From contig NZ_VMBG01000002.1 of the NCBI RefSeq assembly GCF_007559335.1, positions 124,001 to 188,000 on the forward strand: a stretch of 64,000 nt of DNA, written 5' to 3'. The position numbers and the translations under genes were made by a program. Every line of letters begins with the position of its first letter. The stretch's first letter is position 1. Of the stretch, positions 1 to 64,000 are shown piece by piece. Below the pieces are notes generated by a model. The model was given only the letters and a program-made list of their open reading frames with translations. It was not told the origin of the DNA and did no database searches. The DNA is from Rariglobus hedericola (GTDB taxonomy: Bacteria; Verrucomicrobiota; Verrucomicrobiia; Opitutales; Opitutaceae).

Positions 1-2
1 GA

Positions 3-1358
3 TCATTTGCCGATGCAGAAGGTCTTAAAGAGGTGGTCGAGCATGCGCTCGTTGTCGATTTTACCGGCGATCTCACCAAACGCGTCGAGGGCGCCGCGGA
101 GGTCGCTGGCGAGGAGCTCGGTCGGGCCGCTGTTCGCGACTTTGTCGCGGGCGGTATTTAAGCATTCGGTGGCGCGCCGCAGGGCGTCGGCGTGGCGGGC
201 ATTGATGGCGATGATCTCGTCGCCTTGGTCGAAGCGGAACGCATCGGCCAGGCGGGTGATATGATCACCGAGGGAGGTGATTCCGTCGCCGGTGAGAGCT
301 GAAATTGAGAGGCTGGGAAGTGCCGTGAAGGGCAGGGGGGTAGACTCGGCGAGCAGGTCGGCTTTGTTGAGGAGCACGAGGGTGTTCGCGGGGGTGAGGC
401 GTGAAGAAACCGAGTCGGGCAGGGCGGGAATAGGGCGGGTGGCATCAAGGACCCAGAGGAAAAGATCTGCTTCGGCGGCGCGCTCGAGGGTCTTGTCCAT
501 GCCAAGCTTTTCCAACGCGGCGGGGGAGGGGTTAAGGCCGGCGGTGTCGATCAGGCGCAGGCAATGGGGTCCGAGGATAATGCGCTCCTCAATGAAGTCG
601 CGCGTAGTGCCCGGTTCGGGGCTGACAAGCGCGCGATCGCGGCCAATGAGCCGGTTGAGGAGGCTGCTCTTGCCTGCGTTGGGCTCGCCGATAATTACGG
701 TTTTGATGCCATCGCGCAGGAGTTCGCCGTAGTGATGGGTGGCCAGAAGGCGGGCTGTTCCATGTAGAACGGTGTCCAATTCTTTCACGACGATTCGGCG
801 ATCTTCAGCGGGGAGATCTTCGTCGGGGAAATCGATGTAGGCTTCGATGCGCGCGAGGACGAGCAGGAGGCCTTCGGTGAGCTCGCTGAGGTGGCGTCCG
901 AGGCTTCCCCGGAGCTGTTGGTTGGCCGCGGCGAGGGCGCGTTCGCTGCGCGCGTGAATTAAATCCATAACAGCCTCGGCCTGAGATAGATCCATTTTTC
1001 CGCATAGAAAAGCGCGTTGCGTAAACTCGCCCGCTTCGGCGAGGCGAATTCCTCTCGCAAGCAGGTCATTTAGAATAGATTGCGCGATAAATGGATTTCC
1101 ATGAAGGGCGATTTCCAGCGAATCTTCGCCTGTATACGACCGTGGGGCTTGATAAAACGTAGCGAGCACATCGTCCAAAACGGCGCCCTGAAGATTGCGG
1201 TAGTCGGTGTGGCGGGCGACGCGCGGGGGCAGGGGGACGGGACCGAAGAGACCTTGGGCGAGTGAAGCGCAGTCGGGACCGCTCACGCGCACGACCGCGA
1301 TGGCGGACGTGCCCACGGGTGTAGCCAAGGCGGCGATGGTGTCGGTCGGTCGGGACAT
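3..1358 (-). CDS. mnmE: tRNA uridine-5-carboxymethylaminomethyl modification GTPase MnmE
   Basis: With MnmG this GTPase installs the cmnm5 group on wobble uridine of certain tRNAs; it acts in the cytoplasm. The 451-residue protein is close to the usual length of about 450. The N-terminal tetrahydrofolate-binding domain opens with DTIAALATPVGTSAIAVVR. The embedded G domain shows GEPNAGKSS at about residues 224-232, DTAG at about 271 and NKAD at about 331. The C-terminus is the family-typical FCIGK, whose Cys is required for modification. I chose the ATG whose product starts MSRPTDTIAALATP; an in-frame start at 1394 would add 12 residues lacking family resemblance. The stop lies at bases 3-5, so the gene is complete. 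Identification is firm. Confidence 0.96.
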   Translation of the reverse strand: MSRPTDTIAALATPVGTSAIAVVRVSGPDCASLAQGLFGPVPLPPRVARHTDYRNLQGAVLDDVLATFYQAPRSYTGEDSLEIALHGNPFIAQSILNDLLARGIRLAEAGEFTQRAFLCGKMDLSQAEAVMDLIHARSERALAAANQQLRGSLGRHLSELTEGLLLVLARIEAYIDFPDEDLPAEDRRIVVKELDTVLHGTARLLATHHYGELLRDGIKTVIIGEPNAGKSSLLNRLIGRDRALVSPEPGTTRDFIEERIILGPHCLRLIDTAGLNPSPAALEKLGMDKTLERAAEADLFLWVLDATRPIPALPDSVSSRLTPANTLVLLNKADLLAESTPLPFTALPSLSISALTGDGITSLGDHITRLADAFRFDQGDEIIAINARHADALRRATECLNTARDKVANSGPTELLASDLRGALDAFGEIAGKIDNERMLDHLFKTFCIGK

Positions 1359-1457
1359 GCCGTTCACGGAAAACGGCGGCGCACCAAAGCGCAAATAAAC
1401 ACGGGTGCCCGGGTCCCGACGGGATATTCGTCAGCCGCGAGCTGGGCTCGGAAAAAC

Positions 1458-2405
1458 TCAGGGTTTGGCGGCGGGATCGAGAGTGATCTTGGTGCCGCTG
1501 CCTTCACGGGGTTCTATTTTGAAGGCGTTTAGATCGATGCGGTTGTTGAACCGGATGCCGCCTTTTTCGAGTTGTTCGTAAGCCGCGTCGCTTTCGATGG
1601 CCGTCAGCAGGATCACGGCTTTCGAGCCGGGGGGGAAGTTAATGTAGTGGTGTTCGCCGCCGCCATAGACGCCACCATAGGCATTGCCTGAGAGGGTGAG
1701 CGTGCCGCCGGCGAGCGTGAGAACGCCATGAGTGCCTTCGGCTGCGTCGTCGAACGAGACGAGTTCGGCGAATACGTTGCCGGCCTGAAGTGTGAAAGTG
1801 GCGTTGCGGCGAAGTTTGAGTTCGCCGGCGGGAAGCGTGAGCACGGAGTCGGCGCCGTTCATGAGCACGTGGCCGGGCGTATCGCTGCCAACGATAAAAT
1901 TCGCACTCGTGCCGCCATCAAAGGTGGCATCCGTAATGGTCAGGCTTCCGCCGTTGCGAACAAAGATCCACGAAGGGCCGCCGGTTTGTTTCCAGCCGCC
2001 TTTCTTGGTCATGAGCACGGGAATCTCGACCGAGAAATCGCCTTGTCGATCCGCGTGCCAGGTTGAGGTGCCTGCGCCGATGATCACGGCGTTGGGCGTG
2101 GCGAGGGTGGTCGGGGCCGGCAAGGCGGGCGCCTTTACCGCGATGTCCGCTGCGGCGGCTTTGGTTGGTGTGGGCGTGGGTGCGGACGGTTTTACCGAGG
2201 ACGGCGGCTTGGCATTCGCAGGGGCTTTTTTGACGGGCGGAACGATCTTCAGCGGAGGCAGCGCGTTCTTGGACCAATTTTTGGCTTCGTCCCAATCGCC
2301 GTCGCGGCCCTTCCAGGTATTCTGGGCGAGCACCAGTGAGGGCGTGGCAAAGAGCGTGGCGACGAGAAGAAAACGAGGGCGAAAAAATCGAGCGAAGGGG
2401 ATCAT
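1458..2405 (-). CDS. secreted beta-strand-rich protein of unknown function
   Basis: Function is not recognised. The 315-residue product has a clear Sec signal peptide (basic start, hydrophobic core, cleavage probably after LVLA at about residue 27). The mature protein begins with NTWKGRDGDWDEAKNW, a motif common at the start of verrucomicrobial autotransporter-associated beta-strand proteins. A Pro/Ala/Lys-rich linker follows at about residues 50-95. The rest is rich in short Gly/Thr/Val strands, such as GGTLTLSGNAYGG, consistent with a beta-helix or beta-sandwich. No PEP-CTERM tail, autotransporter barrel or catalytic motif is visible. It is probably exported to the periplasm or cell surface. 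It lies alone between mnmE and the next lipoprotein-like gene. Confidence 0.7.
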   Translation of the reverse strand: MIPFARFFRPRFLLVATLFATPSLVLAQNTWKGRDGDWDEAKNWSKNALPPLKIVPPVKKAPANAKPPSSVKPSAPTPTPTKAAAADIAVKAPALPAPTTLATPNAVIIGAGTSTWHADRQGDFSVEIPVLMTKKGGWKQTGGPSWIFVRNGGSLTITDATFDGGTSANFIVGSDTPGHVLMNGADSVLTLPAGELKLRRNATFTLQAGNVFAELVSFDDAAEGTHGVLTLAGGTLTLSGNAYGGVYGGGEHHYINFPPGSKAVILLTAIESDAAYEQLEKGGIRFNNRIDLNAFKIEPREGSGTKITLDPAAKP

Positions 2406-2507
2406 GCCGGGAAGGGGTGTGTTAAAAAGCGTGTGCGTGCAGCCCGTGTTTCGCCAAGCAATAATTGCATCGAGTTGCAGGATGTCTGCTGTGCTTCTGC
2501 GAACATA

Positions 2508-2542
2508 AAAAATCCCGCCGGCGTGTGCGCGGCGGGATTTTT
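2508..2542 (-). terminator. intrinsic terminator of the 2560-4317 gene
   Basis: A perfect 12-bp stem (2508-2519 pairing with 2531-2542) encloses an 11-nt GC-rich loop. The run of A on the plus-strand left side gives a U-tract in minus-strand transcripts. It sits 18 bases past the stop of the lipoprotein-like gene. The T-run on the other side would let it work in both directions. Confidence 0.85.
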
Positions 2543-2559
2543 ATCGCGAAGGTTAAGGG

Positions 2560-4317
2560 TTACTCGGATTGATCGGAGGCGGCTGCGGGAGCGGGTTGCG
2601 GCATACCGTTTGTTTGCGTCGGGGTGGGCTTGTAGGCGCTGGCGAATTGGAAAAGTCGCACGCTTTGGGAGACGAATTTATAGGGAATCGAAATCGTCAC
2701 GGCGGCCTTGGCTTGGCTGGCGGTGACCGTGGCTTTGACGGGCTCGCCGGCGGCATAACCGTCTTTGAGCGTTTTGATCTGGGCCTGAATATCGGTGTCG
2801 GCGGCATCAAATGATGCGCCTGCAACGACGGTATCGACGATCTTTTCGCCGTGAATGGCCATCACGGCCACTTCATCGTTTTGGAGCGTGAGCTTGATGG
2901 GATGATCCACCGGACGCTTGGCGGCGATGGCGGGAAGTTTGGCACGGAGGCTCGCTTCGCTGGATGCATAAACGAGGTTACCGCCCACGACGCCGTAGTA
3001 TTGAGTGGTCTTGGTGACCTGGTCTTTTCCGCCGACCGACATCGTGGTCGTGGTGACAATGGAGCCGAATTTGGTGCCATCGATGGTCAGCGCATTTTCG
3101 GTCAGTTCTTGCTGAATCCCGGGGGCGGGCGTGGCGGGATTGAGAGATGAGGCAGCGAGCAGCATCGTGTTGGTGAATTCCTTGGAGAGGCCCATCATGT
3201 TTTTATAGGCAGCGTTGATTTCGGCCTCGGTGAATTTGCCGGTGTTGACGCCGAGCATGTCGAGTTCAGGCGCTTGAGTTCCTTTTGGCAGAGACATGTT
3301 CATCGAGATGACCGCGCCGCCGTCGTTGTGTTCTGAAAGGGAAAGGTAGGCGGCTTTGGCGGACTTGAGTGCTTCCGAACCGGAGGGGTAGGGCACGGCG
3401 CTCAACGTATCGAGAAGACCGGTTACGAATTCGATCTGGCCATGCATGTTTTGGCGCACGACAACACTGAACAGGCCGTCAGCGGGAATGGATTCAGCGA
3501 TCTTGGGCGAGGGGCTTTGGGCGTAGCGGAGGAATCGGCCGGTCGCGCTGTCGGGGAGAAATTGACCGTAATAACTTAAAGAGAGGCCCTGGTCGTTGAG
3601 ATCAAAGGAGCCACCGCCCGAGTGAAGTTGGGCGAGATAGCCCCAGAGCACGTTGGCGTAATCGAGCGCGGCTTTTTGTTCGGCAGGCGTGCGGCTCGCG
3701 AGCTTGGTTTCCAGCTGCGGGAAGATCGCGTTTTTGGCGGCGGCAAGCAGGGCTGGGGAGACGCGGCCCCACACGCGAATTTCCTCGGTTTGCGGCTGAG
3801 CGATGAAGGTGGTGATCGCCTCGGCGGATTTGATTTTGTCAAAGGACGAAGCGTCCTTCGCGATCCAGATCCACTCGCCGTGTTTCTGCAGAGCGAGGCC
3901 GCTTTGCGAAAGGAGAGACCAGATTTTACCGCCCTCCTTGAGTTTGGCAAAAGCGACGAGCGTGGGCTGCGCGGTTTTCAGTTCGTCGGCGTTCACGTCG
4001 AGCATGACGACGCCGATGTTGGAGCCGGCCTCGATTTCGGAAAACTCGGGATAGCCGAACGCGGTGAGCTGCATGAGGCCCATGCGCAGGAGGGCGGCCT
4101 CGGGGACTTCGACCATGAGCTTGTCGAGTTCGTTGCTGATGAGCTTCGGGTGGCGAAGGGTATATACAGCCTGCACGCCTTCGATTTCAGTGAGCTTCGC
4201 GGTGAACGGCTCGGGCTGGGTTTTGGCCTTGGGACTGCACGCGGTGTTGAAGCAAAGCGCGGTGACGAGCATGAGCGCGCCCAGGCTGATGAGTGAGAAA
4301 CGACGGACTGATTTCAT
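2560..4317 (-). CDS. probable exported lipoprotein of unknown function
   Basis: Function is not recognised. The chosen ATG gives 585 residues beginning with a basic, hydrophobic export signal (MKSVRRFSLISLGALML). It ends in NTAC at residues 24-27, an acceptable but imperfect lipobox because Asn at -3 is unusual. An in-frame start at 4365 would add 16 residues ahead of the signal and is less likely. The mature part is a soluble, mixed alpha/beta protein without recognisable catalytic motifs, transmembrane segments or repeats. It ends in a Pro/Ala-rich tail. A strong terminator follows and the recA terminators precede it, so it is probably a single-gene unit. An envelope location is inferred from the signal only. 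Confidence 0.65.
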   Translation of the reverse strand: MKSVRRFSLISLGALMLVTALCFNTACSPKAKTQPEPFTAKLTEIEGVQAVYTLRHPKLISNELDKLMVEVPEAALLRMGLMQLTAFGYPEFSEIEAGSNIGVVMLDVNADELKTAQPTLVAFAKLKEGGKIWSLLSQSGLALQKHGEWIWIAKDASSFDKIKSAEAITTFIAQPQTEEIRVWGRVSPALLAAAKNAIFPQLETKLASRTPAEQKAALDYANVLWGYLAQLHSGGGSFDLNDQGLSLSYYGQFLPDSATGRFLRYAQSPSPKIAESIPADGLFSVVVRQNMHGQIEFVTGLLDTLSAVPYPSGSEALKSAKAAYLSLSEHNDGGAVISMNMSLPKGTQAPELDMLGVNTGKFTEAEINAAYKNMMGLSKEFTNTMLLAASSLNPATPAPGIQQELTENALTIDGTKFGSIVTTTTMSVGGKDQVTKTTQYYGVVGGNLVYASSEASLRAKLPAIAAKRPVDHPIKLTLQNDEVAVMAIHGEKIVDTVVAGASFDAADTDIQAQIKTLKDGYAAGEPVKATVTASQAKAAVTISIPYKFVSQSVRLFQFASAYKPTPTQTNGMPQPAPAAASDQSE

Positions 4318-4370
4318 AAGATAAGGAAACTGATTTGAATGTGTGAAGCGGAGGTAAAAGGCCAAAAAAA

Positions 4371-4413
4371 ACCGGGAGTTTTGGCTCCCGGTCCGGCCTC
4401 TTTGGGAGGCCGG
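4371..4413 (-). terminator. double-hairpin terminator downstream of recA
   Basis: There are two adjacent hairpins. Stem 4371-4378 pairs with 4385-4392 over a 6-nt loop, with a run of A just left of it (4364-4371) that reads as a U-tract on the minus strand. A second perfect 8-bp stem, 4393-4400 with 4406-4413, lies nearer recA. Their position past the recA stop, at about 4471, fits Rho-independent termination of recA. Confidence 0.8.
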
Positions 4414-4470
4414 AGACTGAAAGACGGGTGTAGTTGAAATTACACTACGCCGGTGAAACGTGAGGCGGGA

Positions 4471-5547
4471 TTATTCGGCGGGTTCGGAACCGGTGACGGC
4501 GGTGCCGCCGGTCACGGTGACCTTTTCCATGATCGCCTTGGTGAGCTTGGCAGCCAGCTCGGGCTTGTCGCGCACGGCCTGCTTGGCGGCATCGCGACCC
4601 TGGCCGATGAGGTTGCCCTCGTAGGAAATCCAGGCGCCTTTTTTCTCCAGGATCTTGTGCTCAATGCCGAGGTCGATGATGGAGCCGGAGGCGGAGATGC
4701 CTTCGTCATACATGATGTCGAATTCACACTCGGTGAAGGGAGGTGCGATCTTGTTTTTGACGACCTTCAGCTTGGTGCGATTGCCGATGACCTTGCCGTC
4801 CGGGGTCTTGATCTGGTCCTTGCGGCGGATGTCGATGCGGATCGAGGAGAAGAACTTCAGTGCGCGACCACCGGAGGTGGTTTCAGGGCTGCCGAACATG
4901 ACGCCGATCTTTTCACGAATCTGATTCGTGAAAATACAAATGCACTTCGTCTTGCTGACGACGGCGGTGAGGCGGCGCATGGCTTGCGACATCAGGCGGG
5001 CCTGGCTGCCCATGGTCATATCGCCCATCTGGCCGTCGAGTTCGGCCTTGGTGATCAAGGCGGCCACGGAGTCGATGACGATGACGTCGATCGCGTTGGA
5101 GCGGATGAGCGTCTCGGTGATGTTGAGCGCGTCTTCGCCGGAGTCGGGCTGGGAGACGAGGAGGTCGTCAATCTTCACGCCGACGACGCGGGCGTATTTC
5201 GGGTCGAGCGCGTGTTCGACGTCGATGAAGGCGGCGAGACCGCCGCGGCGCTGGGCCTCGGCGATGACGCTCAAACAGAAGGTGGTTTTACCGGAGGATT
5301 CCGGTCCGTAGATCTCGATGATACGGCCGCGGGGGAGGCCTTTGCCGCCGAGGGTGAGATCGATGGCGAGCGAGCCGGTGGAGACGGTCTCGACGGTGAG
5401 TTTGTTGTTATCACCCAGGCGCATGATCGAGCCTTCGCCGAACTGTTTGGTGATGGCGCTGAGCGCGAGTTCGACGTTTTTGCGGGCGGAGGCGTCGGGG
5501 GCGACGACGGCGGTGGAGGCGGTCTTGGCGGGAGCGGCTTTAGACAT
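4471..5547 (-). CDS. recA: recombinase RecA
   Basis: RecA forms ATP-dependent filaments on single-stranded DNA, catalyses strand exchange and triggers LexA self-cleavage. The 358-residue protein matches the family size. An Ala-rich leader of about 22 residues precedes [23 protein letters not shown]. Walker [10 protein letters not shown] is at about 81-89, and Walker B-type [10 protein letters not shown] follows in the core. The DNA-binding L2 region ([18 protein letters not shown]) is intact. The C-terminal domain ends in an acidic GSEPAE. The gene is monocistronic, followed by a double hairpin. I could not see a convincing LexA box upstream, but the LexA site of this phylum is not one I can recognise by eye. 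Confidence 0.97.
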
Positions 5548-5696
5548 GATGCGAAGAAGCTGACGGGTGTATTTTATGGTTTAGGAAGCGAGGCAACCGC
5601 CCCGCTGCAGAAGCTGCCAACGTGAAGCGCGGGCGGTTGCGGAAGCAAGCCAAGCGTGGTGAGCATCGCGATTTTTACGCGACCTAGGGAAAGACC

Positions 5697-6080
5697 TCAG
5701 TGTCCGCCGGTCACGGTGGCGGCTGCAGCGGCGGCCGGCTTGAAGGCGGTGGCAAAGTAGATGGCACCGACAATCAGCGCGAAACTCACGGCGTAGTTCC
5801 ACGTGAGCTTCTCTTTAAGAACCAACCAGGCGAAGACGACGAAGACGCTGAGAGTGATGGCCTCTTGGATGATCTTGAGTTGGTAGCCCGTGAAGGTGCC
5901 GCTCATATAGCCGGCGCGGTTGGCGGGGACCATCAGGCAATACTCAAAGAACGCCACACCCCAGGAAAACAAGATGACCCACAGCAGGGATTTGCCCTCC
6001 AAAAACTTAAACTTCAGGTGACCATACCAGGCCAGGGTCATGAAGATATTGGAGGCGACGAGCAGGAGGATGGTTTTCAT
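5697..6080 (-). CDS. DUF486-family small membrane protein (DMT superfamily-like)
   Basis: The 127-residue protein has four predicted transmembrane helices: about 3-20, 32-52, 72-90 and 96-115. It matches the DUF486 family pattern, with WYGHLKF after helix 1, FFEYCLMVPANR and YQLKIIQEAITL. Known members belong to the drug/metabolite transporter superfamily, but their substrate is unknown to me. It ends in an Ala-rich tail. It stands between recA and the divergently oriented glutaredoxin gene with no obvious functional link to either. Confidence 0.85.
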   Translation of the reverse strand: MKTILLLVASNIFMTLAWYGHLKFKFLEGKSLLWVILFSWGVAFFEYCLMVPANRAGYMSGTFTGYQLKIIQEAITLSVFVVFAWLVLKEKLTWNYAVSFALIVGAIYFATAFKPAAAAAATVTGGH

Positions 6081-6206
6081 CGGGAGGTGGCGAATCGTGC
6101 GCCAGCCAGTGGAGCGGAGCGGGGTGAAGTTGCAATCGCGCAGGGCACGGAGAGGGCAGGTAGGGCGCTTCGGCCCGCAAAATGCTTAAAAAGGGCAACC
6201 TTTCGC

Positions 6207-6234
6207 TTGATCGTCCATAATCGCTTTCTATAAG
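6207..6234 (+). promoter_or_regulatory. candidate sigma70-type promoter of the glutaredoxin gene
   Basis: TTGATC (6207-6212) and TATAAG (6229-6234) are separated by 16 nt and lie about 35 bases upstream of the glutaredoxin ATG at 6269. Both hexamers are close to consensus. There is no experimental support, and sigma-factor preferences of this phylum are less well known. Confidence 0.4.
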
Positions 6235-6268
6235 TTGCTACGTTTTTCGTCTCACATTTGTTCAACGC

Positions 6269-6604
6269 ATGAAAATCAAAGCCTATCTCAAGCCGTCCTG
6301 CGGCTGGTCCAACGGAGTTCGCACGATCATGCGCAAGTATAGCCTGCCGTTCGAAGACATCGATATCATCAACAACCGTAACAACTACGCGGAGATGGTT
6401 CAGAAGTCCGGCCAGCCGCTTTCTCCCTGCGTCGAAATCGACGGCGTCATGCTGGCCGATATCTCCGGCGAAGAAGTTGAAAACTATCTTCTCTCCAACG
6501 ATTTGGTTAAACCCACCGACCGTCCGGTGGATGCGGCCACCAACGCCGGCTGCTCTGATGAAGAGCACGCCAAAATGGCCACTAAAACGATTCGTTTCTT
6601 CTGA
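6269..6604 (+). CDS. glutaredoxin-like protein with a CxxS active site
   Basis: This 111-residue protein starts with a thioredoxin fold (MKIKAYLKPSCGWSNGVR). The active site is CGWS, a Cys-x-x-Ser arrangement as in monothiol-type glutaredoxins, so glutathionylation or thiol exchange by one cysteine is likely. The cis-Pro loop (LSPCVEIDG) and the C-terminal helix are present. A second part at about residues 80-105 carries another Cys (AGCSDEEH), which is unusual for a minimal glutaredoxin. It lies 143 bases upstream of gltB on the same strand. Cotranscription is possible, and a redox link to the Fe-S flavoenzyme is speculative. Confidence 0.8.
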   Translation: MKIKAYLKPSCGWSNGVRTIMRKYSLPFEDIDIINNRNNYAEMVQKSGQPLSPCVEIDGVMLADISGEEVENYLLSNDLVKPTDRPVDAATNAGCSDEEHAKMATKTIRFF

Positions 6605-6747
6605 TTCGAGGGCGCCAAAGCAACTTCTTGGGCCGGCTCTCGCCAACGCGTGACCGGCCTTTCTTTTGCTCCAAATCCGCCTTCGACCTTTCGCCCGCCG
6701 ACCTCCTGACTCGCAGTCCTCCCGACCTTCCGACCTCTCCTTTTCAC

Positions 6748-9700
6748 ATGGCCAAGATCATTCCGTCACCGCTCTACTCCCCTGAACAAGAACACGATGC
6801 CTGCGGCGTCGGGTTCATTGCCAAACTCACGGGCGAACGTTCCTATGACGTCCTCAACCGCGCGATCGCCGCGTTGAAGGCCTTGGCCCACCGCGGCGCC
6901 ATCGACGCCGATGCGGTCACGGGTGACGGCGCCGGCATCCTCACGCAGCTCCCCGTCGAGCTCTTCAAGGACTACCTCGCCGAGAAAAAGAAGCCTCTCT
7001 TCAAGGACTCCGACCTCGGCGTCGGTATGATTTTCCTGCCCAAGGGCGATGATTACGCCCAGGCCCACGCCAAGAAGATCGTCGAGGCCGCCGTCAAAAA
7101 AGAAGGTCTCGCCTGGCTCGGCTGGCGCGATGTCCCCACGGATTCCTCCTGCCTCGGTCGCAAGGCCCTCGATACCCAGCCGCTCATCGTGCAAGCCCTT
7201 GTTGCCCGTAAAGATGAGACGACTGACGACGAATTCGAGCGCAAGCTCTTCCTCGCGCAGAACTCCGCCGAGAAACAGGTCATCGAGGCCAACATCCCTG
7301 GCTTCTACATCTGCTCGTTCTCCTCGCGCACCATCGTTTACAAGGGCCTGCTCACCCCCAGCCAGATCCGCAAATACTTCGTCGATCTCAAGTCGCCGAA
7401 GTTCACCACCGCGTTCGCGATCTTCCACCAGCGTTATTCGACCAACACGTTCCCCACGTGGCACTTGGCTCATCCGTTCCGCATGATGGCGCACAACGGT
7501 GAAATCAACACCATCCGCGGTAACCGCAACCTCATGCGCGCCCGCGAAAACTCCACCGCCTACGGCGTCTGGGGCGAGCGTTTCCAGGATCTCAAGCCGC
7601 TCGTGCAGCCCGGCATGTCCGACTCCGCGACTTTCGACAACGCCCTCCAGCTCATCACGCTCGGCGGACGCAATCCGCTCAACGCCGCGATGATCATGAT
7701 GCCGCCGGCTTGGGAAAAAGACAAAAAGCTCTCCCCCGAGACCAAGGCCTTCTTCCGCTACCACGCCTGTATGATGGAGCCGTGGGATGGTCCCGCCGCC
7801 GTCGTCTTCACGGACGGCCGCACCATCGGAGCCGCCCTCGACCGCAATGGCCTCCGCCCCGCCCGTTACAAGATTTTCGACGACGGTTACTTCATCTTGG
7901 CCTCCGAAGCCGGCCTCGTGCACGACTTCCCGGGCAAGGTGGTTGAAGCCGGTCGTCTCGGACCCGGCCGCATGCTCGCGCTCGACCTCGTCACGCATAA
8001 GTTCCACCGCGACGAAGAGGTGAAGGCTCAGTTCACCGCGGATCCCCACTTCAACCAGTGGTGCGAAGAGCATCTCATCAATCTGCACAAGACCGCGCAG
8101 GTCCCCGCCGCGGCCGAGCCGGTGGCACCTTCGATCGCGACCCAGATCGCGTTCGGCTGCGACAACGACGAAACCGAACTCGTGCTCGCTCCTCTCGCCG
8201 AAGGCCTTGAGCCGACCGGTTCGATGGGCGACGACACGCCGCTCGCCGTTCTCTCGCGCCGCCCGCGTCTGCTCTACACCTACTTCAAGCAGCTCTTCGC
8301 GCAGGTCACCAATCCTCCGATCGACTCCATCCGCGAAAAAGCAGTTATGTCGCTCACGGGTTACCTCGGGGGTCGCCTTGGTCTTTTCGAGGAATTCCCG
8401 AAGACCACCGGCTTCGTCGAACTCGATTCGCCCGTCCTTTTCGATTACGAAGTCGCCGCGCTCTTCGACGTCGCGTTCCTCCAGAATCGCGTCGTGCGCG
8501 TCAGCGGATTTTTCGATGCAGTCAAGGGTCCTGACGGCCTCGAAGCCGCGCTTAAAGATCTCGCCTCGCGCGCCCAGGCCGCGGTTGAGAAGGATAACGC
8601 CAAGGTCCTGATCATTTCCGACAAGGGAGCCACTGCTGACCAGGTCGCCATCCCGATGCTTCTCGCCGTCGGTGCGGTCAACCAACAGCTCGTGCGCGCC
8701 GGCCTCCGCCTCAAGTGCGACCTCGTTGCCGAGACCGGCGAAGCCCGTGACGTTCACCACATCGCCACGTTGCTCGGTTTCGGCGTCAACGCCGTCAACC
8801 CCTACCTCGCGCTCGACGTCGTCGCCACGCTCGCTGCCTCCGGCAAGACCGCCAAACCGGTCACCGCCGAGCAAGCCCGCATCAACTACAAGACCGCGAT
8901 CGACGCCGGCCTGCTCAAGATCATGGCCAAGATGGGCATCTCCACGCTGCTCAGCTATCGCGGTGCGCAGATGTTCGAAGCCCTCGGTATTTCGCACAAG
9001 GTCATCGAGGAAAACTTCACCGGCACCCCGTCGCCCATCGGCGGCATTGGTTACGCGCAGATCGCCGAAGAGGCGCTCCGCCGCCACGCCAAGGCCTACG
9101 CCGCTCCCGCTGCGGATGCACCGGCCGGCGACCCGACCCTCGGCAACGAGGGTTACTACCGCGTCAACAAGAAGGGCGAGGGCGAGTTCCACGGTTGGAA
9201 TCCCAAGGTCGTGTCCGCGATGAACAAGTTCGTTCGCGCCGGCACCGGCACCGCCGAATCCTACCAGGACTGGAAGACCCAGTCCGACGACCACCAGCCT
9301 GTATCCATCAAAGACCTACTTAAGATCCGCTTTGACGGAGCCAAGCCCGTCGCGATCGACGAGGTCGAGGGCATCGAGGATATCCGCAAGCGTTTCACCA
9401 CGGCCGGCATGTCCCTCGGAGCGCTCTCGCCCGAGATGCACGAAGCTCTCGCGATTGCGATGAACCGCATCGGCGGCAAGTCGAACTCCGGCGAAGGCGG
9501 CGAAGATCCCGATCGTTTCAACGTCCGCGAGAACGGCGACAACGCCAACTCCGCGATCAAGCAGGTCGCCTCCGGCCGCTTCGGTGTCACCGCCGCGTAT
9601 CTGTCCTCCGCCAAGGAAATCGAAATCAAGATGGCCCAGGGCGCGAAGCCCGGCGAAGGCGGACAGCTGCCCGGCGCCAAGGTCACGCCGCTCATCGCGC

Positions 9701-11301
9701 GTCTCCGCTACAGCGTCCCCGGCGTCACCCTGATTTCGCCGCCTCCGCACCACGACATCTACTCGATCGAAGACTTGGCCCAGCTGATCTTCGATTTGAA
9801 GGAAGTGAACCCGCGCGCGAAGGTCTGTGTGAAGCTCGTGTCCTCCTCCGGCGTCGGCACCGTCGCCGCCGGCGTGGCCAAGGCATACGCCGACGTCATC
9901 CTCGTGTCCGGCCACGACGGCGGCACCGGCGCTTCGCCGCTCGCCTCCATCAAGAACGCCGGTTCCGTCTGGGAAATCGGCGTCGCCGAAGCCCACCAGG
10001 TTCTGATGATGAACGGCCTCCGCGGCCGCGTCGTCCTTCGCACCGACGGCGGTATGAAGACCGGCCGTGACATCGTCATCGCCGCCCTCCTCGGCGCCGA
10101 AGAATTCAACTTCGGCACCGCGGCCCTCATCGCCGGCGGTTGCGCGATGTTCCGTGTTTGCCATCTGAATACGTGCCCGGTCGGCGTCGCCACCCAGCGC
10201 GAAGACCTCCGCGCCAAGTTCCGCGGCAAGCCCGAAAACATCATCAACTTCTTCAACGCCGTTGCTGAAGACGTCCGCCACTACCTTGCCAAGCTCGGTG
10301 CGCGCAACTTGAACGACATCATCGGCCGCGTGGATCTCCTCGAGCAGATCGACGATCCCGCGAACCCGAAGACCAAGTTCGTGACCCTCGCCGGTCTCCT
10401 CCACAATCCGGATCCGTCCGGCGAACTGGATCGTTACCACACCCGCGAGCGCAACGAACGCTTCGGTGGCGAAGGCTCGCTCGACGAAGCCATCCTTCAG
10501 GAAGCACGTGACGTCATCCTCGGCGAATCCGCCCGTCTCGTGGCCCGCTACAAGGTCACCAACGTCAACCGTGACGTCGGAACCCAGCTCTCCGGCCAGA
10601 TTGCCTACCAGCACGGCAACGAAGGTCTGCCTCCCGGCACGATCGACCTTACCTTCACCGGTTCGGCCGGTCAGTCGTTCGGTGCATTCCTCGTCAACGG
10701 TCTGCGCCTCACCCTCATCGGCGAAGCCAACGACTACGTCGGCAAGGGCATCAACGGCGGCGAAATCATCATCCGTCCGAAGCCGTCGGAAACCTTCCAG
10801 TGGCAGGCCCAGTCGATCCTTGGTAACACCTGCTTGTATGGTGCGACCGGTGGCGCGCTGTTCGCGGCGGGCCGCGCGGGCGAACGCTTCGGCGTTCGTA
10901 ATTCCGGTGCGACCGCGGTGGTCGAAGGCGTGGGTGACCACGGCTGCGAATACATGACGGGCGGCCTCGTGGTGGTCCTCGGACCGACCGGCACCAACTT
11001 CGGCGCCGGTATGTCAGGCGGACTCGCGTTCGTTTACGACGCGAAGGATTCGTTCGAATCCAACATCAATCCCGCGATGATCGGCCTCGAGCGTTTGAGC
11101 GCCCAGGAGGAAATCGACAGCCTGAAGAAGCTCATCCAGGCGCACTTCAAAATCACCGCGAGCCCGCACGCACAGTCGCTCGTGGAAAACTGGGACAAGA
11201 CGGTTTCGAAGTTCTGGAAAGTGGTGCCGTTCCCTCCGACCGCCGACACGCCGAAGGCCGTCTATAGCTTCGACGCCACGAAGATTCCGGTGACGGCCTG
11301 A
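6748..11301 (+). CDS. gltB: glutamate synthase large (alpha) subunit
   Basis: It makes two glutamates from glutamine and 2-oxoglutarate in ammonium assimilation. The chosen ATG gives 1517 residues, the usual size, with a short propeptide before Cys19 (HDACGVGF), the N-terminal nucleophile of the glutaminase domain. An in-frame start at 6628 would add 40 residues with no family resemblance. Then come the central domain (about 480-770), the FMN-binding TIM barrel (about 830-1200; GEGGEDPDR, PGEGGQLPG, SGHDGGTGASP) and the GXGXG beta-helix (about 1270-1450). The 3Fe-4S cysteines are C1132, C1138 and C1143. No small subunit gltD is nearby, so the reductase is encoded elsewhere or ferredoxin is the donor. 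Codon bias is strong, suggesting high expression. Confidence 0.96.
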   Translation: MAKIIPSPLYSPEQEHDACGVGFIAKLTGERSYDVLNRAIAALKALAHRGAIDADAVTGDGAGILTQLPVELFKDYLAEKKKPLFKDSDLGVGMIFLPKGDDYAQAHAKKIVEAAVKKEGLAWLGWRDVPTDSSCLGRKALDTQPLIVQALVARKDETTDDEFERKLFLAQNSAEKQVIEANIPGFYICSFSSRTIVYKGLLTPSQIRKYFVDLKSPKFTTAFAIFHQRYSTNTFPTWHLAHPFRMMAHNGEINTIRGNRNLMRARENSTAYGVWGERFQDLKPLVQPGMSDSATFDNALQLITLGGRNPLNAAMIMMPPAWEKDKKLSPETKAFFRYHACMMEPWDGPAAVVFTDGRTIGAALDRNGLRPARYKIFDDGYFILASEAGLVHDFPGKVVEAGRLGPGRMLALDLVTHKFHRDEEVKAQFTADPHFNQWCEEHLINLHKTAQVPAAAEPVAPSIATQIAFGCDNDETELVLAPLAEGLEPTGSMGDDTPLAVLSRRPRLLYTYFKQLFAQVTNPPIDSIREKAVMSLTGYLGGRLGLFEEFPKTTGFVELDSPVLFDYEVAALFDVAFLQNRVVRVSGFFDAVKGPDGLEAALKDLASRAQAAVEKDNAKVLIISDKGATADQVAIPMLLAVGAVNQQLVRAGLRLKCDLVAETGEARDVHHIATLLGFGVNAVNPYLALDVVATLAASGKTAKPVTAEQARINYKTAIDAGLLKIMAKMGISTLLSYRGAQMFEALGISHKVIEENFTGTPSPIGGIGYAQIAEEALRRHAKAYAAPAADAPAGDPTLGNEGYYRVNKKGEGEFHGWNPKVVSAMNKFVRAGTGTAESYQDWKTQSDDHQPVSIKDLLKIRFDGAKPVAIDEVEGIEDIRKRFTTAGMSLGALSPEMHEALAIAMNRIGGKSNSGEGGEDPDRFNVRENGDNANSAIKQVASGRFGVTAAYLSSAKEIEIKMAQGAKPGEGGQLPGAKVTPLIARLRYSVPGVTLISPPPHHDIYSIEDLAQLIFDLKEVNPRAKVCVKLVSSSGVGTVAAGVAKAYADVILVSGHDGGTGASPLASIKNAGSVWEIGVAEAHQVLMMNGLRGRVVLRTDGGMKTGRDIVIAALLGAEEFNFGTAALIAGGCAMFRVCHLNTCPVGVATQREDLRAKFRGKPENIINFFNAVAEDVRHYLAKLGARNLNDIIGRVDLLEQIDDPANPKTKFVTLAGLLHNPDPSGELDRYHTRERNERFGGEGSLDEAILQEARDVILGESARLVARYKVTNVNRDVGTQLSGQIAYQHGNEGLPPGTIDLTFTGSAGQSFGAFLVNGLRLTLIGEANDYVGKGINGGEIIIRPKPSETFQWQAQSILGNTCLYGATGGALFAAGRAGERFGVRNSGATAVVEGVGDHGCEYMTGGLVVVLGPTGTNFGAGMSGGLAFVYDAKDSFESNINPAMIGLERLSAQEEIDSLKKLIQAHFKITASPHAQSLVENWDKTVSKFWKVVPFPPTADTPKAVYSFDATKIPVTA

Positions 11302-11329
11302 AGATTGTTTCAGTCGTAACCAGGTCTTG

Positions 11330-11361
11330 AAAAACCGCGCCTCGAAAGGGGCGCGGTTTTT
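11330..11361 (+). terminator. intrinsic terminator downstream of gltB
   Basis: A perfect 12-bp stem (11330-11341 with 11350-11361) encloses an 8-nt loop and is followed by a T-run. It starts 28 bases past the gltB stop. Because the stem begins with a run of A, it could also stop minus-strand transcripts of the converging PEP-CTERM gene that ends at 11370. Confidence 0.88.
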
Positions 11362-11369
11362 TGCGAACG

Positions 11370-12110
11370 TCACCGTCCGCGCCGGCGAAAAAAAGCCATC
11401 ATCAAGGTCGCGGCGCCGAGCAAACTCGTGACCGTGGCGGGTTCGGGGATGGCGGTGGCGTCGAGGCGGACGTTGTCGAAGTTCACTTCGATGCCGGGGC
11501 CGGCGTTGAGGTTCACCAGGCGGATGCCGAGGGCTTGGCCGGCGAGGACGTGGCTCGCGCCGATGGAGAGGGAAAACTGCGACGTGAGGAACGTTCCTTC
11601 AGCAGGGAGCAGGCTGTTGTTGTCGGACGCGATGACTTGGCCGCCGGCGAGCAGATCGATGCGGTAGCCAGGGAATCCGGTGAAGGCGAAGGCATTGTTA
11701 TTGGGTGTGGCGTCGGGGGCCATGTTGCCCACTTCGACCGTGAGTGTGTAGCGCGTGTTGGTCAGCAACGTCGCGGAGAGCGTCTGCACCAAGCCGGACT
11801 CGATGCTAGCGAATTGGGATTGGTTGTTGGCGTTGTCCATGAGGAACACGACGCCGACGTTGCGGCCTTCGGGTGCGCCGCCCGAGTATAGCGTCGATCC
11901 CGTGGGATTTAGCGCGCCGATGGAGCGGTTATTGTGGTTGATCGAGCCATACGCGCTCCAGCCGGCGGGACCGGGCGAGGAGACGTTGAACGTATTGTTG
12001 GCGAGGAAGAGTGTTTCGAAACCGGCGTTTTGGACGGTGAGCTGTTCGGAGTGGGCGGCGGGAAGCGCGATGGCAACTACGAGCGAAGTGACGAGGAGGC
12101 GTGTGTTCAT
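11370..12110 (-). CDS. PEP-CTERM-anchored exported protein
   Basis: The 246-residue protein has a Sec signal peptide (MNTRLLVTSLVVAIALPAAHS). A beta-sandwich-like body opens with LTVQNAGFET and contains NFDNVRLDA, resembling carbohydrate-binding or discoidin-type jelly rolls. The C-terminus has the PEP-CTERM tripartite signal: PEPATV, a hydrophobic helix and RRRGR. In known systems such proteins are processed by an exosortase and are often linked to exopolysaccharide. No exosortase is in this window. It begins 14 bases after the stop of the upstream PEP-CTERM gene, so the two are probably cotranscribed. The exact ligand is unknown. Confidence 0.85.
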   Translation of the reverse strand: MNTRLLVTSLVVAIALPAAHSEQLTVQNAGFETLFLANNTFNVSSPGPAGWSAYGSINHNNRSIGALNPTGSTLYSGGAPEGRNVGVVFLMDNANNQSQFASIESGLVQTLSATLLTNTRYTLTVEVGNMAPDATPNNNAFAFTGFPGYRIDLLAGGQVIASDNNSLLPAEGTFLTSQFSLSIGASHVLAGQALGIRLVNLNAGPGIEVNFDNVRLDATAIPEPATVTSLLGAATLMMAFFRRRGR

Positions 12111-12124
12111 GAGGATGGTGTTGT

Positions 12125-13078
12125 TCAGGTGGAACGGCGGCGCAGAAGGAAGGTGGCGAGGAGCGTAACGCCGCCGAACAGGGCGGCGGTCGTGGACGGC
12201 TCGGGGACAGCGGCGGTAGTGAGGATCGTGAAATAGTTGGGACCGCTGAGCAGGCCGCCGTCGGCGAAGTCGGCGAGCGATGATCCATCGGCGAGGGCGT
12301 GACGTGAGATCGAGCCGTCGCCGTAGTTGGCCACCAGCAGTTCGCCGGTGAGCGGGTCGATCTCGATGCCGACCGGAAAATCAAGACCGGTGACGAGTGT
12401 GGATTGAACGGGCGCTGCGGAATCAGGGTTGGCGAAGGTTTCGACGGTATTGCCGTAACCCGAGGCGACGAGGAGGCGTCCGTCGGGCAGAAGCGCGAGG
12501 CCGAGTGCAAAAGGCACGTCGCCAAACGTCAGTTGGTGCGTGCCGGTGGCGGCGTCGAAGCGCGCGAGGTTGTAGCTGAAACGGCCGGAGACGTAGAGAT
12601 TGCCGGCGTTGTCGAACGCGATTCCAGACGGGGCGGAGATACTTGCGTCCTGTGCGATCCAACCGGTGTCGAGCGCGCCCGTGGTGGCGTTGTAGCGGAT
12701 GATGGCGTTGCTGGACTGGCTTGAAACGTAGAGATAGCCGTCAGGGCGGAAAAGAAAATCGACGGGGTAATCCAGACCGGTTTCGGAGCCGGCAAAGACA
12801 TCGATGAAGGCACCGCTGTCCGCATTGTATCGCAGGATTTGATCAGAACCGGCGCTCGCAACGTAGAGCAATCCATCAGGGCCGATGCGGGCGCGGTGGG
12901 GCTGGTCGAGTCCGCCGCTGGCCGGAGAGATGAGGACAGTCGGATTGGATCCGTCGGCATCATAACGGAGAATACGGGCGAGGTTGTAGTCACTTACCAA
13001 GACCTGCGCACGGGCGTAAGTCGAAAGGGCGGCCATCAGGAGGAGACCGACGAGGAGGGCGATAAAAAAACGGCTCAT
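12125..13078 (-). CDS. PEP-CTERM beta-propeller (NHL/SMP-30-like) protein
   Basis: The 317-residue protein starts with a signal peptide (SRFFIALLVGLLLMAAL). The body is built of repeated blades such as RIGPDGLLYVASAGSDQILRY, FRPDGYLYVSSQS and FDNAGNLYVSG, about six copies spaced 40-45 residues apart. This indicates an NHL- or SMP-30-type beta-propeller. The tail PEPSTTAALFGG, a hydrophobic stretch and LLRRRST form a PEP-CTERM sorting signal. An upstream ATG two codons earlier is possible. No catalytic residues are evident, so binding or scaffolding at the cell surface is a reasonable inference. It is probably the first gene of a two-gene operon with the next PEP-CTERM protein. Confidence 0.85.
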   Translation of the reverse strand: MSRFFIALLVGLLLMAALSTYARAQVLVSDYNLARILRYDADGSNPTVLISPASGGLDQPHRARIGPDGLLYVASAGSDQILRYNADSGAFIDVFAGSETGLDYPVDFLFRPDGYLYVSSQSSNAIIRYNATTGALDTGWIAQDASISAPSGIAFDNAGNLYVSGRFSYNLARFDAATGTHQLTFGDVPFALGLALLPDGRLLVASGYGNTVETFANPDSAAPVQSTLVTGLDFPVGIEIDPLTGELLVANYGDGSISRHALADGSSLADFADGGLLSGPNYFTILTTAAVPEPSTTAALFGGVTLLATFLLRRRST

Positions 13079-13203
13079 ATGCATCTCCTGCTACGGGAAC
13101 GGCCGGCGGATGTTACCGGTGCGCGAAATCTTTTCTGTGATCAGGGACGAGCGGCCCGGTGTTGCCTTAGTCCGCTCGATTGAAACGATCTTATTCCGAC
13201 AAT

Positions 13204-13941
13204 ATGACGCTTGATCCGCAAACCGTATGGGGGTTTCCGCCAACAAGCTGGTCCCTCGTCCGTAAATGTCGCGGAGCTGACGAACGCGCGGTGGGTGTGG
13301 CTCTGGATCAATTGTGCCGGGTTTACTGGCGTCCGCTGTATGCCTACGTCCGGGGGCGGCGGCTCACGCGGGCTGATGCGGAAGATGCCGTGCAGGAATT
13401 TTTCGCGACCGCACTGCGCCGGGAATTATTTCAGCGTGCGTCTGCGGAGGAAGGGAAGCTCAGGAGCTTTCTGCTCACAGCGATGAAACATCATTTGATT
13501 GATCGTGCGGCCCGTGAAGGCGCGGCTCGTCGCCGGCCGGAGGGAGGTTGGGCGGAGATCGATTTCTCACAGGCCGAGGCTGAGTGGCTACGCGTGGAAG
13601 AATCGGGGGCGGCGCCGGATGCGGCCTACGAACGGCAATGGGCGAAGGCGCTCATCGCGCAGGCCATGGCGCGGCTCGATGCGCGTTACGCCGCCGAAGG
13701 AAAGCGGGATGTGTTCGTCGCGCTGAAAAGCGAAGCTTTGGAAGAACCGGAAAGTAGTGAAATTTCAACTACAACTGAGGCAGGCCTGTCATCGGGTGCT
13801 CGCCGGGTGGCCGTGCACCGGTTGCGCAAACGCTTCTCCGAAGCGTTGCGTGAAGTGGTGGCGGATACGCTGCCCGAAGGCGGGGATGTGGAGGCGGAGT
13901 TGCGGGAGCTCGCGGTGGCGCTCAAGGAGGGCGGGCGATGA
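13204..13941 (+). CDS. ECF-family RNA polymerase sigma factor
   Basis: The 245-residue sigma factor belongs to the large ECF type that partners Ser/Thr kinases in Planctomycetes and Verrucomicrobia. Region 2 is visible as YWRPLYAYVRGRRLTRADAEDAVQEFFATAL at about 35-65, written here only to locate it: key pieces are YWRPLY and DAEDAVQ. It is followed by KLRSFLLTAMKHHLIDRAA. Region 4-like helices contain SSGARRVAVHRLRKRF near 195-215. A TTG start at 13180 would add eight residues; the ATG is preferred. The stop overlaps the kinase start by four bases (ATGA), so translation is probably coupled and the kinase likely controls this sigma factor. Regulon unknown. Confidence 0.9.
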   Translation: MTLDPQTVWGFPPTSWSLVRKCRGADERAVGVALDQLCRVYWRPLYAYVRGRRLTRADAEDAVQEFFATALRRELFQRASAEEGKLRSFLLTAMKHHLIDRAAREGAARRRPEGGWAEIDFSQAEAEWLRVEESGAAPDAAYERQWAKALIAQAMARLDARYAAEGKRDVFVALKSEALEEPESSEISTTTEAGLSSGARRVAVHRLRKRFSEALREVVADTLPEGGDVEAELRELAVALKEGGR

Positions 13942-15692
13942 GCGACGAGAAAACCCCGCCGTCTGATCCGACGGCGGATTTACTGGCACGCGGACTGGGT
14001 TTGACCGGGGCGCGACCGCCGGCGTGGCAGACTCCGGATGCGGCGTTGCTGGCGGATTTATTTCCGGGCCTGCGGGTGATCTCGCTCGCGGGGCGCGGTG
14101 GAATGGGGGCCGTTTATCGCGCGGAGCAGATCCGTCTCGGGCGCACGGTGGCTGTGAAAATAATGCCACCCGAGGCGACGCCGGACCCTATGGCCCGGGA
14201 GCGTTTCGAGCGGGAGGCGAGGGTTTTATCGGGTCTCAATCATCCGCATGTGCTGCAGATTTTTGATTTTGGAGCATTAGCCGATGGCACGCTTTACCTG
14301 GTAACGGAGTGGGCGGAGGGCGGAGATCTCGCACAATTGTTGTCAGGGAAACCGCACCCGGTGGCGGTTGTGCAAGACTGGGTTGCGCAGATCGCCTCGG
14401 CACTGGATGCGGCTCACGCGCGGGGGATCGTGCACCGTGACCTAAAGCCGGCCAATGTGTTGGTGAGGGCCGATGGCCGGCTGGCGCTGGCGGATTTTGG
14501 ACTGGCGCAAGCGCAAGGACAGGGCTTCACGACATCGCTTACGATGACCGGAATGATTTTCGGCACGTTGGATTATATGTCGCCTGAGCAGATGACGCCG
14601 GGCGAGCCGGTGACCGCGGCGACCGATGTATATGCGCTCGGAGTGATGACGTATCAAATGCTCACGGGCCGCGTGCCCAAGGGCGCTTACCCGCGACCTT
14701 CGCGGTTCACGGATACACCGGTGGCGGTGGACGCATTGATCGATGCGGCGATGTCCAATGAGGTGGGAATGCGTCCGGCGAAAGCCGGGGAATTTGCGCG
14801 AAAACTTTCGGTGATTGCCGGTGTGAAACCAAAGTCAAAACGACTATGGTTGAGTGGAATCCTGCTTGTGGTGGCGGCGAGTGCCGCTGCGTGGGCATGG
14901 GTGCAGGTGGATCAACCCGTTGAGCCTGCTAGCGTAGTCGAAAATCAAATACCCAAGCTGGAAACACCATCGTTGCTTCCGGCGGTGGTTGAACCGGTGG
15001 TCGTGGCCGAGGGAAAATCTGCGCCAGCTGCTCCAGCGCCGGAGGTTCCGGTAATGCCAGAAGCATCGATGACCGGGCCAGAGGTGGTTGAATCAAATCC
15101 TGTGGCGATGGTGCCCATGGCCGCGAAAAAGACGGATGCAAAAACGGAGACGCCGGTTCCGTGGACGTGGTTGCTCGGCGAGGTGCGACCGGCGCGGGAC
15201 GCCTTGCGCGGCACATGGAGCATGCGCGGCAAAGAATTGGTCGCGGGCAATGATATCTGCGTGCTGCGCCTGCCGGTGCAGGTGGCGGAAAACTACGATG
15301 TCGCCGTGGAGTTCACGCGCACATCAGGCAGAAATTCGATCGGAGTGTTTTTGCCGACGCTTGCCGGTGAAGGCGTGTTTGAACTCGATGCTTGGGACCT
15401 CGGTATCGGCGGAGTGCAGCGTATCAACGGCCAGGATATGCGTGGTCACGGACAGTTTTTTCCGGCGAAGCTCAAGAATGGAGAAAAACAACAAGTCATT
15501 CTGCAGGTGCGCGGTTCACGTGTGTCGGCGACGTGGAATGGCGAGCCGCGCATGACGTGGGACCTGACGGGCCGGCGCTTCGACAGCACGGTTTTGTGGG
15601 AAACGGGCGCAGGCATCGGACTGGGTTTGTGTGCGTGGAAGAGCCCCACGGTATTCCATCGCGTGGCTTATCGGGCGATGCCGGCCGAGTGA
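13938..15692 (+). CDS. transmembrane Ser/Thr protein kinase with C-terminal LamG/DUF1080-like domain
   Basis: The 584-residue Hanks-type kinase has a glycine loop GRGGMGAVY at about 52-60, the ATP-binding Lys in VAVK at 74, the catalytic loop HRDLKPAN at 166-173 and DFG at 186-188. One transmembrane helix lies at about 300-318 (LWLSGILLVVAASAAAWAW). A Pro/Ala/Val-rich linker follows to about 400. The extracytoplasmic C-terminal domain (about 405-584; WTWLLGEVRPARDALRGTW, ending VFHRVAYRA) resembles the concanavalin-like fold of DUF1080 proteins. It may sense a carbohydrate outside the membrane. All active-site residues are present. Its gene overlaps the sigma factor gene by four bases, so a sensor-kinase-sigma relay is inferred. 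Confidence 0.9.
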   Translation: MSDEKTPPSDPTADLLARGLGLTGARPPAWQTPDAALLADLFPGLRVISLAGRGGMGAVYRAEQIRLGRTVAVKIMPPEATPDPMARERFEREARVLSGLNHPHVLQIFDFGALADGTLYLVTEWAEGGDLAQLLSGKPHPVAVVQDWVAQIASALDAAHARGIVHRDLKPANVLVRADGRLALADFGLAQAQGQGFTTSLTMTGMIFGTLDYMSPEQMTPGEPVTAATDVYALGVMTYQMLTGRVPKGAYPRPSRFTDTPVAVDALIDAAMSNEVGMRPAKAGEFARKLSVIAGVKPKSKRLWLSGILLVVAASAAAWAWVQVDQPVEPASVVENQIPKLETPSLLPAVVEPVVVAEGKSAPAAPAPEVPVMPEASMTGPEVVESNPVAMVPMAAKKTDAKTETPVPWTWLLGEVRPARDALRGTWSMRGKELVAGNDICVLRLPVQVAENYDVAVEFTRTSGRNSIGVFLPTLAGEGVFELDAWDLGIGGVQRINGQDMRGHGQFFPAKLKNGEKQQVILQVRGSRVSATWNGEPRMTWDLTGRRFDSTVLWETGAGIGLGLCAWKSPTVFHRVAYRAMPAE

Positions 15693-15756
15693 TTTTATAA
15701 ATGAAGGGTCGTTAAATTGAATTTGAGGCCATCGTCGGGCGTGCATTGAATCGACG

Positions 15757-16470
15757 ATGATGAAACCCCTCACCCGTCTGGTTCCTTGTGTTCTCCTGAG
15801 TCTGTTAGGCTGTGTGGCGCTGAGCGCCCAGCCTGCCGCCAATCCCGCGACCAACCCAGTGCCGCGCAATGATTGGATGGTCCAGCACGAGGGCTTTAAT
15901 GCGCGCGCCAAAAAGGGCGATGTAGACGTGGTCTTTCTCGGTGACTCCATTACCGCAGGCTGGGGCGGAGCCGGTAAGACGATCTGGGCCGAGCGTTACA
16001 CGCCGCTCAAGGCGGCCAATTTCGGCATCGGTGGCGACCGCACGCAGCATGTGCTCTGGCGCGTGCAGAATGGTAATTTTGCCGGCATTACGCCGAAGGC
16101 CGTCGTGCTCATGATCGGCACCAATAACACCGGCTCCGATACGGCTCCGCAGATCGCGGAGGGCGTCGAAGCCATCGTGAAGGAAATTCAAACCCTTACG
16201 CCGAAGACAAAGATTCTACTGCTGGCGGTTTTTCCGCGTGCCGAAAAATCCGACAATCCCGCCCGCGTGAAGATCGGTCAGATCAACGAAATCATCGCGA
16301 AGCTCGATGACGGTCAGAAAGTCTTCTTCCTGGATATCGGACCCAAATTTTTGCAGCCAGACGGCACGCTTACCCGTGACATCATGCCTGACCTCCTGCA
16401 CCTGAGCCCCGCTGGTTATAAGATCTGGGCCGATGCGATTCAGGACAAACTCACCGAGCTGCTAAAGTAA
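15757..16470 (+). CDS. secreted SGNH/GDSL-family esterase
   Basis: The 237-residue hydrolase has a signal peptide (LVPCVLLSLLGCVALSA) and the SGNH blocks: GDSITAGWG with catalytic Ser64, FGIGGDRTQ (block II Gly), GTNN at 121-124 (block III Asn), and DLLHLSPAGY near the end with the Asp/His pair. It resembles platelet-activating-factor acetylhydrolase-like esterases. Family members remove acyl or acetyl groups from lipids or carbohydrates. With no operon partner the substrate is open, although sugar deacetylation would fit a polysaccharide-producing cell. Two adjacent ATGs (15757, 15760) are possible starts. Confidence 0.9.
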   Translation: MMKPLTRLVPCVLLSLLGCVALSAQPAANPATNPVPRNDWMVQHEGFNARAKKGDVDVVFLGDSITAGWGGAGKTIWAERYTPLKAANFGIGGDRTQHVLWRVQNGNFAGITPKAVVLMIGTNNTGSDTAPQIAEGVEAIVKEIQTLTPKTKILLLAVFPRAEKSDNPARVKIGQINEIIAKLDDGQKVFFLDIGPKFLQPDGTLTRDIMPDLLHLSPAGYKIWADAIQDKLTELLK

Positions 16471-16499
16471 GCCGCGTCAACCGCGTCACGTCCGCGGCG

Positions 16500-16967
16500 T
16501 CACAGCCGCTTGCTCATGCGGTAGCGGTCGAAGGCCACGCCGTTGCGTTCCACTCGTTCGGGGTGATCAACGGTGTAGCCTTGGCGGAGAAAGAGCGGAT
16601 GGCTGATCAGGCTCGCCGCGGTGTGCACGCGAGTGACGCCGAGGCGGCGGGCTTCGGTCTCCAGCTCGGCGAGCAGTTGGGTCGCGTAGCCTTGGCGTGA
16701 GGCCCGCGCGCGGCAGTAAAGCAGCGACACATAATCCGCCGGATCGAGCACCGCGAAGGCCTCGATGCCGGCTTCGCTTTCGATGACGACGCGGTGGCCT
16801 TGGGCGAGCATGGGCACGAGTTCGGCGTTACCTTCGGCGAAGGCCGCCCAGGCGTCCACTTGCGCAGGCGTGTAAAGCGCGGGTGCGATCTCGCGCACGG
16901 CCTCGCTGTAGATTTCGAGCACGGCGGCCAGGTCTTCGCTGCGATAAAGACGCAGAACGCCGTTCAT
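16500..16967 (-). CDS. GNAT-family N-acetyltransferase
   Basis: The 155-residue protein starts MNGVLRLYRSEDLAAVLEIY, a standard GNAT opening. The acetyl-CoA-binding motif A region is RARASRQGYATQLL, close to the (Q/R)xxGxG/A pattern. It ends with FLRQGY and the family's typical C-terminal strand. Putative acceptors are small amines, but the substrate cannot be read from the sequence. The longer reading frame to 17072 overlaps the methyltransferase and is rejected. The start lies directly after the methyltransferase stop, so the two are almost certainly cotranscribed. Confidence 0.88.
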   Translation of the reverse strand: MNGVLRLYRSEDLAAVLEIYSEAVREIAPALYTPAQVDAWAAFAEGNAELVPMLAQGHRVVIESEAGIEAFAVLDPADYVSLLYCRARASRQGYATQLLAELETEARRLGVTRVHTAASLISHPLFLRQGYTVDHPERVERNGVAFDRYRMSKRL

Positions 16968-16968
16968 T

Positions 16969-17772
16969 TTATTTTCGGCGGGCGACGACCAGCCAGTCCC
17001 AAGGCAGCGGGCTTTCCATCCATGCGGGCGGATCATCGAATTCTGTGGTCCACGGATAAGTGAGCTTTTCAACCGAGAGCACGTCCATCTCGTGGTTGCG
17101 CAACAGCACCATGAGTTCTTCGCGCAAATGATGTTTCGTGGGCATGCCGGCGATGGGGCGGATGCCTTGATGCAGATCGCGCACGGAGCCGCGGGCGGGC
17201 ACGCTGTCGCGAATCGCCGCGTCGCAATCCATGCCTTCGCGCAGACACCAATCGATGCGGCGGAACTGGGTGTAGAGCATCGATTCCGTCGAGGGTGTGA
17301 CCAGCAGGAGGTGTCCGCCGTGTTTTACCTGTGCGGTCACGGCGCGGAGAGCGGCCATGCGGGCGTCGAGGCCGGACATGATGAGCACGTTTACGCAGAG
17401 AACAAAATCAACGGGGTCGAACGGGTGCGCGACCCGTCCGAGATCGGTCTGCAGGAAATCGACGTTTTTAAATTTGCGACACGCGCTGCGGGCCTGCGCG
17501 AGAAGCTTGGGCGAAAGATCGCATGCATGCACGCGACCGAACGACTGCGCGAGCAACGGCGTGAATTTACCCACACCGCAGCCGAGATCCGCGGCGGTGT
17601 GCTCGGGGCTGCCAAAATGCGTGATGTGGCCGGTGATCAGGCCGGCGGTGTCGTTCTCGCACACACTGAAAATCTCTCCGTCGTAATCGGCCGCCATGGC
17701 ATCCCAATAGGCGCGATCCATGGTTTTTCCGGGGCTGGTTTTCGCTGCATCCATGGGTGCATTAAAATCCAC
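16969..17772 (-). CDS. class I SAM-dependent methyltransferase
   Basis: The 267-residue protein has the Rossmann-like methyltransferase core. Motif I is AADLGCGVGKFTPLLA at about 60-75, with the acidic ribose-binding region after it (VHACDLSPKLLAQAR). Motif IV-like DFVLCVNVLIMSG and HGGHLLLVTPS follow. The opening MDRAYWDAMAADYD fits small-molecule methyltransferases. The substrate is unknown. An AT-rich stretch at about 17773-17837 probably holds its promoter. The GNAT gene follows immediately, suggesting that both modify a common metabolite, but this is inference. Confidence 0.88.
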   Translation of the reverse strand: MDFNAPMDAAKTSPGKTMDRAYWDAMAADYDGEIFSVCENDTAGLITGHITHFGSPEHTAADLGCGVGKFTPLLAQSFGRVHACDLSPKLLAQARSACRKFKNVDFLQTDLGRVAHPFDPVDFVLCVNVLIMSGLDARMAALRAVTAQVKHGGHLLLVTPSTESMLYTQFRRIDWCLREGMDCDAAIRDSVPARGSVRDLHQGIRPIAGMPTKHHLREELMVLLRNHEMDVLSVEKLTYPWTTEFDDPPAWMESPLPWDWLVVARRK

Positions 17773-17823
17773 CAGGCCGAAGGTGCAAGGGGCTAATCTT
17801 GCTTCAAAAACGTAATATTATTT

Positions 17824-17844
17824 TGAATACATGTGTGTTATTCA
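17824..17844. repeat. short inverted repeat in the AT-rich gap upstream of the methyltransferase
   Basis: TGAATA (17824-17829) and TATTCA (17839-17844) form a perfect 6-bp inverted repeat with a 9-nt spacer. It overlaps the end of the sugar dehydrogenase gene and lies about 55-70 bases upstream of the methyltransferase start. It may be an operator or weak hairpin; a chance occurrence is quite possible. Confidence 0.3.
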
Positions 17845-19271
17845 GCGGGCGCCAGGCGGACGATCACAGCCGGGTTCTCGGGGCCGGGCACTTCGAGTGA
17901 AACGTAGAGGCATCCGTCGGGGCCGGTGATCATGTCGCGCACACGGCCGCGGTTTTTAAGAATGATTTCCTGGCGCACGACACGATCACCCTCGACGACG
18001 AGACGGCGGAGTTCCTGTTGGGCGAGCGCACCGAGGAAGAGATTGTTTTTCCATTTCGGGAAGGCGTCGCCCGTGTAGAAACGGAGCGGACTCACGGCGA
18101 TCGACGGTGTCCAGTGGAGCACGGGTTGATCCATGCCGGCTTTGGCGGTGATCGGCGAAACGGGAGTGCCGTTGTAGTTCATGCCGTGGGTGATCACGGG
18201 CCAGCCGTAGTTGTGGCCGGGGCGGATGTAGTTGAGTTCATCGCCTCCGCGCGGGCCGTGTTCGGTTTCCCAGAGTTCTCCGGTGACGGGATGGACCGCG
18301 AGACCCTGCGGGTTGCGATGGCCGTAACTCCAGATGGACGGAAGGGCGCCGGGAGTTTTGACGAAGGGGTTGTCGGGCGGGATGCGGCCGTCGCGGAAGA
18401 GCCGGTGAACTTTTCCGTTGGGGAGTGAGAGATCCTGCGCCTGGCCCACTTCGCCGCGTTCGCCGAACGAGAGAAAAAGATAATCGCCGGAGAAGACGAC
18501 GCGTCCGCCGAAATTGATGCCGTTGCTGGTGTAGGTGGAGCGAGGCGCCTCAAAGAGGGTTTCTTCATCGCTCCAGCGGTCGTCGCGCAAGCGTCCGCGG
18601 ATGAGCTTGGTATTGCCGGTGTCATTTTCGCCGGGGTCGCTGAGAGTGAGATACAGCCAGCCGGTTTTGTCATAATCAGGCGGCACGGCGAACGCCATGA
18701 GGCCGCCTTCGTCGCGCACCCAGACCTTGGGTGGATTGGCGACGGAGGAGGTCGTCCATACGCCATTTTTTTGTGTGGCGATGAAGATGGCTCCGGTGCG
18801 TTCGGTGATCAGCAGTCGACCGTCGGGCAGGAAGGCGAGGGACCAGGGAACATCGAGACCATCGATTATTTTTTCGATGCGGTAGGAATGGAGTTCACTG
18901 GTTTGCACACCGGAGGGAAGCGGCGCGGCGCGGTGAACGGCGGGATCGACGTCGCGGGTTCCGGTTTCGCGGATCAACACGACCAGTGCACGGATTTCGG
19001 CGTCACTCAGCGCGACGGAAAACGACGGCATGCCGGAGCGTAGGATGCCTTTGCGGATCACGCGTGCGATGTCCTCGTCGTTTTTCGCGTGTTGCCAGGT
19101 CGCGTCGAGCAGGCTCTGGGCTTTGCCTCCTCGCAGGTCGGCGCCGTGGCAATTCGCGCAAAATTGGGCGTAGAGCGTCGCGGCGTCACGCGCGGGAGCG
19201 GGCAAGTCTGCGGCGTGCAGCGTGCCCGCGAAGCACGCGATGAAAATAAAAAGAGAGGAGTGAAAACGCAT
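17838..19271 (-). CDS. secreted cytochrome c-PQQ-dependent sugar dehydrogenase fusion
   Basis: The 477-residue protein has a signal peptide (MRFHSSLFIFIACFAGTLHA). A mono-heme cytochrome c domain follows, with CANCH at 38-42 and probable axial Met81 in GMPSF. From about residue 130 a glucose/sorbosone dehydrogenase propeller begins (VPWSLAFLPDGRLLITERTG). Its family motifs include VRDEGGLMAFAVPPDY, SYGHRNPQGLA and TEHGPRGGDELN, whose His and Arg belong to the PQQ site in soluble dehydrogenases. It likely oxidises aldoses in the periplasm and passes electrons through its own heme. PQQ use is predicted from family, and no PQQ biosynthesis genes are in the window. The cytochrome is at the N-terminus, a less common order. 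Confidence 0.88.
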   Translation of the reverse strand: MRFHSSLFIFIACFAGTLHAADLPAPARDAATLYAQFCANCHGADLRGGKAQSLLDATWQHAKNDEDIARVIRKGILRSGMPSFSVALSDAEIRALVVLIRETGTRDVDPAVHRAAPLPSGVQTSELHSYRIEKIIDGLDVPWSLAFLPDGRLLITERTGAIFIATQKNGVWTTSSVANPPKVWVRDEGGLMAFAVPPDYDKTGWLYLTLSDPGENDTGNTKLIRGRLRDDRWSDEETLFEAPRSTYTSNGINFGGRVVFSGDYLFLSFGERGEVGQAQDLSLPNGKVHRLFRDGRIPPDNPFVKTPGALPSIWSYGHRNPQGLAVHPVTGELWETEHGPRGGDELNYIRPGHNYGWPVITHGMNYNGTPVSPITAKAGMDQPVLHWTPSIAVSPLRFYTGDAFPKWKNNLFLGALAQQELRRLVVEGDRVVRQEIILKNRGRVRDMITGPDGCLYVSLEVPGPENPAVIVRLAPAE

Positions 19272-19507
19272 GTCGCAAAAAATCGCGGAGCCCGGACTCG
19301 GACCGGTGTATGCAGGCGGCGTTCCGCGTCGCTAAAAAAATTGCGAAGACTCTGTATTCGCAAAGAGGAGACGGGGTTTATCGGGCTTGGTAAAGAAAAC
19401 GAAAATCCGCCGAGAGCCCCGGGAGAAAATCTTGCCAGAGAGATCGGGAGGGACACGGTGGAGTTCTATGCAAAAGCAACGCAACAAGACTTTCTCCGGA
19501 GGCAATC

Positions 19508-21271
19508 GTGCCGCATGATGCACCCCTGATCGCCACACTGGCGGTCGGGTTCGTGCTGGCGTTTATATTCGGGTTTGCGGCGCAGCGTCTGCGTCTGCCG
19601 CCGCTGGTGGGTTACTTGCTGGCTGGCGTGGCGATCGGTCCGTTTACCCCGGGCTTTGTGGCGGATGCGGAGCTGGCCGCGCAACTCGCCGAGGTAGGCG
19701 TGATGTTGCTCATGTTTGGTGTGGGCCTGCATTTCTCGGTGGCGGATTTGATGGCGGTGCGGCGGATCGCGATACCGGGCGCGGTGTTGCAGATCGTGCT
19801 GGCCACGGTGATTGGCGCGGCGCTGGCGATGTTCTGGGGCTGGAGTCTGGGCGCGGGGCTGGTGCTCGGTTTGAGTCTGTCGGTCGCGAGCACGGTGGTA
19901 TTGCTCAAAGCGCTCGAGGAACGGAATGCGATCGCCACGCCGAACGGTCGCATCGCGGTGGGCTGGCTCATCGTCGAAGACCTTGCGATGGTGCTGGTCT
20001 TGGTGTTGTTGCCGGCGTTTGCAGAGGTGCTGGGCGGCACCGCGACGGTCGGGGGACACGCGAGTGAAGCGGCGGAACACGGACTGTTGCTCACGCTGGG
20101 AATCACTCTGGCCAAAGTGGGCTGCTTCGTGGGCCTGGTGATGATTTTCGGGCCGCGACTCGTGCCGTGGATTTTGCGGCAGGTGGCGCGCACGGGGTCG
20201 CGTGAGTTGTTTACGTTATCGGTGCTGGCGGTGGCGTTGGGCGTGGCGTTTGGATCGGCGAAACTGTTCGGCGTGTCGTTCGCATTGGGCGCATTTTTTG
20301 CGGGCGTGGTGTTGAGCGAATCGGAGCTGAGCCATCGCGCGGCGGAGAAATCGCTTCCTTTGCAGGATGCGTTTGCGGTGCTGTTTTTTGTGTCGGTGGG
20401 CATGCTGTTTGATCCGTCGATCTTGCTGCGTGAACCGCTAATGGTGCTGGCGGTGCTGGCCGTTATCCTGATTGGAAAATCGATTATCTCCCTCGTGATT
20501 GTGATGGTGCTGGGCTATCCGCTGAGCACGGCGCTCTCGGTCTCGTCGGCGCTGGCGCAGGTGGGCGAGTTCTCGTTTATTCTCGCGGGAATTGGTGTCG
20601 CGCACGGCTTGCTGCCCGCGGAAGGCTTGAGCCTGATTCTGGCGGGCGCGTTGCTGTCGATCACGGTCAACCCGCTGGTGTTTGTGGCGACGGATTTTAT
20701 CACGACCAAGATCAAGGCGAACGAAGGATGGCGCCGGCGTTTCGAGGAGAAGCGGTCCGGTCCACTGGATCGATTGCAGGGCGAACTCGACGCGGTGCGG
20801 GCGCGGATGGCGGTCAAGGCGGCTGCGCACAAGACGTTCAGTCCGGAGGAATTGGTGCAGAAGTTTCCTTTGTTCGAGGGATTGTCGGAGGAGCAGCGCG
20901 AGGCGCTCGTGTTACATTTTCATCCGAAGTCCGCGCAACCCGGCGAGCGTGTGATCCGTGCCGGTGATGTGGCCGATGAGGCTTACTTTATCTCGTCGGG
21001 CGAAGTGGAGGTTTCCGTCTCGGGACGACGCATCAAACTGCGCGCGGGCGCGGTTTTTGGTGAGATGGCGCTGTTGAGCGGACAACCGCGTTCGGCGGAT
21101 GTGACGGCGATCGACTACAGTGAATTCCTGACGCTCAGCCGCGGGGACTTCCGGCAATTTGTGAGGAAATATCCAAGCATTCGTTCGCAGGTGGCGGCCT
21201 TGGCGGCGCAGCGTGGCCAGATGAACGAGCAGTGGTTTGAAGCCAGTGCGAACGATGAGCCGGCCGATTGA
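19508..21271 (+). CDS. Kef-type monovalent cation:proton antiporter with C-terminal cNMP-binding domain
   Basis: The 587-residue CPA2 transporter has about twelve transmembrane helices in residues 5-395. Family motifs include LPPLVGYLLAGVAIGPFTPGF, VGVMLLMFGVGLHFS and GWLIVEDLAMVLVL. Instead of the usual TrkA-N/RCK domain, residues about 455-575 form a cyclic-nucleotide-binding fold with ISSGEVEVS, GEMALLSGQPRSADV and a closing helix. Activity is probably gated by a nucleotide or by the domain itself. Translation starts at GTG. A good Shine-Dalgarno, GGAGG at 19498-19502, lies five bases upstream and decides the start. Confidence 0.92.
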   Translation: MPHDAPLIATLAVGFVLAFIFGFAAQRLRLPPLVGYLLAGVAIGPFTPGFVADAELAAQLAEVGVMLLMFGVGLHFSVADLMAVRRIAIPGAVLQIVLATVIGAALAMFWGWSLGAGLVLGLSLSVASTVVLLKALEERNAIATPNGRIAVGWLIVEDLAMVLVLVLLPAFAEVLGGTATVGGHASEAAEHGLLLTLGITLAKVGCFVGLVMIFGPRLVPWILRQVARTGSRELFTLSVLAVALGVAFGSAKLFGVSFALGAFFAGVVLSESELSHRAAEKSLPLQDAFAVLFFVSVGMLFDPSILLREPLMVLAVLAVILIGKSIISLVIVMVLGYPLSTALSVSSALAQVGEFSFILAGIGVAHGLLPAEGLSLILAGALLSITVNPLVFVATDFITTKIKANEGWRRRFEEKRSGPLDRLQGELDAVRARMAVKAAAHKTFSPEELVQKFPLFEGLSEEQREALVLHFHPKSAQPGERVIRAGDVADEAYFISSGEVEVSVSGRRIKLRAGAVFGEMALLSGQPRSADVTAIDYSEFLTLSRGDFRQFVRKYPSIRSQVAALAAQRGQMNEQWFEASANDEPAD

Positions 21272-21300
21272 CGCCCGTGACGGAGAGTCGATGAGCGCGA

Positions 21301-21322
21301 AGCCGGTTTAATTAAACCGGCT
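21301..21322. repeat. perfect 22-nt palindrome between converging genes
   Basis: AGCCGGTTTAA followed directly by its exact reverse complement spans 21301-21322 and includes the stop codon of the minus-strand MFS gene. It lies 30 bases past the antiporter stop. It could form a hairpin that ends transcription from both sides, but there is no T-run and the loop would be tight. Confidence 0.6.
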
Positions 21323-22559
21323 CGAAGTAATCGAGGTCCTTGCCGTGGGTTTCCTCCAAGCCGTGGAGCGCCCACAACGCGAGGGCGATGCAGACGCCGC
21401 CGACGATCATCGCGCCGGGCAGGAGGCCGAAGTGATCCTTGCAGTATTTGAAACTGAGCGTGATCGGCACGACGGCGCCGCGCACGAAATTGGGAACCGT
21501 GGTCGCCACCGTGGAGCGCAGGTTGGTGCCGAATTGCTCGGCGCCGATCGTCACGAACACTGCCCAATAACCGATGCCCACGCCGAGTCCGAAGATGACC
21601 GTGTAGAACCAGCGTGACCCCGCATCCGCGGAGAGGAAATACGCGGCGGTCCAGGCGACCGTGAGCAGAATGAAGCCGAGCACGACTTTGCGCCGCGAAC
21701 CCATCCATTGGGTGAGCAGGCCGCTCGCGAGATCGCCGACCGTGAGGCCGATGTAGAGAATCGAAACGGCAAACGTCGCTTTCACCTCGCCCGAGATGTT
21801 CAGCGCCTTGGCGAACTCGGGGGAAAACGTGACGAGCACACCGACCACAAACCAGCTCGGCAGGCCGATCAGGATACAGCGCGCGTATTTGGAAAACCGT
21901 GACCACTTCGTGAAAAGCGAAAGGAAGTCGCCGCGTTTTACGTGCGGCGCGGCGGATTTCATCTGCTTGAACATGCCGGACTCGGCCACGCTCACACGCA
22001 GGAACAACAGCGCCAGGCCGAGTCCGCCGCCGATGAAGTAGGACGTGCGCCAGTGCACGAGTTCGGCGACGAGCCCGCCCACGACCGCACCCATGACGCC
22101 GATGGTGGCGACGACTGCGGTGCCGTAGGCGCGGCGCTCCTTGGACAAGACCTCGGAGACAAGCGTGATGCTGCCGCCGAGCTCGCCCGCGAGACCGAAG
22201 CCGGCGATGAAGCGCAGCACGAGATAGGCTTCGAAGGAAGTGACGAAGCCGTTGGCGATGTTGGCCAGCGAGTAGAGTAGAATGGAGCCGAACAACACCG
22301 TGAGCCGGCCGACGCGATCGCCGATTACGCCGAAGAAAATGCCGCCGAGCAGCATACCGATCATCTGCCAGTTCAGCAGGCTCACGCCGCTGTTCACCAA
22401 GTCGGCCGCGGGCACCCCGAGATCCAGCAGGCTCGGTTTACGCAGGATGGCGACGAGCGTGAGATCGTAGATATCGACGAAGTAGCCGAGCGCGCCAACG
22501 ATGACGGCGGGCTGAAGAATTTCACTGAGCGTGGAGCGCGACGACGGTGACGGGGGCAT
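21312..22559 (-). CDS. MFS transporter, metabolite:H+ symporter-like
   Basis: The 415-residue protein has twelve predicted transmembrane helices. The signature between helices 2 and 3 is GVIGDRVGRLTVLFGS, matching the MFS G-x-x-x-D-R-x-G-R-R motif. Helix 4 carries RFIAGFGLAGELGGS, typical of sugar- or organic-acid-porting MFS members. The substrate cannot be assigned. The ATG giving MPPSPSSRSTLSE is chosen over the far-upstream in-frame start at 22700, which would overlap the epimerase gene. The gene is downstream of that epimerase on the same strand with a 25-base gap, but it is probably not part of the polysaccharide operon. Confidence 0.88.
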   Translation of the reverse strand: MPPSPSSRSTLSEILQPAVIVGALGYFVDIYDLTLVAILRKPSLLDLGVPAADLVNSGVSLLNWQMIGMLLGGIFFGVIGDRVGRLTVLFGSILLYSLANIANGFVTSFEAYLVLRFIAGFGLAGELGGSITLVSEVLSKERRAYGTAVVATIGVMGAVVGGLVAELVHWRTSYFIGGGLGLALLFLRVSVAESGMFKQMKSAAPHVKRGDFLSLFTKWSRFSKYARCILIGLPSWFVVGVLVTFSPEFAKALNISGEVKATFAVSILYIGLTVGDLASGLLTQWMGSRRKVVLGFILLTVAWTAAYFLSADAGSRWFYTVIFGLGVGIGYWAVFVTIGAEQFGTNLRSTVATTVPNFVRGAVVPITLSFKYCKDHFGLLPGAMIVGGVCIALALWALHGLEETHGKDLDYFEPV

Positions 22560-22584
22560 GGACGGGGCGGGGTGTTTTAAAAAA

Positions 22585-23523
22585 TCAGGCCGGCGATTGA
22601 TGCCACTGCCAGTAGCGACGGATGCCTTCTTCGAGCGATATGCGCGGCGCGTAGTCCAGCTCGATGCGGGCGCGGCGGGTGTCGGCCCACGTGCGGTCAA
22701 CGTCGCCGGGCTGCGGCGGCAGGCGGTTGATCACCGCCGTCTTGCCGACCACGCGTTCCACCGCGGTGACCAGTTCCGCGAGCGTCACGGGGTGTTTGCC
22801 GCCGATATTGTAAACGCGAAATCCAGGTTGTAGGCGGTCAAGCGCGGCCAGCACGCCGGTGGTGATGTCGTCGACGTAGGTGTAATCGCGGCTGCTGCTG
22901 CCGTCGCCATAAAGATCGATGGGCAGGCCGGCGGCGACGTGGCGCACGAATTTGGAGATCGCGAGATCGGGGCGCTGGCGCGGACCGTAAACCGTGAAGA
23001 AACGCAGCGCGGTGATGGAGAGCGCGTAGAGTTGTGCGTGGATGCGGCAGAGCTGTTCACCGGCGAGCTTGGTGACGGCGTAAGGCGAGATGATGGATTC
23101 GAGCGGATCACTCTCGGCAAACGGAACCTTGGGGTTGTTGCCGTAAACGGAGCTCGATGAGGAAAACACGATGCGGTGAATACCGGCGGCGACGGCTTCA
23201 TCGAGGAGGTTCAGCGTGCCGGTGAGATTGACGTCGATGTAGAGCTGCGGGTTTTCGATCGACGGACGCACACCCGCGCGGGCCGCCAGATGAATGATCG
23301 CATCGGGCTGGAATGCTCGTAGCGCGGCGCGCACGGTGGAGCGGTCACGCAGGTCGGCCTCGAAGATGCGCGCGCCGGTGGCGGCTGCGTGGCGGCGTTT
23401 GATCGCGGGATCGTAGAAGTCGTTAAAATCGTCGAGCAACGCGGTCTCGTCCCCCCGCGCGCGCAATGCGTCAAGGGTGTGCGAACCGATGAAGCCGGCT
23501 CCGCCGGTGACGAGGACTTTCAT
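22585..23523 (-). CDS. NAD-dependent SDR epimerase, UDP-glucuronate/UDP-sugar 4-epimerase-like
   Basis: The 312-residue extended SDR has the NAD-binding motif [10 protein letters not shown] near residue 7. The catalytic set is SSSSSVYG (about 125-132) and YAVTK (about 149-153). Features such as LDDFNDFYDPAIK, LAARAGVRPS and RFFTVYGPRQRPD are those of UDP-glucuronate 4-epimerases and WbpP-type enzymes, so a UDP-hexuronate or UDP-GlcNAc 4-epimerase is likely. It provides a nucleotide sugar for the adjacent glycan locus. It is the last gene of a minus-strand run with two glycosyltransferases upstream. Confidence 0.9.
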   Translation of the reverse strand: MKVLVTGGAGFIGSHTLDALRARGDETALLDDFNDFYDPAIKRRHAAATGARIFEADLRDRSTVRAALRAFQPDAIIHLAARAGVRPSIENPQLYIDVNLTGTLNLLDEAVAAGIHRIVFSSSSSVYGNNPKVPFAESDPLESIISPYAVTKLAGEQLCRIHAQLYALSITALRFFTVYGPRQRPDLAISKFVRHVAAGLPIDLYGDGSSSRDYTYVDDITTGVLAALDRLQPGFRVYNIGGKHPVTLAELVTAVERVVGKTAVINRLPPQPGDVDRTWADTRRARIELDYAPRISLEEGIRRYWQWHQSPA

Positions 23524-23559
23524 GAGGAAAAACGAGCAGGGCGCGCCGCGGGGAATGCG

Positions 23560-24642
23560 TCAAACCTTCGAACGCAAGCGATTGAAAAGAGTGAGATAGG
23601 CGCCGGCCTGCCGCTCGGGATCGAAGGCCGTGCGGGCAAACTCGCGGGCGGCGCGGCCCGCTTGTTCACGCAGCACGACATCGGTCATCAAGGGATGCAG
23701 TGCATTCAAAAACGCCGTGCGCTCGCCGTGCGGGATCACCCAGCCGGAAACGCTGGGGCGCATGCATTCCGTGACGCCCGCGGCTGCATAGGCGACGGCG
23801 GGCAAACCGTGGGCTTGTGCCTCGATGAGGAAGTTGGACAACGACTCCGCTTGCGAGGCCAGCACGGCGATGTCGGCCGCGGCGTAGAGCGGCGTGGGGT
23901 TGGACTGGAAACCGAGAAATTTAACGCGGTCGCTTACGTTGAGTTGTGCGGCCAGCGCTTCGCAATCAGCGCGGGCGGGGCCGTCTCCTGCGATCCAGAG
24001 CTGCCAATCTGCGTCACGACCGAGCGCGGCGGCGATCTCGACGAGAGCGCGTTGATTTTTCTCGGGACGCAGCATGCCGACGCACAGCAGCACGCGGGTG
24101 TCGGGACCGGCTCCGTGTTGTGCACGTAGGGCGTCGTCGCGAGCGATCTCTGTCGCAGGCGGGAAAACCAAGGCGTTGTGAATTACCGAAACGCGGTCGG
24201 CCGGCAAACCGTAGGTGTGCGTGAGGATGCCGGCGGATTCGGCGCTGTTGGCCACGACGTGGGCGACGCGATGCAAGGAACTCCTGAAAAGCCACGGCAA
24301 GGGTTTTCCCGTGCGCATGGTGCCGACGACCGTCGTGGCGGGCAGGGCGCGGGCAAGCCGGCCGGCGTGGCAATTGGCCATGCGACCCATGCACAGGATC
24401 ACATCGGGCGAAGCGCTGCGGGCGGCTCGCAGCAGGCCGGGCGCGAACCAGTTGAGCGTTGTATCAAAAAACTGGAGACAACGGTGGGGAATTGGCGCGA
24501 GCGTGGGGGCGAGAGTTCCGCCGGGGCGAAAGGTGACGACCTCCACGGCGTGTCCGGCGGTGTTGAAGGCGCGGGCGAGCAGGATCGTCTGGCGTTCGGT
24601 GCCGCCGCTGCGCAGGTGGTCTTGTAGCAGCCAGATCTTCAT
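23560..24642 (-). CDS. GT4-family glycosyltransferase
   Basis: The 360-residue GT-B glycosyltransferase starts MKIWLLQDHLRSGGTERQTILLARAF, given only in part: key piece GGTERQT, the N-terminal glycine-rich acceptor loop. It carries LLCVGMLRPEKNQ at about 185 and the donor-binding E-x7-E region in AESLSNFLIEAQAHGLP at about 270. This is a retaining GT4 enzyme that transfers a hexose from a nucleotide donor. Its start overlaps the stop of the upstream GT4 gene by four bases, so the two are translationally coupled. Confidence 0.92.
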   Translation of the reverse strand: MKIWLLQDHLRSGGTERQTILLARAFNTAGHAVEVVTFRPGGTLAPTLAPIPHRCLQFFDTTLNWFAPGLLRAARSASPDVILCMGRMANCHAGRLARALPATTVVGTMRTGKPLPWLFRSSLHRVAHVVANSAESAGILTHTYGLPADRVSVIHNALVFPPATEIARDDALRAQHGAGPDTRVLLCVGMLRPEKNQRALVEIAAALGRDADWQLWIAGDGPARADCEALAAQLNVSDRVKFLGFQSNPTPLYAAADIAVLASQAESLSNFLIEAQAHGLPAVAYAAAGVTECMRPSVSGWVIPHGERTAFLNALHPLMTDVVLREQAGRAAREFARTAFDPERQAGAYLTLFNRLRSKV

Positions 24643-25814
24643 GTGGAGGCGGAGTCGTCCGGCACTTCATCACCGGGGGAAAACAGGAGTTCGGCGGCGC
24701 GGGTCCAGGTGTTGCGCCGGGCCCAGAGACGGCCGGCTTCGCCCATGCGGCGGCGGAGGGGTGCGTCTTCGATGAGCGTGCGAAACGCCTCGGTCAGTGC
24801 GGCTGGTTGATGAGGGGTAACGAGCAGCCCGGTTTCACCCTCGGCGACGGCTTCGGAGACACCGCCTACGTGATGCGCGATCACCGGAAGGCCGTGGGCG
24901 GAGGCTTCAAGGTAGACGAGCCCGAAGCCCTCCACGCTGTGTCCGTGATCTATGCTCGTGAGGGCAAAAATATCGGCCTGCGCATAAACCTCCTCCAGCG
25001 TCTCGTCTGAAAGATTGCCGAGAAAACGCACGGTGAGGCCGGGCCGTGCGGCGGCCGCGTGCAAGGTTTGTTCGTAGTGCGGTTTGGTGGAGCTGCCGAC
25101 GATCCAGTATTCGATCCGCTCAAGCAGCTCCGGGGAAAGCGACTGCAACGCCTCAAGGGAGACGAGCTGGCCCTTGCGTGGATGCAGTCGTCCCACGGTC
25201 AGGATGATGACCTTGCCGGCGGCTGGGGCCAGCGGTGAAACCGAGGACGGAGTGTTGGCAAAATCCGCGCGCAAGGCCCCGGGAGTGCGGAAGGTTTTGG
25301 TGATGGCCTCGGGAAACCGTTCGCAGAGTAATTGCTGCGTGTAACGGGTCAGCGTGCTGACGCGAAACGCGCGACGCAAAAGCCGGCGGGTAAGGAAGCG
25401 CGTCGCGGGATCGGAGTGAAAGCGCAGGATTTCCGAGCCGTGGAAGGTCAGCACGAGCCGGCGGGCGCGCACGGCGCCGAAAGGCAGCAGCAGCATCCAG
25501 GCGAGCATGGGGCCAGGTTCGGCGAGATAGACCGTGGCGTGGCGCAGGCGCCGGCGTTCACGGAAAAGTTCACGAATGAGCCGGAGCCGGCAGGAAAGAT
25601 CATGGGAGCCGTCCAGAGGCAGTCGTTTCACCGCAAACGGCCAGGGCTTCTCGGTGGATCCGGGGCTGAGTCGATGGGTCCAGACCTCCACGGGGTGCCC
25701 GATTTCGACCGCGGCGCGGGCGATTTCCTCGGTGAAGGTGGCGATGCCTCCGCGCTTTGGGTAAAACTCGTGGGTCAGGATGATCACGGGTCTTGGCGTG
25801 GCGTTGAAACTCAT
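24639..25814 (-). CDS. GT4-family glycosyltransferase
   Basis: The 391-residue protein opens with VIILTHEFYPKRGGIATFTEE, the PxxGG loop of GT4 enzymes. It carries ILTVGRLHPRKGQ at about 210 and the donor site HSVEGFGLVYLEASAHG at about 300. The E-x7-E pattern is intact. The first gene of the minus-strand run, it faces the ACP-dehydratase gene across a 147-base divergent gap that probably holds both promoters. Coupling to the next GT4 by a four-base overlap suggests that they act in sequence on one acceptor. Confidence 0.92.
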   Translation of the reverse strand: MSFNATPRPVIILTHEFYPKRGGIATFTEEIARAAVEIGHPVEVWTHRLSPGSTEKPWPFAVKRLPLDGSHDLSCRLRLIRELFRERRRLRHATVYLAEPGPMLAWMLLLPFGAVRARRLVLTFHGSEILRFHSDPATRFLTRRLLRRAFRVSTLTRYTQQLLCERFPEAITKTFRTPGALRADFANTPSSVSPLAPAAGKVIILTVGRLHPRKGQLVSLEALQSLSPELLERIEYWIVGSSTKPHYEQTLHAAAARPGLTVRFLGNLSDETLEEVYAQADIFALTSIDHGHSVEGFGLVYLEASAHGLPVIAHHVGGVSEAVAEGETGLLVTPHQPAALTEAFRTLIEDAPLRRRMGEAGRLWARRNTWTRAAELLFSPGDEVPDDSAST

Positions 25815-25961
25815 GGGCGACGCGAAGATGGCCCGAAAACTGCCTTGGGATGCAAGCCTAGGGCTCGGGCGGACGATTTTTCGCCTGTCCCCGCCTTTGG
25901 GCGACCCGCAAAAAAGCTTTTACTCTCGCAAGCCCCTTTCGCACGTTCTGCAACAGACCAC

Positions 25962-26864
25962 ATGCCTGATACCGCACCTTTGACCGTCACAGCTGCCCCC
26001 TCGTCCGCTCCTTTGTTTTCCGCCGAGGATGAAGCAGCTCTTCGCGAGAGCCTGCGCCGGTGCTCCTCCGAGACGATTGAGGCTGCCCTGATTTATCGAA
26101 AAACGGGAGATACCAAACAGCTTCCGACGATCATCATCGGGATTTTTGACCGTTTTGTGGAGCCCGAGCTGCGTCCGCGTCTTGCCGCCGACAGCGATGA
26201 TCTCCGCGTCATCGAAGATCTGGGGCTTGATTCCCTCACGATGATGGAAGTCGTGATGCTGGTCGAAGACGTCACGCAGACCAAGATCGCCAACGAGGAG
26301 CTTCGCGGCCTCGCCACGATCGGCGACATCAAGACCTTCGTCGATTGCCGCGCCCGTGGAGTGCAGCCGCCGGCCGCCGCCCAGACTCTTTCGCATGAGG
26401 CCGTGCTGGCGATCATGCCAATCCAGCCACCTTTCTTGTTTATCGACGAGGCGCGAGTGAGCGCCACGCAGGCGACGGCGACCTACCGGATCACGGGACA
26501 GGAGTTTTTCCTGACCGGCCATTTTAAGGATAACCCCGTGATGCCCGCCTCGATCATGTTGGAGGCATTGGGGCAACTCGGTGTATTGCACCTGCTCGCC
26601 GGTCTGCCGGCTGAAGAGGGCAAAGTGGTCGGCACGGGCACCATCTTTTTCGCTTCGACCGACGGCGTGCGCTGCCATCGCGTGTGCAAGCCCGGCGACG
26701 TTCTCACGCTCACCCTCAAGCCGAAACGCATCAAGGCGCCACTGGCGACCTTTACGGGCAACATCCGCGTGGGCCAGGAAAAGGCAGTCACGGCCGAGGA
26801 AATCACCCTGACGTTTGGGTTCGTAGATGCGCCTGCGCCGGTCACGCCCGCAGTCGCTTCCTGA
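25962..26864 (+). CDS. acyl carrier protein-FabZ-like dehydratase fusion
   Basis: The 300-residue protein combines two domains. Residues about 50-130 are an acyl carrier protein: LRVIEDLGLDSLTMMEVV places the phosphopantetheine Ser at 91. Residues about 143-290 are a hot-dog dehydratase: LAIMPIQPPFLF, then TGHF with catalytic His187, PVMPASIMLEALGQ with Glu201. Both catalytic residues are kept, so dehydration of 3-hydroxyacyl chains is possible. The ATG with MPDTAPLTV is chosen; a frame open to 25332 is antisense to the upstream GT4 gene. A ketoacyl synthase follows, so an ACP-bound acyl chain is probably made and dehydrated here. A covalent ACP-dehydratase fusion is unusual. Confidence 0.88.
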   Translation: MPDTAPLTVTAAPSSAPLFSAEDEAALRESLRRCSSETIEAALIYRKTGDTKQLPTIIIGIFDRFVEPELRPRLAADSDDLRVIEDLGLDSLTMMEVVMLVEDVTQTKIANEELRGLATIGDIKTFVDCRARGVQPPAAAQTLSHEAVLAIMPIQPPFLFIDEARVSATQATATYRITGQEFFLTGHFKDNPVMPASIMLEALGQLGVLHLLAGLPAEEGKVVGTGTIFFASTDGVRCHRVCKPGDVLTLTLKPKRIKAPLATFTGNIRVGQEKAVTAEEITLTFGFVDAPAPVTPAVAS

Positions 26865-26935
26865 GTTGGGTTGATTTTTGGGCTTTATCGCCCGCTTTGT
26901 TTCCCGACCATGGCAGCTTAATTTTACACAGCGCC

Positions 26936-28198
26936 ATGCCCCGAGTTTTTATCACCGGTTTGGGTTTCATCACGAGCATCGGCAACGACTCCGCGACGGT
27001 TGAAACCAGTCTGCGCGAGATGCGTCACGGCATGGTGGTGTATCCACCGTTTCAGGCGGATAACATTCCGATCAAGGTCGCCGCGCCGGTGAAGCAGTTT
27101 CAAACCGAGGCGGAGGATCCCGAGGATTGGGTCATCCCCGCGCCTTATTCGGTGAAGCGCGAACAGCTCCGCAGTCTCAGCCCCAATGCGCTCTACGCGA
27201 CCTGCGCATTTCAGCAGGCCATTGCGGATGCGAAGCTGACTCCCGCTGACGTCTCTAACGACGACACCGGCCTTTACGCCGCCTCCGCCGGTTCGCCCCG
27301 CATACTGGCCGCTCACATCAATCGCATCCGCGATGTCGGTGTCGCCAAGTGTCCGCCGCTTTCGATCGTGGCGAGCATCGCCGGCACGGTTCAGTTCAAC
27401 CTCGTCGCGCATTTCAAAATCAAAGGTGCATCGACGGGCTTTTCGTCGGCCTGCGCCTCATCGACCCACGCGCTCGGCTTTGCTTTTGATGAGCTCGCAC
27501 TCGGCCGGCAGAAGCGGATGTTTGTGGTAGGCGCCGAAGACGGAAACACCGAGACGATCCTGCCCTTTGCCTCGATGCGCGCGCTCTCGCCTAACCCCGA
27601 TCCGGAGACTGCGTCGCGTCCGTTTGATACCGGCCGCGATGGTTTTGTCGGCACCGGCGGGGCGACGGTGATCGTCTTGGAAACCGAGGACGAAGTTTTG
27701 CGCCGCGGAGTCACGCCTTACGCGGAAGTGTTGGGTTGGGGCCAGGCGTCCGACGGGCACAACGTCGCGATTTCCCATCCCGACGGACTGGGCCTCGCCA
27801 ACGCCATGCGCCGCGCGCTCGCCGCTGCGAAAGTCACGCCCGCCGAGATCGACTACATCAATGCCCACGCCACTTCGACGCCCATTGGCGATGCGTCCGA
27901 GTGCAAGGCGTTGCGCACCGTTTTTGGCGAACAGGCGGCGCGCGTTGCCGTGAGCAGCACCAAGGCGCTCACGGGCCACGGCCTCTCTCTGGCCGGCGCG
28001 ATGGAGACGGGCTTTTGCGCCCTCGCTCTGCGCGGCGGCTTCATGCCGGGCTCCGCACACATCAAGCAGCTCGATCCGGTCTGCGCTGGATTAAACATCC
28101 TGCGCGCGACCGAAAACACCGCGCCACGCATTGTGCTGAATAACAGCAGCGGTTTTGGCGGCGCCAACGTATGCGTCGTGCTGAAAGCCGTGACCTGA
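26936..28198 (+). CDS. beta-ketoacyl-ACP synthase (FabF/KAS II-like)
   Basis: The 420-residue condensing enzyme starts MPRVFITGLGFITSIGND. The catalytic Cys173 is in SSACASSTHAL, with His311 (NAHATSTPIGD), Lys343 and His348 (TGHGLS). All four are present, so it should be active in decarboxylative condensation of malonyl-ACP. It follows the ACP-dehydratase fusion by 71 bases. No ketoreductase or acyltransferase is adjacent, so these would come from general fatty-acid synthesis. Chain length and end product are unknown. It stands next to glycosyltransferase genes, which suggests lipid anchoring or acylation of the glycan. Confidence 0.92.
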   Translation: MPRVFITGLGFITSIGNDSATVETSLREMRHGMVVYPPFQADNIPIKVAAPVKQFQTEAEDPEDWVIPAPYSVKREQLRSLSPNALYATCAFQQAIADAKLTPADVSNDDTGLYAASAGSPRILAAHINRIRDVGVAKCPPLSIVASIAGTVQFNLVAHFKIKGASTGFSSACASSTHALGFAFDELALGRQKRMFVVGAEDGNTETILPFASMRALSPNPDPETASRPFDTGRDGFVGTGGATVIVLETEDEVLRRGVTPYAEVLGWGQASDGHNVAISHPDGLGLANAMRRALAAAKVTPAEIDYINAHATSTPIGDASECKALRTVFGEQAARVAVSSTKALTGHGLSLAGAMETGFCALALRGGFMPGSAHIKQLDPVCAGLNILRATENTAPRIVLNNSSGFGGANVCVVLKAVT

Positions 28199-28205
28199 CC
28201 CTCGC

Positions 28206-29525
28206 ATGACTGCACATTCGCGGGTAATCGGCTCAAAAATAAACATAACTCATTCCGCTGAAATTAAATCGGACGATTTGTCACTTAATAAGTTACAAAG
28301 TGGTTTGAGTCCGAAGGATCCGGTGATCGCGTATATCTTCACCACGTTTCCGAAATCGACGGAGACGTTTCTTCAACGCGAAGTCACCGGCCTGCAGGCG
28401 CTCGGGGTCAACCTGCGGCTCTATTCCATGTGGGGCGGTGGTGGCGAATTCAACGGCCTGAAGGTCACGCGATTTCCGAAGTGGCGGTTGCTGTCGCTGG
28501 TCGTATGGCTGCCGTGGCTGGTCGTGTGCCGCACGGGTGTATTCGTTCAATTGATACGCGGCGTCTGCACGCGGCGTCCGCCTTCGGGGCTCAACTTTTT
28601 TGAAAACCTGCTCGGGCTGGGCTTCGGGCTGGTGTTCGCGGCGCATTTCCGCCGCGAACGCCCGGCTCACATCCACGCAGTGTGGGGCGGGGGCCCGGCG
28701 ACGGCGGCTTGGTTGTTATGGCGGCTCGACGGGCATCCTTACAGCGGTGCGGGCCATGCCTACGATTTGTATCAGCGCGGTGGCGACTGGTGGCTGCGGG
28801 AGAAGCTCGAGCCCTCGATGTTTATTCATACGTCCACCGACATGGGACGTCGCACATTGCTTGAACGCGGTCTCGCCGACGAAAAAATCCATGTCATCCG
28901 GCGCGGACTCAACACGCTGCCCGCGCTCAAGCCGCTTCGCGAAGAACGAAAACGCACGCCGCTGCGGTTGCTGTGCGTGGCGCGCCTCGTTCCTAAAAAA
29001 GGATTCGACCACCAGTTCCGTGTGTATGCGGCATTGAAGGCGGCGGGCGTGCCATTTGAAGCGCGCATTGCCGGCGAAGGTCCCTTGCTGGCGTCGTTGC
29101 AAACGCACGCTCGTGAACTCGGCATCGTGAGTGACGTCACGTTTCTCGGCCATCTCTCGCAGGCGGATGTGGCGGCGCAGCGGTCTTGGGCTGATGTGTT
29201 GCTGCACACGGGCGTGATCGCCGCCGATGGCGATCGGGATGGTTTGCCGAATGTGATTCCCGAGGCGATGAGTGCGGGCGTGCTGGTGGTGACATCGCCG
29301 GCCGCGGCCACCACTGAGGCCATCACCGACGGCGTGACGGGTCGCGTGGTGGATGTCACCGACAGCGAGGGCTGGGTGAAGGCCCTGGTGGCCTTGCGCG
29401 ATGACGACGCGGGGAGTGAGCGGATGCAGATGGCGGCACGGGCGTGGGTGGAGGCGAATTTCGATGCGCAGAAAAACGCAGGGCGGATCGCGGCGTTGTA
29501 TAAGGAGGCGACGAAATCCCCATGA
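28206..29525 (+). CDS. GT4-family glycosyltransferase
   Basis: The 439-residue GT-B protein has an N-terminal extension (about 1-38) before VIAYIFTTFPKSTETFLQREV. The hallmark opening is FPKSTETF, like the start of colanic-acid WcaL-type and related enzymes. The donor-binding half carries LLCVARLVPKKGFDHQ at about 258 and GDRDGLPNVIPEAMSAG at about 345. The E-x7-E motif is recognisable. It is preceded by a short 7-base gap after the ketoacyl synthase and overlaps the following GT2 gene by four bases. Confidence 0.9.
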   Translation: MTAHSRVIGSKINITHSAEIKSDDLSLNKLQSGLSPKDPVIAYIFTTFPKSTETFLQREVTGLQALGVNLRLYSMWGGGGEFNGLKVTRFPKWRLLSLVVWLPWLVVCRTGVFVQLIRGVCTRRPPSGLNFFENLLGLGFGLVFAAHFRRERPAHIHAVWGGGPATAAWLLWRLDGHPYSGAGHAYDLYQRGGDWWLREKLEPSMFIHTSTDMGRRTLLERGLADEKIHVIRRGLNTLPALKPLREERKRTPLRLLCVARLVPKKGFDHQFRVYAALKAAGVPFEARIAGEGPLLASLQTHARELGIVSDVTFLGHLSQADVAAQRSWADVLLHTGVIAADGDRDGLPNVIPEAMSAGVLVVTSPAAATTEAITDGVTGRVVDVTDSEGWVKALVALRDDDAGSERMQMAARAWVEANFDAQKNAGRIAALYKEATKSP

Positions 29526-30403
29526 GCAGTCCGGAGGTCAGTATTCTTATGGCGGTTTACAACCGGCTCGATCTGACGAAGCGCTGTCTTGAGACGCTGG
29601 AGAGATCGATGGAAGGAATCGTTTACGAAGTGCTGATTGTTGATGACGTGAGCACCGACGGGACGCGTGATTTCCTGAAAACCCTGGGCGCCCCCTATCG
29701 GGTTTTTCTGAATGAAAAGAAGGGGAATTTTGCGATCAACAACAACCTCGCGGCGCGCGAGGCGCGGGCGGAACGGCTTTTGTTTTTGAACAACGATACG
29801 GAGCTCGCGCCCGGCTGGTATGAGCCTATGCGCGAAGGACTCGCCCGGTTTCCCGATGCGGGGTTCATGGGCAATCTCCAGACCAATCCGTCGACGGGGC
29901 GCTACGATCACATGGGCGTGGTGTTCGCGCCGTGGCTCACCCCGGCGCATTACGGCCAGCATTACGCGCGAGTTCCGGCGTGGTTGAAAAACGGATACAC
30001 CTCATGGAGCGCGGTGACGGCGGCCTGCTGTCTGACGTATCGCGACACGTTTTGGGCGGCGGGAGGCTTTGACGAAGCCTATGTCAACGGCTGCGAGGAC
30101 ATCGACTTGTGCCTGCGCATGCACCAGCAGGGGCGGCGCCATTACGTGGCCAACGAGAGCGAGCTCATTCATCACAAAGGCGCCTCGCCGGGGCGGAAGA
30201 CATTCAACGATGTGAATCTCGCGCGGCTGAAGGCTACCTGGGCGGATTACATCCGCAGGGAATTCGTGGCGAAGGATGCACGGCTTTTCGCGAAGACGTA
30301 TCTGCGAAAGACGTTGGTTTACCCGTGGAAATCGAATCTCGGGAAGGCGTGGGCCTGCGTGCTGATTCTGGCCGGCCTGAGCCGGCCGGGGCGCCGCGGT
30401 TAA
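29522..30403 (+). CDS. GT2-family glycosyltransferase
   Basis: The 293-residue GT-A enzyme has SILMAVYNRLDLTKRCLETLE, with donor site DDVSTDGTR (about 42-50) and FLNNDTELAP, the DxD-like motif, near 92. The acceptor-side ED motif is NGCEDIDLCLRM near 190. It resembles rhamnosyl- and galactofuranosyl-type polymer enzymes, but acceptor and donor are undetermined. Its TAA stop overlaps the stop of the converging oxoamine synthase gene: the two share the palindromic TTAA at 30400-30403. Confidence 0.92.
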   Translation: MSSPEVSILMAVYNRLDLTKRCLETLERSMEGIVYEVLIVDDVSTDGTRDFLKTLGAPYRVFLNEKKGNFAINNNLAAREARAERLLFLNNDTELAPGWYEPMREGLARFPDAGFMGNLQTNPSTGRYDHMGVVFAPWLTPAHYGQHYARVPAWLKNGYTSWSAVTAACCLTYRDTFWAAGGFDEAYVNGCEDIDLCLRMHQQGRRHYVANESELIHHKGASPGRKTFNDVNLARLKATWADYIRREFVAKDARLFAKTYLRKTLVYPWKSNLGKAWACVLILAGLSRPGRRG

Positions 30404-31599
30404 CTGCGCTTCTTGGCGTAGGCGAAGGCTTCGCCGATACGGTCGAGTTGTTCGTCGGTGTGACCGGCGGAGATCGCGGTGCGAATGAGGTCTTTGCCAA
30501 TGGGAACGGCGGGCGCGACGGAGATGACCGTGAACACGCCCTTTTCCATGAGGGACTGCCAGAAGGAATAGGCGCGCATTTTGTCACCGATGACCACGGG
30601 CACGGCGGGGGTTTCGCTGCCCCAAGTGTCGAGGCCGAGCGACTGAAGCATGGCGATGTAGCGCTTCTGGTTTTTCCAGAGACGCTCGAGATGTTCGGGT
30701 TCGGACTGGAGGACATCGAGCGCGGCCGAAGCGGCGGCGGCCTGCGACGGACTGAGCGAAGCACTGAAGATGGTGTGCTTGCCGTGGGTGCGCATGTATT
30801 CGATGAGCGAGCGATCACCGGCGACAAAACCGCCGGTGCTGGCAAGGGCTTTGGACATGCTGCCGCAGATAATGTCGACCTTGTCGGTGAGGCCGAAGTG
30901 ATCGGCGGTGCCGCGACCCTGACGACCGAGCACACCGAAGCCGTGCGCATCATCGAGCACGTTGAAGCATTCGTATTCGTTGGCGATGGCGAGCAGGCCG
31001 GGCAGGTGCGCGATGTGGCCTTCCATGGAGTAAACGCCCTCGACCACCATCATCTTAGGGGTGTTGGCGGGAAGACTGGAGACGACGGTGCGGAGGTCGT
31101 CAGGGCTGTTGTGGGAAAAACGCTCAACGGACGCGGTGGAGAGACGAATGCCGTCCCAGAGGCACGAGTGGATGTTTTTATCCGCAAGAATGGCGTCTCC
31201 CTTTTGCGCAAAGGCGGCGACGCCGGAGAGGCAGGAAAGATAACCGGCGGCGTGGATATGGCAGGCCTCCTTGCCGAGGAACGCGGCGAGTTTTTCCTCA
31301 AGCTCGACATGGTAGGCGCGCGAGCCGTTGGACACACGGGCGCCGGTGGGGCTGGTGCCCCATTTGAGGAGGGCGGCACGGGAGGCCTCGATAACCTTGG
31401 GATGAAAGGAGAGCCCGAGGTAATCGTTGCTCGCGAGCATGATCAGGTCGCGCCCATCGAGACGAACGGACGTGCCCTGCTGCGACTGCATGGCATGGTA
31501 GTAAGGCGCGTAACGCAGGCGGAGCTTCGTGGCCGAGTCATCCTGGCAACGAGACGCGATGCTGTTGCGGTTTTTGGAAGAGAACAGGGAGAACGCCAT
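30400..31599 (-). CDS. PLP-dependent alpha-oxoamine synthase (serine palmitoyltransferase/BioF-like)
   Basis: The 399-residue protein is a fold-type I PLP enzyme. The active-site Lys250 is in GSMSKALAST, DDAHG at 216-220 binds the cofactor, and LASNDYLGL near 55 marks the family. Members join an acyl thioester and an amino acid with loss of CO2; examples are serine palmitoyltransferase, BioF and CqsA. SKALASTGGFVAG resembles serine palmitoyltransferase slightly more than BioF, but I cannot settle it. With the ACP-dehydratase and ketoacyl synthase nearby, a sphingoid- or sulfonolipid-like precursor made from acyl-ACP is a plausible inference. Biotin synthesis is less likely since no other bio genes are present. 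Confidence 0.85.
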   Translation of the reverse strand: MAFSLFSSKNRNSIASRCQDDSATKLRLRYAPYYHAMQSQQGTSVRLDGRDLIMLASNDYLGLSFHPKVIEASRAALLKWGTSPTGARVSNGSRAYHVELEEKLAAFLGKEACHIHAAGYLSCLSGVAAFAQKGDAILADKNIHSCLWDGIRLSTASVERFSHNSPDDLRTVVSSLPANTPKMMVVEGVYSMEGHIAHLPGLLAIANEYECFNVLDDAHGFGVLGRQGRGTADHFGLTDKVDIICGSMSKALASTGGFVAGDRSLIEYMRTHGKHTIFSASLSPSQAAAASAALDVLQSEPEHLERLWKNQKRYIAMLQSLGLDTWGSETPAVPVVIGDKMRAYSFWQSLMEKGVFTVISVAPAVPIGKDLIRTAISAGHTDEQLDRIGEAFAYAKKRS

Positions 31600-31640
31600 G
31601 TTGAGAAGAGGATGATTTGCGTGCCGCAGGCCAAGCCTTA

Positions 31641-32417
31641 TCAGGGCAACGGGTCCCGTCTGTAATCGCCCCGGCTGAAATATTTTTCGAGCCAGACGTA
31701 GGCGCAGATAAAAAAGTAGCGGCTGCCCATTTCCTTAATCTTGAGCTTGGCGATGCCGTGCTTGCGGTTTTTCCAGGAGATGGGGGTGACGGTCCACGAA
31801 AAGCCGCGGACGATTGCCTTGAGCGGAATCTCCACCGTGAGATTGAAGTGGGGCGCCATTAACGGCCGGCACCCATCGATCACGGTGCGGCGGTAAGCTT
31901 TGAAGGCATTCGTGGTGTCGTTCAGCGGGATCGCGAAGAGAAACCGGATGAACATGTTGGCGAGGCGATTAACGAGAAGCTTGATGCGCGGGTAGTCTTC
32001 CACGCGCCCGCCTTTGACGAAGCGGCTTCCGAAAACGCATTCGTAGCCTTCGTCGTTGAGCAGGCGCCAATAGCGGACGGCGTCGCGAGGGGAATCCGAA
32101 GCATCGGCCATCATGATGACAAGGGCATCACCCTGGCTGTGGTTGATGCCGTAAGTAATGGCGCGACCGAAGCCGTGAGGCCCTGGATTCTGGATGGGAT
32201 TGAGCGTGGGGATTTCGACTTGCTTGAGATCCTGCAGAACTTGCCAGGTGCGATCGGTCGAACCGTCATCGACAACGACGATTTGATGGGCGATGCCGGC
32301 GGCGGTGAATGCGGCGTAAATATCGCGCAAGGTTTCCGGCAGGGAGCCTTCTTCGTCCCGTGCGGGAATGATGACCGAATAAAGGGTCAGGGTGCCGGGC
32401 GGATGGAGCGTGCGCAT
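31641..32417 (-). CDS. GT2 glycosyltransferase, dolichol-phosphate mannosyltransferase-like
   Basis: The 258-residue GT-A protein has SVIIPARDEEGSLPETL, the donor motif VVVDDGSTDRTW (about 46-57) and the DxD-like MMADASDSPRD (about 100). The region LNDTTNAFKAYRR is shared with polyprenyl-phosphate hexosyltransferases. It lacks transmembrane segments at the C-terminus, as in soluble DPM1-type enzymes. It probably charges undecaprenyl phosphate with a sugar for use by membrane glycosyltransferases such as the 622-residue protein nearby. It follows two SDR genes on the same strand. Confidence 0.9.
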   Translation of the reverse strand: MRTLHPPGTLTLYSVIIPARDEEGSLPETLRDIYAAFTAAGIAHQIVVVDDGSTDRTWQVLQDLKQVEIPTLNPIQNPGPHGFGRAITYGINHSQGDALVIMMADASDSPRDAVRYWRLLNDEGYECVFGSRFVKGGRVEDYPRIKLLVNRLANMFIRFLFAIPLNDTTNAFKAYRRTVIDGCRPLMAPHFNLTVEIPLKAIVRGFSWTVTPISWKNRKHGIAKLKIKEMGSRYFFICAYVWLEKYFSRGDYRRDPLP

Positions 32418-32426
32418 CTTGGAAAA

Positions 32427-33506
32427 TTAAAAGGAAGCCGATAACTCAAGCCACTCCGGGTGGGCTTCGGCGTGGACGGCGATCTCCTCCAGCACGACTT
32501 GCGCCGGAGTGGCGGGTTGCCAGTTCCAGAGTCGAGCCGCCTTGGCGGAATCAAGCACCATCCATGGAATATCAAAGGGGCGGGGCTTTGGATCGGAAGT
32601 TACTTCGCGAGGGCCAAAACGGTCGGAGCACCACGCGCTCAACTGACACAGAGAATGCGCTGATCGTGCTCCTCCGGAGACGTTGATGATGCGGTCGGTG
32701 GCGTTGAGCGGCCGGGTGGAGTCAATTTGTTGCCTTAACAAGGGGACGAGATCCCGGGGATGCAGGCAGTCGCGAACTTGGTGCCCCTGTCCATCGAAAC
32801 CAATGTAGTTGAGTGGAAGGCCGCGCAGGTAACGATTGATCCAATACGCGAAGATTCCCTGGTCGGCGCGTCCGAATTGGCCCGCGCCCGCGAGCACGCC
32901 GCAGCGATTGATGAACACGGGAAACTGAAAGGTCTCGCCGTATTCGACGGCGAGAGCCTCGGAAGCGAGCTTGGTGGAACCGTAAAGAGAAACGGGCGCG
33001 GTGGTCGCGAAGGTTTCGGATACGCCGTCGGACGTGAGACCGGCGGGAAGCAGCGAGGCGTCGGATGAAGGGCGGAAGGCGTGCGCGTGAGTCTCGATCG
33101 CGAGGTTGGCGAGTGGAGGGATGGAGTAAACGCGGCTGGTGCTGAGAAGAATAAAACCGGCGCGATGCCGCTTGCAGTATTCAAGCAGGTTGATCGTCCC
33201 GAGGAGATTGTGTTCGACGAGTTGACGGGAGCTGGTGCGTCCATCCACACCGGCGAGCACGCTGGGATTGGCGGCGGCATCGATCACGAAATCAGCCGGC
33301 GGGATCACCTCGAGATCGCTCGGGTTGCGCAAATCTCCGTGAAAGAGGTGCACGCCGAGAGCTTTCAGTTCGGCGCGATTGGTTTCGCTGCCGGGGCGGA
33401 TGAAGTTATCAAGCCCGAGCAGTTCGACCCCGGGATGATCCTTCACGAGCGAGCGTGCGAGTGTGCTGCCCACAAAGCCACAGATGCCGGTGATAAGGAG
33501 TTTCAT
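32427..33506 (-). CDS. NAD-dependent SDR sugar epimerase, CDP-paratose 2-epimerase-like
   Basis: The 359-residue extended SDR opens with LLITGICGFVGSTLA, the NAD-binding GxxGxxG. The catalytic set is LLSTSRVYS and SLYGSTK with the Tyr and Lys. LGLDNFIRPGSETNR and FIGDG-like features resemble CDP-paratose 2-epimerase (tyvelose epimerase), but the substrate is unproven. The ATG giving MKLLITGICGF is chosen over the one at 33623. It is paired head-to-tail with a second SDR of the same class 41 bases upstream. Confidence 0.87.
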   Translation of the reverse strand: MKLLITGICGFVGSTLARSLVKDHPGVELLGLDNFIRPGSETNRAELKALGVHLFHGDLRNPSDLEVIPPADFVIDAAANPSVLAGVDGRTSSRQLVEHNLLGTINLLEYCKRHRAGFILLSTSRVYSIPPLANLAIETHAHAFRPSSDASLLPAGLTSDGVSETFATTAPVSLYGSTKLASEALAVEYGETFQFPVFINRCGVLAGAGQFGRADQGIFAYWINRYLRGLPLNYIGFDGQGHQVRDCLHPRDLVPLLRQQIDSTRPLNATDRIINVSGGARSAHSLCQLSAWCSDRFGPREVTSDPKPRPFDIPWMVLDSAKAARLWNWQPATPAQVVLEEIAVHAEAHPEWLELSASF

Positions 33507-33547
33507 TGATCGAGAGTGGACGTCGGCAAAGGTAGGCGGCTTAGGTT

Positions 33548-34609
33548 TCAGGCCGTATTCCGCGTGCGCCAGGCCTCTACGATCTGGCGGATGGTTTCTT
33601 CCAGCGATTGCGTGATGTCCCACTCCGGGTAGTGGGCGCGCATCTTGCGCAGGTCGGAGTAGTAGCAGATGTGGTCGCCCGCACGGTTTTGGTCGAGGTA
33701 AGTGAAAACCTGCTGCTTGCCGGTGAAGCGTTCGGCGATCCTGAAGGCTTCAAGGATCGAGGTGCTGTTGGCCTTGCCGCCACCGAGATTGTAGACTTCG
33801 CCGGCGCGGGGGGCGGCGACGAACGAAGCCATGAAGCGGGCGACGTCGAGCGAATGGATGTTGTCGCGCACCTGTTTTCCTTTGTATCCGAAAACCTTAT
33901 ACTCGCGGCCCTCAAGGTTACATTTCACGAGATAGGAGAGGAAGCCGTGGAGCTCGACGCCGGAGTGGTTCGGTCCGGTCAGGCAGCCGCCGCGCAGGGC
34001 ACATGTGGGAAGGTTAAAATAGCGTCCGTATTCCTGCACCATGACGTCGGCTGCAACCTTGGATGCCCCGAAAAGCGAATGCTTTGACTGGTCGATCGTG
34101 AACGTCTCGGCGATGCCCTCGTCGTAGGCCGGGTCGGCGTAATCCCAACGCGTTTCGAGTTCCTGCAACGCGATGCGGTTGGGGGCGTCGCCGTAAACCT
34201 TGTTTGTGCTCATGTGGACGAACGGCGATTCGGGGCAGGCCTGACGGGCGGCCTCGAGCAGGTTTAACGTGCCGACCGCGTTCGTGTCGAAGTCGTCGAA
34301 CGGGATCGCCGCGGCGCGATCGTGGGAAGGTTGCGCGGCGGTGTGAACGATGGCGGACGGACGGATTTTCTTAACGAGATCGAGGACGCCGGCCCGATCA
34401 CGGATATCGAGCTCGTGGTGGTTAAAGCCGGGAAGCTCGTCTGAAAGGCGGCGTTGATTCCAGCGTGTGTCACCTTGCGGACCGAAAAACACGGCGCGTT
34501 GATTGTTGTCCACGCCGTGGATGGTGTAGCCCAGTTCGCGTGCGAAATAGATGCAGACCTCGGAACCGATGAGGCCGGACGAGCCGGTGACAAGGAGGGT
34601 TTTAGACAT
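33548..34609 (-). CDS. CDP-paratose 2-epimerase-like SDR with a Tyr-to-Phe substitution
   Basis: The 353-residue protein has [10 protein letters not shown] for NAD binding and [18 protein letters not shown]. The nucleotide-sugar end ([28 protein letters not shown]) matches CDP-paratose 2-epimerase-type enzymes. At the catalytic position, the Tyr of YxxxK is Phe (HSLFGASK), although STNKVYG is intact. The codon is TTC, so it is not a reading error in translation. I recall a family of SDRs with the same Phe, so this may be a conserved variant. The reaction is probably an epimerisation or dehydration that does not need Tyr as general acid. Confidence 0.85.
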
Positions 34610-34707
34610 GATGACGGCAGAGCTTATTCATGCGAATGTGCGCAACGATGGTGGGATGTCTGCGGGTGAAAGGTGAAATTATTTTGAGCGAGAGGCGGTG
34701 AGCTTTA

Positions 34708-36576
34708 TTAGAACAACCGGTGATGACGAGCAAAGGCCTCGGTCTCGGGGTCTTTCCAAAGGGCGATACCGATGAGCGCCACGCCGAGGAACGCGATTAT
34801 CCCAGCTTGGTCCTGCAGGAAACCGGCGACCAGGCTGAGTGCGCCCACTTCACGGGGAAGTGTGAAAGCCAGCCAGGAGTTCGGGCTGTTGTCGGTCATG
34901 CGCAGGGTAAACGGGCCGGCCGGCCGGTGAAAGAAAACGGATCTCCAGCGGGAAACCGCCGAGGCGGTCAGGGTGATTTTGTGCTCGGTGCCCTTTTGAT
35001 CGATCAGGGTGAGGGCGAAGTCCTTGTTGTTGGAATAACCGGTCACCGAGATCTTCAACCAAGCGGTGCGGGCTTCGGCGGGGAACTGCAGCTCGACCGA
35101 GCCGGTGGCGCCGCCGCTGGCGTCAAAGGAACCCCATGAGGTCTCGGAGTCACGGTTGGTGAAGGTGGGCCCAAAGCCGTCGGGCCTGAAGGCGTTGCCA
35201 ACGGTGTTGGTTGTCTTGAGCGGGCTGAGCGGGGCGCGGACGTTGGTGGGCAAAATTGCGCGAATGCTCGGGTGGTTAATCGTATCGGCGAGACGTTCGG
35301 AGTTGGGGTAGGGGACATGCATGAAGGGCTTGTCGGTGAACTCGGCGATGTCGTTGTTGAGCACGAACGCTTTCACATGCCGCTCCTGAATGAGGCTTTC
35401 CTCTGCCTTCTTCGTGATCTGTTTCGGAAGCCTGAAGACCGCCGAGAAAATCAAGCAGCCGCCGATCGTGACAACCCATGCCGCGGCCAGGAAGACGGCG
35501 GCTTTGCGAAAACGATCTTTGTTGGCGATGAAAAGATACAACAAGCAGGCAAACCCGACGCAGAGGCTCAGCGAAAAATTGTCCGCGTAGCGTGAGGCGA
35601 GGGAGCCGACGGCGCGACCATACGCGATCGCGACCGCCTGGCCGGAGCACCACATGCCGAGCGTGATCAGAAGCCAGGCCGGGTCCTTCGTGCTGATGCG
35701 TTTCCACAAAGCCCAGACCAGCAGCGCAACCAAGGGGGCCTGCGCGATAAAAGCGACGACGGGAACCTTTGACGGCCAGCTGGTAACTTTTAGCAGGGCA
35801 CTGAAGAAGTGGCCGATGTTTTGTGCCTTGAGCACACTGTGGGCGCTCACGTGATGGATCATCAGCAGACCAGCCGCGGTCACGGCGCCCAGCACCAGCA
35901 ACCCGATTCCCTGCCGGACCCACTCGGACCGGTTTTGAAACAACCGCATCGCGATCAAACCACAGGTCACCGCCGGCGCGAAAACGCCTCCCGCCATGGA
36001 GATTGGCCCGAGGCAAAAAACGATCACGCCCACCCACCAACCCCGCGAAAGCGTGGGATTGCGCCAGCAGCAGCCGATGCCGATCAGTCCCCAAAGAACC
36101 ACGAGGTAGAACTGCGATTGAAAACCCCACAGGGTGTTTTCCCACCCGAACGGCAGCGCGAAAATGGCCGCCACGAAAAAGCCGAACAACAAGCGAGCCG
36201 CGTAGCTCGTGAGAAACCGCCCGCACAACGCGATTAACACCATGATGCCGCCAACGTGGATGAAGGCCTGCGTCACCATCTCGACCTTCGGATCCCAGAT
36301 GCCATTCAAGTCGACCAAACCGATCAAGAGCACACGGGTAAGAAAGATGCGGTGCTCGCAGTGAGCCGCGAACATTTGGGACCAGGACAGCCGGTTTTCT
36401 TGCGCGGGTGCGAGCATGCCCTTCGCCTCGCCGTCCCACTGATCCCAGAAAGGGGTGGAATTGCCAAATTGATCGATTAGCGCGAATTTGGCGGCGAGAA
36501 CCAGCAGGCCAAGTCCGACAAGATAAAGCCAGGTGATGCGCGGGCGGGTGGTTATTGGAGAGTTATCGATCATCAA
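34708..36576 (-). CDS. polytopic membrane protein with GT-C-like layout and an embedded soluble domain
   Basis: The 622-residue protein has about ten to eleven transmembrane helices in residues 15-395. An acidic first loop, GNSTPFWDQWDGEA, is reminiscent of the Asp/Glu-rich catalytic loop of GT-C glycosyltransferases. Residues about 400-575 form a soluble beta-rich domain (AWLKISVTGYSNNKDFALTLID). A last transmembrane helix lies near 585-605. Similar proteins use polyprenyl-linked sugars. The DPM1-like GT2 nearby could provide one. I do not recognise a specific family and the function is inferred. Two adjacent ATGs (36576, 36573) could be used. Confidence 0.6.
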   Translation of the reverse strand: MMIDNSPITTRPRITWLYLVGLGLLVLAAKFALIDQFGNSTPFWDQWDGEAKGMLAPAQENRLSWSQMFAAHCEHRIFLTRVLLIGLVDLNGIWDPKVEMVTQAFIHVGGIMVLIALCGRFLTSYAARLLFGFFVAAIFALPFGWENTLWGFQSQFYLVVLWGLIGIGCCWRNPTLSRGWWVGVIVFCLGPISMAGGVFAPAVTCGLIAMRLFQNRSEWVRQGIGLLVLGAVTAAGLLMIHHVSAHSVLKAQNIGHFFSALLKVTSWPSKVPVVAFIAQAPLVALLVWALWKRISTKDPAWLLITLGMWCSGQAVAIAYGRAVGSLASRYADNFSLSLCVGFACLLYLFIANKDRFRKAAVFLAAAWVVTIGGCLIFSAVFRLPKQITKKAEESLIQERHVKAFVLNNDIAEFTDKPFMHVPYPNSERLADTINHPSIRAILPTNVRAPLSPLKTTNTVGNAFRPDGFGPTFTNRDSETSWGSFDASGGATGSVELQFPAEARTAWLKISVTGYSNNKDFALTLIDQKGTEHKITLTASAVSRWRSVFFHRPAGPFTLRMTDNSPNSWLAFTLPREVGALSLVAGFLQDQAGIIAFLGVALIGIALWKDPETEAFARHHRLF

Positions 36577-36816
36577 AGGAAGGACGTTGGCCTAAATGGA
36601 TTACGGTGATTGGTGCAGTTAAGGGCTATTATCAAGAAACATGCTCATGCGCTGCAATAAGGGTGGAAAAACAAGCAAGGGTGCTCCGCCCGGTGACTCT
36701 TGTCCGGCGACGATGATTACACCCACGGGATGGGGATTTCGCCATGGCTCCAAGATCGTGGGTGGCTGCGGGTTTAATTCCTAGCCCCACACAAAGGCTT
36801 GCCTGATGATCGCGCC

Positions 36817-37800
36817 ATGAACGTGGCCAAGATCATGCAGCAATGGGAACTGCCTATCACACCGGATGAACGCGCCAGAGACCGCTCCGATGAATTGAGT
36901 GTTTTGCTCACGGGATCTCCTCAACTGCGTGCCCGGGTCTCGATCACTTGTTTTGGTAAAACCGACGGCGGTGGCGCTCAATGCCACGCGGTATTATCTG
37001 CCCTTTTTTTCAGCCATCAGCATGGAGTGGCCTATCTGCACCAACCGTTTGTTTTGGTCGATCATCGCGAATGCGAGCACTTGCGTTGGACACGACGTTG
37101 GGAGCGGTTTTTGGATCTCGGCAAAGGCTTTGAACGGCTTGTGCACGGGGCCAATTTTGTGGCGGTTTCGGATTTCGTGGACGCACCCGATGCGCACCCG
37201 GGGCCGGTGGTTTTACACGCGCAGGCATTCCACTTTTTCGCGAATCAACAGCCCGATGCTTACGAGGAAATCGTTGCGCCGCTGCGCCACCGCTTTGAGC
37301 GGCGGATGCGTTGGGCTTCATTGCGACGGTGGTTGGCCGTCGTCGGTCGATCCAAGCAATTCAGGGTCGCGGTGCATATCCGTCGGGGCGATGTCAGCTC
37401 GGACAACAGCTGGTCGGATCGCTACACGTCCAACGAGGTGATTTTAAGGAAACTCGATGCGGTCGCGGCGGAGCTTTCCAAGAAAGCGATTCCGTTTGTG
37501 GTGGATATTTATTCGGAAGGCGTGCTCGAAGATTTCACGGTGTTGAGTGAGCGGGGTTATCACGTCCATCTGGGACGGAGTGTGTTCAAGGATTTTGAAG
37601 CGATGGTGACGGCGGATCTTTTGATAACGGCTAAAAGTTCGCTGAGCTGTCTCGCCGGGCTTTTATCCCGGGGGATCGTCATTTACGAAGACGCCTATCA
37701 TAAACCGCAGAGTCACTGGATCGTGGCGGATGGAAGCGGACGATTTGACGTCGGCTTACTCCAAGCCCGACTCGCTGCAATTAACTGCCCACTTACTTGA
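36817..37800 (+). CDS. fucosyltransferase-like protein with HIRRGD motif
   Basis: The 327-residue protein has VAVHIRRGDVSS at about 187-198, the donor-binding signature of alpha-1,2- and alpha-1,6-fucosyltransferases and O-fucosyltransferases. It is followed by ADLLITAKSSLSCLAGLLSRG near 275-295, also typical. The N-terminal half is less conserved. It likely transfers fucose or a related 6-deoxysugar from GDP, but no GDP-fucose genes lie in the window. A TTG start at 36799 adds six residues; the ATG is preferred. It is the only plus-strand gene inside the 30-54 kb minus-strand block. Confidence 0.75.
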   Translation: MNVAKIMQQWELPITPDERARDRSDELSVLLTGSPQLRARVSITCFGKTDGGGAQCHAVLSALFFSHQHGVAYLHQPFVLVDHRECEHLRWTRRWERFLDLGKGFERLVHGANFVAVSDFVDAPDAHPGPVVLHAQAFHFFANQQPDAYEEIVAPLRHRFERRMRWASLRRWLAVVGRSKQFRVAVHIRRGDVSSDNSWSDRYTSNEVILRKLDAVAAELSKKAIPFVVDIYSEGVLEDFTVLSERGYHVHLGRSVFKDFEAMVTADLLITAKSSLSCLAGLLSRGIVIYEDAYHKPQSHWIVADGSGRFDVGLLQARLAAINCPLT

Positions 37801-39016
37801 TCGGCCGTCGGGTAAGGTTGTTTTCATCCCACCACGGAATCCAGAGGCGACGCCAGTTGACGGCGGGTTTGGCGCGAAGAGCGGCTTCGTAAACGCCCAC
37901 GAGGGTGCGTGTATTCGTTGCCAGATCAAAGTGCTGCAGGGCGAAGGCGCGGCCGGCGTTCCCCAAGCGCGCGGCGTGATCGGGGTTGGAGAAAATTTCA
38001 CGACAACGGGCGGCGATTTCAGCGGCTGAACCCGTGCGCAAAAAAACGGCTTCACGCCCGTCCTGCATGTCTGCCGCGATGTTGGTGTCGGGCAGGATAA
38101 CCGGCCGGCCGCTGGCGAGAAACTCGGGTAGTTTCGAAGGCAGCCGGTAGTCGTTGAAAGCACCGGGCACGCCGGGTTGGACGAGCACGCTCGCCAAGGC
38201 GAAAAGCGCGGGGAGTCGCGCGCGATCTACGAAGCCGAGTTCGATCACATGACGGCGTTCTTCGGGCGAGAGGCGTTCATTGAACCAGGGAGGATTGGGG
38301 CCGGTGCGGATGAGGCGGGTGGGTATGCCCTCGTGATTTAGCAGGGCGACGGCGGCGTAAAGCGTGAGGATTTCTTCCACATTCGCGTGGTTCGCACTGC
38401 CGGGGTAAACGATGACCTGTTCATGAGGGAGCAGGCCGAGCTGCGCGCGCAGGGCGGCATCGGGTGGTAGCGGATCGCGGACCCACGCATCGAGTCCCGG
38501 GGGAAGAATAGTCGCAGGGATGCCAGACGGCACGAACTCGATGAGTCGCGGCGTGATGCAGGTCACGGCATCAGCGGCCTGGAGCAGGCGTTGGTGGCGC
38601 CGCGGGTGGGAGAGCACCTCGATGGACAGGCCTCCGAGGGTTTCATCCGGCATGGAGACAAGTTCGTCGAACGTGAGCCCGGTAAAAGTTGAAAGAATGT
38701 GACGCTCGTTATCCTCCAGATGAATGATCACGCGGGCGGGACGGAAAACTGTGCGTTGATAGGCGAGCAGGCAGCGGCGGACGGGTTCGCGTGGTGTCCA
38801 GGCGTGAATGATATCGGCGGTGCGCCCGTTGGGAAAACATGCGGGGCGTGCGACCACTTCATCGTAGGTCAGCGTGCCCTCGGCCGGGCCGGGTTCGCGG
38901 GAGGGCAGTGCGATGATACAGGCGTGACCGAGCCGGTTGAGCTCGGTCACAAACGCGGCGATATGATTGAGACTGTTTGATAAGCGGTCCCCGTAGTTGA
39001 TGAAGAGAATGTTCAC
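37793..39016 (-). CDS. GT4-like glycosyltransferase
   Basis: The 407-residue GT-B protein opens with MNILFINYGDRLSNSLNHI, a typical N-terminal strand. It carries VIVYPGSANHANVEEIL near 212 and the donor-site region FNDYRLPSKLPEFLASGRP near 305-325. The exact GT family is uncertain, but the fold and the E-rich C-terminal donor site are clear. It overlaps the converging fucosyltransferase-like gene by eight bases at its 3' end. Confidence 0.8.
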   Translation of the reverse strand: MNILFINYGDRLSNSLNHIAAFVTELNRLGHACIIALPSREPGPAEGTLTYDEVVARPACFPNGRTADIIHAWTPREPVRRCLLAYQRTVFRPARVIIHLEDNERHILSTFTGLTFDELVSMPDETLGGLSIEVLSHPRRHQRLLQAADAVTCITPRLIEFVPSGIPATILPPGLDAWVRDPLPPDAALRAQLGLLPHEQVIVYPGSANHANVEEILTLYAAVALLNHEGIPTRLIRTGPNPPWFNERLSPEERRHVIELGFVDRARLPALFALASVLVQPGVPGAFNDYRLPSKLPEFLASGRPVILPDTNIAADMQDGREAVFLRTGSAAEIAARCREIFSNPDHAARLGNAGRAFALQHFDLATNTRTLVGVYEAALRAKPAVNWRRLWIPWWDENNLTRRPIK

Positions 39017-39054
39017 GGGAATTACGGGAGTCGGCGCACGTTGGCTGGTCGTAA

Positions 39055-40170
39055 TCAGACGTGCTCATGCACTGCGATCAGGTCGGCAAAAGCCCTCACG
39101 GGCAGGCCGTTTTGGCGTGCAAAAGAACACACGGAATAGTGTTCGGTGTAGGATTGGTTTGTCCAATCGCGGAGCTGCGTATCGCTCGAGGACGAACCGC
39201 GGGTTTCGATCCAACGCCGGGAGCCCGGGTCTTCCTCGTGGCGCGCACCACGGCGATAGAGATCGGCCGGAACGAGGTAGCACGAGCCCACGGATTCCAA
39301 GTCGTAAACAGGCCCTCGTTGTTTGAAATAAGGAGGCTGCGACGTGGCCCAGTGGCCTTGTTCGACGAAGCCGGCCACATCATAAAATAAGGGGCCGCCC
39401 ACGGAAGACGTGGCTTTGTCCATGAAGATCATGGGGGCAGCGATGCCACCTTCGGATCGCCGGATGAGGTTGGCGATCAGGTCGGGTAGGTAATCAACCA
39501 GATCGATGTCGGGCCAGAACACCCAGCGTTCGTCGCGCAGATGCGTCTCGATCATGCCTTGGCGAATGGCGGCCAGCGCGGCAATGCGCCAGGCGTGGTC
39601 CTGTCGATCCGGCGCGCGTCCGCGATCATCAAAAACGATTCGCGAGGCTGTCCCAGCGGGGAGAACAGCCAGCGCACGTTCCGCCAGCGTGCGGGCTTGG
39701 GCGATGATGGCGGGATCGGTGCCGGGTTTGACGGGGATAAGCACGAGCACGGAATCGTCGCTGCCGGCCGGGCGGGCCCATGCTTTGGTTTGGCGTGGGT
39801 TGGCCAGCCAGCCGCGCAGGCCGGACGGACGGGGCGGCCATTGCTTGATAGTCAAAGACCGGTTCCGTAGGACGACGATTTTGCTGGAAACCGTTTCGGC
39901 TTCGATCGTCAGGCGGCCAGGCGGGAGGTCGTCGGGTAGTCGGACGAGAAAGCCGACGTCGGTGCGCGGCAGGGAAGTAGCCGCAAACTTGGCGGCGAGA
40001 TCAGGCCGGTCCACACGCTCGCAGATGAAGATGCGTGAATCCACCCGGGCACGCACCTGCACCGCACCGCGCAGTTCCTCGTCGACAAACCAGCCGGCGA
40101 CAATCGCGGGTGCGTAAACGGTTTTTCGTGGGTTACGCACCGGCGCATCGATATGGAATTGAGTATTCAT
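39055..40170 (-). CDS. glycosyltransferase-like protein with N-terminal beta-sandwich
   Basis: The 371-residue protein has an N-terminal beta-rich domain (about 1-120; APAIVAGWFVDEELRGAVQV). A GT-A-like half follows with LVLIPVKPG near 145 and WVFWPDIDLVDYLPDLIANLI near 220, where the DID triplet could bind the metal-nucleotide. The layout resembles Anp1/GT62-type enzymes, but I can only call it glycosyltransferase-like. Coupling to the upstream TOD1-like gene is through a four-base overlap (40167-40170). Confidence 0.6.
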   Translation of the reverse strand: MNTQFHIDAPVRNPRKTVYAPAIVAGWFVDEELRGAVQVRARVDSRIFICERVDRPDLAAKFAATSLPRTDVGFLVRLPDDLPPGRLTIEAETVSSKIVVLRNRSLTIKQWPPRPSGLRGWLANPRQTKAWARPAGSDDSVLVLIPVKPGTDPAIIAQARTLAERALAVLPAGTASRIVFDDRGRAPDRQDHAWRIAALAAIRQGMIETHLRDERWVFWPDIDLVDYLPDLIANLIRRSEGGIAAPMIFMDKATSSVGGPLFYDVAGFVEQGHWATSQPPYFKQRGPVYDLESVGSCYLVPADLYRRGARHEEDPGSRRWIETRGSSSSDTQLRDWTNQSYTEHYSVCSFARQNGLPVRAFADLIAVHEHV

Positions 40171-41462
40171 TCGCGCGATACAGAATGTCCAAGGGCGGAA
40201 AAGTGAGCGGCATCGTAGTTGCCGTGCGGTAACAAGGCGACGGCTGGGTGGGTCCGGGTATTTTGACCTTCACCCAAAAACGGAAAATACGTAAGGCCCT
40301 GTTTCCAGAGGACGTAGTTGGCACTGAGTTGATCGCGGCGGCTTCCGCGGGACAACTCGGTCCACCACGCGTCGAAAAAGGCGTGGACTTCGGGTCCCTG
40401 AGGCCGGACGGCAAAGAGGTTGGATTCGATCAGGCCGTGATTCGCCGGGTAGCCTTCACGCTGGTAAGCGAGCATTTGAGGGACGATATTTTCGGGCCGG
40501 TCTTTACCAGTCTGCGCACACACGACGGCCTCCTTGTAAAGGCAGTTGTTAATCGGATGTGGCAGGAAGGCCAGAGACAGGCCGGAGCCGACAAAGCGGC
40601 TAAGTTGTTTGTGAAGATCCTCGCGCAGCACAAGGTTGGCATCGAACCACACCACGAGGTCGTAGTCCTTCAGGTGGTGATGGGGATGAAGTTTGACGTG
40701 GCGCGCGGCCCGGGTCGGATCGTTTTCTTCCACGTCCATGAGCCGCACTTTGAAGACGCCGTAGCCGTCGGTTGGTCGATCCGTGAAGAGAATATAATCG
40801 ATATCCGGCGAAAGGAATTCGGGCAACCGGAGTGTGTCGTAGCCGCCCGTGATACAGGTGAAGAATGCGATTTTATTAGAGCGACCTTTAGCCTTTCGAT
40901 AAGCGACTACACGCTCCGACAAGATCTTAGTGTCGAGGTAAGGATAAAGTTGGCCGGCAGTGTAATCAGAGGGCCAGTCGCGGACAGCCTTACGGATTGC
41001 GTTGGCTTCCGCGAACGCGACGGGTTCGCAACGACTCGTCAGCAGAATCAGGGGGCAAACTTGCTCAAGAAGCAGCTCTGGGTGCAGGGCGAAGTAGGCT
41101 TCAAAGTTAATGGTGGGATGTGGCCGACGACCTTCTTTCCAGCCATGGGTCAAATAATGGCGCAAGGGGTCGATTGGTTCGGCGGCGACATCGGGATTCT
41201 TCGACAGATACCACCGGACATCAAAAAAAGGATGTGGGTTAACGCCTTTGAATCGACCGATTGTGAGATAGTGATTCAACGGTGCGCGACGGGCGGAGAA
41301 TCGTTCGAGTAACGGGAGCTGTTTGAGATAATACGCGGAATGAAAAGCCTCCTTTAAAAGAAGTTCATCAGGGTTGATCAGGGTTTCGGTCGCAGAAAAA
41401 TTCTTTCGCGAGCGCTCGGAATTACGCGTGAGAAATCGCCGGAAAATTTTCGGCGCGCTCAT
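40167..41462 (-). CDS. TOD1/MUCI70-type (DUF616) glycosyltransferase
   Basis: The 431-residue protein has a C-terminal domain (about 190-430) with NKIAFFTCITGGYDTLR, YILFTDRP, RAARHVKLHPHHHL and VVWFDANLVL. These are features I recall from plant TOD1/MUCI70 and DUF616 enzymes. The DAN triplet probably stands for the DxD motif. The N-terminal part contains two repeats ending in HYLxxGxxxGxxPHPxF (about 34-80 and 80-120), as in polysaccharide-locus proteins of other bacteria. It probably makes a specific linkage in the glycan. It shares four-base overlaps with both neighbours. Confidence 0.78.
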   Translation of the reverse strand: MSAPKIFRRFLTRNSERSRKNFSATETLINPDELLLKEAFHSAYYLKQLPLLERFSARRAPLNHYLTIGRFKGVNPHPFFDVRWYLSKNPDVAAEPIDPLRHYLTHGWKEGRRPHPTINFEAYFALHPELLLEQVCPLILLTSRCEPVAFAEANAIRKAVRDWPSDYTAGQLYPYLDTKILSERVVAYRKAKGRSNKIAFFTCITGGYDTLRLPEFLSPDIDYILFTDRPTDGYGVFKVRLMDVEENDPTRAARHVKLHPHHHLKDYDLVVWFDANLVLREDLHKQLSRFVGSGLSLAFLPHPINNCLYKEAVVCAQTGKDRPENIVPQMLAYQREGYPANHGLIESNLFAVRPQGPEVHAFFDAWWTELSRGSRRDQLSANYVLWKQGLTYFPFLGEGQNTRTHPAVALLPHGNYDAAHFSALGHSVSRE

Positions 41463-43495
41463 GGTAGAATCGGTTTAACGCGAGGGTGGATACTTTCGAT
41501 CTCTACGGAGGAGATGCGTGGCGGCCAAGCGGGCGAGAAGTCCTCGAAGATGAGCGTAAGGTTGGGGTTATAGGCCGGATCACGGTCCAGCAGCGCACCC
41601 CACGTCTGGCGCATGTAGGCGAATTCGCGTTCGTAAATCGCCTTCTTCTCGGGCGTATCGTCGGCTCCGCGTGAAGCGGATTCGTAATGATAAAATTCAG
41701 CGAAGGGCGTCCAGACGTTGAGATAGCCGGCGGCGCCGAGGCGCAGGCAGAAGTCCACGTCGTTGTAGGCTACCGCAAGGTTCTTTTCGTCGAAGCCGCC
41801 GGCTTGGAGGAAGACTTCCCGGCGCACGAGCAAACAGGCCGCGGTTACGGCACTGTAGTTCTGGAGCACGCGCATGCGGTTGGCGGCGCCCTTGTGTCCG
41901 CGGGGGAAATATTTGAAGGCGTGGCCGGCGACTCCGCCGTTTTGGCGGGGGCCGGCGAGTCCCAGCACGACGCCGGCGTGTTGCACGCGATCATCGGGAA
42001 AATACAGCATCGCTCCGACCGCGCCGACTTCGGGCCTGATGGCCTGGGAGACCATTTCGTCGAGCCAGTCGGGCGTGATTAATTCCAGGTCGTTGTTGAG
42101 GAACCCCAGCACGTCTCCGGTGGCGTGGGCGACAGCGCGGTTGTTGAGCGCCGAATAGTTGAACGGGCCTTCGTCGCGGAGGATTTTCACGCCGCGCCCG
42201 GCGAGATCTTTAAAATAATCCAGCGTGGCGGGATCATCCGAAGCATTGTCGATGATCAGGATTTCAAAATTAGGATACCGGGTTGCGGCGAGAATTGATT
42301 CTACGCAGGTCCTTAAAAGCCCGACGCGGTTCCGCGTGGGGATGATGAGGGAAACCTTCGGGGGTGATGCAGGCAACCGGCGACGCACGCGCCAGTGGCC
42401 TCCGCGCACCGGTAGGATTTCGCCATCGATGTGGTTGCGCCCAAGGTAATCGGCGAGGGCGCGATGCGCAGCCGTGCCCGCGTAGGATTTTTCGCTCTGC
42501 TTGAGTGCGGTGGAGCCGGGGATCGCGCGCCAGTGATAGAGCACGTGTGGCACGTGGACGATGTCACCGGCGGCAACACGTTCGCTGGCCCGGAGCGCCA
42601 GATCCCAGTCTTGCGCTCCTTCGTAGCCTATGCGGAAGCCGCCTAGTTCCCGAAGCAAATCGGTCCGGTATACGGCCAGGTGACAGAGGTAGTTTTGCGC
42701 GAGCAGCAGGTCTGGATTCCAGTCCGGCTTGAAGTTGGCTGAAAAGCGCCGGCCGTGGCGGTCTATTTTATCTTCGTCACTATAAAGAATGCGTGCGGTG
42801 GGATGGCTGCTGATCGCAGCGGCTATCGCGGCGAGGGCGCGGGGAGAGAGTTCGTCATCGTGATCGAGAAGCGCGGTGAATTTTCCGGTGACGAGTTCGA
42901 GCGCCGAATTGGATGCCGCGGAAATATGTCCGTTGGACAAGCGGCGGACGATTTTGATGCGCGGATCTTGAGCCGCATAATCGGCCAGCAGCTTGGCAAC
43001 GTGCGGCTGGGTGGAGGCGTCGTCGGCGATGCAAAGTTCCCAATACGGATAGGTCTGCGCGCGCACACTGTCGATGGCACGCGTGAGCCAGCGGGCGGGT
43101 GTATTATACACCGGCATCAGCACTGAAATGAGCGGGCCATCAGGTGAAATCGGACCGGGTAAATTTACCACCGGTTCGGCCTGCAACCATAACTTGTAAT
43201 CACGTGACGCGCATTCGCGGCCATAAACTACAACGAGTTGTTGGTCGGTTTTCACCCAAGTGCCTTCGGCAAACTCTGCCTCGATGACCAGATGTTTTAG
43301 ACCCGGTTTGGTTCTGAAAACAAAATGGAACGCGCCCGCTTCATTTTTGAGCAGGCAATGGATGAGCCGTGACCCAAGCCGTATGCGCACATTGCGAGGA
43401 CGGTTGCCCTGATCATTCGAAAACTGACTGGTTACGACGACGGGGCTTCGCGTAAACTGCAGCTTGCTCAGGAGCTTTTTCGGGAAATCTTTCAT
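41459..43495 (-). CDS. two-domain GT2 glycosyltransferase with N-terminal beta domain
   Basis: The chosen ATG (MKDFPKKLLSK) gives 678 residues. A beta-rich N-terminal region (about 1-105) precedes a first GT2 domain with PLISVLMPVYNTPARW and ADDAST at about 120-160. A second GT2 domain starts PKVSLIIPTRNRVGLL at about 380 with IDNASDD and FLNNDLELI, and ends with an acceptor YNDVDFCLRLG near 605. Double GT2 proteins of this type act in O-antigen or capsule synthesis, often adding two residues or a repeated linkage. A start at 43564 would overlap the upstream gene. It begins two bases after that gene's stop. Confidence 0.9.
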   Translation of the reverse strand: MKDFPKKLLSKLQFTRSPVVVTSQFSNDQGNRPRNVRIRLGSRLIHCLLKNEAGAFHFVFRTKPGLKHLVIEAEFAEGTWVKTDQQLVVVYGRECASRDYKLWLQAEPVVNLPGPISPDGPLISVLMPVYNTPARWLTRAIDSVRAQTYPYWELCIADDASTQPHVAKLLADYAAQDPRIKIVRRLSNGHISAASNSALELVTGKFTALLDHDDELSPRALAAIAAAISSHPTARILYSDEDKIDRHGRRFSANFKPDWNPDLLLAQNYLCHLAVYRTDLLRELGGFRIGYEGAQDWDLALRASERVAAGDIVHVPHVLYHWRAIPGSTALKQSEKSYAGTAAHRALADYLGRNHIDGEILPVRGGHWRVRRRLPASPPKVSLIIPTRNRVGLLRTCVESILAATRYPNFEILIIDNASDDPATLDYFKDLAGRGVKILRDEGPFNYSALNNRAVAHATGDVLGFLNNDLELITPDWLDEMVSQAIRPEVGAVGAMLYFPDDRVQHAGVVLGLAGPRQNGGVAGHAFKYFPRGHKGAANRMRVLQNYSAVTAACLLVRREVFLQAGGFDEKNLAVAYNDVDFCLRLGAAGYLNVWTPFAEFYHYESASRGADDTPEKKAIYEREFAYMRQTWGALLDRDPAYNPNLTLIFEDFSPAWPPRISSVEIESIHPRVKPILP

Positions 43496-43497
43496 AA

Positions 43498-44640
43498 TCA
43501 CTTCCGTAACAAAAATGAGTTCATGTGACGTCGCGCCCAGCGAAGTGGTGCGGTGGCTTTCCAACTGAATGACCGCGTCTGACGGGTGAGGCGGTCATGA
43601 AGGATGTCCAATTGAAGGAGGGTCGCGTTGTAGCGTTGTTGGAGTTGGCCCAATTGCTTGGCGAGCAAAACGGATTCCTCGTTGGCGGAGGCGGATATTT
43701 CAGGAGCGGAAATCTTCGAGGGCAGCTTTAACGCATACAACTCGTGTGAGTGTCGCGAGATTTTCGAGTTAAGATAATGCAGGCTGATCGACTCGAGCTG
43801 GGCCTCCGAAATCGCCATCACGTCGTAAACCTCGTTGAGCGGAATATCGAAGATAGTTTCTACGCGGAATTGTTTGAGATTCACCACGGCGATACCTCCC
43901 GTGCTGGGGCCTTTGGCGAGGCTGCGCCAGCCGCTGAGGCCCACGTAGGCAATATCGCCGCAAAGCGCGAGGCCACGCGTGAACCGGTGATCGATGGGCA
44001 GGGATTCCTTGCGGCCGTTCCGGATGCGGACAAGGGAGTTGTTGTCGGAGTCGCAACAATAGATGTCCCCTTGATGAAAGCGGGGAGTGTGCGGCTTGTT
44101 CAGGCCTTCCAGGATATTTTGACTGCCGGTGGTGTCGCCCAAAAAGCCGATGAACCCTTGCCCGGCCGAGCGCCCTTTCCATTCCCTGAACTCGGAGAAT
44201 TTACCGAATGCGGTTATGGCCAGACGTCCATCGGGACTCCGAGCCAGGCAGTTGAGATGCCATGAGTCGCTTTGTCCGGGATAAGGAATCCGCTCAAGCA
44301 GCCGTCCCGACAAATCGTAAACCAAAACCTCGTTCGTTCCGGTGGAAACAACATGCATCCGCTCACCAATCACGAGGATGTCATGCAGGTCGTTGACCTC
44401 CTTTAGCACCATGGAGCGGACTGTGTCTTTGGTGAAAATATCGATGAATGCGTGGTCGGCGGTTTGGTGTCCGCGAATAACCATTTCTGGCGAAGCATGA
44501 ATTCCCGTGGTGTCCACATGATCGATGATCATGGCCCGGCCGTTGTGCAGTGCGATCAAGCCGCCTTCGTTCGGGCACGATAAGAGCAGGGTGTGCGCGA
44601 TGCCGGTGGCGGACGTTTCCAAAGGGCGATTAAATTTCAT
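43498..44640 (-). CDS. DUF4915-like beta-propeller protein in the glycan locus
   Basis: The 380-residue protein lacks a signal peptide. Most of it (about 10-300) consists of repeats of a beta-propeller type, such as LLLSCPNEGGLIALHNG and WHLNCLARSPDGRLAIT. This matches DUF4915/TIGR03032-type proteins often found near glycosyltransferases. The last 60 residues form a predicted coiled coil (LAKQLGQLQQRYNATLLQLD) with the tail SFSWKATAPLRW. A similar tail ends the TupA-like protein at 51328-52392. No catalytic residues are apparent; it may bind glycans or organise the glycosyltransferase complex. G+C content is slightly lower than its neighbours. Confidence 0.65.
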   Translation of the reverse strand: MKFNRPLETSATGIAHTLLLSCPNEGGLIALHNGRAMIIDHVDTTGIHASPEMVIRGHQTADHAFIDIFTKDTVRSMVLKEVNDLHDILVIGERMHVVSTGTNEVLVYDLSGRLLERIPYPGQSDSWHLNCLARSPDGRLAITAFGKFSEFREWKGRSAGQGFIGFLGDTTGSQNILEGLNKPHTPRFHQGDIYCCDSDNNSLVRIRNGRKESLPIDHRFTRGLALCGDIAYVGLSGWRSLAKGPSTGGIAVVNLKQFRVETIFDIPLNEVYDVMAISEAQLESISLHYLNSKISRHSHELYALKLPSKISAPEISASANEESVLLAKQLGQLQQRYNATLLQLDILHDRLTRQTRSFSWKATAPLRWARRHMNSFLLRK

Positions 44641-44662
44641 GGTATGAATTTAGCCGGAAGGC

Positions 44663-45565
44663 TCAGGCGACTTTTGCTTTGAAGAGCCGGTGCGTGAAAA
44701 AAATCCGCCAGATCAGAAGACGCTTTTTCAGGCGGCCGGCTGGAGGCAGAAACGGACGGGCGGCGAGGGTATAGGTGGTATCCGTTTTCCGGATAAAGTC
44801 TTCGGTGAGCAGGGCGCCGCTGAACGGGCTGAAATCCGTGCGCTCGGCGGACCACCACAGATGGGCCCAGAGATGCACGCTGTAGGCGCCGCGCCAATCT
44901 GGGCGGCACTCTTCAAGAAGACCTTTGAGATCTTCGACCGTCCACATGAACGGATAAAAAGACTGCGAGGGCTCCACATGGGCTAGGGATGGGTGTTGTG
45001 CGTGGAGTCGATCCGCCAGCTGGCAGGAGTGGTTGCTCCAACTGCCATCAAACGCCGCCGGCATTTGCTCAAGCCAGATGCGGGCGAACGCGGAGCCCGG
45101 TTCGGCAAGCATCAGTGCGTTGCATAGCGAGGTTTCCATCGCGCCGGTTTGCTGGTTAATGACGGGGTTTTCACGACCCAGCACGAACGGTTTTTCGAAG
45201 AAGGCATCGGGCATGGGACGGAGGAACAGCGTGTCCATGTCAGCATAAACCCCGCCGTGCTGCAGAAGTTTTTCCAAGCGTATGAAATCGGCGTGATGCG
45301 CATAACGCAGCTGTTGGCCGATCAACGCGCAGTCATAGTTTTTCCCTGCCACCTGATCGTTGAGCGGCACCCGCACGAGCTCGATTTTGTTTTTGATCAG
45401 TTTCCAATAGGGCCCGTAGGGCTCGTAATGGTAGTAAAGTGTGAGCCGGTCCGGACGATTCACGCGCAGGCATGATTCGAGACAAAGGTAATGCGCGATG
45501 TGAAACGGTTCGGTTTGTTTCCGCAGCCCGAAGATGAAGTGAAAGTGACGGGGGATACGTGACAT
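44663..45565 (-). CDS. GT32-family (DxD sugar-binding) glycosyltransferase
   Basis: The 300-residue protein opens with RIPRHFHFIFG, a typical GT32 start. The catalytic motif is HGGVYADMDTLFLRPM (about 104-119), with DxD as DMD, and the preceding HADFIRLEKLLQ matches the family. Such enzymes transfer hexoses onto glycans or lipid acceptors. The longer frame to 45667 would overlap the next gene, so the MSRIPRH start is chosen. It starts immediately after the stop of the 1155-residue glycosyltransferase, so they are cotranscribed. Confidence 0.9.
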   Translation of the reverse strand: MSRIPRHFHFIFGLRKQTEPFHIAHYLCLESCLRVNRPDRLTLYYHYEPYGPYWKLIKNKIELVRVPLNDQVAGKNYDCALIGQQLRYAHHADFIRLEKLLQHGGVYADMDTLFLRPMPDAFFEKPFVLGRENPVINQQTGAMETSLCNALMLAEPGSAFARIWLEQMPAAFDGSWSNHSCQLADRLHAQHPSLAHVEPSQSFYPFMWTVEDLKGLLEECRPDWRGAYSVHLWAHLWWSAERTDFSPFSGALLTEDFIRKTDTTYTLAARPFLPPAGRLKKRLLIWRIFFTHRLFKAKVA

Positions 45566-45566
45566 T

Positions 45567-48500
45567 TCAGGAAAGATCGACGGAGGTTTTTTCCAGCGCG
45601 CGGGCGAGGGCGGCGGGCGAATATTCCCGCGACACCAAATCAAACGCGTTCTTCGCCAGGCGATCACGGAGTGCGGCGTCCCCGGTCAGCCGGCAGGCGG
45701 CGCGGGCGAAGATTTCAGGTGTGTCGGCGACCAGGAAATGTTCCTCGGGCTGCGCCTCGATTCCTTCAATGCCCAGGGTAGTGCTGACAACGGGGATGCC
45801 CTGCGTGAACGCCTCGATTATTTTCAATCGCGTGCCGCCGCCGGCGCGCAAGGGAACCAGCAGTGCATCGGCTGCTGCAAAAGCAGTGGCCGAGTGGGCG
45901 ACCGCACCAATAAACCGGACGCCGTCCTGCTGTTGGAGAAACTGGATCAAGCTCGCCGGTGCATTCAGACCCGCGACCACGAGCTCGCAATCGCAGGTGG
46001 AGCGCAGACGAGGAAGAATCTCGCGGCACAACCACAACAACGCGTCCGTGTTGGGATAATAATCGAGTGTTCCCAGGAAGAGAAAACGAAAGGTCTTTGT
46101 GGCCGCCGGTGCGAGCGGCCGCTGGGCGGGCACCGGCATTATGTTGGGCAACACCCGGATGTTTTTATGCCGCGGTGCGAGCCGGCTGGCGTCGGACTGG
46201 GAGCAGACGAAGACGTGGTGGAATCGCGGGAACAGGTCCCGTTCCAGGCGCGCGTTAATGCGGGCGCTGGAATAGGATTCGGCGGCGCGCACGGGATCGG
46301 CGTTTTTTTGATAAAGAGCGCCGATGCGGCCAAGGGTGGATGATTCGATATCGTCTGTATCCAATTGAATACTACGCGCTGGGTTTGCGCGATGGATGGC
46401 CAGGGCATAGGGAGCCATGACCATGCGGAAGGCGTGGATGACATCAAAGCGTTCGCCGCCCAGCAGGTCTGCGGCGAGACGCAGACGTCCGCGGGTGTGG
46501 TCCCTCCAGTCCACGGGCTGGCGGAACAAGAAACTGAACCCCCTTGGGTGTTTCCCCGCCAGCTCGCGCCGCCGGCGGAGCTCCCGGTCATCGCCTGCAT
46601 GCGACGGCAGGCGACGCCATTCAACACAGCCCTCCGGCAGGTTTACGGGCGTCGTCTGATCGTGCGCGGGAGGCGTGATCCACAACAAGGAAACATCATG
46701 GGTCTTCGCCATTGCGCTGATCACGGAGTAGGCGCGGCGGGCAGGGCCGGTGCCTTCGGCGTTTGGCAAAACCCGGGTGATGAAAAGCAGTCGTGGCTTG
46801 GTTCCCGAGGGCAGGTTTGAGCGGAAAACCGGGATGGCCGGAGCAATGTTGGCGGAGGATTTTTTAAGAGGCCGGTAGTTGGGATCGCCGGTTAACGATT
46901 TTACCGTGCGATAGAGGTGGGTGTGCCAGGCGACGTAGTTGCTGTTCCGAACCTCGACCGGCGGGGTGGCCGAGGGCGGTTCCACGCCGAGGGCGACCAA
47001 TCGCAGCAGTTTAAGATCGGAGATCGGCAAGTTGTCGCTGGTGAGGGCGCGCGCGATCGCCTGATCGAAGTGGCGATGCCGGATGGCGGTGGATTGCCAC
47101 TCCATGAACAGGTTTTCGAGCGAGCGGGTATTGGGGCGTGTGCGATTATAGAAATACGCACAGTCCAGCACCGCACTGATACGCGCACCGGTGAACAGCA
47201 GCGATATGCCCAGCATCCAGTCTTCGCTATGGGCCACATTATAGGTTGCCCGACAGGCATCTTCGAGCCCGTCCAGCAGGCTGGTTTTTCTCGCGATCAA
47301 TCCGCAGTGAAAGTAGCACTCGAACAGCACCGTGACCCGGGATTTGGGCAACGGGAGTGACGCGTGGGTTTCGCGGCCGAAGTGCCTCATCGCAGGAATC
47401 AGCACATCGAGGCGATCGGTTTCGGCTAGCGTTTGCGCATAGTGAAAGCAGCGCTCGATATCGAGGTGATCATCGGCATCGACGAACAAGACGTAGTCGC
47501 TCGCGGCGGTTTCCGTGCCGATCTTTCGGGCGAGAAACGGTCCCGACCGGCTTTGCGGAGTTTGTAGAAAGATAACCCCGGGGAACGCGCTCTGCAGCGA
47601 AGCTTGCACGTCGTCGGGCGAGCCGTCGTCGACAACGATGATTTCGAGGCGGGCCGAGTCTTTCGCTGCGCGCAACGAATTGAGCAGGTTTGTGAGGTTT
47701 TCGGCATCGTTGAGATGGGCGATCACGACGGACATCCGCACCGGTGCGAGCGTGGCCGTGACCTCAGGTTTTAATTCCAAGTAGGCCGCGATGATCCCAG
47801 CGTTGATTTGGGCGGGTTTGTCCGAAGCGGCAGGCGCGGGGGCTGGCAGGCCATTCTCCAGATCGATGAAAAAACGCTGCCAGTCGGCATGGGCCAGCGG
47901 ATCAAATCTGCGAATCGAGGGATAGTGCGCGTCGAGATCCGCCATGCCGCCGCGAGTGGAAACGAACACCGGTTTCTGCAGCGGAAGAATATCGTTCAGC
48001 GCGGCCGGATGATGATCGAAGCGGGCGGGCAGGACGAAGGCATCCAGAGCCGACAGTTGCTGCTGGAGAGCGGCACCGGCGAGCGGACGTTCAAAGACAA
48101 AATGATCGCGAGCTGCGTCGGGTATGAGTCGGCTTAGGTAGGAGGAAAACGACAGACCGTTAGCCGTGAGCGTATCTTCACCGATGAGATGAAATTGAAT
48201 CGTGGAATCCGGTTGCCCGGCGAAATAGCGACAGGCTTGGATGACCAGTTGGTCAGCGCCTCTGCGGTATTCGAGCGGACCCAGGCACCCTGTTTTTTTT
48301 ACGCGAGCGGCGTGCTCAAGCGAAGTTGATGGCGTTGAGGCTCCGAGCGGAGCGGGGAAGTTGTTGGGAATCGATGTCGCTCGGATGCGCAGCGCTTCGG
48401 CTTCGGCCGGTGTGAAGTAGTCCAGCACTCGTTCCAAAATGGCGGGCCCTGAATAAAGGATGTGGTCGGCGCGCTGAAGGGCTTCCTTTTCGGCCGCGTA

Positions 48501-49034
48501 AACCCGGGCTTCGTGCAAGCTGCGGGGGGATTTTTCATTATCATCATCGACGACGAACGCCGGTAGATGAAGGCGCACGGCGACCGACGGAATGCGGCGG
48601 TAGACGAGGTTATGATTGATGAAAAAATACCCCTCGGCGTGGCGGTCCGGGAACTCGATGGTTTGAATCGAGTGCGTTTCGAGAAACTCGATTAACTTCG
48701 TGCACAGTGCGTAGGCGTGGAGAAATTCGGCTCCGGTCACGGTGGCATACGGCGCGGTCCGCGGAGTTTCCACGACAACGTAATCCACGAGGGCATTGCC
48801 CTCAAAAGAGCAGGCGGCTTCCGGTGATCCGGTGAAGACCACGGAGCGTTTGCCTGCGGCCGCGAGGGCTTCGATCAGCAGGCGGGAATAGACGCCGATA
48901 TCTCCGGCGCCGCTGCCAAGGCTTTCCCGGCAGACGATGGCAAAATCATAATGCACGGCGTGAGGAAGCGATCCCTGTCTCGTAAGTTTCGCAAACGTGC
49001 GTTGGATCACCTTCGGCAAGAATACGGCCGGCAT
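45567..49034 (-). CDS. three-domain glycosyltransferase (GT4-like, GT2, GT4)
   Basis: This 1155-residue protein has three modules. The first, about 25-430, is GT-B-like: GDIGVYSRLLIEALAAAGK, then LGPLEYRRGADQL and ALDAFVLPARFDHHPAALND. The second, about 435-690, is GT2: MSVVIAHLNDAENL, VVDDGSPDDVQ and FVDADDHLD. The third, about 755-1155, is GT4: PRLLFITRVLPNAEGTGP and FLGTLDYYPNTD, with donor site GGGTRLKIIEAFTQG. It may add two or three residues in one polypeptide. The start at 49034 overlaps wzt by 89 bases; a GTG at 48956 would give 1129 residues with only an 11-base overlap and may be the true start. Confidence 0.88.
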   Translation of the reverse strand: MPAVFLPKVIQRTFAKLTRQGSLPHAVHYDFAIVCRESLGSGAGDIGVYSRLLIEALAAAGKRSVVFTGSPEAACSFEGNALVDYVVVETPRTAPYATVTGAEFLHAYALCTKLIEFLETHSIQTIEFPDRHAEGYFFINHNLVYRRIPSVAVRLHLPAFVVDDDNEKSPRSLHEARVYAAEKEALQRADHILYSGPAILERVLDYFTPAEAEALRIRATSIPNNFPAPLGASTPSTSLEHAARVKKTGCLGPLEYRRGADQLVIQACRYFAGQPDSTIQFHLIGEDTLTANGLSFSSYLSRLIPDAARDHFVFERPLAGAALQQQLSALDAFVLPARFDHHPAALNDILPLQKPVFVSTRGGMADLDAHYPSIRRFDPLAHADWQRFFIDLENGLPAPAPAASDKPAQINAGIIAAYLELKPEVTATLAPVRMSVVIAHLNDAENLTNLLNSLRAAKDSARLEIIVVDDGSPDDVQASLQSAFPGVIFLQTPQSRSGPFLARKIGTETAASDYVLFVDADDHLDIERCFHYAQTLAETDRLDVLIPAMRHFGRETHASLPLPKSRVTVLFECYFHCGLIARKTSLLDGLEDACRATYNVAHSEDWMLGISLLFTGARISAVLDCAYFYNRTRPNTRSLENLFMEWQSTAIRHRHFDQAIARALTSDNLPISDLKLLRLVALGVEPPSATPPVEVRNSNYVAWHTHLYRTVKSLTGDPNYRPLKKSSANIAPAIPVFRSNLPSGTKPRLLFITRVLPNAEGTGPARRAYSVISAMAKTHDVSLLWITPPAHDQTTPVNLPEGCVEWRRLPSHAGDDRELRRRRELAGKHPRGFSFLFRQPVDWRDHTRGRLRLAADLLGGERFDVIHAFRMVMAPYALAIHRANPARSIQLDTDDIESSTLGRIGALYQKNADPVRAAESYSSARINARLERDLFPRFHHVFVCSQSDASRLAPRHKNIRVLPNIMPVPAQRPLAPAATKTFRFLFLGTLDYYPNTDALLWLCREILPRLRSTCDCELVVAGLNAPASLIQFLQQQDGVRFIGAVAHSATAFAAADALLVPLRAGGGTRLKIIEAFTQGIPVVSTTLGIEGIEAQPEEHFLVADTPEIFARAACRLTGDAALRDRLAKNAFDLVSREYSPAALARALEKTSVDLS

Positions 49035-49668
49035 TCATCCATACGGCACGATCGCACACTTCGCTGATAGTGCGGGCATCGTGCGAGATGAGGACGACCG
49101 TGGTGTTGGCTTGGAATCGTTCGCGGAGGGCAGCCTTGGATTTTTCGAGAAAGGCTTTGTCGCCCACGCCGAGCACCTCATCGATCAGGAAGATATCGGG
49201 ATCGGTCTGCAGCCCGATGGAGAATCCCAACCGGGCGTTCATACCCGATGAGTAGGTGTTGACCTGTTTGTGAAACGCATCGCCCAAGCCGGAGAATTCC
49301 TGGATTTCGCGCAGGCGGCTTTCCATGTGACGTTTGGATTTCCCCATGAAAAGGCCGCTCAGAATGGCGTTCTCGGCACCGGAAAGATGGCCTTCAAAGC
49401 CCACGCCCAAAGCGAGCAGTTGCACGTGAAGATCCGGACGGTCGTAACGTATCGAGCCCTCGTCGGGAGAGATGATGTTCGCGAGCAATCTTAGCAGCGT
49501 GCTTTTCCCGCAACCGTTGCGCCCGACCACGCCGAGTTTTTCTCCGCGGCGTATATCCAGGGTCAGACCGCGCAGAGCCCATGGGGCGGATGAGGCCTTG
49601 GCTCCGCGTTGCCGGCCGCCCCGGTAGTATACGCCCACGTTTTCCAGTTGGATAATGGAATCAGACAT
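48946..49668 (-). CDS. polysaccharide ABC transporter ATP-binding protein (Wzt/KpsT-like)
   Basis: The 240-residue ATPase has Walker A GRNGCGKST, signature YSSGMNARLGF and Walker B-like FLIDEVLGVGD, the sequence set of O-antigen and capsule exporters. Alone it would stop near the end of the nucleotide-binding domain; the C-terminal carbohydrate-binding domain of long Wzt proteins is absent. It therefore resembles KpsT or short Wzt. With the permease it exports a completed glycan on a lipid carrier. Its ATG overlaps the permease stop by eight bases. Confidence 0.93.
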   Translation of the reverse strand: MSDSIIQLENVGVYYRGGRQRGAKASSAPWALRGLTLDIRRGEKLGVVGRNGCGKSTLLRLLANIISPDEGSIRYDRPDLHVQLLALGVGFEGHLSGAENAILSGLFMGKSKRHMESRLREIQEFSGLGDAFHKQVNTYSSGMNARLGFSIGLQTDPDIFLIDEVLGVGDKAFLEKSKAALRERFQANTTVVLISHDARTISEVCDRAVWMNAGRILAEGDPTHVCETYETGIASSRRAL

Positions 49669-50434
49669 TGGTGAGTTTCAGCAGGCGTTTGTCGTAGTGG
49701 TTGTGGATGAATCCACCCGTGATCAGCAGGACGACGGTCAATAGTGCGGTGAAGCCGAGCAACCGGATGTCCGGTGAGCGCCCATGAAGCAGCACCGCGC
49801 GGTAGGCTTCGATGAGGACTGCAATCGGGTTGGCGTGAAAATAGGGCAGGAGATTGGCTGGCACCCGCTCGGCGGTGAAAAAAATACCCGAGACGAAAAA
49901 GAGCATGCGGAATAACGACTGCACCAGCATGCGCAGATCGGGCACCAGGGTGACGCCAATGGATACGATCAGTGAAAGCCCGATGATGAGCGCCAGTTGA
50001 AGGAACAACAGGACCGGCAGCCAGAGGAGCGCTAAAGAAATGCCCGCACCCAAAAAGAGCGACGCCACCAGTATGATGCTGAATGCAAACGCGAACCGGA
50101 TGGTGTTCGATCCGATGTCCACCAACGGGAATAAATATTTAGGCAGCGGCACTTGCATGTGGACATGAAACTTCGCGCTGATGGAGGCGGAGCTCAGCAT
50201 CACCGAACCCTCAAGCCATTGCCACACGACCATGCCGAGAAGGATGACCAGCACGGCAAGCGCGCCGCGCTGGCCGCTGATATGCGACATCGCGAAATAA
50301 AGCACGGAGGTGCTCAGCAACGGCTCCAAAAGAAACCAGATGTAGCCCAGATAATTTTTACGGGCTTCAGATTTCAGCGAAGCCAGGGTGCGATACAAGA
50401 CGATGTCTTTATAGCGTAGGAAATGGCTGATCAT
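49661..50434 (-). CDS. polysaccharide ABC transporter permease (Wzm/KpsM-like)
   Basis: The 257-residue permease has six predicted transmembrane helices. The amphipathic start RYKDIVLYRTLASLKSEARKNYLGYIWFLLEP is typical of Wzm; shortened key is YKDI and YLGYIWFLLEP. Together with the ATPase it forms the exporter for the locus glycan. The genes overlap by eight bases, which suggests stoichiometric synthesis. It is followed at its 5' side by rmlA with only a nine-base gap. Confidence 0.92.
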   Translation of the reverse strand: MISHFLRYKDIVLYRTLASLKSEARKNYLGYIWFLLEPLLSTSVLYFAMSHISGQRGALAVLVILLGMVVWQWLEGSVMLSSASISAKFHVHMQVPLPKYLFPLVDIGSNTIRFAFAFSIILVASLFLGAGISLALLWLPVLLFLQLALIIGLSLIVSIGVTLVPDLRMLVQSLFRMLFFVSGIFFTAERVPANLLPYFHANPIAVLIEAYRAVLLHGRSPDIRLLGFTALLTVVLLITGGFIHNHYDKRLLKLTNV

Positions 50435-50443
50435 GGGCGTGGT

Positions 50444-51322
50444 TCAGACCTTGAGGTTTTTCAAGTAGCTGCCGTAGGAGGATTTTCCGAGGCGTGCGAT
50501 TTGAGCCGCCAGCCCGGCTTGATCGAGCCAGCCCTTGCGCAGGGCGATTTCTTCGAGGCAGGCGATTTTGAGGCCCTGGCGGTTTTCGATGACGCTGACG
50601 AATTGCGCGGCTTCGAGCAGGCTGTCGTGGGTTCCCGTATCGAGCCAGGCGGTGCCGCGGCCGAGCAACTCGACGCGAAGATCGCCCCGTTCGAGATAAA
50701 GCCGGTTGAGATCGGTGATTTCCAGTTCGCCGCGCGCGCTGGGTTTGAGGGCGCGGGCGCGAGTGACGACGTCCTTGTCGTAAAAATAGAGTCCGGGGAC
50801 GGCGTAGTTGGATTTTGGTGACGCGGGTTTTTCCTCGAGGGACAACACGCGACCGTCGGGGGCAAACTCGACGACGCCATAGGCTTTGGGATCAGCGACG
50901 TGATAACCGAAAATAGTGGCACCGGCCGACTGGGCACCCGCGGATTGAAGGCAGGAAACGAAGTCGTGGCCGTAGAAGAGATTGTCGCCCAGAACGAGGG
51001 CGCACGGTTCGTTGCCGGTTAGGAATCCGTGATCGGCTGCGATGGTGAATGCCTGGGCCAGGCCGTCGGGCGAAGGTTGTTCCGCGTAGCTGAAGGTGAC
51101 TCCGAACTGGCTGCCGTCACCCAGCAGCCGATGAAAAAGCGGCAGATCCGTCGGCGTGGAGATAATCAGGATCTCGCGGATATCGGCCAGCATGAGGACC
51201 GACAGCGGGTAGTAGATCATCGGTTTGTCGTAAACCGGCATGAGCTGCTTCGAGACCGCGATGGTGAGCGGGTAGAGGCGGGTGCCGGAGCCGCCGGCGA
51301 GAACGATGCCTTTGCGTTTCAT
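50444..51322 (-). CDS. rmlA: glucose-1-phosphate thymidylyltransferase
   Basis: The 292-residue protein joins dTTP and glucose-1-phosphate to make dTDP-glucose, the first step to dTDP-rhamnose and other dTDP-deoxysugars. The signature [16 protein letters not shown] is at about 4-19, then [16 protein letters not shown]. Substrate-binding pieces [11 protein letters not shown] and [12 protein letters not shown] are present. The ATG giving [11 protein letters not shown] is chosen; a start at 51406 would overlap the TupA-like gene. It lies between the ABC permease and the TupA-like gene with gaps of under ten bases. Confidence 0.96.
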
Positions 51323-51327
51323 ATAAT

Positions 51328-52392
51328 TTAATGTGCGGACTTCAGGGTAACCGGGGGCCTGTAAAAGAGGCGGCGCAAAAACCGGAAGGGAGCGGTCAGA
51401 CGCCAACTATACGATTTTTGCATCCGCTCGATTTTATCGACCAAATGCGCCATCTCGACATCGACGTGTGCATGAGGGGAAGGCGGCAGGTGATCGGTCA
51501 GGTCGCACAGTTCATGAAGAGCATCCAGCGAAACTTTGATCGGCGGCTTGTTTTCATCCGGGAGCAAAACCGCGTGATCGGGAAGCGTTAGTAATGCCCC
51601 TAAGTCGTAATCTGCTTTTTGGGGATCGAAGCTGACGGTTCCGTTACTCGGATAGAAAGTGAGTTCGCCGAAGAATACCCGGGATTCGATGCAGTAGAGA
51701 TCAACGCGAACGAAGGGAAAGTCCTTCGCCAAAATTTTAGAGATGCAGATCATCTCTTCCAGTTTATCGGGGCGAAGGGGCGGCTGAGGACTGTTGGGAT
51801 AATCCAGTAGATCAAAGGGCAGGTGATTCCACTCAAAGTCATAGAAATCGACATAGAGTTTTCCGCCCAACTGGACCGTTGTGTAGAGGCAGTTGGGTTC
51901 GCCGTTAAAACAAATGAACTTATAATTCCGTAGTGGTTCGCCGTTACCCAATAATTGTTCGGCAATGACGCCCGGTTGAATGTTTTTATAAGCCCATTCG
52001 TGGCCAAAAAAATAATGATTGGATGCGGGTTCGAGCCATGTGGCGATCCGTGCGTGGGCGGCGTCGAAGTCGAACGATTTTTTGTCGGCGCAAATCAACA
52101 TTTGGCCCGAGCCGGAATTGAGTTTTAATACGAATTGGTCGGGGAGGTCTTCGATGCGAAAATCTTCGACGGTTCTATACGCGGCCAGTGTGGGGATGCA
52201 GATGTCGCGGCCTAGTTTTTCACGAACATGATCTTTGACGGCGATCTTGTCCGCGCAGCGAGTGAGCAGGGGGTCTTGATAGAACAGTTTAAGCCACTGG
52301 ATCTTTTCGTTGTAGGACTTTGGTTCACGAAGATTGAGCTCATAGCGAAGTGCGGCCCTGAAGTGGGCTTTGATGACGTCGATTTTGTTCAT
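51328..52392 (-). CDS. TupA-like ATP-grasp protein
   Basis: The 354-residue protein resembles TupA of teichuronopeptide synthesis: [44 protein letters not shown] and ELTFYPSNG. It is likely an ATP-grasp ligase that attaches an amino acid or acid to a glycan. The tail (about 315-354) is coiled-coil-like and ends with [16 protein letters not shown], similar to the beta-propeller protein at 43498-44640. Its base composition is AT-richer than its neighbours: in 51901-51960, I count 23 of 60 as G or C. It sits between rmlA and rmlB, so it may be a later insertion. Confidence 0.85.
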
Positions 52393-52396
52393 GGCT

Positions 52397-53470
52397 TTAA
52401 CTGAGGCCGGAATCCGGCGCAGCGGACCCGAGGCGTTCTAGTTTGTAGGAGCCGTTGAGAATGGCGGAGGTCCAGGTCTCGTTGTCCAGATACCACTGGA
52501 CGGTTTGTCGGAAGCCCGACGTGTGATCCTGCTTCGGTGTCCAGCCGAGCTCGGTTTTGATTTTCGTCGCGTCGATGGCGTAGCGCAGGTCGTGGCCGGG
52601 GCGGTCGGTGACGAAGGTGATCTGCTTCGTGTAACTGAGGCCGTCGGCGCGGGGGCGGAGTTCGTCGAGCAGGGCGCAGAGCAGGCGGACGAGGTCGATA
52701 TTCCGACGCTCGTTGTTGCCGCCGATGTTGTAGGTCTGGCCGATGCGACCCTTGGAAATGACGGTGTGCAAGGCCTCGGCGTGGTCGGCGACGTAAAGCC
52801 AGTCGCGGATGTTCTCGCCCTTGCCGTAAACGGGAATCGCTTCGCCGCGAAGGGCTTTGAGGATGACGACCGGAATCAGTTTTTCGGGAAACTGAAACGG
52901 GCCGTAATTGTTGGAGCAGTTGGTGACGAGGACCGGCAGCTTGTAGGTGTCGGCCCAGGCGCGGGCGAGGTGGTCGCTGGCGGCTTTGCTGGCGGAATAA
53001 GGCGAGTGCGGATCGTAGGGCGTTTCTTCGGTGAAGAGGCCGGTGGCGCCAAGACTGCCGTAAACCTCATCGGTCGAAACGTGAAGAAAACGAAAGCGGT
53101 CGCGGGCTTCGCAGGTGAGTTTTTCGAAGTGGGCGCGGGCGGCTTGGAGCAGGGTGAAGGTGCCGGTGATGTTGGTCTGGATGAAGGCGCCGGGACCGTC
53201 GATGGAGCGATCCACGTGGCTCTCGGCGGCGAGGTGCATGACCCAGTCGGGGGCGAAGTCGGCGAAGAGTTTTTGCATCGCGGCGGCGTCGCAGATGTCG
53301 GCCTGCACGAGCCGGTGGCGGGCGTTGCCCTCGAGATCGGCGAGCGAGTGACGGTTGCCGGCGTAGGTCAGCGCATCGACGTTGAGCACGTCGTGGCCGT
53401 GCTCGGTGACAAGCTGGCGGACGAGGTTGGAGCCGATGAAGCCGGCGCCGCCGGTGACCAGGATTTTCAT
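52397..53470 (-). CDS. rmlB: dTDP-glucose 4,6-dehydratase
   Basis: The 357-residue extended SDR turns dTDP-glucose into dTDP-4-keto-6-deoxyglucose. It has [21 protein letters not shown] near 82-92, STDEVYG with the catalytic Asp-Glu pair near 133-139, and YSASK at about 161-165. [13 protein letters not shown] is typical. It follows the next gene by a short gap (11 bases) and feeds the predicted epimerase/reductase. Confidence 0.97.
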
Positions 53471-53481
53471 GGGGACGGGAA

Positions 53482-54357
53482 CTACTTGGTTTCCGGTTGC
53501 CAGCGGGCGAGCGCCGAGCGGATGGCGTCGAGGACGGGAGTCATTTCGATACCGGCGGCGGCGAGTTTGGCGGAGGTCATCACGCAGTTGCTGCGCGGGG
53601 TCTTGGCGGCCTTTTGCATGAAGTCGGCCTCGTCGGTGAAGAACTCGTAGGCTTTGTTGCAGACGCCGCTCTCAAGGATGAGCTCGACGACTTCATGCGT
53701 GGTGACGTGGCCGGGATTGGTGACGTTGTAGGTGCCGAAGGGGATGTGTTTTTCCCAGCACGCGAACGTCGCGGCGACAAACTCGTGGAGTTGCGAGATG
53801 GAGTTCTCCGCTTCGAGCAGGCGCTGGTAACGCATGAGCTTCGTCAGGTAGTTGCGCGGGCTCTCGCGGTGGTCGAACGGAATGCGTAACCGCCAGATGA
53901 ATACGTCGGGGCGGCCGGCGAGGATCTCTTCGCCGAGGGCCTTGGTGCCGGAGTAGAACGAGCAGTTGTTCTGGCGGAAGGTGAAGTTGGGCGCGTCGAT
54001 CTCGGAGAAGCCGGTGCCATCGGGGCGCTTGCCGGTGTAGATGCAGCCGGAGGAAACGTGGCCCCAAGGAATGCCGGCGGCTTCGCAGGCCTCGGCGATG
54101 CGGCCGGGGAGGACGGCGTTGCCGAAGAGGCATTCGGTCTTGTGCAGTTCGCACGCGTCGACGTTGGGCTTTCCGGTGTAGCCGGCCGCGTTGATGAGGA
54201 ACGCGGGCCGGTCGCGTTTCAACGCGGCGGTCAACGCCTTCACATCGGCGTAATCCAGTTCGGCGCGCTGGAGATTTTTAAAGGCAATGCCCTTCTGCGT
54301 GAGGAGAGTTTGGTAGGCCTGGCCCACGTAGCCGGAACCGCCGAGGAGGTAGATCAT
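53482..54357 (-). CDS. NRS/ER-like bifunctional dTDP-rhamnose 3,5-epimerase/4-reductase
   Basis: The 291-residue SDR has [37 protein letters not shown] with Cys105, FYSGTK with Tyr135 and Lys139, RNYLTK with Lys173, and [17 protein letters not shown] recall the same features in plant NRS/ER (UER1), where Cys and Lys at matching places do the 3,5-epimerisation and Tyr/Lys the reduction. It would make rhamnose in one protein. RmlC and RmlD are absent from the window. A simple RmlD-like reductase is the alternative, but the Cys motif speaks against it. Confidence 0.82.
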
Positions 54358-54368
54358 GGTCGAGGAGT

Positions 54369-54869
54369 TCAGGTGGAAAATGTTTTAAGCAAGGCGAGGA
54401 GCGGCGCGGTCTTGTTGCGCCAGCGGTCGAGTTTTTCGAAGCGTTGCACGAGATGCGCGGGGCCCTGGGCGCGAACGGAGGCGTCGAGGGCGGCGCGCTG
54501 GTTGGCGAGTTCTTCGACTTTGGGCAGGATGCGGGCGTTGAGCAGGAGCTTCACCAAAACGCCCAAGTCGGTTTGCATCTGATAGTGCTCTTTGCGGCTG
54601 GAGAGCGGATGGACGGGTTTGATCGCGCCGATGTCCTGCAAGGCTTTCAGGCCTTGGCCGGCACCGCTGCGGCTGATGCCGAGACGCTCGACGACCTCGT
54701 CGGCACACAAAGGTAATTCGGAGAGAAAAATGAGTCCGAAGATTTCACCGATGGACCGCGAGTAGCCCAACAAGCCGGCGACCTGCACCCAAAAGGCGAT
54801 GATCTCGCGGTCCAATTCCGCGGACTGGCCGGCGACAGTCACAACAGGAGGAGTCGATTTGGCGGGCAT
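54369..54869 (-). CDS. GbsR/MarR-family transcriptional regulator
   Basis: The 166-residue protein has a winged helix-turn-helix: IGEIFGLIFLSELPLCADEVVERLGISRSGAGQGLKAL in one stretch, keyed by LGISRSGAGQGLK at about 65-77 for the recognition helix. A wing follows (PLSSRKEHYQM), then a helical dimerisation tail. It belongs to the GbsR group in which ligands are often osmolytes or drugs. It lies divergent from the exporter operon at 55027-60835 with a 157-base gap and close to the 3' end of the rhamnose gene. It probably regulates itself and the exporter. Confidence 0.85.
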   Translation of the reverse strand: MPAKSTPPVVTVAGQSAELDREIIAFWVQVAGLLGYSRSIGEIFGLIFLSELPLCADEVVERLGISRSGAGQGLKALQDIGAIKPVHPLSSRKEHYQMQTDLGVLVKLLLNARILPKVEELANQRAALDASVRAQGPAHLVQRFEKLDRWRNKTAPLLALLKTFST

Positions 54870-54875
54870 TGGTTG

Positions 54876-54905
54876 CAGTTGTTACAAATATTATTGGAAT
54901 AACTG
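54876..54905. promoter_or_regulatory. candidate operator: imperfect inverted repeat next to the GbsR-like gene
   Basis: CAGTTGTTAC (54876-54885) and GGAATAACTG (54896-54905) are inverted repeats matching at eight of ten places, with a 10-nt AT-rich spacer. The site lies seven bases from the regulator start and 121 bases from the tolC-like start. This fits autoregulation and control of the exporter. It is a prediction from position and symmetry only. Confidence 0.5.
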
Positions 54906-55026
54906 TCGACAATTTTACGAAGCACTCTGGATTTTCCGTGCATGCCTGATGGGTGGACCGAGTTCGGCCAACTTGGGTGTTGCCAACAAATCGCCCCGCC
55001 GAGGTTAATAAATCATTCCCTGCCAC

Positions 55027-56403
55027 ATGTTGAAGTCCCGCCTGCTGTGTTCCGCATCGTTGTTGATCTCGCTTAGTCTTGGGTCCGTCGTGACGCAGGC
55101 ACAGGAGATGGTTTCGCAACCCAAAGTAGCGGATGCGGATGCGCCGTTATTGGGCCTTCCGGAAAAACTGATCGTAGGCTTGGAGCCCTTGGTGAATGCC
55201 GCGGCGGAAATCGGCCCCCGCGTGCTGGATGCGCGCCTGCAAAAACTTGCAGCCGAGGCGCATGAAGAAGAAACGCGCAGCGTTACCCGTCCTCGTGCGA
55301 ATCTTTATCTCGATTTTTCCTATCGCGAGAACAGTGAAACCCAGAACGGATCGTTCAAGCCTTACTACAATGTAGGCGTGGAGCAGCCGCTGTGGCACTG
55401 GAACGCCCTTACCAATCAAAAGCGCGTGGCCGAGATTTATAAGAAACTGGCGGGCAATGATTATGCCGAAGCCCGCCGTGCACTGATCATTGAGATCCGC
55501 CAGGCGTATCTCGATTTGGTTTTGCAGAAGCTGTCGTTGGCCGAGTCGCAGACCACCTATGATCGCCAACGCGCCACGCTGGCGGTGAACCGTGATCGCT
55601 CGGCCCGCGGCGAATATGCGGCTGATTTGCTGGCGACGGAGCAACTCGACTCCCGTAAATCCGCGATTGCCCGCGACCGCCTTCAAGTGGGTCTTCAGCG
55701 CGCGCTGCGTGAATTCGCCATCATGAATGGTCTGGAGTCTTTTTCGGCTGACCAACTGCCGGCGGCGATTGCGGAAGTGCCCTCTTCGGCCAAGGCCCTT
55801 TTCGTGCCGGAAGCGGCCAAGCTAGCGCCCGCGAACCGCATCCCTGATGCGCTGGCCCGTCGCGAGGGAGAACTGGAGGCCGCGCGTCTTCAGCAGGAAA
55901 TCACCCGCGTGCGCAACTATCCGAAGGTCAATCTCGCGGCGGGTGCCGACCAAGGCGCATCGAGCGGAACCGACCAAAGTGCGGTTGTTAACTACTTCGC
56001 CGGCGTGCGGGTGCGCTGGAACATTTTTGACGGTTTCGCGACCCGTGCCGCGGTCAAGGAAGCTCGCGTGACCGTTCGCAAAAATGAAAAGGCCGTGTCG
56101 GATGCGCGCCTCGCGCTTCAGAACCAGCTCAAGGATCAGGCCGATGAATTGACGCTATCGCTTCAGGAACTCGAAGTCGCCGAGGAGCGTTTCGGCCTCA
56201 CGACGTCCCGCGAGAAAGTGGATGAAGATCTGCGTAAAACCGGCCGGTTGGCCGAGACCGAATGGCAGGCTCGCACCGCTGCCGCCCAGACCGAGCGTAT
56301 CGCGCTCTATGATCTGCGCGGCCGGGTGATCCTGCAGCTGTCCGAGCATGCGTTGCTTCGTCAGCGCGCCATCAAGCCGTCCGAGGAAATCCTGTTCCCG
56401 TGA
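55027..56403 (+). CDS. TolC-like outer-membrane efflux protein
   Basis: The 458-residue protein has a signal peptide (SRLLCSASLLISLSLGSVVTQAQ). It contains two OEP-type repeats of long helices and beta strands, such as NLYLDFSYRE, VGVEQPLWHWN, VRVRWNIFDGFAT and ARVTVRKNEKAVSDARLAL. It probably trimerises into an outer-membrane channel with a periplasmic helical tunnel. It overlaps the membrane-fusion gene by four bases (GTGA), so it belongs to the same operon. Confidence 0.92.
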   Translation: MLKSRLLCSASLLISLSLGSVVTQAQEMVSQPKVADADAPLLGLPEKLIVGLEPLVNAAAEIGPRVLDARLQKLAAEAHEEETRSVTRPRANLYLDFSYRENSETQNGSFKPYYNVGVEQPLWHWNALTNQKRVAEIYKKLAGNDYAEARRALIIEIRQAYLDLVLQKLSLAESQTTYDRQRATLAVNRDRSARGEYAADLLATEQLDSRKSAIARDRLQVGLQRALREFAIMNGLESFSADQLPAAIAEVPSSAKALFVPEAAKLAPANRIPDALARREGELEAARLQQEITRVRNYPKVNLAAGADQGASSGTDQSAVVNYFAGVRVRWNIFDGFATRAAVKEARVTVRKNEKAVSDARLALQNQLKDQADELTLSLQELEVAEERFGLTTSREKVDEDLRKTGRLAETEWQARTAAAQTERIALYDLRGRVILQLSEHALLRQRAIKPSEEILFP

Positions 56404-57518
56404 AATCCCGCAGCTTCATTTACATCGGGGTCATCGTCGCGGTGCTCGTGGCTGGCGGGTTTGCGTCGCTGCGCCTGACCCGGCCGGAAGCCCAGGTGGC
56501 GGTGGTGAAGCGGGGCACCGCCGTCAGTGCGCTCCCCGCCAACGTCGCGGTGCGCGCCGACTATTCGATGGAGCTGCGCAGCGAGTCCGGCGGACGGGTG
56601 GTCGACAGCTCCCTGGTTCTTGGCCGCAGCGTGAAGGCCGGCGAACTCCTGCTCAAAATCGATGACACCGATCTGAAGCTCGAACTCGAACGCGTGACCA
56701 ATGATTACGACGCGGCGCTCAAACGCCGTGCGGTGGGTTCAGCTACGAAGCTCGATCTTGAAACGGCCAAGGCTGACCTCGCCAATTTCACGCGTCTCGC
56801 GGAGGGCGGCCAGTATTCCTCGACCGAGCTCGATAAGCGGAAACGTGAAGTGCGCGCGCTGGAGCAGAAATTGGAGATCGAGCAGATCAATGAAGAGTCG
56901 CTCATCACCGGCCTCGCGACCGACATCAAAACCCGCAAACGGCAGATCGAGAAAACCAGTTTGTTTTCACCGATCGACGCGGATGTCACCTCCGTCTCGG
57001 CCTATGTGGGCGACCTCATCGTGTCGAGTGCACCGCTGGCCATTCTGCTGGCGCGCGAACGTCTGGTGGAGGCCCGCGTGAGCGAAGAAAACTTCTCCGG
57101 AATCGTCATCGGCCAGCGTGCGCAGGTGCGGTTTCTCGGTTACGGCGATGAACAATTTACGGGCACGGTTGCGCGGGTGCTGCCGACCGCCGATCCGCTT
57201 ACCCAGCGTTACACGGTGATCCTTGATGTGAAGATTCCGCCTGCGCGACTCGTGCCGGGCTTGAGCGGTGAAGCGAGTATCATCGTGGGCCAGCGTGCGG
57301 ATGTGATGATCATTCCCCGTCGCGCCTTGCTCGGTGACTATGTGCTGGCCGTCCGTGACGGGCGGGTGAAGCAACTCCGCGTGACGCGCGGCTACGAAAG
57401 TCTGAACGAGGTCGAGATTGTGAGCGGGTTGAGCGAGGGCGATCTCGTCATCACCGACAACCTCGACGCGTATCGTGAGAATGATCGCGTGCGCGTTGTG
57501 AAGCCCGCGAAGAGGTGA
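56400..57518 (+). CDS. periplasmic membrane-fusion protein (HlyD/MacA-type adaptor)
   Basis: The 372-residue adaptor has one N-terminal transmembrane anchor (FIYIGVIVAVLVAGGFASL). A split lipoyl domain flanks a helical hairpin: SESGGRVVDSSLVLGRSVKAGE before and LFSPIDADVTSVSAYVGDLI after. A beta-barrel follows (GQRAQVRFLGYGDEQF), and the C-terminal membrane-proximal domain ends with VRVVKPAKR. It links the permease with the TolC-like channel. The GTG start overlaps the tolC-like stop. Confidence 0.92.
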   Translation: MKSRSFIYIGVIVAVLVAGGFASLRLTRPEAQVAVVKRGTAVSALPANVAVRADYSMELRSESGGRVVDSSLVLGRSVKAGELLLKIDDTDLKLELERVTNDYDAALKRRAVGSATKLDLETAKADLANFTRLAEGGQYSSTELDKRKREVRALEQKLEIEQINEESLITGLATDIKTRKRQIEKTSLFSPIDADVTSVSAYVGDLIVSSAPLAILLARERLVEARVSEENFSGIVIGQRAQVRFLGYGDEQFTGTVARVLPTADPLTQRYTVILDVKIPPARLVPGLSGEASIIVGQRADVMIIPRRALLGDYVLAVRDGRVKQLRVTRGYESLNEVEIVSGLSEGDLVITDNLDAYRENDRVRVVKPAKR

Positions 57519-57531
57519 GGCCCGGTTGCCC

Positions 57532-58785
57532 ATGATGTCGCCCAATCTGCGCATCGCCCTGCGGTTTTTAACCGCGCGCAAACGGTCCATGTTCATGAGC
57601 CTGCTCGGCATCGTTTTCGGTGTGGGCTTTTTTATCGTCACGCAGGCGCAGACGAGCGGGTTCGAGCAATTTTTCATCAAGACGATCCTCGGGACGAACG
57701 GGGCGATTCGTATTCAGGACCGGTTTCAGCCGACGCTGTTTACGATGCAGGGAAAAACCGAGGACGGGCAGGGTAAGTTCTCGGTGGATACGGGTGGCAG
57801 CCGGAAGTATGTCGAGGGCGTCGAGGATCCGGCGCTCGTCAGCGCGGCGATCCGCGGTTTTTCGAATGTATCGGGTGTGTCCACCGTGGTGCAGGGCATC
57901 GTCACCCTGACGACCGATGTGGGCACGGCGGACGCGCGGGTTTACGGCATCAATCTGGACGACCATCTCGCGGTGTCTGATCTCGGTTCGCAGATCATCC
58001 GTGGCTCGCTGGGTGATTATCGCGAGGCCCCGGGCGGTTCGCTGGTCGGGAGTGTGCTGGCGCTACACCAGAATCTGCGGGTGGGAGATTCCTACATGTT
58101 ACAAGTCGGCGGTCAGTCCCGCCGTTATCGGGTGAGTGCGATTTATGAAACGGGCGTGAGCGACATCGACCGCGTGCGGATTTATCTGCACTTGTCCGAG
58201 GCGAGGTCGCTTTTACAGAAACCGATCGGAGCGAGTTTCCTTCAGGTCAACCTGTTTGATCGGGACCGTGCGGCGGAGGATTCCGAGCGCATGCAGGCGG
58301 TCATCGGACATGCGGTGTCGCCGTGGCAGCGTCGCGAAAAAACCTGGCTCGCGGTGTTCAGTGCGTTGCGTTTTTCATCCGCGATCACGGTCTCGACGAT
58401 CATCCTTATCTCCGGACTGGGCATGTTTAATACGCTGGCGATGCTGGTGATCGAGAAGACCAAGGACATCGCGATCCTGCGTTCGATGGGTTACACCCGC
58501 CGCGACATCGCCCGGATTTTCCTCTGGCAAGGCGTGCTGGTGTTGATTGGCGGCGTGTTGCTCGGCTGGCTCTTTGGCGCGCTGGCAACGTATGGTGTGT
58601 CCAAAGTTCCGATACGCATACGCGGTATCTTTACGACGGATTCATTTGTGGTGGCCTGGGCGTGGGAACACTACGCGGTGGCGGCGCTCACTGCATCGGT
58701 GGTCGTGCTGGCGGCGAGCTGGATCCCCGCGCGACGTGCGGCGAGACTTGAACCGGGTGATGTCGTCCGGGGGACTGCACAATGA
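57532..58785 (+). CDS. ABC transporter permease (FtsX/MacB/DevC-type)
   Basis: The 417-residue permease has an N-terminal transmembrane helix (KRSMFMSLLGIVFGVGFFIVTQ), a large periplasmic domain (about 45-285) and three C-terminal helices with TVSTIILISGLGMFNTLAMLVIEKTKDIAILRSMGYT, keyed by EKTKDIAILRSMG. This is the MacB/LolC-type fold, which pulls a substrate from the membrane outer leaflet by mechanotransmission. A TTG start at 57526 is possible; the ATG at 57532 is preferred. The order adaptor, permease, ATPase is the order of the glycolipid exporter DevBCA. Confidence 0.9.
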   Translation: MMSPNLRIALRFLTARKRSMFMSLLGIVFGVGFFIVTQAQTSGFEQFFIKTILGTNGAIRIQDRFQPTLFTMQGKTEDGQGKFSVDTGGSRKYVEGVEDPALVSAAIRGFSNVSGVSTVVQGIVTLTTDVGTADARVYGINLDDHLAVSDLGSQIIRGSLGDYREAPGGSLVGSVLALHQNLRVGDSYMLQVGGQSRRYRVSAIYETGVSDIDRVRIYLHLSEARSLLQKPIGASFLQVNLFDRDRAAEDSERMQAVIGHAVSPWQRREKTWLAVFSALRFSSAITVSTIILISGLGMFNTLAMLVIEKTKDIAILRSMGYTRRDIARIFLWQGVLVLIGGVLLGWLFGALATYGVSKVPIRIRGIFTTDSFVVAWAWEHYAVAALTASVVVLAASWIPARRAARLEPGDVVRGTAQ

Positions 58786-59468
58786 GCGCATCCTCATCCA
58801 TCGTCATTCGCTGTGAAAACCTGCACCGCTATCTCGGGCAGGATGAAGGCCGCGTGCATGTGCTGCGCGGGGTTTCGTTTGAAGCTGAGCGGGGCAAAGT
58901 CTGCGCGATTGTGGGCCCTTCGGGTTGCGGCAAGTCCACGCTGCTTTATCAGCTGGGACTGCTCGACCAGCCGGATGACGGCAGCATCTGGATCGGTGAT
59001 GAACGCATGTCCAACACGAGCGACGATCTGCGCACGGCCGCGCGTTCGCGCCACATCGGGTTCGTGTTTCAGTTTCATTTTTTGATGCTGGAGTTCACCG
59101 CGTTGGAAAACGTGATGATGCCGATGCGCAAACTCGGTCGCCTCTCAATTCCGGAGATGGAGGCGCGCGCCAGGATGTTGCTGGAGTCGGTGGGGCTCGG
59201 GCAGAAAACCCAACGGCTGGGCACGCATCTTTCAGGCGGCGAGCAGCAGCGCGTGGCGGTTGCCCGTGCGCTCGCGAATCAACCCTCGCTCATCCTGGCG
59301 GATGAACCCACGGGTAATCTCGATGCCGCCAACTCGGCCCTGGTGTTCGATCTGCTCGCGCGACTCGCCAGGGAAAACGGCCAGGCGGTGGTGCTGGTCA
59401 CGCACAATCCCGAAATCGCGCAGCGATGCGACGTGGTGCGGGCGATGAAAGACGGCGTGTTTGTATGA
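58782..59468 (+). CDS. ABC transporter ATP-binding protein (LolD/MacB/DevA-type)
   Basis: The 228-residue ATPase has Walker A GPSGCGKST at about 45-53, Q-loop FQFHFLMLEFTALEN, signature LSGGEQQR and Walker B LILADEPTGNLD, followed by the H-loop VTHNPE. It powers the permease encoded directly upstream; the genes overlap by four bases. The combination with the adaptor and TolC-like channel completes a tripartite exporter. Confidence 0.93.
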   Translation: MSASSSIVIRCENLHRYLGQDEGRVHVLRGVSFEAERGKVCAIVGPSGCGKSTLLYQLGLLDQPDDGSIWIGDERMSNTSDDLRTAARSRHIGFVFQFHFLMLEFTALENVMMPMRKLGRLSIPEMEARARMLLESVGLGQKTQRLGTHLSGGEQQRVAVARALANQPSLILADEPTGNLDAANSALVFDLLARLARENGQAVVLVTHNPEIAQRCDVVRAMKDGVFV

Positions 59469-60835
59469 ACCGTTTGAAGAGGCTCCTCACCAGCGGCGAT
59501 CCCGCTGAATCGTGGCGGGGGCTTTCGGCCAGGACGCGCTGGTTCGTGCTGGCCTGCGTGGTGATCGCGATCGGTCTGTTTGTTTCGCAGCTGGTGGAGA
59601 TCCCGAAACGCAGTGCGATGCGCGGGTCTGACAACACCTTCAATTACCTGTGGCTGCGGTCGCTGATGGTGGGAGGCGATCTGGATTTTCGCGATGATCT
59701 GGATGCGTGTAATACGCTCGTGCCGGAGTTGAAGACCACGATTCCGCAGTTGCCACTGACGAAGACCGGCGTGGTCACCAATAAATACGGAGTCGGCTGG
59801 TCGCTGGTGAGCGTTCCCTTTTATCTGGCCGCCGATGGGATCGTCGGCACGGGCCGGGCGTTGGGTGTCTGGAATCTGGAGCGCGATGGCTACAACTGGG
59901 TTTACCAAGTGTGTCTGCAGACGGGGCATTTCCTGCTCGCGGGGTTTGCTTTGTTTTTGGCGTATCGCGTGACGCGTCGCTGGTGTGCACGGGAGCCGGC
60001 GGTGTTGGGTGTGGCGATGCTGTGGGCGGCAAGCCCGATGCTTTATTATCAGACCAGTAATTTGAGCATGAGTCATGGGGTGACGTTTTTTGCGCTCGTG
60101 CTCTGTTTGTATGCGCTGCAACGGACGGAGGCGGCGCCGGAGCGCTGGTTGTGGTGGATGCTGGCGGGGGCGGGGTTGGGATTGGCTACGATCACGCGCT
60201 ATCAAACGGCGGTTTTTGGATTGGTGCCGGTGTGGGCGATCTTGATGCAAGTGCGCACCACAAAGAATCTGCCGGCCATGAGCCGCCAAGGGCTCGCATT
60301 CGCCGCGGGTGCGGTTCCCTTTGTCGCGTTGCAGATGGTGGCGTGGAAAATCGTCTACGGCTCCTGGCTCTTGTATAGCTACGGGGCCGAGGCGGAGCCG
60401 TTTTATTGGACGAAGCCGGTTTTTGCGGAGGTGCTTTTCTCGGCGAAGCACGGGCTGTTTTACTGGCATCCGCTGTTGCTGGCGGGATGCGCGGGATTGA
60501 TTGCGGTGGCCTGGAAACGGGGCGGGCTGCTGTGGGCGGGCGTAGTGGTGACAGCCATCAGCGTTTATGTGAATGCCGCGTGGTGGTGCTGGTGGTTTGG
60601 CTCGTCGTTTGGCAGTCGAGCATTTGAAGGCGCGTTCCTGTTTTTTATGGTGGGCCTCGCCTGGTGTTTTGAACGTCTGTCGGAACGGGCAACACGGTGG
60701 TTATTCGCGGCCGGCGCGAGCCTGGTGGTGTGGAATCTTCTCTGGCTGTTGCTCTATCGCATGGCGCTGGTTTCACGAAACGACGCGGTGACCTACGGCG
60801 ACGTGGTGCGGGCGTGGTGGAAGTTGATCACCTGA
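59465..60835 (+). CDS. polytopic membrane protein, GT39/GT-C-like
   Basis: The 456-residue protein has about ten predicted transmembrane helices. Its first loop has acidic residues (GGDLDFRDDLDACN), where GT-C enzymes keep catalytic Asp residues. TKTGVVTNKYGVGWSL and SMSHGVTFFALVLCLYAL resemble PMT_2/ArnT-like proteins. It might attach a sugar to the lipid handled by the exporter. It is the last gene of the exporter operon and overlaps the ATPase by four bases (ATGA). Start ATG at 59465 is chosen since the longer frame overlaps the ATPase by 43 bases. Confidence 0.72.
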   Translation: MNRLKRLLTSGDPAESWRGLSARTRWFVLACVVIAIGLFVSQLVEIPKRSAMRGSDNTFNYLWLRSLMVGGDLDFRDDLDACNTLVPELKTTIPQLPLTKTGVVTNKYGVGWSLVSVPFYLAADGIVGTGRALGVWNLERDGYNWVYQVCLQTGHFLLAGFALFLAYRVTRRWCAREPAVLGVAMLWAASPMLYYQTSNLSMSHGVTFFALVLCLYALQRTEAAPERWLWWMLAGAGLGLATITRYQTAVFGLVPVWAILMQVRTTKNLPAMSRQGLAFAAGAVPFVALQMVAWKIVYGSWLLYSYGAEAEPFYWTKPVFAEVLFSAKHGLFYWHPLLLAGCAGLIAVAWKRGGLLWAGVVVTAISVYVNAAWWCWWFGSSFGSRAFEGAFLFFMVGLAWCFERLSERATRWLFAAGASLVVWNLLWLLLYRMALVSRNDAVTYGDVVRAWWKLIT

Positions 60836-60850
60836 AGCGGCGGGACGGAA

Positions 60851-62809
60851 TCACGGCAGGGACCGGAAGACATCCAGATAGCGGCGGGCGATGACGGGCC
60901 ATTGAAGGCGGCCGGACTTTGCCCGCGCGAGTTCACCCATCGTGCGTGCCAGGGTCGGATGAGCGATGAGTGTCCCGATTTGACGGGCCCATTCGTCGGG
61001 TGAGTTGTAATCCGCAAAAAACGCCGCGTCGGAAAGCAACTCGGTCATGGCGGGCCGGCGGCTGCAGATAGACGGAATCCCGAGCAGTGCGGCCTCATGC
61101 GGCGGCAGGCCGAAGCCTTCGTAGAAGCTCGGGAAAACGAGCGCGGTTGCCCGGGTGAGCACTTTGCCCATGTCGGCGTCGGCCAGTTTGCCTAGGAAGT
61201 GAACACGGGTTTCCAGGCGGAGGCTCTCGATGAGAGTGCGGTGACGTTCGGTTTCCCCGACCAGGACCAAGTGAACGTTTTCCAAGGAGGGACGACGCAA
61301 CGCTTCGAACACCACTTCGAGATTTTTATGAGTGTCGGCACCACCGACGTAAGCGAGGTAAGGCACGCCGGGCAGCGGCGGGGTGTATTCGCTCGAAACG
61401 GGCAGGGGAGTGACACCGTTATAAATGACGGTGATGTCGGCTTCGTTTACTCCGAAGTGGTGCGCGATGTCCCGGGCGCTGGTTTGACTGATCGTGATAA
61501 TTTTCGCCGCTTGGCGGATGACGTTCCGGCAGCGTGTCTCAAAGATATTACGCTGTTTCTCCGGATAGCCGGGAGCGAGCGAGGGAATGATATCGTGAAT
61601 CAAGACGCAGCTGCGTTCCGGAAGCGTCTCGGGGCCCCAATGCGGTGCAGAGAAAAAATGAATGGGCGGGCGTGATCCCGGACTGACCGGAATGGCAGCG
61701 GCGAGTTCACGAAATTGACGGAGAAGTTCCGCGGCAACCCGCCCCGTGCCGCGTCCGTCGGTCAAGGCCGATTTGTGAAAACGGACAGGGAGATCGCCGA
61801 TGATCAAGTCGTGGTATCCCGAGATCGTCTGCGGATCAACGGGGGCAACGACCGTTGGCAGAGCTGGCGTGGGTTGACGATAATGGCGATCGCCGCGCAG
61901 GGCGCGCCACGCGCGGAAAAGATGACGCTTCGGGGCGACGCCATAAACCAACCCGTGGAGCCGGGAGGCTTCGTTTTTATGGAAGGCGATTTTTTGGTCT
62001 TTGGCCGTGATCCGGTCCGGTTCGGTGAACGGTTCTTTTTGCAGCGTTTGCAGCTCGCGCGATTTCTCGCGGTGGCGGTCTTCGAGCGCGAATAAATGCC
62101 GTTCGAGGTGCTTCTCGCGACGAGTCGTCAGTGTGGGATTGTTGACGAGATTGAGCCAGGTTTGTTCGCAGGCCTCGGCTGAAGGGGAAGCGTGCGAGGG
62201 TTCAGGATAATCCAACAGCACGAATGTCTGTTGGTGAAAAGCATAGGCTGCTTTGACGGTATCCGCCGGAGTCACCTCAGCCCACAAGCCGGGGGCGTCG
62301 CACTCAAGCAGCGGGGGAATCTCAATCGCGTGCGCGCGCTCATCGCCCAAATGAGAGCGAAGGTGTTTCAGGGCATGGTCCGGCGCCTGCGCGAAGTCTT
62401 CGTGGCGGATGACGTGACAAGCCTCCAGGCAGTTCCATTGAACGCATGTGGAGAGCGCGGTGCGGGCGGACTCGCTCACGACAAAATCCCTGAAGGCGGC
62501 CGAGGCGGGTTTGGTGCGGTCGATGCCGAGCTGTGTCTGTGCGAAGGCGAGCAGGGCATCGAGCGGGTGGCGCAGGAGCATGACAGTTTTGAAACCGTGA
62601 TGTTGCAGCGCGGTCAGGAGCGCGGCGTCGGGAAGACCGGAAAACGTCACGATGCAATGAGCCGGAAGACGGGTAAAATCAGTTCCGGGTTCGTGCGCGT
62701 TGACGGGGAGATCGCGACCATGGATCGCTTGCAACCAAGGGGAGAGAGGCGAATTTACGGCGGCAGATCCGACGAGGAAAACACGCAGTAGGGGAGCGTC
62801 AGGAGGCAA
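60851..62809 (-). CDS. sulfotransferase-like/coiled-coil/GT4 fusion glycosyltransferase
   Basis: The 652-residue protein has an N-terminal domain (about 1-200) that resembles a sulfotransferase fold: VMLLRHPLDALLAFAQTQLG is like the PAPS 3'-phosphate-binding motif. The usual 5' loop near the N-terminus is degenerate (VFLVGSAAVNSP). A charged coiled coil follows (about 230-290), then a GT4 domain (about 340-652) with IHDIIPSLAPGYPEK, YLAYVGGADTHKNLEVV and donor site SFYEGFGLPPHEAALLG. It probably transfers mannose or rhamnose; sulfation is doubtful because of the degenerate loop. It overlaps the next gene by 11 bases. Confidence 0.8.
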   Translation of the reverse strand: MPPDAPLLRVFLVGSAAVNSPLSPWLQAIHGRDLPVNAHEPGTDFTRLPAHCIVTFSGLPDAALLTALQHHGFKTVMLLRHPLDALLAFAQTQLGIDRTKPASAAFRDFVVSESARTALSTCVQWNCLEACHVIRHEDFAQAPDHALKHLRSHLGDERAHAIEIPPLLECDAPGLWAEVTPADTVKAAYAFHQQTFVLLDYPEPSHASPSAEACEQTWLNLVNNPTLTTRREKHLERHLFALEDRHREKSRELQTLQKEPFTEPDRITAKDQKIAFHKNEASRLHGLVYGVAPKRHLFRAWRALRGDRHYRQPTPALPTVVAPVDPQTISGYHDLIIGDLPVRFHKSALTDGRGTGRVAAELLRQFRELAAAIPVSPGSRPPIHFFSAPHWGPETLPERSCVLIHDIIPSLAPGYPEKQRNIFETRCRNVIRQAAKIITISQTSARDIAHHFGVNEADITVIYNGVTPLPVSSEYTPPLPGVPYLAYVGGADTHKNLEVVFEALRRPSLENVHLVLVGETERHRTLIESLRLETRVHFLGKLADADMGKVLTRATALVFPSFYEGFGLPPHEAALLGIPSICSRRPAMTELLSDAAFFADYNSPDEWARQIGTLIAHPTLARTMGELARAKSGRLQWPVIARRYLDVFRSLP

Positions 62810-64000
62810 AGTGGGGGGTGGTAGGCAGGGAGTCGAAGGCGATGCCGATGCGACGCAGGGCTTCGTCGATGTCGGCTTCGGTCATGGCGGCGCTGATGAA
62901 CCAGTTGTGGTGGGGGTGGATGAAAACACCTTGGGCCACGATGGCGGTGCACAAGGCCTGGGTGCGCATGAAGGACGGATCATCTTTTACGCGGAGGTAG
63001 GGCATCGCGGGAGGTCCGCTGGCGATGAGGTCAACGCCGTGTTTTTTACCGAGGGCGAGAAAGCCGTCCACGAAGCGCTGGCCGAGGAGGGCGAGGCGTT
63101 GGGGGATTTGTTCGCGAGCGATGATGTCGAGCGTGGCGAGGGCGGCGGCCATGGGCGCGGGGTCGCTCCAGTAGCTGCCGGTGAGGAAGACACGACTGGC
63201 GGCGGCTTTGTGCGAGGCGCGGCCGACACAGGCGGAGATCGGGTGGCCGTTGGCGAGGGCTTTGCAGTAGATGGCGAGATCGGGTTTGTATCCGTAAAGT
63301 GAATGCGAGCCGTCGGCGGTGAGACGGAAGCCGCAGCGGACGTCGTCGAGAATCTGCAAGGCGCCGTGTTCGCGACAGAGACGGTTGCAGGCGGCGACGA
63401 ACTCAGGCGTGGGCAGCACGGAGTCGGCAAACGCGGGGTGATGGAACGGCGTGAGGATCAGGCCGGCGACTTGGCCGCGGTGTTGGGCGAAGAGCGCTTC
63501 GAGCGCGGTGATGTCGTTGAAGGGGAAGTCGGCTATGTCGACGCGGTCGGAGGGGATGAGCCCGCCGTGGCCCGGGGTGCACCACGCGGCGGTGCCGTGG
63601 TAGGCGCCGCGGATTTTGAGGATCTTGGGGCGACCGGTGACTTCGCGGGCGACCATGATCGACCAGTTGGTGAGGTCGGCGCCGTTTTTGGCGAAGACGG
63701 CCCAGTCGGCGAAGTCGATGCGTTGGGTGAGTTTTTCCGCGAGCTCGACGAGGAGGGGCGTGGGGTGGTTGAAGGCTGCGCCGAGCTGGCGGGCGGCGTG
63801 GGCGGCGGCTTCGACCTCGGGGTGGTGATAACCGAGGACGAGCGGACCGTAGCCGCCCATGAAGTCTATGAAGACGTTGCCATCGACGTCGCGGTAGCGG
63901 CAGCCGAAGCCCTCGGCGGCGAAATACGGAACGGCGCCCGGCACGGTGGCGGCGGGTGTAGTGTGCCCGTAAATACCGCCGGGAATCACAGCGGCGGCGC
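62799..64000 (-). CDS. class III PLP aminotransferase (glutamate-1-semialdehyde aminomutase-like), 5' end cut
   Basis: At least 396 residues are visible from a GTG at 63989, but the frame stays open to the window edge. The family's N-terminal helix should lie further upstream, so the gene is probably truncated at its 5' end. Seen are RDVDGNVFIDFMGGYGPLVLG, the PLP contact NGADLTNW, YHGT, the Asp in LQILDDVRCGFR, and the active-site Lys in YCKALANGHPIS. Relatives transfer amino groups to sugars or aldehydes. As the first gene of a pair with a glycosyltransferase fusion, a role in a sugar amine is possible. True heme-pathway HemL is less likely. Confidence 0.8.
   Translation of the reverse strand, partial: AAAVIPGGIYGHTTPAATVPGAVPYFAAEGFGCRYRDVDGNVFIDFMGGYGPLVLGYHHPEVEAAAHAARQLGAAFNHPTPLLVELAEKLTQRIDFADWAVFAKNGADLTNWSIMVAREVTGRPKILKIRGAYHGTAAWCTPGHGGLIPSDRVDIADFPFNDITALEALFAQHRGQVAGLILTPFHHPAFADSVLPTPEFVAACNRLCREHGALQILDDVRCGFRLTADGSHSLYGYKPDLAIYCKALANGHPISACVGRASHKAAASRVFLTGSYWSDPAPMAAALATLDIIAREQIPQRLALLGQRFVDGFLALGKKHGVDLIASGPPAMPYLRVKDDPSFMRTQALCTAIVAQGVFIHPHHNWFISAAMTEADIDEALRRIGIAFDSLPTTPHFAS

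Follow-up and report, generated by a model that had tools for sequence, protein, structure and literature searches.

Among known systems, close counterparts of the alpha-oxoamine synthase (AOS) described here are the serine palmitoyltransferases (SPTs) of Sphingobacterium multivorum and other Bacteroidota (3a2b, 8guh; profile NF047600). In Rhodobacteria such as Caulobacter, SPT is fed by a specialised ACP, AcpR, with AasR (passages of PMC9386255), whereas SulA/CFAT of Alistipes, which shares the fold, the PLP chemistry and an acyl-ACP donor, carries a diagnostic lysine, Lys281 (passages of PMC9304779). In addition, clusters in which an AOS gene comes first and is followed by genes for a GNAT and an epimerase-type reductase are found in other members of the phylum (L148, L151) and in a plasmid of Rubrobacter (L158). 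As for Opitutaceae, the polar lipids of Rariglobus hedericola and Nibricoccus are PE, PG and DPG (Table 1 of PMC13274419), the words sphingo- and ceramide are absent from that paper, which reports the lipids of a newly isolated Opitutales strain by high-resolution MS, and no sphingoid lipid is named in the available lipid passages on the group. Among titles and abstracts on Opitutaceae or Verrucomicrobia sphingolipids and on SPT with ketoacyl or polyketide enzymes, from a literature that takes in few of the subscription journals, none describes a module of the kind reported here.

The window, that is, the whole stretch of R. hedericola DNA that was analysed, comprises 64,000 nucleotides and contains the following locus.

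24639..25814, minus strand: GT4 glycosyltransferase, divergent from ACP-FabZ, at the same locus edge in relatives
25962..26864, plus strand: ACP-FabZ fusion, 300 aa, with N-terminal helical extension, ACP (S91) and hot-dog dehydratase (H187, E201); PF00550, PF07977
26936..28198, plus strand: beta-ketoacyl-ACP synthase (KAS; KAS I/II type), probably non-housekeeping, 420 aa, C173-H311-H348; PF00109, PF02801
28206..29525, plus strand: GT4 glycosyltransferase, EpsE-like, often between KAS and AOS in relatives (NCBIfam/Pfam)
29522..30403, plus strand: GT2 glycosyltransferase, an inconstant locus member (NCBIfam/Pfam, relatives' loci)
30400..31599, minus strand: SPT-type AOS, 399 aa (K250, H144, N58, R373, Ala280)
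31641..32417, minus strand: GT2 of the polyprenyl-phosphate-sugar (ArnC/DPM) kind; PF00535; ArnC model 57 bits, under its cut-off of 529
32427..33506, minus strand: NAD-dependent epimerase/dehydratase, probable sugar-nucleotide enzyme (NCBIfam/Pfam)
33548..34609, minus strand: NAD-dependent epimerase/dehydratase, probable sugar-nucleotide enzyme (NCBIfam/Pfam)
34708..36573, minus strand: membrane protein, 621 aa, glycosyltransferase C-like by eye only; no NCBIfam or Pfam family match

The genes and catalytic residues named by the first-pass annotation (S91, H187, E201; C173, H311, H348; K250) are observed where it had put them, with the domains confirmed by NCBIfam and Pfam, and its spacing of 2.2 kb between KAS and AOS, with two glycosyltransferase genes between, is correct. 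Because the AOS, encoded on the minus strand, converges with the run of ACP-FabZ, KAS and glycosyltransferases, a point missing from that annotation, the window by itself gives no shared operon, and a single operon across the locus is ruled out; the 3' end of the AOS overlaps that of the GT2 by 4 bp, and ACP-FabZ lies on the other strand at a distance of 3.5 kb. By position, the AOS could be co-transcribed with the minus-strand genes at 31641-36573, namely the ArnC/DPM-kind GT2, which lies 41 bp upstream on the same strand, the two NAD epimerases and the membrane protein. Among 29 stretches compared, namely the window plus 28 loci of which some share a genome, 16 carry a member of the cluster to which the GT4 at the locus edge belongs.

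In the ACP-FabZ protein, S91 stands in LGLDSL, H187 in GHF and E201 in LEALGQ, all three being invariant in six of six orthologs. Its AlphaFold model (mean pLDDT 74.5) matches FabZ structures, and the next match in the R. hedericola genome is at 6.5e-14. The KAS, which scores 327 bits with the fabF model and 320 bits with FabB, below the respective cut-offs of 494 and 630, is probably separate from the housekeeping enzyme; a 62% paralog is found in an aryl-polyene-like cluster (L087).

The AOS has K250 in the motif GSMSKALAS and, by alignment to the equivalents given in passages of PMC9304779, carries the SPT active-site residues K250, H144, N58 and R373, the residues common to SPT and SulA being retained. 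Among NCBIfam models it scores highest with SPT-CFB (387 bits), against TIGR01825 (346), bioF (331), the KBL models (313 and 263) and CqsA (220); no curated NCBIfam cut-off is reached, those of the SPT models included (NF047600, 387 vs 640 bits; NF047599, 334 vs 500; NF047603, 263 vs 670). Against PDB sequences, the matches are 3e-97 for SPT, 5e-66 for KBL and 1.5e-48 for BioF (1bs0), and in the tree the AOS falls, on a long stem of its own, in a 29-row set with the crystallised SPTs 3a2b and 2x8u, at a support of 89/94 that is under the starred level. Of the structures, 2x8u is from Sphingomonas wittichii, and 7poa and 8s1y are from Thermus. The Bacteroidota SPTs, with the same catalytic residues and the same diagnostic alanine, are thus the best profile and PDB-sequence matches, whereas the shortfall from their cut-off, the long stem and the linkage to KAS, ACP-FabZ and a classical SDR distinguish the Opitutaceae enzyme. 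The AOS of the GNAT and epimerase-type reductase clusters belong to the same tree set and are 36-46% identical to that of the window; L148 and L151 showed no KAS, ACP-FabZ or SDR, and none of these is annotated in L158.

Placement of the AOS and conservation of the gene set in relatives were two of the points on which, according to the first-pass annotation, the proposal could fall, and both were run. Across 200 family genomes, matches were found for the AOS in 174, for KAS in 186 and for ACP-FabZ in 179, an occurrence far beyond chance. Since the KAS cut-off also lets in the 62% paralog, from which orthologs are inseparable in these counts, ACP-FabZ was used for co-occurrence with the AOS. 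Both were missing in 6 of 147 high-quality genomes, where 0.7 would be expected (Fisher 5e-6; if the four both-lacking genomes of genus g44 count as one, 3e-3), six absences of AOS and one of ACP-FabZ, not listed by name, being assigned by elimination; ACP-FabZ occurs without AOS in 14 of the 200 genomes and AOS without ACP-FabZ in 9, many genomes being incomplete. Moreover, among the matches listed, with both genes on one contig, AOS and KAS lie at most 12 kb apart in 68 of 75 genomes, and 67 of these 68 share the window's convergent arrangement of the AOS relative to ACP-FabZ and KAS. In two genomes of the same genus, ACP and AOS lie in a single same-strand run, as GNAT, ACP-FabZ, KAS, SDR and AOS separated by 0 to 14 bp (G134), or as GNAT, ACP, AOS and a PMT-like glycosyltransferase (G178). 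In the latter the ACP gene lies 12 bp directly upstream of the AOS, which resembles the dedicated ACP near SPT in Rhodobacteria; unlike there, the Opitutaceae ACP is usually fused to FabZ and paired with KAS, and no acyl-ACP synthetase (AasR) was found among the nine locus proteins scanned with NCBIfam and Pfam. In another family, AOS, GT4, SDR, KAS, ACP and GT28 occur together (G343), and linkage persists at 59-63% AOS identity (G343, G013). The set is therefore kept in relatives, and the linkage, the correlated absence and the same-strand runs support the earlier suggestion that a local ACP feeds an SPT-type condensation.

The partners of the module vary. Family stretches with AOS contain an SDR in 20 of 25 cases and an MGDG-synthase-like glycosyltransferase in 19 of 25; the SDR has no match in the R. 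hedericola genome at E 1e-20 and is present in 2 of 9 genus genomes searched, and the glycosyltransferase is absent from the window locus. The only counterpart of the latter in this genome, a GT28 paralog 33 kb away (C2:188813-189919), was rejected as the ortholog of the locus GT28, as it is only 32% identical to it and 46-48% to a different set. As the SDR of the relatives scores near-equally with KdsR (98 bits), FabG (95) and general SDR models (112), it is not claimed as a proven 3-ketosphinganine reductase. With respect to the ceramide pathway (SPT, CerR, CerS), the window locus lacks the reductase and the N-acyltransferase: no N-acyltransferase was detected among the same nine proteins by NCBIfam and Pfam, and the two epimerase-like genes are closest to sugar-nucleotide models. 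The runs of G134 and G178 both open with a PF13480 GNAT, for which tblastn gave no match among the GNATs of the remaining clusters.

A second AOS is encoded in the same genome at 1574 kb of contig C1 (L088), as part of a type I KS-ACP-DH-AOS protein whose gene lies next to a divergently oriented SDR gene. Its AOS part is 36% identical to the window AOS, is not orthologous to it and has Tyr and Val at two marker sites; the gene adjoins others of the inositol-phosphoceramide type and is present in 4 of 100 family genomes. Having the same kinds of catalytic domains as the window set and an SDR near, and differing in being fused, this protein follows the logic of the window set in fused form.

Judged from sequence, the window would hold the form that a dedicated sphingoid-base module takes in Opitutaceae, in which a dedicated acyl-ACP feeds an SPT-type AOS, leading to a reduced and probably glycosylated sphingoid lipid, a reading to which we assign a probability of about 0.6. 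KAS and ACP-FabZ would assemble or modify an acyl chain carried by a private ACP, and the AOS would condense the acyl-ACP with an amino acid, most likely L-serine by sequence and marker residues at the family level, into a predicted 3-keto base, the ketone of which may be reduced by the short-chain reductase found in many relatives' loci and not in that of the window. The weakest step is the last, in which locus glycosyltransferases would glycosylate the lipid, as the MGDG-synthase-like enzyme in relatives' loci helps to suggest, and the lipid may be destined for the outer membrane or serve as a surface-polysaccharide anchor. It is a distinctly unlikely extension of this scheme that KAS and ACP-FabZ, with no enoyl reductase adjoining, pass a trans-2-enoyl-ACP to the AOS, which with serine would give 3-keto-sphing-4-enine, so that the 4-ene would precede condensation and need neither desaturase nor oxygen, in two independent versions in one genome (the window set and the fused protein). 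An early proposal reportedly had sphingosine arise from trans-2-hexadecenoyl-CoA.

Whether the AOS is an SPT at all can be weighed against other members of its superfamily. It is very unlikely to be the family's BioF or KBL, or a CqsA-like maker of a small amino-ketone signal, even if the BioF/Kbl-type models score 331 and 346 bits. In AU tests, for which groups were named only after the tree had been seen, grouping with KBL is rejected (p 0.015) and grouping with BioF is disfavoured at p 0.069, and so not formally rejected; however, of 100 family genomes searched for bioB, 86, R. hedericola among them, gave no match, which makes a BioF role unlikely for an enzyme so widespread in the family. 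The site of SulA Lys281, a diagnostic marker taken from passages of PMC9304779, is Ala280 in the AOS and Ala in 24 of 25 aligned AOS rows of the phylum, the lone exception, with Val, being the PKS-fused AOS that R. hedericola also encodes, whereas BioF and ALAS have Thr and KBL has Asn. The marker is not exclusive to SPT, as a CqsA-like row, to the benefit of that reading, and a Phocaeicola plasmid row also have Ala; against the CqsA reading, its model gives 220 bits. Profile scores, the tree, Ala280 and the absence of bioB all speak against BioF. That annotation had proposed a sphingoid- or sulfonolipid-like base, of which the SPT-type condensation gains support from comparative genomics while the sulfonolipid is rejected on Ala280: synthesis of a sulfonolipid base from cysteate, for which the shared fold, chemistry and acyl-ACP use of SulA could be adduced, is extremely improbable with Lys in none of the 25 rows.

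If the AOS is an SPT, its partnership and its product can still be construed otherwise. It is rather unlikely that it is an ordinary SPT acting on housekeeping acyl-ACP, with the KAS/ACP-FabZ chain serving another lipid and the neighbourhood inherited instead of functional. The near-universal convergent orientation would suit such an arrangement, as would G012, G047, G078 and G101, which have ACP-FabZ, yet an AOS stretch of 19.5 kb without KAS and ACP-FabZ, and the 7 AOS stretches, out of 11 from the order and class beyond the family, that are without any partner, some of them short; but it accords poorly with the same-strand runs of G134 and G178, the correlated absence of AOS and ACP-FabZ, and linkage that survives at 59-63% AOS identity. 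Equally on the unlikely side, and compatible with the dedicated-module reading as a variant of it, the AOS product could be a lipid anchor or primer for surface polysaccharide instead of a free membrane glycolipid. The locus sits in a polysaccharide region, glycosyltransferases are common partners, and the G343 module adjoins genes for an ABC-2 type permease and a TPR-repeat ABC ATPase, capsule-type by eye, whereas in G319 and G391 the AOS stands beside Omp85, OmpH and LpxD genes, which suits a membrane lipid equally.

The presence of AOS, KAS and ACP-FabZ together in most family members suggests a sphingolipid-like molecule that has apparently not yet been reported from Opitutaceae. If this is true, a widespread bacterial family, for which published lipid lists give only ordinary phospholipids, produces a lipid of the sphingolipid type, and the route has chain-extending and dehydrating enzymes of its own. 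It would then be possible to test, in a cultured system, how bacteria select the sphingoid-base chain and whether the sphingosine double bond can arise without a desaturase.

The first-pass annotation described a fused acyl carrier protein and dehydratase (ACP-FabZ), a ketoacyl synthase (KAS) and an alpha-oxoamine synthase (AOS) in the window, which lie as follows:

25962-26864, plus strand, ACP-FabZ (S91, H187, E201)
26936-28198, plus strand, KAS (C173, H311, H348)
30400-31599, minus strand, AOS (K250)

All three proteins and their catalytic residues are as described. Family searches bear out the assignments: ACP-FabZ has PP-binding and FabA-like domains, KAS the ketoacyl-synthase N and C domains, and AOS the aminotransferase I/II fold; an AlphaFold model of the ACP-FabZ fusion (mean pLDDT 74.5, six sequences) matched FabZ structures. 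The minus-strand placement of AOS is the one fact absent from that description. The run of KAS and two glycosyltransferases (GT4, GT2) faces AOS convergently, with a 4-bp overlap of 3' ends; its position would allow AOS to share a transcript with the minus-strand genes at 31641-36573 (GT2, two NAD epimerases, a membrane protein), not with KAS. The G+C of the window is 60.5%, and the genome comprises 4,146,955 bases.

AOS scored 387 bits against the profile SPT-CFB, 346 against TIGR01825, 334 against SPT-beta and 331 against BioF, followed by KBL (313 and 263), ALAS (237) and CqsA (220), none of these models reaching its cut-off. Among PDB matches, Sphingobacterium serine palmitoyltransferase (SPT; 3e-97), 8s1y, an AOS of mixed name (4e-76), and SPT 2x8u (6e-69) preceded KBL (5e-66), cysteate acyltransferase (3e-58) and BioF 1bs0 (1.5e-48). 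A 39-row tree places the Opitutales clade inside a set that also contains 3a2b, 2x8u and a Rubrobacter AOS-GNAT-reductase cluster (support 89/94), apart from BioF, KBL, ALAS and CqsA-like rows, several of them long-branched. In an AU test, whose groups were named once the tree had been viewed, grouping with KBL was rejected (p 0.015) but grouping with BioF was not (p 0.069), so the phylogeny favours the SPT set over KBL and less firmly over BioF. The gene bioB is missing from 86 of 100 family genomes, the window's included. According to passages of PMC9304779, Asn53, His140, Lys251 and Arg376 are common to SulA and SPT, which are distinguished by Lys281 in SulA or Ala in SPT; the window AOS has N58, H144, K250, R373 and A280 at these sites. 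The marker residue is Ala in 24/25 aligned phylum rows and Val in the PKS-fused AOS; elsewhere it is Thr (BioF, ALAS, 7poa), Asn (KBL) or again Ala (a CqsA-like row and a Phocaeicola plasmid row). With A280 where those passages place Lys281 of SulA, the sulfonolipid-type product proposed earlier is not supported.

AOS is widespread in the family. Matches at E 1e-100 or better occur in 174/200 family genomes and 47/49 genera, one per genome, alongside ACP-FabZ (1e-40) in 179/200 and KAS in 186/200 at 1e-120, a threshold that also admits a 62% identical paralog in the window's genome. Of 27 AOS loci in the contig collection (identity 67-87%), 24 are titled Opitutaceae, Opitutae, Opitutia or genera of that group, two Verrucomicrobiota only and one Akkermansia muciniphila. 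Across a 387-genome phylum sample, 54 had a match (1e-85), and those of at least 52% identity were restricted to the family, its order and class. From this spread, AOS is a near-core family gene rather than a gene of one polysaccharide locus. SPT-like genes of the phylum were already known, as passages of PMC11334938 report 22 Black Sea Verrucomicrobiota MAGs with Spt-like proteins.

AOS mostly lies close to KAS where the two share a contig, and AOS and ACP-FabZ tend to be missing from the same genomes. Among the 150 rows listed for each gene, 135 genomes had both AOS and KAS, 75 of them on one contig; the other 60, with the genes on separate draft contigs, fell outside this judgement. The distance, start to start, was below 12 kb in 68/75 (67 convergent, one same-strand) and 19 kb to 1.25 Mb in seven, counts that are not independent draws because the genomes are related. 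AOS and ACP-FabZ were both present in 165 of 200 family genomes (ACP-FabZ only 14, AOS only 9, neither 12) and in 132 of 147 high-quality genomes (6, 3 and 6, respectively; Fisher p 5e-6, or 3e-3 when genus g44, the source of four double absences, is counted a single time). The six high-quality double absences spread over three genera, g44, g18 and g41.

In the usual layout of relatives, AOS is opposed on the other strand by GT4, GT4, an MGDG-synthase-like GT28, a short-chain reductase (SDR), KAS and ACP-FabZ, with a divergent GT4 and a YbgC-type thioesterase beyond. The 25 fetched family stretches with AOS, many picked for AOS-KAS closeness but not for SDR or GT28, contained SDR in 20, GT28 in 19 and KAS in 18. 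In the window's genus, GT28 is present only as paralogs of 32-35% identity (8/9 genomes), and the SDR of the locus was found in 2/9 genomes, not in the window's own. Two genomes of the genus carry same-strand runs, all on the minus strand:

G134 (L125)
12940-14043, GNAT (PF13480)
12088-12939, ACP-FabZ
10811-12073, KAS
9976-10806, SDR
8759-9961, AOS, then a membrane protein

G178 (L038)
3138-4196, GNAT
2710-3141, ACP without dehydratase
1495-2697, AOS
3-1448, PMT-like glycosyltransferase

G178 has an additional fused ACP-FabZ on a different contig. The case for ACP and AOS acting together is strongest in these runs, whose GNAT is a candidate N-acyltransferase, with no tblastn match to GNATs of other sphingolipid-type clusters. 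The expectation of a gene set conserved in relatives is upheld by linkage, joint absence and same-strand runs. Of 11 AOS stretches from other families of the order or class, four keep some partners (G532, G343, G437, G273; L141, L142, L144, L146) and seven none. G343 has AOS, GT4, SDR, KAS, a free ACP and GT28 together, adjoining an ABC-2 type exporter. In G319 and G391 (L136:4849-11552, L139:4478-10968), AOS orthologs share a strand with Omp85 (BamA-like), OmpH and LpxD genes (families tested in G319, named by homology in G391), which suggests an outer-membrane role.

By eye, window positions 48946-54357 carry dTDP-rhamnose genes as well as a polysaccharide exporter of the ABC-2 type, and the region may therefore build an exported rhamnose-containing polysaccharide. 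At and just beyond the window end (62799-63998 and L174:2300-5420) is a set of three genes, for a class III aminotransferase-like protein, a 249-aa protein and a GT28 paralog; in G343 (L142:11111-14276), aminotransferase-like and GT28 homologs flank a 268-aa gene adjoining AOS-KAS. Another ACP-AOS pair in a glycan context is found on a Roseomonas mucosa plasmid (NZ_CP147881, L160), where glycosyltransferase, flippase and CDP-alcohol transferase genes surround an acyl carrier protein gene and, immediately after it, an AOS of the SPT clade.

Outside the window, the same genome encodes, next to an SDR, a single 1312-aa chain that combines KS, ACP, DH and AOS domains (G000:C1:1566000-1584000; L088:5094-15488), a fused counterpart of the window set's logic, though not an ortholog, whose AOS part occurs in 4/100 family genomes. 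Its neighbours include a GNAT-like gene, the SDR, a CDP-alcohol phosphatidyltransferase, a PAP2-type protein resembling phosphoinositol dihydroceramide synthase (151 bits, cut-off 480) and an inositol-3-phosphate synthase (538 bits, cut-off 638), and the region resembles an inositol-phosphoceramide cluster with a polyketide-synthase/AOS fusion at its head. An aryl-polyene-like cluster (G000:C1:416000-435000; L087), its genes named mostly by eye, comprises two ACPs, two FAD enzymes, an exporter, an acyltransferase and two KAS, of which one shares 62% identity with the KAS of the window.

An SPT-type acyl-ACP route to a putative product is partly supported. On the best reading, KAS and ACP-FabZ would supply a private ACP with its acyl chain, AOS would condense that chain with serine, releasing CO2, an SDR would reduce the ketone and a glycosyltransferase, which one being uncertain in the window's genome, would add a sugar. 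The ketone reductase of this genome must be another SDR, for example L088:12012-12839. Passages of PMC9386255 provide a precedent for SPT chemistry on acyl-ACP in Rhodobacteria, as does SulA in those of PMC9304779. The earlier proposal that a local ACP-borne chain is joined to an amino acid gains much from the relatives, apart from its sulfonolipid part. Against a sphingolipid stands the published lipid record: the lipid passages of PMC13274419 give PE, PG and DPG for Rariglobus hedericola and Nibricoccus and, by high-resolution MS, mainly PC and DPG for a new Opitutales isolate, which may or may not carry the AOS; they report no sphingolipid, and the words sphingo- and ceramide are absent from that paper. 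Our partial literature search found no paper describing the AOS/KAS/ACP-FabZ module.

Because no enoyl reductase lies beside the window set or the 1312-aa fusion set, the chain delivered to AOS could be trans-2-enoyl. Two points speak against this: no dehydratase is fused to the AOS-linked ACP of G178 or to the ACP of G343, and the chain could be a substrate of the housekeeping enoyl reductase. If AOS does receive a trans-2-enoyl chain, the SPT-type route would yield a 4-ene base without a desaturase.
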